Below are positions 1 through 30,920 of a stretch of DNA of 30,920 nt, piece by piece. The first letter of the stretch is position 1. The number at the start of each line of letters is the position of its first letter. Both the position numbers and the translations under genes were made by a program. The notes under the pieces are model-generated. The model did not search any database and had not been told where the DNA came from. It saw only the letters and a program-made list of their open reading frames with translations. Source of the stretch: a virus; the IMG/VR virus record IMGVR_UViG_3300046737_000183, positions 1 through 30,920 of that record; one strand, 5' to 3'.

Positions 1-126
1 CTGGGTGATCTTGGCCTGTTCGACCTCGGCGAGTGCGCGCTGTGCCATCTCCTCGTTCTGAAAGATGTCCTTCGCGCGCTGTCGCACGCCCAAGGGAAAC
101 GTCGAGAGATTGGCGGTCAGGATCAT
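1..126 (-). CDS. N-terminal 42 residues of an unknown phage protein, cut by the left edge
   Basis: An open frame begins with ATG at 126 and runs leftward off the window without a stop. The visible protein starts MILTANLSTFPLGVRQRAKD and continues with a charged, helical stretch rich in Glu, Gln and Ala. It lies just downstream of a terminator hairpin (145-184) that follows the capsid-region genes, so it may be the first gene of the next virion transcription unit, or be read through from above. Only a weak GGA precedes the start. I do not recognise it. A tail, connector or internal virion protein is likely from position only. Confidence 0.6.
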   Translation of the reverse strand, partial: MILTANLSTFPLGVRQRAKDIFQNEEMAQRALAEVEQAKITQ

Positions 127-144
127 TCCGGTTTGAATCAGAAA

Positions 145-184
145 CCGCGGGCCAGTGGCGCGGAGCTAAAGCGCTGGCCCGCGG
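145..184 (-). terminator. Probable intrinsic terminator after the capsid genes
   Basis: Bases 145-155 (ccgcgggccag) and 174-184 (ctggcccgcgg) form an 11-bp perfect inverted repeat. The 18-base loop can pair three more bases. Read on the minus strand, the stem is followed by TTTC and a mixed T-rich stretch, so it fits a Rho-independent terminator for the leftward capsid transcripts. The T-tract is short, so termination may be partial and let the next gene be transcribed. Confidence 0.6.
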
Positions 185-198
185 TCTTGGTGTTTGGG

Positions 199-684
199 TT
201 ACGCCGAAAGGCTTCCGACAACCCGGGTGATGTTGCGCTGTGTGCGAATCCACAGGTAAATGTGGACTTCACCGGATGTGATTTCGGCCAGCGTCGGCGA
301 CGCGCCACCGGCCACCGTAAACACGGCGTCGATCGAATCCGCAATCGGGTAGGTGTAATTCAGGGCGGAACCCTTGGCGACGATCTCGGTTCCGGCCTCG
401 GCCAATTCAGTCTGTGTGAGAAGTCGGGCCGTTGAATTCCCGTCCCCGATTTCGATGAGAAGGGAATTGATGGTGGCGTCACTCGTTGAAACGAACGGGG
501 TCACCAGCTTGAGCTCAGCAAACCTGACTTTGGTGTCAATGATGCCGACACCAGTGGCCGGCATGAGTTGGATAACACCGCTTGTGCCGGCGCCGAGGGC
601 TACAATGTCGGCGAAGGTGAGTATGAACTTGTGCGTGGCCAGGTGATTTTGCTGGTCCGATGGCGAGAGAATGATTGTCTTCAT
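199..684 (-). CDS. Small virion-type protein next to the capsid gene (possible head decoration protein)
   Basis: A 161-residue protein lies 40 bases downstream of the major capsid gene in the same direction. It has no signal peptide, membrane segment or catalytic motif that I can see. It is rich in Thr, Ala, Ile and Val with alternating polar and hydrophobic positions, which suggests mostly beta structure (for example VHIYLWIRTQRN near the C-terminus). Small beta-rich proteins directly after a capsid gene are often head decoration or stabilisation proteins; that is an inference from position and composition. The start ATG at 684 has no clear Shine-Dalgarno sequence, as for the capsid gene itself. 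The terminator-like hairpin at 145-184 closes the group. Confidence 0.75.
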   Translation of the reverse strand: MKTIILSPSDQQNHLATHKFILTFADIVALGAGTSGVIQLMPATGVGIIDTKVRFAELKLVTPFVSTSDATINSLLIEIGDGNSTARLLTQTELAEAGTEIVAKGSALNYTYPIADSIDAVFTVAGGASPTLAEITSGEVHIYLWIRTQRNITRVVGSLSA

Positions 685-724
685 GGCAGTTTCAGTTGAT
701 TGCTTTCAACGATTCTGGGTCAGG

Positions 725-1762
725 TTAGGCCGTCGGAGCGTATTTCCCTTCGCCTTTGGGGTTCTTACAGACCAACATGGCGATCGCCTCGCAAAAGGCC
801 TCGTAAGCGCCGCCGCGGTAGTCGTTGCGCATCCAGTTCGGTTTGCCGCTGGAGCTGGCGCCATCGGCGCCCGGACCCCATCGGAGCTCCCACATGGATT
901 GATGCAGGATATAGGTGCAATAAGCGCGCGCCGTGGCCGTGCCCGTCAGGAAGATGTTGTACCAACTAACGCCCGGCACGTCGACAGGGCCAAAGTCGGT
1001 GTTGTAGCGTTCAAAGACGCGGTCAATTGTCCTTCCGTTCTTCTCATAGGTCACACCGGAGGCGCCCGTCGGGCTGCCACCCACAAGGACGGACGTGGGC
1101 GTGAAGAGCGGAATGTTGTTGAAGGCGCGCTTGGCCTTCTGGCCCATGAAGGCGGTCATTGGTGCCGTGCTCTTGGTCACGCCGCCCATCGATTCGAGGA
1201 TGTCCAGAATTGTGCTTTCAGTGAGGGACGCGCTTGCGGTCGTGCTGATACTCGCGGCCGGCGTCCTGAAATTCGAGTTCACCGGATAGAGCGTCTGTGC
1301 TGAGCTGGAGATCCACGAACCAACGCCGCGCGTGGAATAGCCGACAACGCCGTTGTCTTCGATGTGGTCGGTGTCGCCAAGGAAGGCAACTTCCATATCG
1401 CGGGCGAGCTCCTTCGTGCGCTTCACGATGTCGTGTGCGAGCTCGTCGCTGATTCCGGCTATATTGCTAACGTCCTGACTAAGCCGGGTGACACTCGACG
1501 TCTTGGTGAAGTAATGCACCAGAGCGATGAGTTTCGCGCGGCCGTCTCCAGCGGACAGGAAGCCCGTGATGGGCGAGCCATCGACGTGCGAATTTGCGAC
1601 CGGGTCGGCGTATTGCTCGGCCTGGTAGTTGTAGAGCACATTGACTGGCTTTGTGCCCGTGGGGAGCCAATCGAGAAATGGGGTGTCCATCATCTCGACG
1701 TTGGTTACCATGTCGGCCCAATCTTCTTGGTTCCCGACGATTGACGAATACGGAAGTGGCAT
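725..1762 (-). CDS. Major capsid protein, SU10-like (DUF5309) family
   Basis: The 345-residue protein should form the shell of the phage head. The N-terminal half has the pattern I associate with the SU10-like/DUF5309 capsid family. It opens with a short segment ending in TPFLDWLP, followed by a beta-rich E-loop-like region (NYQAEQYADPVANSHVDG) and the helix DELAHDIVKRTKELARDMEV with GDTDH after it. The C-terminal half is mixed and ends in a Lys/Pro-rich tail. Length fits the family (about 300-350). It follows the scaffold-like gene by 27 bases and precedes the decoration-type gene, the usual head order. No Shine-Dalgarno motif is visible before ATG 1762. Family assignment is from memory of the consensus, not a search. 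Confidence 0.88.
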   Translation of the reverse strand: MPLPYSSIVGNQEDWADMVTNVEMMDTPFLDWLPTGTKPVNVLYNYQAEQYADPVANSHVDGSPITGFLSAGDGRAKLIALVHYFTKTSSVTRLSQDVSNIAGISDELAHDIVKRTKELARDMEVAFLGDTDHIEDNGVVGYSTRGVGSWISSSAQTLYPVNSNFRTPAASISTTASASLTESTILDILESMGGVTKSTAPMTAFMGQKAKRAFNNIPLFTPTSVLVGGSPTGASGVTYEKNGRTIDRVFERYNTDFGPVDVPGVSWYNIFLTGTATARAYCTYILHQSMWELRWGPGADGASSSGKPNWMRNDYRGGAYEAFCEAIAMLVCKNPKGEGKYAPTA

Positions 1763-1789
1763 TTGGAACGGTGTTTAGTGACTGACGAA

Positions 1790-2908
1790 TCACTCCGAGT
1801 GTGCGATCGCTGCTTTCGCATAGGCTTCCAACGCTGACATTCCCTTCTGTGTCTTCATCCTGGTTCTGGCGGCCTCGAGGGCGGTTTGTTTGACGTGACT
1901 TGGGGCGGTTGCCGGGGCGCCCACCGATGCCGGAGGATTCGGGATCCGCTTGGCCTGAACTGTTGCCGGCGCTGGCTGACTCTTGGCCTGCTGGGCTTCA
2001 AGGGCCCTGCGGCCGATGATCCAAGTGGCCACGTGAATCGGCCAGTCTGGCAATTGGCTCAGAGCCGGGAACCTGTTGAGCATGGCTCCCGCAATCGCGA
2101 ACTCCCGGCTCGTCTTGTCGCTCAAGGCCGGAAGGATCTTGCCGACTTCGCTGAGCGCCTGGCGCTCCTGCTTCACGAATTCTATTCGCTTTGGGCCGGC
2201 GTGAGCGGTTGCCCTGGCATCGGTACGCACCTTGCGCAGAAACTCGCGCATGGCCGAGGGCGTCCATTCAACGCCTTCGGTGAACTTCACCCCGGCGTTG
2301 CGGAGCTTGCGCTCAACACTTTCGGGGTCCTCACTCAGGTCCATCAGTAAGTCATCGATGGTATCAACTGTGCTCTGTGCCTGATCGACAATCCTCGCTA
2401 TCTCGTCGGGGTCCGTGAGGCTGTCGACTGTGGGGTTTGGCGTGGTTTCGGGCCTTGGTTTGGGAGTTTGGCTTGGTTCTGCCTCGTCGTTATCGTGATC
2501 GTCCGTGGCCAATCTGGCTTCGAGTTCGGCCATCTTCTCGCGCAAGGCCTTCCGCTGCTCTTTCAACTTTCGGACGCGCTCAACCGCCGATTTGGGCCAA
2601 CTCTCGGCTTGGTGTGTCTCGTCTTCGGCCGGGGCCGTTTCGTCGGCCGCGGCGTCTGCTACTGCTTCAGGATGAGAAGGATCAATGTCTGTGCTGGGCT
2701 CCTCCGTTGAGGGCTCGGCGGGTGATTCTTTCGCCGGTTCCTGCGGGGGAACTGAGGGACCGCGGATGCTCTCTGCAGCCATCCGGATGAAGTCATCGGA
2801 CGTTCTCGGCTTAACTTCGGGAGCCGCTACCGCAGGGGTTGTTTGCGCGCCTCCTGCGTTTGGCGCGGGCACCGTTTCGGAGCCCACTGGCGTTGTCGTT
2901 TCTGGCAT
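1790..2908 (-). CDS. Scaffold-like head assembly protein
   Basis: A 372-residue acidic protein lies directly upstream of the capsid gene. Residues 1-105 are disordered and rich in Pro, Glu, Ala and Thr. About 107-136 form a strong charged coiled coil (SAVERVRKLKEQRKALREKM), followed by a second acidic linker and a helical segment with SLTDPDEIARIVDQAQ. The C-terminus is helical and basic. This build and the place between portal and capsid are typical of scaffolding proteins that guide capsid assembly and are then removed. The frame is open further upstream to a TTG at 2950, but ATG 2908 is the better start because the extension looks random. No catalytic motif for a fused protease was seen. 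Confidence 0.7.
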   Translation of the reverse strand: MPETTTPVGSETVPAPNAGGAQTTPAVAAPEVKPRTSDDFIRMAAESIRGPSVPPQEPAKESPAEPSTEEPSTDIDPSHPEAVADAAADETAPAEDETHQAESWPKSAVERVRKLKEQRKALREKMAELEARLATDDHDNDEAEPSQTPKPRPETTPNPTVDSLTDPDEIARIVDQAQSTVDTIDDLLMDLSEDPESVERKLRNAGVKFTEGVEWTPSAMREFLRKVRTDARATAHAGPKRIEFVKQERQALSEVGKILPALSDKTSREFAIAGAMLNRFPALSQLPDWPIHVATWIIGRRALEAQQAKSQPAPATVQAKRIPNPPASVGAPATAPSHVKQTALEAARTRMKTQKGMSALEAYAKAAIAHSE

Positions 2909-3032
2909 GTGATTGAGCCCACAAGCGGGCGATACGGCTTCAATTCCCAAACCCGAGGGAAAGGCCGATCAGCGCTTGCCCACGAGTCAGCTAGGCCGCC
3001 GTCGGACCGGGCTGTAACTCTGGGGATAAATC

Positions 3033-3060
3033 AAAAACCCTTGGCATCGCCAAGGGTTGA
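3033..3060 (-). terminator. Strong intrinsic terminator between the portal group and the capsid group
   Basis: Bases 3036-3045 (aacccttggc) and 3049-3058 (gccaagggtt) pair perfectly over 10 bp with a 3-base loop. On the minus strand the stem runs straight into TTTTTGATTTAT, a classic U-rich tail. It would stop leftward transcripts coming from the replication, terminase and portal genes. The capsid group therefore probably has its own promoter in 2909-3030 or depends on antitermination. I see no convincing -35/-10 pair there. Confidence 0.8.
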
Positions 3061-3075
3061 TTTCAATTGGGCAGT

Positions 3076-3105
3076 CGAAACGTACCGAAACGTACCGAAA
3101 CGTAC
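3076..3105. repeat. Three perfect tandem copies of a 10-base unit (cgaaacgtac)
   Basis: The decamer cgaaacgtac occurs three times in direct succession in the short non-coding stretch between the terminator (3033-3060) and the stop codon of the 95-residue gene at 3111. One unit equals about one helical turn, so the copies present the same face of the DNA. That fits a protein-binding array, but a simple tandem expansion is also possible. Confidence 0.85.
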
Positions 3106-3110
3106 CCATT

Positions 3111-3398
3111 TTATACACCTGAAACGCCGTCAGCGGGCGGTTCTGGTGCCATCGGAGGCGCGGTAGCGCGCTGCATCAGGTCGTTTAGCTGGGCGCTCAG
3201 TTCGAGAAGCATCCCGATTCGGCCGCGGGCGCGGTGGGCTTCCTCGTCGCCGATCCTTTCTGGAACGATTGCCTGAACCTCGGTGTTGAGGTTGAGTTGC
3301 AGGAGGGCGTTCAGGGATGGCCAGAGGTCATCCTCTGGCGAGGCGACCATTCGGTTGAACAGAGGTCGGATGGGTTCCGGGACTTCCTTGGGCTTCAT
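3111..3398 (-). CDS. Small hypothetical protein between portal and scaffold genes
   Basis: A 95-residue protein. Its ATG at 3398 abuts the portal stop codon (TAA at 3399-3401) with no gap, so it is probably translated by coupling to the portal gene. The sequence is helical: PIRPLFNRMVASPEDDLWPS, then a Leu/Asn-rich segment (LNALLQLNLNTEV) and the helix LLELSAQLNDLMQR, ending in a Pro-rich tail. No known motif is visible. The position suggests a head accessory factor. It is the last gene before the strong terminator at 3033-3060. Confidence 0.7.
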   Translation of the reverse strand: MKPKEVPEPIRPLFNRMVASPEDDLWPSLNALLQLNLNTEVQAIVPERIGDEEAHRARGRIGMLLELSAQLNDLMQRATAPPMAPEPPADGVSGV

Positions 3399-5588
3399 TT
3401 ATTTCGTTTGGGATACGGGTTGCACTCCGATGGCACCCACCTGTTTATTGGCTTCCTGGGTGACGGAAAACTGAAGGTTCTTAGTCCAATTCTGTAGGAG
3501 CTCCGAGAACCGGCCGCCCTCTTGAAGGGCCTGCTGGTAGTTTGGATTCGAGGCAATGATCTGACTCGCATATTGAAGCTTGGTCTGCGCCGTGGGATCG
3601 TTCTGCACGTATTGTGCCTCATTCCCAAGGAACATCTGGGCGATGTCGTTCCGCACGTCGTTATAGATCTTCTGGGAAGCGGGTTCCACGGGCTGGATGA
3701 GCTCACGCGACCAAGCCGGATTGATGGCCCTCACTTGGAGCTCGACCCACTTGGATCGGTTGATGACGCCCGCGACGTCGGTCGGAAGCACAGCCTCATT
3801 CATGGCCTTTATGCGCGAGGTTAATAGTTCGGGATCCAGCTCGCGGACGTCAAACTCGAGGCTGACGGACAAAACTCCGGGTTTGTCTCGGCGGGCGTCG
3901 AGCCATCCAATCGGGGCGCCGGTGACGCTCGAGAACTCCTGATCGCTCATAAATTTCTGCGCGAGGCTCACAATCTGTTGAATGGCTTTGGAGCATGTTA
4001 GCAAAAATTTCGACACGGCACTTGTTTGCATGGCCTGCGATCGGGTCGGCGGAACCTTCTCGGACATCAGTCCGAAATAATTATCCACCTCGAAGTCAAT
4101 CCTCTCGATGACGGCGTTGCCCTCGGCCATTCCCTGGCCGCTTGGCAAGTCCATAAACTTGGGCTCGCGACCCATCTGCACCGTGTTCTGGATGGCTGGC
4201 CCGAACCTATAACGCCCCCCGTGGGGCGTTGGATAGGTGTTGACCGGAGGCAGAACGGTAATGCTGGTTCGATCAATCGTGCTGTCCAGTAAAGCTTTCT
4301 TCTCCTGCTGGCGGGTGCGCACCACTTCGGCCACGCCGCGCGAGCTGGTGAACTGGCGGCTGATATACTCGCGGGCGCCGCCCACGTAAGGGTACTCGCC
4401 GTGCGGATAGTCGATGACGACGTGCCGGGCGTAGATGGGTTTGTCATTCTCACCGCGCAACACGAGCGGTTGAATCGTTGTCAGGTAGATGGCTGGGACG
4501 TCGTCCGGATCGACGGCGCGGTATGTGCAATGCAATACCTCGATCAGATCGTGTCCCGTCGTTGCCACCTGTGACGTCGGATTGCGCAGGGAGCTCGAGC
4601 CTGTGAGGGCGTTGCCTGGAGTTCCCTCTGGGAGCGACCAAAAGTTTGAGCTCTTGCCGCGCTCCTTGATGGCGCGTTCGACCCAAGCCGGGTCGTACTT
4701 GTCGGAAACGATCCTCGATCGCAAGTCGGCTTCGCTCACCCATTCGCGTTGAATGATGACGCGGGCTGAATCCAGCGCCGCGGTATCCACCGGCACGAAG
4801 ATCTCATCGTATGGTTTCAAGGCCGTGATGCTGGGCCCATCCTTGCAGACGTAGGGGACGACAACCTCAGCTTCCTGCTCCTCGCTACGCAGGCCTTTGA
4901 GCGCTTTGCGCAGGACCGACGCCCTCAGCGGCGGAATCTCAACGTCGAACGTGTCGCCAACCTGTTGGTGGGCATACACCTCGTAAATCTGCTGTAGCAT
5001 GGTGATGGCAGCATCCTCGAGTTCCGGGCTGAGAATGATCTGGCCAAGACTGGCGAAAGTTGGGTCGCCCGTTCGCTGGGCGATACCTTCACCGATCATC
5101 GCAAGCTCTTGCAGCTTCACCTTGCGGCGTTGGAGTCCCAGCTTCCGCTCCCAGATGGGATGCAAGATAAACCAACCGTAATGCTCGCGGTACTGGGCGG
5201 CCAACTCGATTTCACGGATAAGACTTTCGTAGAGCACGGTATTGATGAAGTAGTCGGCCAAGGTGACCGCATACGCTCCTATTTCCTTGTCGGAGGCCTT
5301 GGGCTTCACCATCGCGCGCCAGAAACTCGTGGTGAGAAGGGCAACGGTCTCGTTGATGATCCGGTCAGCCATCTGAGGTTGCGTGTCGCTCGCTCCTTCC
5401 CAAGGGAATGCTTGCTTGTCGCCGTAGTCATGCTTCTTGCCGTCGATGTGTTGACCGGGCCAGCGGCAAAAGCGGATGTCATCGGCAACGTCCGGTTGCT
5501 GGCGTCGGTCAGGACCGCACCGGCCCCATTCGCGGGTGAGGATGTCGAGGCGTGGGACGTCCGTGGCCTTGGCCAGTGGATCCGTCAT
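3399..5588 (-). CDS. Portal protein
   Basis: The 729-residue protein should form the ring at the head vertex through which DNA enters and leaves. The N-terminal region carries KQAFPWEGASDTQPQMADRI, a pattern typical of phage portal proteins. The middle holds a long domain with FVPVDTAALDSARVIIQREW, followed by the SRGVAEVVRTRQQEKKALLD helix. The C-terminus is a Gln/Asn-rich helical tail. The length is in the range of larger P22-like portals. It lies between the terminase and the capsid genes. I place the start at ATG 5588 because it overlaps the stop of the preceding gene as ATGA. The frame is open upstream, with another ATG at 5603, but that region is already used by the 82-residue gene. Confidence 0.88.
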   Translation of the reverse strand: MTDPLAKATDVPRLDILTREWGRCGPDRRQQPDVADDIRFCRWPGQHIDGKKHDYGDKQAFPWEGASDTQPQMADRIINETVALLTTSFWRAMVKPKASDKEIGAYAVTLADYFINTVLYESLIREIELAAQYREHYGWFILHPIWERKLGLQRRKVKLQELAMIGEGIAQRTGDPTFASLGQIILSPELEDAAITMLQQIYEVYAHQQVGDTFDVEIPPLRASVLRKALKGLRSEEQEAEVVVPYVCKDGPSITALKPYDEIFVPVDTAALDSARVIIQREWVSEADLRSRIVSDKYDPAWVERAIKERGKSSNFWSLPEGTPGNALTGSSSLRNPTSQVATTGHDLIEVLHCTYRAVDPDDVPAIYLTTIQPLVLRGENDKPIYARHVVIDYPHGEYPYVGGAREYISRQFTSSRGVAEVVRTRQQEKKALLDSTIDRTSITVLPPVNTYPTPHGGRYRFGPAIQNTVQMGREPKFMDLPSGQGMAEGNAVIERIDFEVDNYFGLMSEKVPPTRSQAMQTSAVSKFLLTCSKAIQQIVSLAQKFMSDQEFSSVTGAPIGWLDARRDKPGVLSVSLEFDVRELDPELLTSRIKAMNEAVLPTDVAGVINRSKWVELQVRAINPAWSRELIQPVEPASQKIYNDVRNDIAQMFLGNEAQYVQNDPTAQTKLQYASQIIASNPNYQQALQEGGRFSELLQNWTKNLQFSVTQEANKQVGAIGVQPVSQTK

Positions 5589-5833
5589 GTTGTTGATTGG
5601 CATGATTCGATTGGTACAGGGGGCGTGATAGGGGCAGTCATTGCAATTTGCAAGAGCCGCAGAACTACCACCTTCCGGTACTTGGGACGTCGCATTCCTG
5701 GCAATCGGCAGGTCAGATCCGGATTTGACGCCCGCACGTTGGCCCAAGTCTGGTTATGAGCGATCCCCAGAATTTCCCGGGCGAGTTTGGCGCCGAGAAG
5801 CTCCGGCAGGAACTTGATTTCATCGGTGTTCAT
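5585..5833 (-). CDS. Small HTH-like protein between terminase and portal
   Basis: An 82-residue protein. Its ATG (5833) overlaps the terminase stop by one base (TGATG), and its own stop overlaps the portal start as ATGA, so both ends are anchored by coupling. The central segment AREILGIAHNQTWANVRASN followed by RLPGMRRPKYRKVVVLRLL looks like an excisionase/MerR-type winged helix: a recognition helix after ILG, then a basic wing. This suggests DNA binding. A gene in this slot could help terminase, for example by acting as a small terminase or DNA recognition factor, but no family is certain. The last 20 residues (Pro/Thr-rich) look like a loose tail. Confidence 0.72.
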   Translation of the reverse strand: MNTDEIKFLPELLGAKLAREILGIAHNQTWANVRASNPDLTCRLPGMRRPKYRKVVVLRLLQIAMTAPITPPVPIESCQSTT

Positions 5834-7683
5834 CAGTAGGAGCCTCCGCCGTGGCTTCCGAGTTGTCCGGGCGGGTAATGCACGCAGGGACGCTTGGCCG
5901 CCATGCGTACGCAGTCAATCGGATCCTTGGTGGCGCCATCCTCGCCGTCGGAGCCTGTCCAAGTCAAAAACGCATAGATAAGGTCCGGGCAATCGCGCGA
6001 GACAAAAAGCTTTGGCGGACTGTCTGGACTGTGGGCGAGGAGATCATTGATGAATGAGATACCAACCTCGTCTTTGACTCCGGAAGCTGGTCCAGGCATG
6101 AAATCGAGTCCGGGTAGAATCTGGACCTTGTTGGCATCAAGCGTGCCTTCGGCCAACACCTCAATCATCGTTTGAGATCCATCCTCTCCGGTGTTGCGGA
6201 CCCCAGCTGGCCGAGGGTCCAGAAGGCGCTCAAATATGAGCTCGGTCAATCCCTTGGGCCGGGTAACTGCGCCGTTGTGCTCGTTCTGGAGCCAGCCTTC
6301 GGCAAGGAATATCAGCCGTTTGTAATCGGTGAAGCTTCGACCACCACCGTTGCGTTGGCCTGCGCCTGCACGGCCATCGGGCTTGTCCCCTGGCACGGCC
6401 CATTCTCCAAGATCTGCGCTTGGCCATTGTCGATAAAACCACCAATTGCCCAGTGGATCGACCCGAAGCCATACCATGAACCAATTCCGGCGTCCATGGG
6501 GGTCGGCAAGCAGATAGTTTGTGCCTTCGGCTGGGATTCGCTCGGAAGGGACCACGTGGCGGGCTTCGCTGAACTTGGGAAAGATCCGAAGGGCGCGCTT
6601 GGTCGGCCAGCCCCAGAGGCGTTCCAGCGCGAAATCGATCACGCCGCCGAGAGCGCTGCGAATGATCGCCTCGAGCCCGGTCAGGTAGGGATTAAAAACG
6701 GTCGGAAAGACAATCACGTATCTGCCCTCGGCGCGTGAGCGCAAGACGTAGGGAACGTGCCCGGGTTCGCATCCTTCTACATAATCTCGGTCCGCTGGGA
6801 GCAACCACTCGCCCCAAGCGAAGCTTTCCTTTGGGTCCCAAGGATTAGGCCAGTTCCACACGATGCGGCGCACTGGGATTTGCTGGAGGATGACGGCGGC
6901 ATCGAGATACTCGGCAACCACCTCGGTATATCCACCGACCGGCGTGAAGGTGGACACGAGAACTCCGTTGGCCTTGTGCGCGCGGAAGCGTTGGGTGCGC
7001 ACAAGCTCTGCCGGTGGGGGCTCGTCGTTCACGACAAGGCAGGCCTCACCACCTTCGGCCGACGTTCGGTCCTGCTCATATCCTTTGTATGTGAAGAGGA
7101 GGCATTTGGAGCCGTTCGGAAGGACAAACACCCGTTCAGAGAAACCGGTCGCCACGCTGTAACTGATTTTGGTGATGCCGCCTTGTTTCTTGAGGCTGCG
7201 AAGGGATGGCGGCAAGTATTTGTGAAGGGGCGGCTGCTGATAGTTGATTGATGTCGTTTCGTTCTGACTGAAAGCGCGGACTTCAACCCTCGATTTCCGG
7301 AGAAGGGTTTCAACAACCAGCTTGGCGCCGATTTCGGTCTTGCCGGAGCCGTTGCCGCCTAGGATCAAGATGTCGTTTGCCTTGTGAAGCTTTCCATCCT
7401 TATCCCTGTAGGTGCCAGCGATGAGGTCGCGTAGGATTCGCATGGGCGGGGGCTCCCAGCCATAGCGCAAAGGGTCGTGGCGTTCCTGGGCAATGAGAGC
7501 TTCACGCCTTTGGTTCCATTCTTGGACGATTCCAACGCTAGCTGGCGTGGATCCTGATTCGCGGATGAACTGGATGAGTTGACCCGGGCTTGGCGTCAAC
7601 TGTGTGGGCCATGGGGTCCAGTCAAGGCCGGCCACTTTGATGGCTCCGGACTCTACTGACGGCGTGTCACCCATGAGGCTCAT
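5833..7683 (-). CDS. terL: Terminase large subunit (DNA packaging ATPase/nuclease)
   Basis: The 616-residue motor protein cuts phage DNA and pumps it into the head through the portal. The ATPase domain shows Walker A GGNGSGKTE at about residues 109-117, Walker B LVVNDE at about 216-221, and the coupling motif LVSTFTP near 242-248. The C-terminal RNase H-like nuclease begins at YLLADPHGRRNWFMVWLRVD (about 390), where D394 would be the first metal ligand. A later acidic pair may be ISFIND or DCPDLIYAF. The start at ATG 7683 overlaps the upstream stop as ATGA; an upstream extension in the same frame is not needed. Translation is linked on both sides to small genes. Confidence 0.93.
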   Translation of the reverse strand: MSLMGDTPSVESGAIKVAGLDWTPWPTQLTPSPGQLIQFIRESGSTPASVGIVQEWNQRREALIAQERHDPLRYGWEPPPMRILRDLIAGTYRDKDGKLHKANDILILGGNGSGKTEIGAKLVVETLLRKSRVEVRAFSQNETTSINYQQPPLHKYLPPSLRSLKKQGGITKISYSVATGFSERVFVLPNGSKCLLFTYKGYEQDRTSAEGGEACLVVNDEPPPAELVRTQRFRAHKANGVLVSTFTPVGGYTEVVAEYLDAAVILQQIPVRRIVWNWPNPWDPKESFAWGEWLLPADRDYVEGCEPGHVPYVLRSRAEGRYVIVFPTVFNPYLTGLEAIIRSALGGVIDFALERLWGWPTKRALRIFPKFSEARHVVPSERIPAEGTNYLLADPHGRRNWFMVWLRVDPLGNWWFYRQWPSADLGEWAVPGDKPDGRAGAGQRNGGGRSFTDYKRLIFLAEGWLQNEHNGAVTRPKGLTELIFERLLDPRPAGVRNTGEDGSQTMIEVLAEGTLDANKVQILPGLDFMPGPASGVKDEVGISFINDLLAHSPDSPPKLFVSRDCPDLIYAFLTWTGSDGEDGATKDPIDCVRMAAKRPCVHYPPGQLGSHGGGSY

Positions 7684-8126
7684 TTTGTTTCGGCTGTTCT
7701 CTCGAGATCCTCTATGATTTCGTCGAGCACGAAGTAGACTGGGCGAGGTTTGTGCATGAATTGCCAGTTGATGAGCCCGCAAGCGGCGCGCACGTCTGCC
7801 CTGGCAACGCCTTCCTTTTGGAGTTCCTCAATTGCATGTCCAAACCACTTTACCATGTCCATGTCGTAGAGGATTTGAGCATTCACATAGCTCACTATCC
7901 GGTTCTCCTGAAACGGATTCATGCTGGGACCCGGCACGAGCTTGTAGCCTGTCGGCGGGGTTCGGAAATATCGGTCTTTCGACTTCTCCAACACCTCTTC
8001 CCGGAATTCCTTAACGAACTCGACAAGCTCCGCCGGCGATCCTGGCGGCAACTTGGCCACTGGTTGTCCGGTGGCATGGTCCCAAAGGATCTGGTCCGCC
8101 GCCGCTTGAATTGTTATGCCGCTCAT
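7680..8126 (-). CDS. Hypothetical protein directly before TerL (small terminase candidate by position)
   Basis: A 148-residue protein that overlaps both neighbours as ATGA: the helicase gene upstream and terL downstream. Visible features are an N-terminal helix (TIQAAADQILWDHATGQP), the segment AELVEFVKEFREEVLEKSKD, and a helical C-terminal half with YVNAQILYDMDMVKWFGHAI and a Pro-rich turn before LDEIIEDLERTAETK. There is no clear HTH. Small terminase subunits commonly sit just upstream of the large one, so that role is possible, but nothing in the sequence proves it. The frame is open upstream to 8405; that extension runs inside the helicase gene and is rejected. Confidence 0.7.
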   Translation of the reverse strand: MSGITIQAAADQILWDHATGQPVAKLPPGSPAELVEFVKEFREEVLEKSKDRYFRTPPTGYKLVPGPSMNPFQENRIVSYVNAQILYDMDMVKWFGHAIEELQKEGVARADVRAACGLINWQFMHKPRPVYFVLDEIIEDLERTAETK

Positions 8127-9706
8127 ATCGGTATTCCCTCCATTTCCTTCTGTTGATGCTTGTGCCTCTCTTCCTTGTAGGCGTCCACGAAGGCGGTGCA
8201 CCGCTTCTGAAACACTAAATCGCATGGCCCGGTCTCGCCGTTGCGGTTCTTGGCCATGTCGAACCGTATCAAATCCAGTTCGGCGCGCCATTCGGTTGGG
8301 AAAGTGATCGTCTCGTGGTTCTTGGGCTCGGTTAGTGTGGTCTTCGGTCCATCGATCCACGGCGAATTCTGCTTCATGCTCCAAGGCTCGTGGTGCGTGA
8401 TCCACTTCATTGAGTGGAAATCGGGCTCACGTCCAAGGTCTGGCCGGTACATGAGGCCGACAAGGTCGGCGTCCTGTTCTATCTGACCGCTCTCCCTCAG
8501 ATCCGCGAGCGATGGAATGGCATGGCGTGACTTGGCGGTCTCGCGATTCAGTTGGGCAAGGCAAATCACACTGACGCCAAGATCTTTCGCCGTGCGTTTA
8601 ACCCAGCGCGACATTTCGCTTACTTCGTTGACGCGGGACTCGCTCGGTTTAACGGCCGCCATCAGTTGAAGGTAGTCGACCACTATCAATTTGACGCCGT
8701 GATCTCGGATGGCTCGCCGCGTGGTCACAAACAGGTCACGGCCGTTGAGGTCGGATCGGGTGTCCACAAGGAGAAGGCGCATCCACGGACTGGATTCCTC
8801 GGCGAAGACTTCAATGCGCTTGGCGGCTTCTGTGGATAGAAACCCGTTGCGGATGGTGCGCGCGTCGACTCGGGCCCCGGCGCCGAGGATGCGCAAGCCT
8901 ATGGGAATTTCTGACATCTCCACCGAGAAGAAGAGAACAGGATGAGACTGTCGCAGGGCTGCAAGTGCGAGAGTGACGCCGAGGGCAGTCTTTCCGATGG
9001 ATGGTCGGGCGCCAATGACGAACATCTCGCCCGCCTGCAGGCCGCCAGTCATGTTGTCGAGGTATCGGAGGTTTGTGGCAATGCCGGTGATCTCCTTACG
9101 GCCTAGCACGGACTTGCGGAGCATCTCATAGACGCCCGCCATGATCTTGGTGGCCGGCATGGGTCCGGCGACCAGATGTCCGTCCGTGAGTTTGAGGGTG
9201 TCGGTTTGTATTTCGGCGACCAATTCCGACACCGCACCTTGATTGCGTTTGACTCGGTCGATGACATCTCGTCCGAAGCGCATGAGGGTCCGGCACGTCC
9301 ACTTCTCGAGCAGAATCTCAACATAAGAACCCAACATGGCAGCGCTGGGGACCGTGTCGCAAAGGCTGCTGAGGTAGACTTGGCCTCCGACCGCATCGAG
9401 TCGCTCGCGGTTCGACAATTCATTCTGGAGCGTGACGAGGTCGATCTTGACCCCGCCTTCCCACATCAGGCAGAGGGCGGCATAGATTTCTTGGTGGCGC
9501 AGGTCATAGAAGGCGTCCATGCCGGGTCGCGCGAGCAACTCCGCGCATTGATCCATCGACATATCCGGATCTATGAGGATGCAACCGAGAACACCCATTT
9601 CGGCGTTTTGCGAGCTTGGCGGCAGTTCATCTCCGCGGCCGTTGCGGGACGTCCCATCCGTGGCCTCGTCGGGCTCCGGGAAGTAATCGCGCAGCTTGGC
9701 ACTCAC
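8123..9706 (-). CDS. dnaB: Replicative DNA helicase, DnaB family
   Basis: The 527-residue protein should unwind DNA at the phage replication fork as a hexameric ring. The N-terminal DnaB domain begins near residue 34 (NAEMGVLGCILIDPDM) and ends near VGGQVYLSSLCDTVPS. The RecA-like ATPase has Walker A GARPSIGKTA at about 232-241, the EMS motif after LFFSVEMS, Walker B VVDYLQLM at about 342-349, and the late motif ESGQIEQDADLV. About 65 residues near the C-terminus (after MYRPDLGREPDFHSMKWITH) look like an insert before the final IRFDMAKNRNGETG segment. The start is GTG 9706, overlapping the upstream stop as GTGA. The neighbouring DUF1376 gene completes a replication pair. Confidence 0.92.
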   Translation of the reverse strand: MSAKLRDYFPEPDEATDGTSRNGRGDELPPSSQNAEMGVLGCILIDPDMSMDQCAELLARPGMDAFYDLRHQEIYAALCLMWEGGVKIDLVTLQNELSNRERLDAVGGQVYLSSLCDTVPSAAMLGSYVEILLEKWTCRTLMRFGRDVIDRVKRNQGAVSELVAEIQTDTLKLTDGHLVAGPMPATKIMAGVYEMLRKSVLGRKEITGIATNLRYLDNMTGGLQAGEMFVIGARPSIGKTALGVTLALAALRQSHPVLFFSVEMSEIPIGLRILGAGARVDARTIRNGFLSTEAAKRIEVFAEESSPWMRLLLVDTRSDLNGRDLFVTTRRAIRDHGVKLIVVDYLQLMAAVKPSESRVNEVSEMSRWVKRTAKDLGVSVICLAQLNRETAKSRHAIPSLADLRESGQIEQDADLVGLMYRPDLGREPDFHSMKWITHHEPWSMKQNSPWIDGPKTTLTEPKNHETITFPTEWRAELDLIRFDMAKNRNGETGPCDLVFQKRCTAFVDAYKEERHKHQQKEMEGIPI

Positions 9707-10644
9707 TTCGCACCTCCAGCGATTTCGACCGAGGAGGACTTGAGCCCCTGGAGTTTCTCGCAGAGGGCGACCCACTCCGGGCGGTAGTATTCTTTGGCCT
9801 GAAGCGAGCCAACGCTGGAGGTTGGATTGCCCATGTGGCCGGCAATCTCCTCCTCGAGCAGCCGGATTTGGGTGGCGATGGGTGGCAGGCCTGGGCCGGT
9901 GCCGTTCGCTGGTGTTGGTTCGCTGCGGCGTTTGGTCTCCTCGGCCTCCCGGTTCCTGGCGTACGTGCTGACGGTCTTGAGAAACCAGAACCAGTTGCGA
10001 ATTGCAACACCTTTGACGTCGGTGCCGCCGCGGTAGACGGCCTGGCCCCACTGGGTGACCGCGAACTCTTTCGAGCAGCCGACCAAGGCGGCGCTTTCGA
10101 CGGCCTCGGATTCGGTCTTCGGGAAGCCCTTCGGAAGCTCGACTTCGACCGCCTCGCGCGCGCTTTGTGTGTGTGCTTCTTCTGGAGAAGAAGCAGGAAG
10201 CAGGAAGCAGGAAGCAGGAGGCTGAGGTTTTGCTGATAGCTTTGCTTGTTCACAGCTACCAGCTGAGCTACCAGCTGAGCTACCAGCTGAGCTACCAGCT
10301 GAGCTTGGTGCATTGTTGGGGGTGTTTGCCTTGGCTTTCTTGGCGAGCACACCCTTCTTTCCGGCTTCGGATCTCTCTAAGCGATAGGCATCTGCGTCGG
10401 ATCGGATGCGTTCAAGTCGGCGGTTCCTTCGGAGCCCATCCTCGCCCACAATGAACTTGGCAAGGACGTCATCGGTGACGGGTCCGCCGGCGATCCGGCG
10501 GAGCTTGTCGGTGTCGGAAGGGATAAATCCGGCATCCCACTGATAGCAGAGCAAACGCACAAAAGCTCCAAGCTCAGCTTGGCTTAGGTCGGTGGTGGTG
10601 GCGATGAGGTCGCCAGCGTACAGTAGGAAGGCTGGATTTCTCAC
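9703..10644 (-). CDS. DUF1376 (YdaU-like) replication-region protein with repeat linker
   Basis: A 313-residue protein. Residues 1-85 match the DUF1376 pattern (RNPAFLLYAGDLIATTTDLS, then GAFVRLLCYQWDAGFIPSD and LRRIAGG), a winged-helix-like domain found in phage replication and helicase-loading genes. A basic linker holds four SSAG repeats (about 113-131), then a stretch coded by a heptanucleotide repeat (about 143-152). The C-terminal part (NWFWFLKTVSTYARN) may be a partner-binding domain. GTG 10644 is chosen because GGAGGAG sits 8 bases upstream; TTG 10650, which overlaps the previous stop as TTGA, is the alternative. A role in loading DnaB is an inference from the adjacent helicase. Confidence 0.82.
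   Translation of the reverse strand: MRNPAFLLYAGDLIATTTDLSQAELGAFVRLLCYQWDAGFIPSDTDKLRRIAGGPVTDDVLAKFIVGEDGLRRNRRLERIRSDADAYRLERSEAGKKGVLAKKAKANTPNNAPSSAGSSAGSSAGSSAGSCEQAKLSAKPQPPASCFLLPASSPEEAHTQSAREAVEVELPKGFPKTESEAVESAALVGCSKEFAVTQWGQAVYRGGTDVKGVAIRNWFWFLKTVSTYARNREAEETKRRSEPTPANGTGPGLPPIATQIRLLEEEIAGHMGNPTSSVGSLQAKEYYRPEWVALCEKLQGLKSSSVEIAGGAK
10191..10218. repeat. Four tandem copies of the heptamer aagcagg inside the DUF1376 gene
   Basis: The unit aagcagg repeats at 10191, 10198, 10205 and 10212 without mismatch. It lies inside the coding region, in the linker. Seven is not a multiple of three, so any gain or loss of a copy would shift the reading frame and remove the C-terminal half of the protein. 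Confidence 0.9.
10254..10308. repeat. 12-base tandem repeat coding SSAG units in the DUF1376 gene
   Basis: The unit agctgagctacc occurs three times perfectly (10261-10296), with a partial copy before it and a degenerate copy after it. Read on the minus strand it encodes repeated Ser-Ser-Ala-Gly. The unit is a multiple of three, so copy-number change would only alter linker length. Confidence 0.9.
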
Positions 10645-10646
10645 AT

Positions 10647-10916
10647 TCAAGGCTCCTCCGGGAGGAATCCTCCCGGTTTGAGAGGGGTGGATAGGCTGTG
10701 ACCGCACGTAAGGGCGCAATCGAGCACTTCCGCAAGGCTCAGGACAATGCGCCACCGTTTTCTTGGCCTCCGAACTACGATGCCCTCCGCCGGCCTGTAT
10801 TCGACCAACCAGCGGAATTCGGTGCAATCGGCAGTGCCGAGGCGCACCACCTTGTTTCGGCGCTCCTGTGGGGGCTCCTGGCGCTTTGACGAGGGTTCTA
10901 GGGGTGGGTCGATCAT
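10647..10916 (-). CDS. Small basic hypothetical protein upstream of DUF1376
   Basis: An 89-residue protein that starts at ATG 10916, overlapping the preceding stop as ATGA. It ends 2 bases before the GTG chosen for the DUF1376 gene. The N-terminal 25 residues are polar and charged (SSKRQEPPQERRNKVVR). A short beta-rich core follows (EFRWLVEYRPAEGIVVRRP, then RWRIVLSLAEVLDCALTCG). The C-terminal end, PLKPGGFLPEEP, is coded by the hairpin region and is probably just a by-product of it. No family is recognised. The size and core suggest a small single-domain protein of the early region. Confidence 0.65.
   Translation of the reverse strand: MIDPPLEPSSKRQEPPQERRNKVVRLGTADCTEFRWLVEYRPAEGIVVRRPRKRWRIVLSLAEVLDCALTCGHSLSTPLKPGGFLPEEP
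10653..10676 (-). promoter_or_regulatory. Ribosome binding site beside a GC-rich hairpin, DUF1376 gene
   Basis: On the minus strand, GGAGGAG (plus 10653-10659) lies 8 bases before GTG 10644. Immediately upstream, 10658-10665 and 10669-10676 (ccgggagg and cctcccgg) form an 8-bp stem with a 3-base loop that takes the first two bases of the Shine-Dalgarno sequence. A hairpin touching the ribosome binding site may modulate initiation, or merely keep it open when the upstream gene is translated. Confidence 0.55.
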
Positions 10917-11683
10917 TTCTCGTTCAAACGGAGAATTGTGTCGGTGACGTTATCGAGGAACCCACTTTCCTTGAGGACTTTCAAGCGTTCGCAGAGTTCG
11001 ACGAATTCCTGAAGCTTCTGAATCTCGCTGGCGTGGTCCTTGTCCATAAAGAAGTTCCTAACCTCGCGAAGGTTGGTCATCAGGGCGCGGGTTTCGCCTT
11101 CGATGGCGAATCGCGACTGCCTGATTTCGGTGGTGCGTTTCTTAATGTCATCCATCCAGTCCATCCAGTCCATCCGCCAACGCGCCATGATGACTTCGAG
11201 CGCGTTGGTAAGGTCCAAAGCCTGTTCTTCAAGGGAACTGACGTGCTCGATTGTACTGGGGCCCTCCTTGAGTACTCTGGTGACCAGAGACGCATCCCTT
11301 TCGGAGGCGCCCCCACTGTTCATGGCTATAAGTGTCCGTTCCGAGGCGGTCTTGGCCTCGTGGATAGTTTTCAACGATGCTTTCTGGCTCAGGAATCGGG
11401 CCTGTCGGATGTTGGGTGTGGCTTCTGTTGGTCCGGTTTCTTGTGCTGGCATAGGTGGTGGTGGTGGTGGTGGTGGTTTGGCCCACCAAGGCGACTTGGC
11501 GAGCATTTTAGCTGCTTGGCGGTCAATGGGCTTCCAAAGTACATCGCCTCCAGCAACCTTGTGGTCGACAAAGGGACGGGTTGGAGGTTTGGACGGTCTC
11601 GAAATCCTCGGGACGAACGATGGGGGCGGAGTCGAGCTCGGAAACAGTTTGTTCAGTTGGGCTCTGATCGGGTTGAGTTTCAT
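10913..11683 (-). CDS. Coiled-coil protein with a polyproline tract, function unknown
   Basis: A 256-residue frame. Residues 1-60 are Pro/Ser-rich, then KSPWWAK leads into eight prolines (coded by eight ggt units at 11454-11477). The rest is helical and charged, with a 9-base repeat (tccatccag, 11151 onward) that gives MDWMDWMDD, and a long coiled coil to the end. It ends with an ATGA overlap to the next gene. The start is uncertain. ATG 11683 would overlap the preceding gene by 161 bases, and a start at ATG 11506 would avoid that. The two frames could also be one gene broken by an indel. No function is assigned. Confidence 0.6.
   Translation of the reverse strand: MKLNPIRAQLNKLFPSSTPPPSFVPRISRPSKPPTRPFVDHKVAGGDVLWKPIDRQAAKMLAKSPWWAKPPPPPPPPMPAQETGPTEATPNIRQARFLSQKASLKTIHEAKTASERTLIAMNSGGASERDASLVTRVLKEGPSTIEHVSSLEEQALDLTNALEVIMARWRMDWMDWMDDIKKRTTEIRQSRFAIEGETRALMTNLREVRNFFMDKDHASEIQKLQEFVELCERLKVLKESGFLDNVTDTILRLNEK
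11454..11477. repeat. (ggt)8 microsatellite coding polyproline
   Basis: Eight uninterrupted ggt triplets lie inside the coiled-coil gene and encode eight prolines on the minus strand. The repeat is in frame, so length changes would only alter the tract. Confidence 0.9.
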
Positions 11684-11813
11684 CGATTTTGAGCATTTCT
11701 TCTAACCCCAGCCTTCGATATTTCTTCCACGAACCCCCCATGAGATAGTCAAGCTTCAGAGAGCGCACAACAGCAGCCAGCATGTCCTCCTCACTGTTAG
11801 TTGAAGGATTCAT
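11523..11813 (-). CDS. Small hypothetical protein overlapping the next gene in another frame
   Basis: A 96-residue frame. Its ATG at 11813 directly follows the preceding stop (TAG 11814-11816), which supports the start. Residues 1-65 look like real protein (EEDMLAAVVRSLKLDYLMGG, then GLEEMLKIDETQ). The last 20 or so (SLCRPQGCWRRCTLEAH) look random. From about 11683 to 11523 it overlaps the frame of the next gene, whose product becomes convincing near PFVDHKVAGGDVLWKP. A +1 shift would join the two good parts into a single protein of roughly 300 residues. Whether this is a true overlap, a frameshift mutation or a sequencing error cannot be told here. Confidence 0.55.
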   Translation of the reverse strand: MNPSTNSEEDMLAAVVRSLKLDYLMGGSWKKYRRLGLEEMLKIDETQPDQSPTEQTVSELDSAPIVRPEDFETVQTSNPSLCRPQGCWRRCTLEAH

Positions 11814-12146
11814 CTAGCTTCCCTCTGGCGCATCCATAACCCAGACGATGTCAGCCACGCGAATGTCAACTCCTCGGTCCGCTTTGTAGGGGAGAATTTT
11901 TACCGCATCCTGTTCCCAGTCCCCAAGACTCAGATGAATCCATCGAGGATCGAGCATTCTTGCCCGCTCAAATCGGATGACTTCTCCGGTGCGTAGTTTC
12001 AGGGCGTAATCGAACGGATCCACGCAGGCTTTTGCCAGGGCCTCGGATCCAATCAAGGAAGTGAGGATCTTTTCGAGCTGTTGGCCGGTGTACTCTCCAG
12101 CGTCGGGTGCGAAGTCGTCGGGGTTGGCTGTTTCTGGTGTGTTCAT
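11814..12146 (-). CDS. Hypothetical protein downstream of the protease-like gene
   Basis: A 110-residue acidic protein. The ATG at 12146 overlaps the preceding stop as ATGA and the stop abuts the next start. After a short N-terminal tail, residues 20-45 are helical (GQQLEKILTSLIGSEALAKA). The C-terminal half is a compact beta-type domain (ALKLRTGEVIRFERARMLD, then WIHLSLGDWEQDAVKI and GVDIRVADIVWVMDAP). Small domains of this kind are common in phage early genes, but I do not know the family. There is no signal peptide, so it should stay in the cytoplasm although its upstream neighbours are exported. Confidence 0.72.
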   Translation of the reverse strand: MNTPETANPDDFAPDAGEYTGQQLEKILTSLIGSEALAKACVDPFDYALKLRTGEVIRFERARMLDPRWIHLSLGDWEQDAVKILPYKADRGVDIRVADIVWVMDAPEGS

Positions 12147-12886
12147 TTTGGTTCTACTTTCACGTTGGTGACGGTCACTGGCAGGGCTGGCACGGTGTTG
12201 GTGGGAGGGTTAAGCCAGTCGGCCACGGCTCCAAGGAATGGGCGCACGAGGGCCCCGCCCGAGTAGGTGTCTAGCTTCACCGGGTTGTTGCCGCTGGAGA
12301 TGGGGCCCAGGAATCGCCAGTCCTTGGTGTAGGTCGAATTCCCGCTGTCGCCGTCGGCGGCCGCCGCGTTGCCGCCGATGACTTCCGGCGTGTTGAATCG
12401 CCACCAGAATTTCCCCCGGGTGCAGGTGACGGCGGCCTGGCCAATCCGTTTGGTTTTATTGGCGCCCCAGTACCAGATTTCGCCGTTGGTGATGCAGTTG
12501 GTCCCATCGCTCGAATTGCAGGCGGCACCGTCCGCGACGATCCAGACGTGTTCAAAGGGTGTCATGGCGCTGGTCCAGCCATTGGTGGCAATGGGGGCCC
12601 AGCTCTTGAGGGGCTGACGCATGATGAGGAAGCGGATGTCCTCGGTCGCGACGTCAATCGTCTTGTCGATCTCGTTCGTAATGCCCTCGTAGACGATCCT
12701 GTTGCCGTAGCTGACGTGTTTGACGCCGACCATGACCTTCCAACCTATGGCGGTGCATTGGTGTGCGTTCCAGGCCCAGCCGATCGCCCCCGGCGGCGCG
12801 TTGGTTCCGGCCCACACGCCGTTTGTGATGAGCAGCGCCCGGACTGGCAGCTGGATCAACAGGAGAATGGCAAGCAACGCTTTCAT
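12143..12886 (-). CDS. Exported trypsin-like serine protease candidate
   Basis: A 247-residue protein. Residues 1-18 form a clear Sec signal peptide (MKALLAILLLIQLPVRA). The mature part fits a chymotrypsin-fold (S1-like) peptidase: VGVKHV with H57 as the general base, EDIRFL with D83 in the place of the DIALL motif, and DGDSGN with S181 as nucleophile. Four cysteines (44, 123, 131, 155) could make two disulfides, as expected outside the cytoplasm. The spacing between Asp and Ser is normal for the fold; the stretch between His and Asp is short. It lies at the end of a run of exported proteins and is linked to both neighbours by ATGA overlaps. The substrate is unknown. A secreted fold lacking activity is possible. 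Confidence 0.62.
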   Translation of the reverse strand: MKALLAILLLIQLPVRALLITNGVWAGTNAPPGAIGWAWNAHQCTAIGWKVMVGVKHVSYGNRIVYEGITNEIDKTIDVATEDIRFLIMRQPLKSWAPIATNGWTSAMTPFEHVWIVADGAACNSSDGTNCITNGEIWYWGANKTKRIGQAAVTCTRGKFWWRFNTPEVIGGNAAAADGDSGNSTYTKDWRFLGPISSGNNPVKLDTYSGGALVRPFLGAVADWLNPPTNTVPALPVTVTNVKVEPK

Positions 12887-13341
12887 TCAACCTTCACGCG
12901 GCCGGTGAGTTTGGATGTGCCTCCACCTGCCTCAATGCGGAGATAGCCGGGAGGAGGTCCGCCCATGGAAACGCTTCCTGGGACGTAGAGCCATGTCCCA
13001 CTCCCTCCACGGTCCTGAACCCAGTTCTGTGAATCGTTCACGCCAGATGAGAGGGCGATTGAATTCCCATCCCAGCTGACAACGAGCCGCTTTCCGTTCA
13101 CATGGACGAGCGAGACGTTGAGGGTCTCCGCGCGCTGGGCGTAGGAGATTTCATATTGCTCGCCCGTCTGGTAGTGCTCGAAACTGCTCCAGTCGTTTGT
13201 CCCGAACGTCCTTCGCGGTTTGTCCTTGCTCTTGCCAAGCGTGATCGCGAGCACGATTCCTACAAGCAGGTTGACAAACATTATGCACTTAGTCGATCTC
13301 CAGAGCTTCCAGTCGCTCAATTCAATATGAAATAGTTTCAT
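12883..13341 (-). CDS. Membrane-anchored small protein of the exported cluster
   Basis: A 152-residue protein. A polar N-terminus (residues 1-18) is followed by one hydrophobic segment (about 19-36, KCIMFVNLLVGIVLAITLG), then a basic KSKDKPRR. The rest is a beta-rich domain with many Ser, Gly and Tyr (EHYQTGEQYEISYAQRAETL, then NGKRLVVSWDGNSIALSSG). I expect a single-pass membrane protein. The basic stretch right after the segment makes the orientation uncertain by the positive-inside rule. The start ATG overlaps the previous stop by one base and the end overlaps the protease gene as ATGA, so they are translated together. No family was recognised. Confidence 0.7.
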   Translation of the reverse strand: MKLFHIELSDWKLWRSTKCIMFVNLLVGIVLAITLGKSKDKPRRTFGTNDWSSFEHYQTGEQYEISYAQRAETLNVSLVHVNGKRLVVSWDGNSIALSSGVNDSQNWVQDRGGSGTWLYVPGSVSMGGPPPGYLRIEAGGGTSKLTGRVKVE

Positions 13342-13532
13342 CAGGTCGGTTTGTAGACTTCGTGGTAGATGCGAGTTCCGTCTTTTTCATCGCCGTCCCA
13401 CTGGTAATCACGGATGTGGTAGCGGCCGGTGTGTCGTTCTACAGATACCATGCGCTGGTAACGCTCTCCGATGTTGTCCGGAACCTCCCTGGAGTCTCGG
13501 AGCCCATCCGCCGTCTCTAGGATAATCTTCAT
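13341..13532 (-). CDS. Small hypothetical protein within the exported cluster
   Basis: A 63-residue protein starting at ATG 13532, 2 bases after the preceding stop. The frame is open further upstream, but that part lies inside the neighbouring gene and looks random. The sequence MKIILETADGLRDSREVPDN continues into a short beta-rich, charged domain (YHIRDYQWDGDEKDGTRIYHEVY). It has no signal peptide, so it would be the only cytoplasmic member of this group. Its N-terminus looks like one strand followed by a turn. The function is unknown. Confidence 0.68.
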   Translation of the reverse strand: MKIILETADGLRDSREVPDNIGERYQRMVSVERHTGRYHIRDYQWDGDEKDGTRIYHEVYKPT

Positions 13533-13534
13533 CC

Positions 13535-13948
13535 TCACTTGTCTTGAAAGAAGGCATAGGCATTGTTGCTGGCGCAGATGCCTTGATTGTTGTAGGCCGT
13601 CATCGAGACGACAATTCCCTGCATGTTGGGCGCGCAGGCGTCGACGAAGGCATACCCGGTGACGGAGTCCTGCCCGTATCCATAGTATTTGTCCTCGATT
13701 GTCTTGGGACCAATCGGGGACATCCAGTAGGTGTGCACGCGCCACTTCATGGCATACTCGCCCGAGAACCCATACACCCAGATCTTGTGGACGCCGGTAT
13801 CGCTTAGATTGTTGTAGGCAAAGATGACCGTGCGTTGAAATATACCATTGGTGTATACCACTTTAGGCTTGAGCACGCCCGGCACAAGGCATTCAGCGGC
13901 GAGGGTCAGGGCCGCCAAGCAGGCGGCAACGATTGCGGTGGCTTTCAT
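13535..13948 (-). CDS. Exported hypothetical protein
   Basis: A 137-residue protein starting at ATG 13948, 2 bases after the previous stop. Residues 1-19 make a signal peptide (MKATAIVAACLAALTLAAE). The cysteine at 20 is not preceded by a proper lipobox, so cleavage by signal peptidase I near ALTLA is more likely than lipidation. The mature domain is beta-rich and aromatic (HKIWVYGFSGEYAMKWRVHT, then YYGYGQDSVTGYAFVDAC). Three cysteines are present. An in-frame upstream extension to 14053 is inside the neighbouring gene and is rejected. The function is unknown, but it belongs to a block of four genes for exported or membrane products. Confidence 0.72.
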   Translation of the reverse strand: MKATAIVAACLAALTLAAECLVPGVLKPKVVYTNGIFQRTVIFAYNNLSDTGVHKIWVYGFSGEYAMKWRVHTYWMSPIGPKTIEDKYYGYGQDSVTGYAFVDACAPNMQGIVVSMTAYNNQGICASNNAYAFFQDK

Positions 13949-13950
13949 AT

Positions 13951-14580
13951 TCAAGGCCAGAGTTCGATCGAAGCGGTGACGGTCTTTGGCAGCGCTTCCG
14001 AGCGGACCGGGTTGGAGGGGTCGCTGGCAAACTTCTTGTGGAACGGGCTCCACGTCAGAACCCGGATGAATTCGAGTTCCTGTGCGGCCAGCAATATGAT
14101 CTCTGTGGCATTAGTGACCGTGGCCACCGTGGTCCAACTGACGGGGAAGTCCGAAGCGCGTCCCTTCTGCACTGGGAATGTCACACCCGGCAGATCTACG
14201 GCGTTGTAGGACCAACTGACTTTAATCTGTCCGACCGCGTTGGTGACGGCCTGAACGTCGATGACGCCGAGGCTATGCTCGCTCCCGAGCCAGTTGGGGG
14301 GTGAAGCGCTGGGCTTCACCGGCGGCGTCTTGGATGAAGGCATTCCGCCGCTGACGAGGATCTCGCGATGGCCAGACGAGTTCGTCCGGACGCTCACGGT
14401 GACGCCGTCGACATCGGAGAGGACAATTGTCGGCTCCTGAATTGCGTGTGGGGCAAGTGAAGCCGCGCTTGGCTGGCCTGTGGGGGGCAGCGGCGGGGCC
14501 TTGCTTGGTAGAACCTCGGCGCCGATGAGTACCATGGCGGTGAGGGCGAAGAGGACAATGGACAGGCGTTTATGCTTCAT
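13951..14580 (-). CDS. Exported hypothetical protein, first gene of the exported cluster
   Basis: A 209-residue protein with a Sec signal peptide at residues 1-21 (MKHKRLSIVLFALTAMVLIGA). A Pro/Ser/Ala-rich linker follows (about 22-48), then a beta-rich segment (TIVLSDVDGVTVSVRTN) and a second Pro-rich patch. The C-terminal domain is about 100 residues, with repeated hydrophobic strands (GVIDVQAVTNAVGQIKVSW, then VSWTTVATVTNATEIILLA). The C-terminal style resembles fibronectin-like domains of exported verrucomicrobial proteins, an impression only. No catalytic motif is visible. It is separated by 36 bases from the Acb2-like gene upstream, one of the few real gaps in this operon. Confidence 0.74.
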   Translation of the reverse strand: MKHKRLSIVLFALTAMVLIGAEVLPSKAPPLPPTGQPSAASLAPHAIQEPTIVLSDVDGVTVSVRTNSSGHREILVSGGMPSSKTPPVKPSASPPNWLGSEHSLGVIDVQAVTNAVGQIKVSWSYNAVDLPGVTFPVQKGRASDFPVSWTTVATVTNATEIILLAAQELEFIRVLTWSPFHKKFASDPSNPVRSEALPKTVTASIELWP

Positions 14581-14616
14581 GGTTGCGTGTGGCTAGCTGT
14601 TTGGTAGGTGGCTGGC

Positions 14617-14820
14617 TCATTTCCCGGCAGCGATGGCCTTCAAGTCTTGCTCAAGCCACATAATGGCTTCCTGAACCTTGGTGACGGCCAGGGCGCGTTC
14701 CCGGCTGTTCCTCGATTGCTGGTCGCGCTGCATGGTCAGCATTGAATCCACGGTGGCCGTGAGGTCGGCGCGCCAGGCTTTGGTTTGGTCTTCGTGGCTG
14801 ATGATTGTTTTTTGGTCCAT
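14617..14820 (-). CDS. Small helical protein resembling the Acb2/Tad1 hairpin family (possible anti-CBASS sponge)
   Basis: A 67-residue protein starting at ATG 14820. It has two helical parts; the second carries SRERALAVTKVQEAIMW at residues 39-55. From memory, phage proteins annotated as Acb2/Tad1 hairpin domain share a C-terminal pattern close to S-R-E-x-x-L-A-x-T-K-L-E-E-A-x-M-W. Known members bind the cyclic nucleotide signals of CBASS and related defences and so protect the phage. This protein lacks the usual N-terminal part and has LEQ instead of ANA after the Trp, so the match is partial. The next gene upstream is a clear paralogue. Other helical hairpin proteins could share this look, so the function is a hypothesis. 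Confidence 0.6.
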   Translation of the reverse strand: MDQKTIISHEDQTKAWRADLTATVDSMLTMQRDQQSRNSRERALAVTKVQEAIMWLEQDLKAIAAGK

Positions 14821-14822
14821 AG

Positions 14823-15206
14823 TTATTTTGGTTGGTTGGTTTGTTCGAGTAACGCACATTCGATTTTGTATTTCAGTTGTCCTATGCGCCAATGGCGCAG
14901 ATCGCGCTTTCGGCCCTCTTGGAACGTCTTGCGCCAGCGCGCTACGCGCTGGCGTTCCTTGAGGACTGAGGCAGGCGGTTTGTCTCCAAGGGCTACGAGG
15001 TCCTTGGCCAGCCAAAGGACAGCTTTATGGAGGGCGTTCTCGGCCTGCGTGCGGGTGCGCCGTTGTCGGTTGATTACGCCGTTTGATTCATGGAGCGAAT
15101 CGTAGATTGCGGCCAGGGTGTTGCCCCAGTTTCTCGTCTGCTCCGTCTGAGAGATGAGTTCTAGCTCGCTTAGCCTGTGGATTGGATTGCTGGGTACGAG
15201 TTTCAT
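14823..15206 (-). CDS. Paralogue of the neighbouring Acb2-like protein with a basic C-terminal extension
   Basis: A 127-residue protein. Residues 18-75 align with the next gene's product: ISQTEQTRNW matches ISHEDQTKAW, LAAIYDSL matches LTATVDSM, and TQAENALHKAVLWLAKDLVA matches ERALAVTKVQEAIMWLEQDL. The C-terminal 50 residues are strongly basic (LKERQRVARWRKTFQEGRKR) and are absent from the shorter paralogue, so they could bind nucleic acid or be a separate helical module. It begins at ATG 15206, overlapping the upstream stop as ATGA, and ends 2 bases before the paralogue. The pair arose by tandem duplication. If the hairpin assignment is right, this copy may have gained another target. Confidence 0.7.
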   Translation of the reverse strand: MKLVPSNPIHRLSELELISQTEQTRNWGNTLAAIYDSLHESNGVINRQRRTRTQAENALHKAVLWLAKDLVALGDKPPASVLKERQRVARWRKTFQEGRKRDLRHWRIGQLKYKIECALLEQTNQPK

Positions 15207-15898
15207 GCAAGAAGCAATTGGGGTGGATTTGGCGGATGAAGGGGCGCTGGAGCTTCGAGGACCATCGGGCGTTTCGTCTTTGGCTTTGGAAGGAACTCTT
15301 CCAGCAGGCCTTCGATGTGCTTGGCGATCGCATCGCGCGCACTCTCGGCGGCATAGGCTCGCGCGATGGGAATTGCCAGGTTGCGAGCGAAGGCATTCGC
15401 CAGCGCGTGGTCGAAGGTTCTGAGCGCAGAACCCACGGCCAGTTCATAGGTGAAACCGAGGTCGAGCAGATCTTGAGGCCTGTCCTTGAAGCCCAGTCGC
15501 TTGAGTTTGCGCCCGGCGGCCAGGAACGATTGCCTGTCGCGGATCGGATCCAGGGACCTAAGGGCCTTGGCGAGTTGAGGCTCTCCGACGCTGTCGAGAA
15601 GGATGGGTCTCAGAATTCTTCCGCAGACGTCGGCACAGCGAATGGCTCTGGCGTAGGTGGTTTTTCGGTTCACTCTTCCACCGATGGCCCGTTTAACGAT
15701 CTCCCGGCCCCAAGTGTAGCGGTCTGGGCCGCCTCGGTTCCACCACCAGAAGCCATTCCATCGCACGTTAGCCAGCATCGCGACCACTGGGCAGATGGAT
15801 TCGAGTTTTTCCTTGGATCTGGCCGGGTTGGATGGGCGGAAGGTAGTCTTCAACACCATGTCTGTGCGGCCCTCTGCCATTGAAATCTCTGGTTTCAC
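15203..15898 (-). CDS. Hypothetical protein, early operon
   Basis: A 231-residue protein starting at GTG 15898, which overlaps the upstream stop as GTGA; a longer frame to 16093 is not needed. It is basic and Trp/Arg-rich in the first half (VRWNGFWWWNRGGPDRYTWG). The middle is helical (FGRILRP-like segment CGRILRPILLDSVGEPQLAK), followed by KLKRLGFKDRPQDLLDLGFT and a long helix (SARDAIAKHIEGLLEEF). The end is a Pro-rich tail. The short Trp cluster and basic charge fit nucleic-acid contact, but no known motif is present. It is translated together with the HTH-like gene upstream and the Acb2-like pair downstream. Confidence 0.72.
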   Translation of the reverse strand: MKPEISMAEGRTDMVLKTTFRPSNPARSKEKLESICPVVAMLANVRWNGFWWWNRGGPDRYTWGREIVKRAIGGRVNRKTTYARAIRCADVCGRILRPILLDSVGEPQLAKALRSLDPIRDRQSFLAAGRKLKRLGFKDRPQDLLDLGFTYELAVGSALRTFDHALANAFARNLAIPIARAYAAESARDAIAKHIEGLLEEFLPKPKTKRPMVLEAPAPLHPPNPPQLLLA

Positions 15899-16401
15899 CA
15901 GACCCCCCTTCTCCGCGGGTACATCCCCGGTTTTGAAGCCTCTCCAGCAGCGCCCAGATACCGCCAGGCGAGGTCCGGACCACGTTCGGCCAGTATCCGC
16001 ATGCCTGGTAGAAACAGGTGCCTCATATCGTGTCGTACGCGCACGACGCACCATTGCGAACGCAGATGCGCGGGCGTGCCATTTTCGACGCACGCGATGG
16101 TGTAGGGGGCCGGCATGGCCACGTAGGCGACCGTAAGCTCTGTGGGGACGCCATTTTTTGGGAATTCGACTTGGTAGGCGCCCACGACTCGGGCGGCGGC
16201 GTCCTGACTCCAGAGGATGACGCCGCGATCGCCGCGGACGAAGTCCTTGCCCTCGGTGCCGCGGGCTTTACGGATGACTTCGCGCGAAACGCCTAGGTGG
16301 GTGGCGAGGGTTGACTCCTCGTGCGGGAAATCGGGATGGGTGATGGCTGGCTGAGGGGTGGGGGGCATAGGACAGAAATCTAGGAGAGTGTTACCCATCA
16401 T
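15895..16401 (-). CDS. HTH-like DNA-binding protein
   Basis: A 168-residue protein. ATG 16401 overlaps the previous stop as ATGA (a second ATG follows at 16398). After a Pro-rich start, residues 34-75 read ESTLATHLGVSREVIRKARG followed by DRGVILWSQDAAARVV. This is a good helix-turn-helix with a short wing, like small phage regulators. A beta-type domain follows (ELTVAYVAMPAPYTIACVEN, then QWCVVRVRHDMRHLFLPGMR) and the end is basic. I expect a cytoplasmic DNA-binding regulator or replication accessory. The next upstream protein also carries an HTH-like stretch. Confidence 0.75.
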   Translation of the reverse strand: MMGNTLLDFCPMPPTPQPAITHPDFPHEESTLATHLGVSREVIRKARGTEGKDFVRGDRGVILWSQDAAARVVGAYQVEFPKNGVPTELTVAYVAMPAPYTIACVENGTPAHLRSQWCVVRVRHDMRHLFLPGMRILAERGPDLAWRYLGAAGEASKPGMYPRRRGVW

Positions 16402-17249
16402 GCTTCGGCCGGCGGCGCCGCGCACGCGAGCCCCCCCCCGGGGGTCTCGCGGGGGCCGGCGCCCGCGGTCGACGCGGGCGCGGGGCGGGCGGGCTCGGGC
16501 TCGGGCTCGATGGCCGCGGAGTCCGGCTCGAGGGCCGCCTCGGGACCGGTGGGACCCGATAGGAGTTGGTGGGAGTATGGCGTAGGTATCGGCGTAGTCT
16601 CTGGGATGGAAACCGCAGATTCGTTGGGGTTTCCATGTGGTACAGCTGAGTCGACATCAGATGCACTGACCGGATGCACCACCTGCAGCCCGGCCGACTG
16701 GAGCCAGGCCTCGAGCTCGCCGCGGCCGGGGGCGCTCCTGTGCTCCAGAATCTCGGTCGGCGCACCGGTCAAGAGCTGATGTTTGTCCGCGCTCACACCC
16801 AGCACGGTGGCCACGGCCTTGAGCCAGGCCGCCGATTCGAGGTTGCGCACGTTGCAGTCAAGCGCACCGCGCGCTTCCTCGGTAGCCTGCATCACGAGGC
16901 GCGCCATATTGGCACGAAGCCGGGTTGCAACCGGTTCGAGGTTGCCTCCGATCTCTGCCGCCGCCTCGATGGCATCGATGGTGTAGTGATGGACGCTGAC
17001 GCGCTCGCGGATTTGCCGCCGGCTCATGCCAGCTTGAAGACAAAGGACCACCGCGGCGGCCTTGGCCTCGTTCTTGGTTGCGATCTTGCCAGTGATTTCC
17101 CATTTCTTGGCGAACAAGCGCCGCGCGGCTGCCGCAACTTCGTGCTCGAGCTCCAGCCCTTCCTCGTCGAATAGGCTGGGCTGGGTCAGCACTGCGGCGC
17201 GCACCTGACCAAGGGTCGTGGGATCAGTGAAGTGAGAGGCTAAGGACAT
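16398..17249 (-). CDS. HTH-containing protein with a disordered, very GC-rich C-terminal tail
   Basis: A 283-residue protein. Residues 50-100 hold an HTH-like region (KAAAVVLCLQAGMSRRQIRE, then VSVHHYTIDAIEAA). A helical part follows with LKAVATVLGVSADKHQLLTG and GAPTEILEH, a pattern I associate with phage DNA-binding proteins that carry a similar DK-LL-G-PTE stretch. The last 80 residues are disordered (Pro/Glu/Ala). The coding DNA at 16415-16540 is much richer in G and C than the surroundings and contains a run of nine C followed by five G (16431-16444). The ATGA overlap with the next gene is kept, which supports the reading of that run. The role could be regulatory or DNA recognition. Confidence 0.72.
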   Translation of the reverse strand: MSLASHFTDPTTLGQVRAAVLTQPSLFDEEGLELEHEVAAAARRLFAKKWEITGKIATKNEAKAAAVVLCLQAGMSRRQIRERVSVHHYTIDAIEAAAEIGGNLEPVATRLRANMARLVMQATEEARGALDCNVRNLESAAWLKAVATVLGVSADKHQLLTGAPTEILEHRSAPGRGELEAWLQSAGLQVVHPVSASDVDSAVPHGNPNESAVSIPETTPIPTPYSHQLLSGPTGPEAALEPDSAAIEPEPEPARPAPASTAGAGPRETPGGGLACAAPPAEA

Positions 17250-17263
17250 GGGTCAAAAGGGAT

Positions 17264-17620
17264 TCACCTGCACTCCTCCGTTGTCTGGACGTCCACCTTT
17301 GAGGTCAACGCTTGGGTCTTGGGAACTTTCCGGCGCGAGTTCACTGCATTAATCACCATCGTGTGTGCGTTGCGTTTCGCCGCCAGGAGCTCAATCGCCG
17401 CCTGTTTCTTGTCCAGCTCGATGAGCTCTAGCGCGATGTGATGCAGCTCAAGTATCTCGCCACTCAACTCAAACAGAAGACGCAGTTCGGTTTGCATGTT
17501 CCATGCGCCTTGATTGGTTCGACGCGTGGTGGCCTTGGCAATGCGCCGCCAAACACGCCACCTCAGTGTGGAAACTCTATCACGCTCCTCGATAACGTCC
17601 TGGATGGCGTTGAAACTCAC
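17264..17620 (-). CDS. Small helical hypothetical protein
   Basis: A 118-residue protein starting at GTG 17620 with a GTGA overlap to the previous stop. It is strongly helical and probably a coiled coil (RLLFELSGEILELHHIALEL, then IELDKKQAAIELLAAKRNAH), with a basic N-terminal part (RWRVWRRIAKATTRRTNQ) and a polar tail. No family was recognised. It ends 14 bases before the HTH-containing gene. Taken with the AT-hook protein upstream, it may belong to a DNA-binding regulatory group, but this is only context. Confidence 0.68.
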   Translation of the reverse strand: MSFNAIQDVIEERDRVSTLRWRVWRRIAKATTRRTNQGAWNMQTELRLLFELSGEILELHHIALELIELDKKQAAIELLAAKRNAHTMVINAVNSRRKVPKTQALTSKVDVQTTEECR

Positions 17621-18162
17621 GCGATTGATGGAGGTTGCCCGTTGGCGTTTCCCTCGGGTGTGTCTTGTCCCGTGGGCCCTGGATCGGTTTCGGGGCCCTG
17701 CTTTGCCTCACACGCATGATCCTCCGAGCACTCGAACCAACCGGGAGCGGTAATCGTTGCAAAGTCCAGTTCGCACCGTAGACACAGGGCGATCTTGTCT
17801 TGGAGCTTGTCGAGGCGCTGCAGGAGATGAATCAGGAATTCAAGTTGGCCAATCTCACGCTTGGGATTGAACGCCAGGGTTAAAGGAGCCACGAATTCCC
17901 GACCAAGTCGGGCTCTGGCATTCACCGTTCGGGTTCTCAAGCTACAGCGGATGAGCTCGAGCTTGCGGCGCTCATCTTTCAACCGTTCCATTTCACTCCT
18001 CCGAGCCGGATCGGGCTCCGGTGGCGGCGGAATCGTGGGGAGCTTGGTGTCGTGCTTGTATCTGAACGCCACGAGTCGTTTCTTTGGAATGTTCCAAAAA
18101 GTGTTGAATTTGCGTGGGCGTCCGCGTGGGCGGCCGGGGCCGCGTTTCTTGGTGGGCTTCAT
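17617..18162 (-). CDS. AT-hook protein with a coiled coil and a cysteine pair
   Basis: A 181-residue protein. Residues 4-18 are KKRGPGRPRGRPRKF, two overlapping AT-hook cores (GRPR), which bind the minor groove of AT-rich DNA. A basic segment with PPPPEP follows, then a charged helix (RSEMERLKDERRKLELIRCS) and a helical segment (LEFLIHLLQRLDKLQDKI). A CLRCELD motif and a later ECSEDHACE may bind zinc. The last 30 residues are disordered. It starts at ATG 18162 (ATGA overlap) and ends with the GTGA overlap. I expect a phage DNA-binding accessory or nucleoid-type protein of the early operon. Confidence 0.75.
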   Translation of the reverse strand: MKPTKKRGPGRPRGRPRKFNTFWNIPKKRLVAFRYKHDTKLPTIPPPPEPDPARRSEMERLKDERRKLELIRCSLRTRTVNARARLGREFVAPLTLAFNPKREIGQLEFLIHLLQRLDKLQDKIALCLRCELDFATITAPGWFECSEDHACEAKQGPETDPGPTGQDTPEGNANGQPPSIA

Positions 18163-18428
18163 TTGATTTCCTGCTCTAAAATGTCCACCGCCTCACGCGC
18201 ATCGATCATTGCATCAGCCTGCAAGTATGCCTGCGCAGCTATATCCTCAAATTCCTGCGCATCATAAACTTCCGAAATCGACAACAAGCCGGCCAAAGCT
18301 TGGCCGGCGAACCAGTCTCGAAGTGTCATTCCATCCTCGAGATTGGCCTTCCCCGGGAAGGCTGCGCCGCCAGTTCTTGGTTTGACTCGAACCAATCTCT
18401 TGTCTGCTGGTCTCGACGTATCGCTCAT
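18159..18428 (-). CDS. Small phage protein of the MTLRD-x-FA family
   Basis: An 89-residue protein. After a basic N-terminal tail, residues 33-80 read GMTLRDWFAGQALAGLLSIS and later AYLQADAMIDAREA. Many phages carry a small protein with the same plan (MTLRDYFA..A, then Y..ADAML.AR), whose function is not known to me. The start ATG 18428 overlaps the previous stop as ATGA and the end overlaps the AT-hook gene. The match shows that this part of the operon is ordinary phage early region. The conserved helical core may be a small protein-protein interaction domain. Confidence 0.8.
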   Translation of the reverse strand: MSDTSRPADKRLVRVKPRTGGAAFPGKANLEDGMTLRDWFAGQALAGLLSISEVYDAQEFEDIAAQAYLQADAMIDAREAVDILEQEIK

Positions 18429-18706
18429 GTTCCCCTCGCTTCCCGCGGAACGCAGGATGACGTAACGTCGCGCATTCCGACGGTAAAATATCCGTACGGA
18501 TCAAACTGATTCAGTCCAAAGCTGACAGCTTCGAAATATCGGCGGATATTTGCTCGGCAACGCCAGCACAGGAAGCTATGGGGTCCGCAGGCCCGGGCTT
18601 GAACAAAGCCGAGCCAGGCCCGGGGCAACTCGCATCGGACACAAAGAGGGTCAAGGTGAACTGGAATCAGGGGATTCCCATTACTGCTTTCGTAAATGAA
18701 CTTCAT
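18425..18706 (-). CDS. Zinc-ribbon-like small protein
   Basis: A 93-residue protein starting at ATG 18706, with AGGGG a few bases upstream as ribosome binding site. The longer frame to 18820 lies inside the membrane protein gene and is rejected. It has two cysteine pairs (C22-x2-C25 and C47-x2-C50) and an extra C40, a zinc-ribbon arrangement (LCVRCELPRAW, then SFLCWRCRANIRRYF). The C-terminal part (GLNQFDPYGYFTVGMRD) is aromatic. Small zinc-ribbon proteins of early phage regions often bind DNA or host polymerase; here this is an inference. Its first 26 bases overlap the end of the upstream gene. Confidence 0.75.
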   Translation of the reverse strand: MKFIYESSNGNPLIPVHLDPLCVRCELPRAWLGFVQARACGPHSFLCWRCRANIRRYFEAVSFGLNQFDPYGYFTVGMRDVTSSCVPREARGT

Positions 18707-18833
18707 TCTGCCCCTTTCCCGTCGACATACGCCGACGCCTCGTTGACCACAGAATCCCAAGCACGATTCCCAGCAATGGCAGATACACCCAGAACAGGAC
18801 GAAGAACGCCCGAAAGACACTGGCCCAGTTCAT
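18681..18833 (-). CDS. 50-residue single-span membrane protein
   Basis: A small protein starting at ATG 18833, which overlaps the stop of the ribbon-helix-helix gene as ATGA. Residues 5-27 are hydrophobic and aromatic (SVFRAFFVLFWVYLPLLGIV), followed at once by a basic stretch STRRRRMSTGKGQ. By the positive-inside rule the C-terminus should face the cytoplasm. The coupling and clear membrane segment make it more than a random frame. It lies at the front of the early operon, so a lysis role is unlikely. Exclusion or signalling roles are conceivable, but none is shown. Confidence 0.65.
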   Translation of the reverse strand: MNWASVFRAFFVLFWVYLPLLGIVLGILWSTRRRRMSTGKGQNEVHLRKQ

Positions 18834-19024
18834 GCTCTGAGCCTCCGCGCCCGCGGGCCGCGGGGCCGGCCGGGACGCCGCGGAGCGCCGACTTCCTTCT
18901 CGATTAGGGCGGACACGAAATTGCTGAACGACCACCGTAGCACATCCGCGCGCTCGCGGCCGAGCTCGAGCAAGTGATTCGGAATTGTGACACTCGCTTT
19001 GCTGTACTGCAGGACTGGCTTCAT
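18830..19024 (-). CDS. Ribbon-helix-helix protein, first gene of the leftward early operon
   Basis: A 64-residue protein. Residues 7-46 form a ribbon-helix-helix fold (SKASVTIPNHLLELGRERAD followed by VLRWSFSNFVSALIEKEV): a short strand, helix, turn and helix as in Arc/CopG-type regulators. The tail is basic (RRPGRPRGPRARRLRA) and contains an AT-hook-like GRPRGP. It is the promoter-proximal gene of the leftward operon and faces the divergent promoter region, so it may repress its own promoter or the integrase-side one. Nothing like a CI-type repressor was found in the window, so this protein is a candidate control factor. No strong Shine-Dalgarno sequence precedes ATG 19024. Confidence 0.8.
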   Translation of the reverse strand: MKPVLQYSKASVTIPNHLLELGRERADVLRWSFSNFVSALIEKEVGAPRRPGRPRGPRARRLRA

Positions 19025-19114
19025 TTAGCCGACCACTACCAGTCAGAATGGCGGTTGTCAACTCCGATTAAATACGCTTGACTACGTTGCCACCTAGTAG
19101 TATTAAGGCCATCG
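19025..19114. promoter_or_regulatory. Divergent promoter/operator region between the early leftward operon and the integrase-side operon
   Basis: This 90-base gap separates the ribbon-helix-helix gene (minus) from the 19115 gene (plus) and must carry promoters for both. On the plus strand a good promoter is visible (separate entry). On the minus strand TTGACA lies at 19061-19056 (a perfect -35), but the -10 at the right distance (TAGTGG) is poor, so the leftward promoter may need an activator. The gttgtcaac around 19055-19063 is almost a perfect inverted repeat and could be an operator for a small dimeric regulator. Confidence 0.6.
19078..19106 (+). promoter_or_regulatory. Candidate sigma70-type promoter for the integrase-side operon
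   Basis: TTGACT (19078-19083, 5 of 6 consensus bases) is followed after exactly 17 bases by TATTAA (19101-19106, 4 of 6). A start of transcription about 7 bases later would be near 19113, only about 2 bases before the ATG at 19115. No ribosome binding site fits before that ATG, so the first gene may be translated from a leaderless message. Confidence 0.55.
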
Positions 19115-19573
19115 ATGACTACAACAAACACCAATGCCAACGGGGCAATGCTCGTGATCCTGGGCGAGATAGACGCCTTGCTCGTCCGGGTCAATCCAAA
19201 CACTCGCGCCAGCATGACCGACGGTTGGAAAGCCATGCGAGAGCTACGTTCCATGGTGGTCGAACTTGGTTGGGACGGGGCGATTCTGGACGGTGTCACT
19301 GGCCTGATACATGCGGGCCTCATGGCCCGGATCCATGCAATCACCTCGGGCAACTCACCCTTGCTCGACCAACTGCAATTGCTTGCGGTAAGGATTCACC
19401 CAGAGACACGAGTGAGCCTCCGCGACACCTGCGCCGCGGTTGGCGCCGTCCAGACAATCGCCATCTCCCTTGGATGGGAGGGGCCGGTTCTGGACCCCAC
19501 CACAACCCGCCTTCATCCCGGCCTCGTGAGGCTGGCGGCGGAGTCCTCAAACACTCAACCCGAAACCCGATGA
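19115..19573 (+). CDS. Hypothetical protein with an internal duplication
   Basis: A 152-residue protein starting at ATG 19115 (possibly leaderless). Two halves of about 60 residues are similar. VRVNPNTRASMTDGWKAM in the first matches VRIHPETRVSLRDTCAAV in the second. ELGWDGAILDGVT matches SLGWEGPVLDPTT, and each ends with IHAGLMARI or LHPGLVRLA. This is a tandem duplication of a helical module, perhaps 50 residues each plus linker. I do not recognise the fold. The stop overlaps the next ATG as ATGA, so the protein is expressed with the integrase operon. A structural or DNA-associated role cannot be chosen from sequence. Confidence 0.78.
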   Translation: MTTTNTNANGAMLVILGEIDALLVRVNPNTRASMTDGWKAMRELRSMVVELGWDGAILDGVTGLIHAGLMARIHAITSGNSPLLDQLQLLAVRIHPETRVSLRDTCAAVGAVQTIAISLGWEGPVLDPTTTRLHPGLVRLAAESSNTQPETR

Positions 19574-19875
19574 GACTCTTAACCATGCCAACTCCACAGA
19601 CAGCAAGCGAGATTGCCACCTTTGCCACCGGAGTCCTGCTCCGAAAGGGCCACTTGAATGAGGGATACTCGCTTGATAACGCGGCGGACGCGACTGAACT
19701 CGCCGCTGACCTATGGGCCATCGCAGACAAAGGCGATCTCGACGTTTGCAATTCGGCCTGCATTGCTTTCCACGTTGCCGCCTTGCATCAGCTTCTCGAC
19801 GCAGCTCTTGAGCCTGACCTGAAGGCTTGGAGGTTCAACCGGCACGCCCGAGAAATCTACCGCGCCATTGCATGA
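19570..19875 (+). CDS. Small hypothetical protein before the integrase
   Basis: A 101-residue protein starting at ATG 19570 (ATGA overlap); a second ATG at 19585 is the alternative start. It is Ala-rich and helical (ASEIATFATGVLLRKGHLNE, then DATELAADLWAIADKGDLD) and ends with KAWRFNRHAREIYRAIA. No motif was recognised. Its stop overlaps the integrase ATG as ATGA, so it is tightly linked to integrase production. A small protein in this slot could be a recombination accessory factor, but the helical sequence does not show a clear HTH. Confidence 0.72.
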   Translation: MRLLTMPTPQTASEIATFATGVLLRKGHLNEGYSLDNAADATELAADLWAIADKGDLDVCNSACIAFHVAALHQLLDAALEPDLKAWRFNRHAREIYRAIA

Positions 19876-21161
19876 AAGACGCGATCCCATTCACCCACGC
19901 TGGCAAGGCACGCCGACTTGTGCGGCAACCTCGGGACCGCAAGTTGCCCGAGGTTGAGCGGGCCGGACGCCCGTGGGTCCTGCGCTACACGCGACCCGAC
20001 ACGAGAAAGGCCGCTTGGAAGAGCATCGGGGGCGCGCACGAGACGCCGAAAGTGTTGGCCGCCAAGGCAAAGGCATTCCTCAAGGGGTTGGAAACCCAGC
20101 CCGCAGCGGCCTGGATCGCAGCCAATGCCGCGCGGCGCGGCTTGCTCGTCGCGACGCTTGTCCACGATTTCATTGACGCTGGGTGTCCTGAATCGACTGG
20201 GCGGCCACGCACACACAAGCGCCTGGACGACATGATTGCGCAGTTAAACACCGCGCTTTGGTACTTTGGCGACCTAATCGCGGAGCGCCTGCGACCCGGC
20301 GATTGCATCGAGTTCGCGGAGTGGAAGCGTACCCAATTGAAAGCTGCGGGCCGTGCTGTTGGGCAGGGAGGCGCGCGAAGCTGCGAACTCGCTCTGAGTG
20401 CCCTATCTGGTGCGCTTTGGTGGGGTGTCCTTACTCGGCGGCTCGAGGTCAACCCTTTGGCCAACAGGCCAGCGTTGCGCGCAGCCTCCGAAATCACGCA
20501 TCACCACCGTTTCGTTCCAGACTCCGACGAGGAGCTCCACGCTTTGGCTAGTTGGTGTTTCAAAGAGTCGCCTGCGACCGTAGTCGCCGGGGCTCAGATT
20601 CTCTTCTGTGCCATGACTGGTCTTCGGAGCGGGGAATTGCCCTGTCTGCAATGGCCTGCTGAGGGGAGGCCGTACAATGGGCCGGGCATGTTGCAGGTCT
20701 GCAAACCGGACGGTTCTGAAATCACTTGGCTGCATGTCCGCCGCGAGAAACGCGGGACCAATCCCGTCGTGCGGGTTCATCCCGCCCTCGCGATGCTCAT
20801 CGAGGCATGGCGCGCGTATCTCGCGCGAACCGCACCCGGCGTGGAATGGATGTTTCCCGGGCCGGGCGGGGGCCAAGGGCGCGCCGATTTCTCCCGGGTG
20901 TTGGCTCGTGCCGCGGAAGGCATCGGATCGCCTGCAAACCGATTTGGCGAGACTCGCCGGACGTCCCACGCGCTCCGGGCGTACTACGTCGAAGTCCGGC
21001 GCAATGCCGGCGCTTCGGATCTCGCAATTGCTGGCGACCTCGGGCAAGGCGGTGGCGACCGCCTCATCCGTACGACCTACGGGGCCGCCGACTCGTTTGC
21101 GAGCGGCCGCCTGTGCTGGCTGCCAACGGGGATTCCGCCCGCGTGGCAGCTTCTCTCCTGA
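19872..21161 (+). CDS. int: Tyrosine recombinase (phage integrase)
   Basis: The 429-residue enzyme should integrate and excise the phage genome by site-specific recombination. The N-terminal half holds a basic arm and a core-binding segment with PRTHKRLDDMIAQLNTA. The catalytic half shows TGLRSGELPCLQW with R252, a possible Lys at 293 (RREKRGT), SHALRAYYVE with H366 and R369, and RTTYG with Tyr403 as nucleophile. The usual second His (LGH) is replaced by Gln (LGQGGGDRLIRTTYG, Q392), a known kind of variation. ATG 19872 overlaps the preceding stop as ATGA. It is the main sign of a temperate lifestyle. The attachment site is not evident; the short AT-rich gap after it (21162-21192) is a candidate only. 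Confidence 0.9.
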   Translation: MKDAIPFTHAGKARRLVRQPRDRKLPEVERAGRPWVLRYTRPDTRKAAWKSIGGAHETPKVLAAKAKAFLKGLETQPAAAWIAANAARRGLLVATLVHDFIDAGCPESTGRPRTHKRLDDMIAQLNTALWYFGDLIAERLRPGDCIEFAEWKRTQLKAAGRAVGQGGARSCELALSALSGALWWGVLTRRLEVNPLANRPALRAASEITHHHRFVPDSDEELHALASWCFKESPATVVAGAQILFCAMTGLRSGELPCLQWPAEGRPYNGPGMLQVCKPDGSEITWLHVRREKRGTNPVVRVHPALAMLIEAWRAYLARTAPGVEWMFPGPGGGQGRADFSRVLARAAEGIGSPANRFGETRRTSHALRAYYVEVRRNAGASDLAIAGDLGQGGGDRLIRTTYGAADSFASGRLCWLPTGIPPAWQLLS

Positions 21162-21192
21162 GAATTTCACACCACAAAAACCATTAACAAAC

Positions 21193-21501
21193 ATGAAACC
21201 AGCAAACACAGGCGGTCCCGGCGTGACATTGATGGATGACATCAATAAACGAGTCATTTCAAAACACCGGACACTACGCCAGGCAGTGATTGCCGCCCGC
21301 ATACATCAGCGGCAATTCGAGGCGGCGAATGGCCAGGAACGCCGTCGACAGTATCGCTACCTACAGAAGGGCATTCCGGTTGACGCCGATTGGCTCTTGT
21401 CGGTCACCCTCGATGTGGATCAGTTTGCGGCCAAGGGTGCAACTCATCCTCCGATCAACATGAAATCCAGTCCAAACACGAGAGAGGACGGGAGTCTGTG
21501 A
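21193..21501 (+). CDS. Small hypothetical protein after the integrase
   Basis: A 102-residue protein starting at ATG 21193 after a 31-base, A-rich gap with no clear Shine-Dalgarno sequence. The core (RTLRQAVIAARIHQRQFEAA, then RRRQYRYLQKGIPVDADWLL) is basic and helical. The end is polar. It stops with a GTGA overlap to the next gene. A small basic protein after an integrase may be an excision or accessory factor, but no winged helix is clear. This is the only gap of note in the rightward operon and could contain attP or a promoter. Confidence 0.68.
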   Translation: MKPANTGGPGVTLMDDINKRVISKHRTLRQAVIAARIHQRQFEAANGQERRRQYRYLQKGIPVDADWLLSVTLDVDQFAAKGATHPPINMKSSPNTREDGSL

Positions 21502-21806
21502 GCCCTGCCGAATTCGAGACGCTGTTGCGCGATGGAAGTCCGGCGATGCCTACACAAGTCGAATCATTGCTGGCAGCTCTTGAGGGCAATCTGGAGGGCA
21601 TGAGGCACTCAGATCTCGTGAGCACATGCCGAATGCTTGGGCGTGGTCGGGAGATCTGGCGCAAGGAATGCGAGGCTGAGAAGGCGAAGGTGTCGGATCT
21701 GCTAAAGGTACTGGAATTGGTCCACGCGAACGCAGGGGAGAGCGTGGAATGGATTCGGCATCGAACTGGACCTGTCATCGAGGCTGCAAGGAAGGAGATC
21801 CTATGA
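21498..21806 (+). CDS. Small coiled-coil hypothetical protein
   Basis: A 102-residue protein starting at GTG 21498, overlapping the preceding stop as GTGA, with GGGAG just upstream as ribosome binding site. It is charged and mostly helical (VESLLAALEGNLEGMRHSDL, then GREIWRKECEAEKAKVSDLL and KVLELVHANA), so it is likely a coiled coil. It ends in an ATGA overlap. No domain was recognised. Its N-terminal words (SPAEFETLL) are like those of the next gene (TLSEFEMAL), which could be a trace of common origin or chance. Confidence 0.72.
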   Translation: MSPAEFETLLRDGSPAMPTQVESLLAALEGNLEGMRHSDLVSTCRMLGRGREIWRKECEAEKAKVSDLLKVLELVHANAGESVEWIRHRTGPVIEAARKEIL

Positions 21807-22015
21807 CTCTCAGCGAATTCGAGATGGCGCTGAGAAAGGCGAAGCGAATCCTTGCCCGCACATTGGACGGCGGCTCCATTCAGATCGCAAATCCTCAACA
21901 TGCGATTGATTGGGTAGAGATCAGCAGAATCCTGGGGGTAAAGCCAATGATGCAAGTTGATCCCGCCGGCAACCTTTGGCTTGCCGCAGTCAATGGGGAG
22001 GAGATCACGCCATGA
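21803..22015 (+). CDS. 70-residue protein of a duplicated cassette, copy 1
   Basis: A small protein starting at ATG 21803 with AGGAG 5 bases upstream and an ATGA overlap. It reads TLSEFEMALRKAKRILARTL, a helix, then a beta segment with AIDWVEISRILGVKPMM, and ends NLWLAAVNGEEITP. The product of the gene at 22272 has the same plan and the same last six residues, GEEITP. The two are paralogues (about 30 percent identity by eye). No family name is known to me. The C-terminal Glu-Glu coding bases also form the ribosome binding site (GGGGAGGAG) of the next gene, so conservation of this end has a regulatory reason too. Confidence 0.8.
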   Translation: MTLSEFEMALRKAKRILARTLDGGSIQIANPQHAIDWVEISRILGVKPMMQVDPAGNLWLAAVNGEEITP

Positions 22016-22275
22016 ATCCCACCAATCCAGAGCCAGCTCCACGCGCTGGAATCCCGCCCAAGCCTTCCCTCGGGCGCCAGATTGTCGACCTGCTCCAAAG
22101 CATCGTCTGGAGCATGAACCATCCCGATAAATGCCATTGGCAGCGCTGCCCCACGTGCGGGAGCGTGCTTCTGAATGGCGAATTGACGGCCTCTAGCCCA
22201 TTGCCAGGCGAGTGGATCGACACGGAGTCGAGGCTTTGTGAGCCCTGCCGGAACGCAGCTAAGGGGGGCGTATGA
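22012..22275 (+). CDS. Zinc-ribbon protein of the duplicated cassette, copy 1
   Basis: An 87-residue protein starting at ATG 22012, overlapping the preceding stop as ATGA and preceded by GGGGAGGAG. After a helical part (LGRQIVDLLQSIVWSMNH), four cysteines in two pairs (C46-x2-C49 and C76-x2-C79) form a zinc-ribbon-type site (RCPTCGSVLL, then LCEPCRNA). Another Cys-rich protein follows the second GEEITP copy at 22484. Such small zinc proteins usually bind nucleic acid or partner proteins. It ends with an ATGA overlap onto the second cassette. Confidence 0.78.
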   Translation: MNPTNPEPAPRAGIPPKPSLGRQIVDLLQSIVWSMNHPDKCHWQRCPTCGSVLLNGELTASSPLPGEWIDTESRLCEPCRNAAKGGV

Positions 22276-22487
22276 CTCGACTGGAATTCATGGCGGCCAT
22301 TCACAAGGCGAAATTCATTAATGCGTACGTCCAAGGTGGCGGATACGTCAGAGTCTACGGTTTCAAGGAAGTCGTTTTGTGGCTCAAAACGTGCGAGTCT
22401 CTGGAGATTCCTGCGAAGGCCAATTTCTACGCGGAATCCCACATTATGTGGATTGGTTCCTTGGACGGCGAGGAGATCACACCTTGA
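22272..22487 (+). CDS. 71-residue protein of a duplicated cassette, copy 2
   Basis: A paralogue of the 70-residue protein at 21803. It begins MTRLEFMAAIHKAK, which matches MTLSEFEMALRKAK; it has GGGYVRVYGFKEVVLWLK where copy 1 has GGSIQIANPQHAIDWVEI, and it ends MWIGSLDGEEITP. The start ATG 22272 overlaps the previous stop as ATGA; GGGGGG lies just upstream. The tandem copies have drifted far apart in the middle, so the duplication is old or the copies have been selected to differ. The function is unknown. Confidence 0.8.
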   Translation: MTRLEFMAAIHKAKFINAYVQGGGYVRVYGFKEVVLWLKTCESLEIPAKANFYAESHIMWIGSLDGEEITP

Positions 22488-22780
22488 CCAAGCAACGTCT
22501 CTATCAGTTGCGCCAGGTCGCCCGCGGCCGTTGCATGATTTGCGCCACTGATGGCTTTAAGGGCGGACTCTGCAAGGGCCACTATGCGGAGCATCAAAAC
22601 AAGCGAAAGCGGCGTCTCGCTGAGCTCGTGGCACTTGGTCAGTGTATGCAATGCAAGGGCTCGAGCGATGGCAAGCAGCGTTGCCTACGCTGCCGCGAGG
22701 CGTTCAACGCCGCGAGCCGCCAGGCGTATGCGGAGCGCCGGCTAGGGGCGAGCCTTGGTCCGCTCGCGCTCCCGCCGTAA
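22484..22780 (+). CDS. Double zinc-finger protein, end of the rightward operon
   Basis: A 98-residue protein. The start is TTG 22484, overlapping the previous stop as TTGA, with GAGGAG 8 bases upstream; an in-frame upstream stretch lies inside copy 2 of the cassette. It has two metal-binding units: C17-x2-C20 with C30-x2-H33 (RCMICATDGFKGGLCKGHY), and C54-x2-C57 with C67-x2-C70 (QCMQCKG, then RCLRCREAFNAASR). The linker is basic (NKRKRRLAEL), so nucleic-acid binding is likely. Its 3' end overlaps the end of the large polyvalent gene on the other strand by 39 bases. Confidence 0.8.
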   Translation: MTKQRLYQLRQVARGRCMICATDGFKGGLCKGHYAEHQNKRKRRLAELVALGQCMQCKGSSDGKQRCLRCREAFNAASRQAYAERRLGASLGPLALPP

Positions 22781-25700
22781 CAGGTCCGCCTTGCTCGCCG
22801 CACTCGGCATCCGTTGAAGCCGCTCCTGCAACAAGCTCGAGCGGCTCTTCATTAGTCCGGGCAACACCCGTTGCAGATGCTCGAGCGCGTAGGGGTCGCG
22901 CAACAGCACACGTTCGCTCTTGCTCATTTGGGTTTCGAGAATCTGCCGGCGGAGTGCCGGACCCTGTCCACCGCGGATGGCTGCGCTCGCGGTGTCGAGC
23001 AAACCAGCGTCCGCCCAGCGGCGCGCGAGTACTTCAACGGCCTGCCGCTGCTTCGCGCGGAGTTGCTCAATCTCGGCGCTCGCCTCGCGGTCGGCGTCGA
23101 AGAGACCACCGTTTGACGATTTGATCCAGCGGCCGACGGCGTTCTGGATCACGGGCGCCGCGAGAAAGGCCTGGACGGCCGTGTCCTTGGGCGCGCTCAA
23201 GGGTTGGTTGCGGAATCGGCCGATGATTCCACCGCCAAGCTGATTCACTGTCCACTCGCTCAGTTGTTTCGTGGCAGGCCAACCGCCTGCGGCAAACGTC
23301 GTGTCGTCGATGACATGGCGGCCGGTGTGCAAATCGGTGGGGTTGACGCCGCCGAACGTGTATTGACCGATGGCAAGGAGTGACTGAAACACGGGGTTCA
23401 GCGACGGCAATTGACCCCCGAAAATGTTGCCCCACGCGCTTCCGCGCCCGCTGAACGCTTTGAACAGAGCCGCGTGCATGATGCGCATGGGGTCGGGCAA
23501 GGGCAGTCGGAAATACAGCACTTTGCCGCGTGCCTCGTCGTCCCAAGCAATTGGAATGACGAAGTAGTTGGACATGTCGTAATCAGGCACCGATCGAAAC
23601 TTGCGCTTCGTGTCCTCGCCAAAGGCGCCCGCCGCGCCCATTGCCATCGCCGCAGTCGGCACACCGACCATTGCGGCCATCTTGCCCGCAAACTGCCAAG
23701 GATGCTCGGCTACGCTCGAGGCCCACGCCCTCATTCCCTGTTTCCACGGGTTGAAGAACAGCCCAAAAAAGTCAATCGTGGCATTGCTCGCGCCTCGGTC
23801 GAGGAAGTCCGGGGAACCCGCCCGGCTCCGTACAATCTCGCGTTGTTTCCATTCTGGTAGGTTGGAGAAATTCTTGTCCAAGTAGGTCATTCCCTGTGCC
23901 TTGGTGAACCGTTCGACGGCTTGCCCCACTGCCAGGTACTTGTGCCAAAGACGCATGGCGGCATGCACGCCCTGCGCTTCGGCGTCCCAAAGCTTCGGGT
24001 CCATTCCAAACGAGGCCAGCTTGACGTCGTACAGGTCCGAGACGTTGCCGTAGACACCGCGGGGATCCTCGCGGGACACCACCATCTGGCGGCGCAAGAG
24101 TGCGTCGGCGATCGGGTTCTTAACGTCGCCGCGGGCGCTCGCGCGGGCCGCCTCCCACGCGGTAGGTGCATTGCGCAGCCAATGCGTGGCCAGTTGGCCA
24201 AGGTGGCCAGGCATGACCGCCATGAAACCAAGCGTGTCGCGCACGAAATTAACCGGCCAAAATCCATAATTTAAGGCCGTAAACAAAGCTTTCTGCCAGT
24301 TGAGCGAGCTGGTTACAGCGCCATGCAATCGCGAGTCGAGAGCCGCGCCGCCGTTGATCGCGTCGGCCTGTACCTTGCGTACGTAAAATGCTTTGGGTGC
24401 GCCATCCTCGAGAAGGACGATTGTGCCGACGCGCTTGGTGTTGACGATCTTGAACTCGCGACGGTCGCCTGCCCACCGCGACTCGGCCGGGATGATCTCG
24501 CCCGGTGTCTCGCGCGAGAGCGTGCGCACGATCTCGCGCTTGGCGATGTTGCGGTGAGCTGCGCTAATCAGGGAGAGCGCCTTTAAGACGGTGGCCGTCG
24601 CCGGGTTGCGTACTTCGCCGAGCATTCCAATTTGCGTGTAGATGTGAGGCGTGACGTTCGAGCCATAGGCGAGTTCGATCTCACGTTCTATCCCTTTGTC
24701 GGGCAGGCCTCGTACCGCGGCGAAAGTCGCGTAATTGACATTCTCGTCGATCTTGTCCTGAAGCTTTTGATTCCAAAGCCGGGCCGCTTTCATCAAAGGA
24801 ATGACTTGCTCGGCGTAGATCGATCGGAATTCAAAGCCGGCGGAAGTAAGAGCCTGCCAGCGCGCGGGACCAAGCTGGGTTTGCATCTCTCGCAGGCGAT
24901 CAATGGACGCCTTCGGGTGCCATCCGCCCGGGTTGTAGAGGTTATGACGTTCGTTGATTACTCGCTGATGAAAAAGGAGTTCGCCTAAGTCGGCCATGTC
25001 GAGGTTGTGCGCGAGCAATTTGCCGCCGACGCGCTCGTTGACATGCGCCAGAAATCGCTCGTGCTCCGCGGCCCTGTAGCGGAAATTCCCGACGGCACCC
25101 ATGAGGGCACCCTCGCTCTTGGTGTCCTTGGCCACGCGGTAGACCGGGCCGAAACGGCGATCGACGTGGTACAAAATGTTATCGTAGATGTCCGCCTTGG
25201 CGGTCTTCTGTTGCTCGCGCCACTTCTCCACGCTGGCCTCGGCGTCCCGCCGCCATGAATCCCGCAGACGCAAAACGCGCTCGCGGGCGACAGTGCCCGC
25301 GGAAATGCTGTCCTGAATCCTCTCGAAGGTTTCTTTGACCTCGGGCCTTGCGTCGAGCCAGCCATGAAACAGGCCGTAGGTGATGGGTGCGCGCGCCGCC
25401 ATGGCCGCCGGATTATTGAGGAAGACTGAGAAGGCCTCGGCATACATCTCGGAAGGTTCTTTGAAGTAACCTTCCATCTTGGCCGTGCCGCGCCACCACG
25501 CAATGAGCGGCTCGAGCTCGGCCTTGACTTTGGCGAGTTCGACCGTGCGTCGAGCCTTCATTTCCTTCTGCAGGAGCGCTTCAAAGCGCGCGCGCACCTC
25601 GGCCTTGGTCGGCTCGCGTCCGGATTTCTCGCGGACGGTGCGCCAGACCTTGCGCGTCCCGGTTTGCACCGTGCCCTGCACGGTGGCCAGGCGTTGGTCG

Positions 25701-28570
25701 AGCATGCCGCGCATGGCGGCCTTCAACACTTCCACCTGTGTCGCGCGCGGCTGCGTCGCAAACCACTTGTAGAGCTCCGGCATCTTCTCGCGCGCATCCA
25801 TTCCAAGGACCGCCTTGACGTCGTCAGGCGTGATTTGGAGCTGACCATAGATCGGCTCTTCCACGACGATGTCCCGGACAATGTCGATGATCGGACCCAG
25901 TTCGGCCTTCATCTGCTTCTCAGCCTCGCGATGCAGTTTGGCGCGCTCGGCGGCCGTGATGGGCCGCGGAGGAGTCTTGGCGTCGAGCGGTAGGGTGTGC
26001 TCGAGGTAACCTTTGAGCGCGGCAATGTGCCCAAAGAGGTTGCCGCGGCCTTCAATCGCGTGGTCGGGCAACCAATCAACCAAGTGTCCGATTTCGTGCC
26101 ACAACACTTTGAGGGCCATCAATGGCGGATGCTGTTTGGCTTCCTCGTAGGCGTCCCGAAGTAGATCCTCATAGCGGCGTTGCGCGATGATCGCGGCTTC
26201 CTCCGGCGTCCGCCCATGCTGTTGGCCCCAATCATTGGCTTCCTCGCGCAGTTTGGCCTTCTCTGCAGGCGTCAGCAGGTCGGCCGTGTCCGCGCGCAGT
26301 TCGATGCGCCCGGTGGCCTCGTCGTACCGGAACACACCGAGGGCGTCGGGCCGGCGGCGGATCGCCTCGACCACCTTGGGGTATTGGCCGCCGGTCAACT
26401 GTCGGTAGAATTCGACGGCCTCGGGCAGATCGACCGGGAATTGTGTGAACTTTGGGTTATTGGCGGGGTTTGCTGGCCCTGTGCCAAGTGGGCCGCCGGG
26501 GTAACCGGCGGCCGCGGTGTACCCCCGGGCGCCGGGAGTCCCGCGCTTGCGCGCCTGCGCCTCGGCAGATGGCCCGGCAAAGATGTCGCCTTCGGGTTCG
26601 TCGAAGAGCCCGCTTTGGCCAATGTCGCCCGTGGATCCGGTTAGAGGCTTCTGCGTGAGGTCCTCGAGCTTGGATTTCTGGCGGCGGCGCTCCTCTTGGG
26701 CCGCCAGATCCGCCTCGCGTGCCTGCTGCTCCTCGATGGTCTCTGGTTTCTCAAAGAAACCCGGAGTGGTCGGGGCCGGTTCCGGTTCCTTGGCGAGTTC
26801 CTCGGGGCTGAGGAAATCCTCGCGGGCGGCCGGCTCGTAAGTACCTTTGTCGATGTGGAGGAATTCCGCCTGGTCTGGGCCAACCCGTTGAACGCCAAAC
26901 TTCGGTCCGTCCTTGACCGTCACGGACACTAGGTTGCCGTCCTGATCGAACTCGGTGGCGGCCACCCAAAAGGTGTGATCCTGAACCTTGAAAGTATCGC
27001 CTTCGATCAGAGATTCAACCGGCACGCGCTCGACGTTCTCGGCCTGCGTCTTGGGCCGCTCACCGGCAACTACCTTCTCCTCAAACTGCTGCGTCTGGCG
27101 CCCCTCGAGGTCAACTTGGCGCTCATCCTCATAAAATTTCGCGCGCCATGCCTTGCGGGCGGTGTGTGCCCCCTCGATGGCATCAATCAAGGAATCCACC
27201 TTGGCAGGATCTAGGCCGGCGCCGAGCCCCTCGTGACGCACGAGGGCGGATAGGGCGACGTCGGCGGGGATTCCACCGCGGCGCATGATTTGGCGGATGG
27301 CTCCTCTCGGTTTCCAGTCGGGCCGGGCTTCCTCGATCAACTTGGGATCGATCTTGCCGATTGTGCTTTCGATCTCGTCGATGATGTCCGGCGGGCGATC
27401 GGCGTCGGCGCGCCCATACTTGCGCTTGGTTCGAGCGGATGGAGGCGGTGGCGCGCTGGCCGTCGTTGGGCGTTCCTCACGCTCCGCCGCCATTTCAGAG
27501 CCTACTCGCTCGTCTGGGACGGTGATAGTTTCCGCGTTCGGCTTGGTTGCCACCGCCTCCGAAGGTTTCGAGGGGTCAAATCCGGGCAGTTCGACCGCTG
27601 CAAGTTCCGCGACCGGGGCCGGGACGGGCGCCGATTCCTCCGTCGGCGCCTGTCCGGCCGGGGCCTGGGGCGGTTCCGCAAGGGGTTGTCGCGCACTCCC
27701 GGGGATCGCCTCAGCCTCTAAGGGGATTGTTGGTTCCGGCCCGGGGCCAAAGCCACGTGCTTGGGCAGCCGCTCGCGCGAGCCACGGGGCGGCCTCGCGC
27801 GCCTGATAAACCTCGGCATCTTGGACGGTGGCGGCCGCCTCGATGGGCGCCAGACGTGCCAAGAGTTCGGCGCGTTCGTCGGGAAGACCTTGGGGTCCAA
27901 CGTTAGCTTCCTCGGCGATGTCCCGGGCAACGACGGCGCCGGGATGATCCGGCAATGGGGCGGCCTCAACCGCGTGCTTGGCGGCCAGCTTGGCAAAGAA
28001 GGCACTGCCCAGCACACCGGCGCCAGCCTCGACGGCCTCCTGCAGTCGACCTTCCTTGGCAGCGGCGACCATGCGCCGGACGCCCTCGGGCACATGGCTT
28101 GCCATGTCCCCGGCGAAGTAGGCGGACACGGCTGCGTTGACCGCACCCGGCAGGGCGGTGCCCGTCATCAACAGGAGGGGCTGTTGCAGGCCCTCGACGA
28201 GTCCGGCGCCAGCGTTGGCCAGCCCGGCGCCCACTTGGGCGACGGTGCCCTCCTGTTGTCCCATTCTCGGAATGGGGATTGCTGGTCGCGGGGCGAGAAG
28301 TCCTCGCTGGCCGAGGCCTTCAATGCGGCCGGCGGCCTGCTCAGCGGTGTCGCCGAGGAGGGGCGAGAGTGTCTCGCGGATTCGGCGCCATTGATCCAGC
28401 GTCCGCTCGCGAGGGGTTGGCGGCCCCATCTCGGTGCCGTACCGGGGAGGGCCCTGCATGGCGCTCAGACTCGCTTGATTGACCACTTCCGACGGTTGGT
28501 CAGGGTCAAATCCGACGGGCTGAATGCCGGCATCAACCACTTCCGACGGTTGGTCGGGGTCAAATGGCAT
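22742..28570 (-). CDS. Large polyvalent (internal/ejection) protein with a zincin motif
   Basis: A 1942-residue protein, by far the largest in the window. It starts at ATG 28570, one base after the previous stop (an in-frame ATG at 28636 lies in the neighbouring gene). The N-terminus has FDPDQPSEVV at residues 3 and 21, and a variant (FDPSKPSEAV) near 331. Such motifs are frequent at the N-termini of phage internal proteins. A long Pro/Glu-rich region follows. HEIGH at 825-829 is a metallopeptidase signature; EMYAEAF near 1041-1047 could give the third ligand. The C-terminal third looks like the large polyvalent protein-associated domains (FFNPWKQGMRAW; PLPDPMRIMHAALFKAF) with a short hydrophobic stretch (MAAMVGVPTAAMAMGAAGAF). 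It probably travels in the virion and enters the cell with the DNA. Confidence 0.82.
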   Translation of the reverse strand: MPFDPDQPSEVVDAGIQPVGFDPDQPSEVVNQASLSAMQGPPRYGTEMGPPTPRERTLDQWRRIRETLSPLLGDTAEQAAGRIEGLGQRGLLAPRPAIPIPRMGQQEGTVAQVGAGLANAGAGLVEGLQQPLLLMTGTALPGAVNAAVSAYFAGDMASHVPEGVRRMVAAAKEGRLQEAVEAGAGVLGSAFFAKLAAKHAVEAAPLPDHPGAVVARDIAEEANVGPQGLPDERAELLARLAPIEAAATVQDAEVYQAREAAPWLARAAAQARGFGPGPEPTIPLEAEAIPGSARQPLAEPPQAPAGQAPTEESAPVPAPVAELAAVELPGFDPSKPSEAVATKPNAETITVPDERVGSEMAAEREERPTTASAPPPPSARTKRKYGRADADRPPDIIDEIESTIGKIDPKLIEEARPDWKPRGAIRQIMRRGGIPADVALSALVRHEGLGAGLDPAKVDSLIDAIEGAHTARKAWRAKFYEDERQVDLEGRQTQQFEEKVVAGERPKTQAENVERVPVESLIEGDTFKVQDHTFWVAATEFDQDGNLVSVTVKDGPKFGVQRVGPDQAEFLHIDKGTYEPAAREDFLSPEELAKEPEPAPTTPGFFEKPETIEEQQAREADLAAQEERRRQKSKLEDLTQKPLTGSTGDIGQSGLFDEPEGDIFAGPSAEAQARKRGTPGARGYTAAAGYPGGPLGTGPANPANNPKFTQFPVDLPEAVEFYRQLTGGQYPKVVEAIRRRPDALGVFRYDEATGRIELRADTADLLTPAEKAKLREEANDWGQQHGRTPEEAAIIAQRRYEDLLRDAYEEAKQHPPLMALKVLWHEIGHLVDWLPDHAIEGRGNLFGHIAALKGYLEHTLPLDAKTPPRPITAAERAKLHREAEKQMKAELGPIIDIVRDIVVEEPIYGQLQITPDDVKAVLGMDAREKMPELYKWFATQPRATQVEVLKAAMRGMLDQRLATVQGTVQTGTRKVWRTVREKSGREPTKAEVRARFEALLQKEMKARRTVELAKVKAELEPLIAWWRGTAKMEGYFKEPSEMYAEAFSVFLNNPAAMAARAPITYGLFHGWLDARPEVKETFERIQDSISAGTVARERVLRLRDSWRRDAEASVEKWREQQKTAKADIYDNILYHVDRRFGPVYRVAKDTKSEGALMGAVGNFRYRAAEHERFLAHVNERVGGKLLAHNLDMADLGELLFHQRVINERHNLYNPGGWHPKASIDRLREMQTQLGPARWQALTSAGFEFRSIYAEQVIPLMKAARLWNQKLQDKIDENVNYATFAAVRGLPDKGIEREIELAYGSNVTPHIYTQIGMLGEVRNPATATVLKALSLISAAHRNIAKREIVRTLSRETPGEIIPAESRWAGDRREFKIVNTKRVGTIVLLEDGAPKAFYVRKVQADAINGGAALDSRLHGAVTSSLNWQKALFTALNYGFWPVNFVRDTLGFMAVMPGHLGQLATHWLRNAPTAWEAARASARGDVKNPIADALLRRQMVVSREDPRGVYGNVSDLYDVKLASFGMDPKLWDAEAQGVHAAMRLWHKYLAVGQAVERFTKAQGMTYLDKNFSNLPEWKQREIVRSRAGSPDFLDRGASNATIDFFGLFFNPWKQGMRAWASSVAEHPWQFAGKMAAMVGVPTAAMAMGAAGAFGEDTKRKFRSVPDYDMSNYFVIPIAWDDEARGKVLYFRLPLPDPMRIMHAALFKAFSGRGSAWGNIFGGQLPSLNPVFQSLLAIGQYTFGGVNPTDLHTGRHVIDDTTFAAGGWPATKQLSEWTVNQLGGGIIGRFRNQPLSAPKDTAVQAFLAAPVIQNAVGRWIKSSNGGLFDADREASAEIEQLRAKQRQAVEVLARRWADAGLLDTASAAIRGGQGPALRRQILETQMSKSERVLLRDPYALEHLQRVLPGLMKSRSSLLQERLQRMPSAASKADLLRRERERTKARP
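28482..28565. repeat. Two 30-base direct repeats coding the FDPDQPSEVV motif
   Basis: Bases 28482-28511 and 28536-28565 are nearly identical (one difference, a or g, in the centre) and are spaced 54 bases apart, that is 18 codons. They lie at the very start of the large polyvalent gene and encode its two N-terminal FDPDQPSEVV motifs. Near identity at DNA level suggests a recent duplication or gene conversion. Confidence 0.9.
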
Positions 28571-28571
28571 G

Positions 28572-29780
28572 TCAGCGCTTGGTTTCCCCGCCAATATCGT
28601 TCCACGTGGAACCATCCCACTGATACAGGCGCCCATTCTGGCGCCTCACCTCGCCCTTGTTGAACTTGCTGGGTTTGGCGGCGTTGGGCTGGGCTGGGGC
28701 GGCTGGTGGCAGAACGGTCGGCGCGGCGGTGCCGGTCGCAGGTGTCTGGCCAGAGCGGCCGAAGGTTCTGGGCGCCGTCTGGCTTGGGGCTGCATTGGTG
28801 GCGCCCGGCGCCGCGGCTGGGCCACCAAAGAGCCGATCGAACCAGCTGCGTTCCGCGGGCGGCAATGGTGGCGCCTTGGCGGCTTGATCCTTGAGGAAAG
28901 CCTCGAGCTGGGCAGGTGTACCTTTGAAGCCTGGTTCTCCTGGGAGCCCGGTGATACTGGCTGTGCCTTCGGGCGTCTTGATGACGGTGAACCCTTTGGG
29001 TCCCTGAATGACGGAGTAGCCTGCGATAGGTGTCCCGTCCGGCTTGAGGATCGGCTTGGCTTGCGCCTCGAGCTTTCTCGGGTTGATGCCGCTTGGCAGC
29101 ACGGTGTTGCCTTGACGAAGGAAGCGCGTGCCGGTCTCCGGGTCCTCCATGAAACTACCCGGTCCCACTGTCCCGCCCTTGCCTTGGTTGGCCATGCGCC
29201 AATGCAGGAAGTTGACGACGTTGGGGTTGTTGATGGCGTCGGGATTCTTGGCCAGCGCCCAGTCGATGAGCTGCCCCTCGGCATCGGGTGCCCCCGCAAG
29301 GTAGGGACTGCGCACGTCGGAGCCCGGGTTGCCAACGTCTTGCGCGAAACGAGAAGCGGCCTTCCTCAGAATTTCTGCCTGCGCCTCGTCGCGCGCCTGT
29401 TTGTCGGCGGTGGCCTGCTGTGCTTGGCGTTGCAGATTGAGGAAGGCGTCCGCCCGGGTGTTGTCCAGCGGAATGTTCTTGGTTTGGGCCTCTTGGAACG
29501 CGAGCGTGCTCTTGAGTTGATCGGCTGCGTCCCGCATGGTCTTGGCTCTGACCATGCCGGTGATTGTCGAAATCCGGTCGGCGCGGCTCAAGGAATCCAG
29601 ATGCTCCGGATCGACGTTGGGGAATTGCTCCGGATTGCTCTTAACCAACGTCAGCAAGGCCTTGTCCGTGTCCTTCTGGCGCTTCCGTTCGTCGGCGAAC
29701 CGTTCAATGTTCTGACCGAGGCGCGAGATCCCGGCAAAGAGCGGGCTGAAATCGGATTGAATTCCTGGGGCGTATGGCAT
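28572..29780 (-). CDS. Virion-type protein with coiled coil, upstream of the polyvalent protein
   Basis: A 402-residue protein. Residues 1-60 begin PYAPGIQSDFSPLFAGISRL, a pattern seen at the start of phage internal virion proteins, and continue into a charged helix (NIERFADERKRQKDTDKALL). A long Gln/Ala-rich coiled coil spans about 90-150 (NLQRQAQQATADKQARDEAQ). The middle holds a small beta domain (GYSVIQGPKGFTVIKTPEGT). The end is Pro/Ala-rich, then GRLYQWDGSTWNDIGG. It ends one base before the large gene and starts 4 bases after the previous one. I expect an ejection or tail-associated partner of the polyvalent protein. No enzyme motif is seen. Confidence 0.74.
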   Translation of the reverse strand: MPYAPGIQSDFSPLFAGISRLGQNIERFADERKRQKDTDKALLTLVKSNPEQFPNVDPEHLDSLSRADRISTITGMVRAKTMRDAADQLKSTLAFQEAQTKNIPLDNTRADAFLNLQRQAQQATADKQARDEAQAEILRKAASRFAQDVGNPGSDVRSPYLAGAPDAEGQLIDWALAKNPDAINNPNVVNFLHWRMANQGKGGTVGPGSFMEDPETGTRFLRQGNTVLPSGINPRKLEAQAKPILKPDGTPIAGYSVIQGPKGFTVIKTPEGTASITGLPGEPGFKGTPAQLEAFLKDQAAKAPPLPPAERSWFDRLFGGPAAAPGATNAAPSQTAPRTFGRSGQTPATGTAAPTVLPPAAPAQPNAAKPSKFNKGEVRRQNGRLYQWDGSTWNDIGGETKR

Positions 29781-29784
29781 GGGG

Positions 29785-29973
29785 CTAGCCTTTCTCGGTG
29801 CGGAAGAAATCGGACAAGTGGAGCACTACGGGCGCCTCATCCTTTACTCTCACGCCCCGGTAGAAATTGCGCAGCTGCTCGTGCCGCACGATGTCGCGCA
29901 CGGCCCAGCGGTTGCCCTCCCGGTCCATGTACTTGGGCAAATTAGTCGGCGTGCTCTTGATACCAGCGGTCAT
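29785..29973 (-). CDS. Small hypothetical protein overlapping the glycosyltransferase-like gene
   Basis: A 62-residue protein starting at ATG 29973, with GGAGG 4 bases upstream as ribosome binding site. Its first 32 bases overlap the end of the glycosyltransferase-like gene. The longer frame to 30207 lies inside that gene and is not needed. The sequence NLPKYMDREGNRWAVRDIVR followed by LRNFYRGVRVKDEAPVVLHL suggests a short beta-rich domain with a basic face. No family was recognised. Its place between a modification enzyme and internal virion proteins gives no clear clue. Confidence 0.68.
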   Translation of the reverse strand: MTAGIKSTPTNLPKYMDREGNRWAVRDIVRHEQLRNFYRGVRVKDEAPVVLHLSDFFRTEKG

Positions 29974-30691
29974 ATTGCCTCCAGAGTCCCCGGGCCGACT
30001 GCGGGTCCGCCACGGCCTTGGCATGGCTTTCCTGCAGGCCCGGAATGTCGTCCTCGACAATGTCGCTCCACGTGCCGCAGTGCAGGTGTGTGTAGGCCTC
30101 GCGCTGCTCGGTTGTGAATTCCTCGCCGGAGATCGCTTGGTACAACAGGCAGGCAGTATCGGCGAACTGCAGGCCCTCGGGCGAGGGCAACCATTGCTGG
30201 CTGACAAGGTCTGGGTCCTGCGGACAATTCACGTTCGGCCGTTTGGCCTTCCAAAGCAGAATCCACTTGCGAAGATCGGAAGGACGAAAGAACAAAAGCG
30301 ACGTGTGAAGCCGTTCCCAGTGGCGGGCGGCGGTTACGGGGTTGCGGTGCGTTGGCTCGAGATCGCCGGCAAATGGATGGTCAAACTCCCAGTTCTCAAT
30401 CGATCGGAAAAAAACCATGTCGGTGTCGCAAATGACATGGTTGCCGTCCTTCTCGGTGAGCAGCCGCTCCTTGACCCAAGCGTCATGCGTTGTGCGCTTT
30501 GCAGGCACCAGAATTGCACCGACTTGCTTGGCTTGGTTCAGGACGTCCTCGTGGACGTTATGCCATCCGTTGAGATAAACGCAAACCGTGGCGCTTGGGA
30601 ATCCCAGACGAAGGGTGCGGAAGACCATTGTTGTCATCGACAACAGTTCGGGCTTCCTGCAGGTAGCTAGAATGTGAACCGTTCGGGTCAT
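29942..30691 (-). CDS. Glycosyltransferase-like protein (GT-A fold, DxD)
   Basis: A 249-residue protein. It begins TVHILATCRKPELLSMTTMV, a nucleotide-sugar binding strand-helix pattern, and has the signature NHVICDTDMVFFRSIEN with DTD at 89-91, the metal and sugar-nucleotide site of GT-A enzymes. Near the C-terminus YTHLHCGTWSDIV has a His-x-x-Gly-x-x pattern like the GT8-type end motif. It may add sugar to a virion protein, to DNA or to a host surface structure. The start ATG 30691 overlaps the previous stop as ATGA. No signal peptide is present, so it acts in the cytoplasm. Confidence 0.75.
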   Translation of the reverse strand: MTRTVHILATCRKPELLSMTTMVFRTLRLGFPSATVCVYLNGWHNVHEDVLNQAKQVGAILVPAKRTTHDAWVKERLLTEKDGNHVICDTDMVFFRSIENWEFDHPFAGDLEPTHRNPVTAARHWERLHTSLLFFRPSDLRKWILLWKAKRPNVNCPQDPDLVSQQWLPSPEGLQFADTACLLYQAISGEEFTTEQREAYTHLHCGTWSDIVEDDIPGLQESHAKAVADPQSARGLWRQYDRWYQEHAD

Positions 30692-30920
30692 TGCCGGTTT
30701 CCATCCTTGTCGTGATGCTCGAGATAGCAGGAGCGGTGCAAGGGAATGCTGACGTGCAGCATGCGGTCATAACCACCGCAGAGCCAGGCAACGACCCGAA
30801 TCATGTCGGCCCCGGTGTGCCGGATGACGTCCGACGTGTATCTGGCCCATTTCTTGTCGCTCTTCTCCATCGCGACCGAGTCCGAGTAGATGCAGGTGAT
30901 GAGCTGAACGATGGGGCGCA
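30688..30920 (-). CDS. C-terminal part of an unknown protein, cut by the right edge
   Basis: The frame is open from the right edge (30920) to its stop at 30688, which overlaps the next ATG as ATGA. The visible 76 residues include IVQLITCIYSDSVAMEKSDK and ADMIRVVAWLCGGYDRMLHV and end in HRSCYLEHHDKDGNRQ. An ATG at 30870 could be a start, giving 60 residues, but the upstream part (PIVQLITCIYSDS) looks like real protein, so I prefer a truncated longer gene. The coupling to the glycosyltransferase-like gene suggests a shared pathway. No motif was recognised. Confidence 0.6.
   Translation of the reverse strand, partial: RPIVQLITCIYSDSVAMEKSDKKWARYTSDVIRHTGADMIRVVAWLCGGYDRMLHVSIPLHRSCYLEHHDKDGNRQ

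Follow-up and report, generated by a model that had tools for sequence, protein, structure and literature searches.

INTRODUCTION

Most known examples of phage exclusion at the level of the cell envelope involve one protein that binds a receptor or blocks it, and receptor inactivation is the exclusion mechanism described most often (PMC11436027). Cor of phages phi80 and N15 and SieA of phage P22 are phage-encoded, envelope-directed, accessory proteins, each a single protein without an enzyme. Serine proteases of the S1 type (MEROPS clan PA; trypsin and bacterial secreted S1 enzymes) are recognized by PROSITE-type signatures, [LIVM]-[ST]-A-[STAG]-H-C and G-[DE]-S-G-[GS]. No description of a phage-encoded, exported, trypsin-like protease was found in the literature searched.

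Here, we describe a locus in a 30,920-base fragment of a phage that looks temperate (referred to below as the window, i.e., the whole stretch of DNA that was analyzed). The locus, observed in one record, resembles Cor and SieA in being phage-encoded, apparently accessory, and probably directed at the envelope. Whereas Cor and SieA act as single proteins, this locus comprises several coupled genes for exported proteins together with a probable protease.

RESULTS

A coupled row of genes for predicted exported proteins

At positions 12143 to 14580, the minus strand carries four genes whose products, of 209, 137, 152, and 247 amino acids (aa), are predicted to be exported or to sit in the membrane. 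The 209-aa product (13951..14580, minus strand) begins with the signal-peptide-like sequence MKHKRLSIVLFALTAMVLIGA, and its gene has the G+C pattern of coding DNA; the C-terminal half gave the impression, and only that, of a possible FN3-like domain. A 2-base gap separates this gene from that of the 137-aa product (13535..13948, minus strand), which has the signal-peptide-like N terminus MKATAIVAACLAALTLA and four Cys residues. The 152-aa protein (12883..13341, minus strand) has one membrane span near its N terminus (CIMFVNLLVGIVLAITLG), as predicted with a span rule, and the charge on either side of the span is ambiguous as to topology. Its gene overlaps by 4 bases that of the 247-aa protein (12143..12886, minus strand), a predicted exported protein and probable chymotrypsin-fold serine protease on the basis of triad landmarks and a guided model. 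The latter gene in turn overlaps by 4 bases the gene of a nonexported 110-aa protein (11814..12146, minus strand), which may or may not be a member of the module. Third-position G+C is 0.66 to 0.81 in the four exported or membrane genes, versus 0.42 to 0.50 at second positions, and therefore we regard all four as coding.

The first-pass annotation had described this cluster of exported proteins as encoded in a row. All four open reading frames (ORFs) were recovered on the minus strand, and their coupling by 1- to 4-base overlaps or a 2-base gap holds; the direct adjacency of the 137- and 152-aa genes does not, since an overlooked ORF lies between them. This ORF (13341..13538, minus strand) encodes a protein of 65 aa from a GTG start, or of 62 to 63 aa from an internal ATG, without a signal peptide, and it overlaps its neighbors by 4 and 1 bases. 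The order of products along the row is thus exported, exported, cytosolic, membrane, and exported, all coupled. The nonexported gene inside the row was counted against the module reading. Signal-peptide-like N termini were called by a simple n- and h-region rule rather than by SignalP, and apart from these four no called gene in the window passed the export rule. The occurrence of all four exported products, among about 29 genes, within five neighbors (P of about 0.004) is not due to chance.

Phage context

The annotation had also placed the exported genes in an operon with replication and packaging genes, and the co-directional row was borne out. Genes for DnaB (8123 to about 9751; replication) and terminase (5833 to about 7750; packaging) run in the same direction as the exported genes, and portal and SU10-type major capsid protein genes belong to the same row. 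From this gene order, we infer the "early" and "operon" status of the module; no promoter or terminator of its own was recognized above chance. An ORF on the plus strand (about 19872 to 21161) has tyrosine-recombinase motifs (R...HxLR...Y), and on this account the phage looks temperate; the call is by motifs alone, Pfam and NCBIfam giving no match to the ORF.

In codon usage, the 247-, 137-, and 209-aa genes agree with the structural genes of the phage (the dnaB and g15203 rows of the comparison, being out of frame, are disregarded). A recent foreign origin of the module was considered and is not favored on these grounds.

Homologs of the 247-aa protein were found neither in viral contigs, genome contigs, and phage records (tblastn) nor in 50 related records. 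The 209-, 137-, and 152-aa proteins likewise had no homolog in phage records, and 29 records returned only the window's own copies, which served as the positive control. The 209- and 137-aa proteins matched no protein family, PDB entry, or phage record, and the 152-aa protein matched no protein family or phage record. A two-sequence terminase profile found further relatives in viral contigs and none in genomes; because terminase relatives were absent from the genome search, no host genome was reached. Since the searches of related phages returned no homolog of the exported proteins, the module looks accessory, and for an accessory module absence from related records is to be expected.

Protease landmarks in the 247-aa protein

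The N terminus of the 247-aa protein (approximately residues 1 to 18, MKALLAILLLIQLPVRA; 12833..12886, minus strand) qualifies as a signal peptide by the n- and h-region rule, with V-R-A preceding the likely, predicted cleavage site. The residues that the first-pass annotation had placed in S1-like contexts, proposed here as the catalytic His, Asp, and Ser, were all located on the minus strand: H57 in GVKHV (12716..12718), D83 in EDIRFLIM (12638..12640), and S181 in GDSGN, residues 179 to 183 (12344..12346). They are ordered and roughly spaced as in S1 proteases. The segment QCTAIGWKVMVGVKH corresponds to the strand that precedes His57 in S1 enzymes, with T-x-I standing 12 and 10 residues N terminal to H57. 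Downstream of S181, S197-S198-G199 in FLGPISSG (12290..12298, minus strand) is the proposed counterpart of Ser214-Trp215-Gly216, by comparison with LIGVTSWG of a trypsin chain; S197 and G199 stand at +16 and +18 of S181, versus +15 and +17 in that chain. A C-terminal helix is a further likeness to S1 enzymes, as is the signal peptide.

The landmark pattern of His, Asp, and Ser occurred in 2 of 200,000 shuffled sequences and in none of the 2,004 ORFs examined from other phages, counts that are optimistic in that the pattern was partly written after the protein had been seen. The two usual signatures failed in part: the protein has VGVKHV without AAHC, and N rather than G or S follows GDSG. It also differs from trypsin in having Ala at the specificity-setting position (residue 175), and by that criterion it would not be specific for Arg or Lys.

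Profile searches and structure models

No significant S1 match to the 247-aa protein was obtained in Pfam, PHROGs, NCBIfam, or PDB. A three-block score was reached by 8 of 3,000 shuffled sequences; the Ser block carries this score, and H57 was not placed. A search with the DNA pattern GDSG[NS]P[AT]F in IMG/VR recovered a phage-borne, trypsin-like family (L096 to L123). A second pattern, GDSGN[PS]T[FY], returned three unrelated proteins, and a broader pattern for the catalytic Ser returned none. The family profile (A4, query included) matched solved trypsins with an E value of 1.3e-5, compared with 0.013 for one member alone, and Pfam does not recognize the family. Because Pfam misses even a family whose profile matches solved trypsins, the missing S1-profile match of the 247-aa protein is weak evidence.

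The family and the 247-aa protein are both phage-carried and share the GDSGN motif and an alignable triad. The family profile itself, used with hmmsearch and hhalign, found just the GDSGN stretch of the 247-aa protein, without significance. In the untrimmed alignment, H42 (NAH), not H57, fell on the catalytic His; when the alignment began at residue 43, H57, D83, and S181 all fell on the catalytic triad of the family. This trimming favors the S1 reading, and only the stretch before H57 is anchored in this way. In some family members, the domain lies at the C terminus of tail-fiber-like proteins, and L100 and L104 have tail-fiber, collagen-like, or Ig-like N-terminal parts. The 247-aa protein, in contrast, has a signal peptide and no appendage part, and its gene lies upstream of dnaB.

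A single-sequence model of the mature protein (pLDDT of 36) and the fold search made with it were uninformative. In an alignment-guided model, the first 50 residues, corresponding to the first barrel, reached pLDDT values of 77 to 84, whereas the rest, including the second barrel, remained below 50. The best 50 Foldseek matches of this model were all chymotrypsin-fold proteases, and the VIA matches likewise, in a test that is partly circular given that the alignment was supplied by the analyst; the lack of non-S1 folds in these lists was not counted as proof. A fold prediction lacking a chymotrypsin-like barrel, the outcome that the first-pass annotation had named as refuting, was not obtained: of the two six-stranded beta-barrels that define the fold, the first was modeled confidently, with all matches of that fold, and the second at low confidence. 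Taken with the landmarks, the model suggests that the 247-aa product is probably a chymotrypsin-fold (S1-like) protease.

Acb2/Tad1-like neighbors

Just upstream of the module, a gene for a 67-aa protein (14617..14820, minus strand) matched the Acb2_Tad1_hairpin family (PF24729) at 27.1 and 27.2 bits, a bare pass of the cutoff of 27. The end of this match is separated by 36 bases from the 209-aa gene, which lies downstream. Behind the match lies the gene of a 127-aa protein (14823..15206, minus strand) whose N-terminal half is paralogous to the 67-aa protein (32% over 63 aa) and which has no Pfam match of its own. The pair, which forms the neighborhood of the module and need not belong to it, suggests a putative cyclic-nucleotide sponge. 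Anti-defense genes are known to cluster in phages (PMC10767833), and with a hairpin-domain gene and its paralog side by side the region looks like an anti-defense or anti-competitor island; the profile match supports an anti-defense identity of the neighboring gene. It differs from described sponge loci in that the exported proteins match none of the defense-system models and in that the sponge score of the neighbor lies just at the cutoff.

DISCUSSION

We tentatively propose, at somewhat less than even confidence, that the locus is an accessory, probably early lytic, envelope-acting module with a secreted chymotrypsin-fold protease and a role in superinfection exclusion or envelope remodeling. 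The phage, a tailed one that looks temperate, would probably make these proteins early in lytic growth. At least three of its proteins (209, 137, and 247 aa) would cross the inner membrane, in which the 152-aa protein would sit, and the module would act on the envelope of the host for as long as the phage occupies it. The 247-aa product, as a secreted chymotrypsin-fold serine protease (H57-D83-S181), may trim or destroy a protein of the cell surface or periplasm that competing phages use, or proteins of an incoming phage. The 209-, 137-, and 152-aa proteins would be its partners, serving in targeting, as a scaffold, or in the membrane. Overall, superinfection would be excluded or the envelope remodeled.

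This proposal presupposes a protease. The 247-aa protein might instead be a nonprotease, its GDSG, His, and Asp matches being coincidental or its S1-like fold inactive and used for binding, and the module a set of unrelated exported orphans. The lack of a significant S1-profile match and the weight of the short GDSGN motif in the signal favor such a reading; we consider it rather unlikely, as neither any of the three catalytic residues nor the segment that follows the Ser is missing, the first barrel was modeled confidently, and an inactive form would not be expected to keep the whole triad. The sponge-like pair next to the 209-aa gene, together with the known clustering of anti-defense genes, could also mean that the exported proteins neutralize defense proteins located in the envelope (e.g., membrane effectors) while the pair soaks up cyclic nucleotides inside the cell. 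With a Pfam score barely at the cutoff, early-region neighbors that need not share a function, and exported proteins that resemble no modeled defense system, this counterdefense role is unlikely.

The same gene content can be read as a lysis helper, in which exported proteins and the protease would weaken the outer envelope late in infection, like or beside spanins. Lysis cassettes consist of exported proteins together with single-span ones, the row runs on into structural genes, and no lysis gene was recognized anywhere in the incomplete 30,920-base fragment. The earlier statement that the group does not fit lysis was accordingly too strong. Nevertheless, this role is improbable: the module lies upstream of dnaB and not with the late genes, searches of it with Pfam, PHROGs, and NCBIfam, which unknown types could escape, gave no muramidase, amidase, or holin-like protein, peptidoglycan is not normally cut by a trypsin-fold protease, and lysis genes may be located in the part of the genome that is missing from the fragment. 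The annotation had further offered a lysogenic trait on the host surface. In such a conversion, proteins exposed on or secreted from the cell would help the lysogen in adhesion, nutrient capture, or predator evasion, and the temperate appearance of the phage (the plus-strand recombinase-like ORF) would suit it. However, the module shares its row with genes for replication and packaging, a row expected to be repressed in a lysogen, and for this reason a lysogenic trait is less likely. With no recognized promoter or terminator of the module's own and an integrase that the profile libraries miss, we give lysogenic conversion the lowest probability.

Envelope change or superinfection exclusion remains, in our judgment, the most plausible role of the module, helped by the neighboring sponge-like anti-defense gene. 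A more specific version is speculative and unlikely as it stands: the coupled exported partners would deliver the serine protease to the envelope, where it would cleave receptors or incoming phage proteins, and the cytoplasmic sponges would add a second layer, giving the infected cell a two-layer shield.

If the envelope-acting reading is true, some phages degrade surface proteins enzymatically, by means of a coupled exported set that includes a protease, and the locus would provide a concrete gene set for testing enzymatic exclusion. The adjacent Acb2/Tad1-like pair suggests that anti-defense regions can include envelope-acting genes, which would escape searches restricted to cytoplasmic inhibitors.

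A cluster of exported proteins with a probable serine protease

The minus-strand cluster at 12143-14580 is real and unusual, and it includes a probable serine protease. The lengths of its four exported or membrane proteins (209, 137, 152, and 247 residues) and the residues named in them match the description in the first-pass annotation. The four genes had been described as lying in a row; the cluster was confirmed, but a 65-residue open reading frame (ORF) without a signal peptide (13341-13538, minus strand) had been overlooked between the 137- and 152-residue genes, with overlaps of 4 and 1 bases coupling it to its neighbors. Third-position G+C supports the coding status of the four exported genes, and codon usage of the group agrees with that of the phage's structural genes. 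Among the called genes, these four alone encode signal-peptide-like or N-terminal membrane segments, and the probability of their crowding within five neighbors is ~0.004. In verrucophage P8625, none of the 52 proteins has a signal peptide (PMC4642752).

Evidence for a trypsin fold

Because sequence profiles from Pfam, PHROGs, NCBIfam, and PDB gave no match to the 247-residue protein (12143-12886), phage proteins with the motif GDSG[NS]P[AT]F were fetched. These form a phage-borne trypsin-like family whose domain occurs in >20 IMG/VR contigs (L096-L123; e.g., L100:1041-2078, L104:1420-2685, and L106:7140-8399), and in L100 and L104 it follows, toward the C terminus, segments resembling tail fibres, collagen, or Ig domains. 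Pfam gave no match above the cutoff for those members that were scanned. A single member matched solved trypsins with an E value of 0.013, and the profile of the family alignment, the 247-residue protein included, with 1.3e-5.

Compared with this family, the 247-residue protein scored on GDSGN only, and a block score was weak. When its N terminus was trimmed to residue 43, MAFFT placed H57, D83, and S181 on the family triad, in invariant columns; trimming matters because the untrimmed alignment put a different His on the catalytic position. Independently of the supplied alignment, the protein has four landmarks arranged as in S1 enzymes: T-x-I before H57, DIRFLIM, GDSG, and then FLGPISSG. The first three landmarks were found in 2 of 200,000 shuffles and in 0 of 2,004 other phage ORFs, and all four in 0 of 200,000 shuffles, with a pattern partly tuned to this protein and passed by only 5 of 18 phage-family members. 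The residue at the specificity position, Ala175, argues against an Arg/Lys preference of the putative protease.

With the trimmed alignment, AlphaFold modeled residues 43-92, the first barrel with H57 and D83, at pLDDT 77-84. The S1-like first barrel is supported; most of the remaining protein fell below pLDDT 50, and fold prediction bore out the trypsin-like assignment in part. The 50 best Foldseek matches were all chymotrypsin-fold proteases, including viral 3C enzymes, and VIA aligned 85-98 residues at ~2.4-3 Å in several matches (Z ~7, middling), both outcomes being biased by the alignment supplied to AlphaFold. Overall, a trypsin fold is likely, and an active protease is predicted with moderate confidence.

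Genomic context and occurrence

The 30,920-base IMG/VR virus record is a fragment without end repeats. Its minus-strand gene row runs leftwards from ~18.4 kb, starting with small regulators, and includes an HTH-like protein (16398-17249), two small paralogs (14617-15206), the exported group, a DUF1376-like protein (9703-~10656), and DnaB (8123-~9751), with terminase, portal, scaffold-like protein, and SU10-type major capsid protein downstream. Judged by this gene order, the exported group would be promoter-proximal within the row. As to a possible host, the proteins look Verrucomicrobia-like, although only as an impression.

Two other proteins were noted. A 1,964-residue protein with an HExxH stretch (22742-28636; VLWHEIGHLVDW) had no family match; its appearance suggests a large protein that is part of the virion or is injected, and the HExxH stretch resembles a metallopeptidase segment. 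The C-terminal part of a 256-residue protein (10913-11683) is 41% identical to ORF L060:4418-4702, which lies between terminase and portal in that phage contig, while the window copy is upstream of dnaB. The 256-residue protein also has a run of eight prolines (KPPPPPPPPM), whose G/C-rich repeated triplets might allow slippage.

Related phages were gathered via terminase, portal, and capsid (L002, L008, L012, L029, and L083-L092). Neither an Acb2-like gene nor homologs of the exported proteins were found in this set, in which many records are fragments, and the exported group thus behaves like accessory cargo. In another related phage, a 90-residue lipoprotein-like gene (L013:9269-9541) lies directly upstream of dnaB, a single exported gene near the place matching that of the exported group.

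Possible roles of the exported group

Exported proteins from the early phage program would be limited in reach to the envelope or exterior, and receptor inactivation is the exclusion mechanism described most (PMC11436027). For these reasons, we favor a protease-bearing, envelope-acting module that would change receptors or destroy proteins of competing phages, in which the remaining exported proteins may serve as partners of the putative protease. Lysogenic conversion is a rival explanation; the phage is probably temperate, given a tyrosine-recombinase-like ORF (~19872-21161, opposite to the row) that was not recognized by Pfam or NCBIfam and was assigned from R...HxLR...Y motifs alone. The first-pass annotation had dismissed lysis, a judgment that we do not uphold: no lysis gene was recognized in the fragment, so a lysis helper stays among the rivals.

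Counter-defense at the envelope is a further rival, and an anti-defense neighbor of the exported group is supported. Acb2 and Tad1 are sponges of defense signals. The 67-residue protein encoded at 14617-14820, 36 bases upstream of the exported group, matches Acb2_Tad1_hairpin at threshold (27.1 bits; cutoff, 27), and the next gene upstream (14823-15206) is its paralog (32% over 63 residues); by similarity, the two are probably an anti-defense sponge pair. Anti-defense genes tend to cluster (PMC10767833). As the favored envelope-acting module, the exported cluster would extend the known envelope-directed accessory genes of phages, as a variant and not as a separate kind.

Follow-up and report, generated by a model that had tools for sequence, protein, structure and literature searches.

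Two consecutive genes on the minus strand of the virus record IMGVR_UViG_3300046737_000183, encoding proteins of 127 and 67 residues (w127 and w67), raise the question of whether they form a counter-defense locus of the Acb2/Tad1 hairpin type. An earlier note on this DNA had proposed this for both proteins from the letters of the sequence. The window referred to here is the whole stretch of DNA that was analyzed, which is the complete record of 30,920 nt.

Gene layout of the locus

Both reading frames are present at the positions and on the strand that had been given for them (Table 1). The start of w127 shares four bases (ATGA) with the stop codon of the upstream gene, which suggests co-transcription and translational coupling of w127 with that gene, and the ATG of w67 lies 2 bases beyond the TAA of w127. 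Because of the ATGA overlap and the 2-base spacing, w127 and w67 seem to belong to one operon.

The PHROGs search indicated an integrase, a major head protein, a terminase large subunit, and a DnaB helicase, a gene content suggestive of a temperate tailed phage. The genes surrounding the pair are uncharacterized, with no recognized defense or counter-defense gene among them, and the PADLOC defense-system models gave nothing of note for the pair and its neighbors. The terminase-based search for kin of the record in IMG/VR resulted in one contig (36%), while the searches through the major head protein and through the gene upstream of w127 resulted in none.

The window shows several further features. 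The four ORFs directly downstream of the pair (209, about 137, 152, and 247 aa) have hydrophobic or signal-peptide-like N-termini and no family matches, and they are probable secreted or membrane proteins, several of which would be grouped here in one phage. The ORF of 1964 aa, which has no PHROG match, probably encodes a large virion or ejection protein. In-frame repeats are found in two other genes, with the short tandem repeat AGSSAGSSAGSSAGS in the coding sequence of a primosomal-like protein and MDWMDWMD together with a run of eight prolines in a protein of 256 aa.

Table 1. Coordinates of the features discussed; positions refer to the window, except where the label of a relative (L) is given.
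Feature	Position	Strand	Description	Evidence
w67	14617-14820	-	67-aa Acb2/Tad1-hairpin protein	Pfam PF24729, family profile, AlphaFold2
w127	14823-15206	-	127-aa divergent w67 paralogue	BLASTP, shuffle test, AlphaFold2
ATGA overlap	15203-15206	-	w127 start and stop of upstream gene (15203-16093, -)	Sequence
Gap after w67	14581-14616		36 bases to next gene	
Integrase	19827-21161	+		PHROGs
Major head protein	725-1762	-		PHROGs
Terminase large subunit	5833-7782	-		PHROGs, weak match
DnaB helicase	8123-10051	-		PHROGs
Four downstream ORFs	12143-14580	-	Probable secreted or membrane proteins	
1964-aa ORF	22742-28636	-	Probably virion or ejection protein	
Primosomal-like protein	9703-10827	-	In-frame tandem repeat	
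256-aa protein	10913-11683	-	In-frame repeats	
RyR-hairpin fusions	L002 5587-6267, L065 5614-6222, L091 5124-5732		Two virus contigs and a Bacteroidetes MAG	
Tail-bearing hairpin family, examples	L003 1271-1543, L012 5953-6264			
Relative with interrupted tail	L084 (G028:C1:26699-27010)		In-frame TAA	
Tyrosine-recombinase-like genes	L014 6718-7740, L020 6365-7378		Just downstream of hairpin gene	By eye

Membership of w67 in the hairpin superfamily

With the Pfam family of the Acb2/Tad1 hairpin (Pfam ID PF24729), w67 obtains 28 bits where 27 are required (E = 2.5e-6), and a genome search with PF24729 places it at 27.2 bits (curated cut-off 27). Since the margin of 1 bit is thin, membership of w67 was tested independently with a family profile, which was built from 47 of the 94 relatives with readable frames found in IMG/VR and GTDB scans and from which the window was excluded. 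Against this profile, w67 reaches 54 bits (E = 1.3e-14). The profile-profile comparison of w67 and 20 tail-bearing relatives with an independent set of 13 Acb2/Tad1 proteins gave 95.5% (E = 1.6e-8).

Searching the whole PDB with the family profile at E <= 1 resulted only in Tad1 entries, the best at 3.6e-8, and in the protein named Acb2 homolog 43 (PDB ID 9ptq, E = 0.3), with neither 7uq2 nor p26 being matched. The weak PHROG matches of w67 are 1454, 15810, 717 (E = 0.077), and 2428, where PHROG 717 is the Vs.4 family (PMC10097602) and PHROG 2428 has a strong match to the protein of phage SPG24 that is annotated as Tad1. The motif quoted in the earlier note, SRERALAVTKVQEAIMW, is found in w67, where residues 39 to 55 carry the second-helix motif SRExxLA(I/V)TKxxEAxMW. 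By these comparisons, w67 very likely belongs to the Acb2/Tad1 hairpin superfamily, as a divergent member.

The AlphaFold2 structure of w67, predicted confidently with the family alignment, is all helical (helices 3-33 and 40-66; mean pLDDT, 90.7), and that of w127 has four helices (14-41, 49-72, 79-98, and 103-123; mean pLDDT, 79.3), with lower values in its C-terminal half. In both monomer models the first two helices form the antiparallel hairpin expected from the earlier reading. The Foldseek search of both models against the PDB gave no match at E <= 0.001. A two-helix hairpin is too simple to be diagnostic, and Foldseek is uninformative for such folds; the null result is expected, and the family call is therefore based on sequence.

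Duplication and divergence of w127

BLASTP aligns w67 and w127 with 34% identity across 59 aa (E = 8e-8). Their local score is 80, compared with 27.1 +/- 4.9 for shuffled sequences, of which none in 5000 reaches 80 (z = 10.9), and no other open frame of the window scores above 42. Based on the BLASTP match, the shuffles, and the margin over the other frames, the duplication is real, and the common origin that had been proposed for the two proteins is borne out. In a tree of the short hairpins, w67 is placed beside w127, between the tail-bearing family and Acb2/Tad1, the joining node being without support.

The second protein does not yield a Pfam match to E = 10, nor an NCBIfam or useful PHROG match, and the family profile matches it marginally (E = 0.018-0.028). 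The resemblance to Acb2/Tad1 claimed for both proteins is thus supported for w67, which passes the PF24729 cut-off, and not for w127, whose membership is indirect and which counts as the paralogue of a member, linked to the family via w67. Where w67 keeps 18 of the 23 positions that are conserved in at least 80% of the 47 relatives, w127 keeps 7 and departs at 16. It has T, N, A, and L at the positions of w67 E41, T47, K48, and M54, and it retains those of R40 and W55.

The hairpin of w127 spans approximately residues 14 to 72 and is followed by an added basic helical C-terminal segment (79-123). Past about residue 75 there are 14 K/R versus 5 D/E, which amounts to about +9 net charge and agrees with the basic C-terminal part described earlier. 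Searches of IMG/VR with w127, alone and aligned with w67, found no relatives, and the search of phages resulted in one meaningless match (E = 3). Apart from w127, no second copy beside a hairpin gene was found among the 12,639 open frames of all the loci retrieved.

C-terminal tail and copy number in the relatives

One scan of IMG/VR showed 160 related stretches. They have the hairpin in common with w67 and belong to a PF24729-related, tail-bearing family found in crAss-like, Bacteroides, Tenacibaculum, and many IMG/VR phages. We found no experimentally tested protein among the nearest relatives of w67.

A strongly conserved C-terminal tail, NPYPxSYxPxxxxIEPTADGLKL, is present in 89 of the 94 readable relatives by a pattern test and in 91 if two cases recognized by eye (L095 and L084) are included. 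In L084 the tail begins and an in-frame TAA then cuts the tail region. The three relatives without a tail (L101-L103) are closer to Acb2 or Tad1 than to the tail-bearing family. Both window proteins are tail-less, with w67 ending in DLKAIAAGK and w127 running into the unrelated basic segment, and the gap downstream of w67 is too small for a tail remnant. Of 30 records searched whole, 29 have exactly one hairpin copy and the terminase relative has none, whereas the window has two. As the other 29 are single-copy and the tail is nearly universal, the tandem tail-less arrangement is unusual within this sample.

The closest relatives (L012-L018) have QTKxWRxDL in common with w67. Across the family, w67 shares K14, R17, R40, E41, T47, K48, E51, M54, W55, D59, L60, and K61; R40 and W55 are invariant across 49 alignment rows, and T47 is nearly so.

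Comparison with Acb2 and Tad1

The Acb2 proteins (T4 Vs.4, PDB ID 7UQ2; Pseudomonas phage p26, PDB ID 8H2J) have a helical hairpin like that of w67. The cGAMP contacts of T4 Vs.4 are Y8, H11, K23, R79, and F82, and its hexamer is held by L29, A66, A73, and A77 (PMC10097602). K14 of w67 aligns with the cGAMP contact K23, and T47 aligns with T68, for which the substitution T68M has been reported to reduce the binding affinity of T4 Acb2/Vs.4 (PMC12657230). However, w67 is without the N-terminal segment of Acb2 that carries Y8 and H11, and Q58 and K61 stand at the positions of R79 and F82, so the Acb2 dinucleotide pocket is not conserved in w67.

In the second helix, R40 of w67 lies seven residues ahead of T47, and w127 has R50 but N57. 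The same seven-residue spacing separates R67 and T74 of Pseudomonas p26, a candidate cyclic-trinucleotide site on the second helix; Cao et al. reportedly described both residues in 2024 as trinucleotide contacts in p26.

Tad1 (Bacillus phage SBSphiJ7/SPG24; PDB IDs 7UAV, 8KBB-8KBH, and 8SMD) has the C-terminal hairpin motif RENAMAITKLEEALMW, as in w67. Its N-terminal beta domain, which forms the gcADPR pocket, has no room in the 67 all-helical residues of w67. By the features examined, w67 is neither Acb2 nor Tad1 proper. Acb2 homolog 43, with the motif form REKSVxxTKLEEAMFF and its weak similarity to the family, has 76 aa and is present as six chains in 9ptq, suggesting that a chain as short as w67 may belong to this group; we found no paper describing it in the literature. 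According to the earlier note, the remainder of the usual domain is absent from both window proteins, which is correct for the Acb2 N-terminal stretch, the Tad1 beta domain, and the tail of the relatives, whereas the helical hairpin itself is whole.

Putative function of the pair

Judged from these sequence relationships, the pair is probably a stripped-down counter-defense locus. The reading we favor, with a probability of roughly 55%, is that w67 is a minimal, tail-less sponge which by homology sequesters an immune signal. By homology it would also oligomerize through its helical hairpins, and the signal bound during infection, possibly via the central site of the hairpin, would be a cyclic nucleotide or a related molecule of CBASS, Thoeris, or a similar system. 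The second gene would have arisen by tandem duplication and subsequent divergence, losing most of the hairpin signature under loosened constraint and gaining the basic helical extension; with these changes w127 is probably not an independent sponge but a degenerate copy that either works together with w67, or modulates it, or is heading to another role. Against a sponge function, w67 may bind nothing if it is the tail of the relatives that binds the ligand.

An unlikely alternative, although the one that fares best, is that the sponge has two components, with w67 and w127 forming a hetero-oligomer and the basic C-terminus of w127 providing structure or a new specificity instead of the lost tail. 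The close spacing in one apparent operon fits such a partnership, as does the lack in both copies of a tail that 91 of the 94 relatives have, and w127 keeps the hairpin length, W65, D69, L70, and an alanine aligned with Vs.4 A73. The departure of w127 at 16 of the 23 conserved positions speaks against it, and the single-copy relatives evidently need no partner.

Somewhat less likely again, the locus might be a decayed or escaping sponge, in which the absence of tail and pocket residues means that nucleotide binding was lost, neutrally or under selection, and which would have little present function. Selection for Acb2 loss is known in T4, where it is exerted by Panoptes, which punishes sponges (PMC12657218), and the missing tails, the strong divergence of w127, and the in-frame TAA of L084 would be in line with decay. 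However, the frames of w67 and w127 are both intact and w67 keeps 18 of the 23 conserved positions, including R40, E41, T47, K48, E51, M54, and W55, which suggests selection on the w67 core.

It is more doubtful still that the duplicated tail-less hairpins form a two-gene, hetero-oligomeric sponge of changed specificity (for example, for trinucleotides only), in which the w127 extension replaces the tail. Least probable is a re-use of the hairpin apart from immune signals, as a scaffold, a regulator, or a nucleic acid binder acting via the basic C-terminus of w127, since for all the simplicity of the fold, the charge of that segment, and the uncharacterized neighbors, the PDB profile matches are confined to Tad1/Acb2 and the fusions of the family include a signal-degrading domain type (RyR).

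If w67 does bind an immune signal, as the favored reading of a minimal sponge has it, it would rank with the smallest nucleotide sponges. The hairpin alone would then be enough, without the Acb2 N-terminal segment, the Tad1 beta domain, or the tail of the relatives, and the role of each of these additions would become testable.

Domain fusions in the wider family

The RyR domain (Pfam ID PF02026, E down to 2.7e-11) is fused to the hairpin and tail in three relatives (L002, L065, and L091), and the Sulfitobacter phage phiCB2047-B matches residues 9 to 168 of L065, that is, both domains. Fusions are frequent in the family, and further N-terminal ones are to crAss001_48 in L053 and L100 and to DUF1508 in L086. 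Phage proteins with a RyR domain were recently found to act on Thoeris signals, either degrading or sequestering them (PMC13232231); the main text of that paper mentions neither Acb2, Tad1, nor "hairpin." The RyR fusion links the hairpin family to counter-defense by association, and a dual counter-defense protein is a plausible reading of it. The RyR fusions, the tail of the relatives, and the single copy in the 29 other records are absent from the earlier note. With its 160 stretches and its RyR, crAss001_48, and DUF1508 fusions, the wider family looks like a large candidate reservoir of phage counter-defense.

The tail-bearing hairpin family is widespread in phages, with two examples listed in Table 1. 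Two of the closest relatives of w67, L014 and L020, have a tyrosine-recombinase-like gene just downstream of the hairpin gene.
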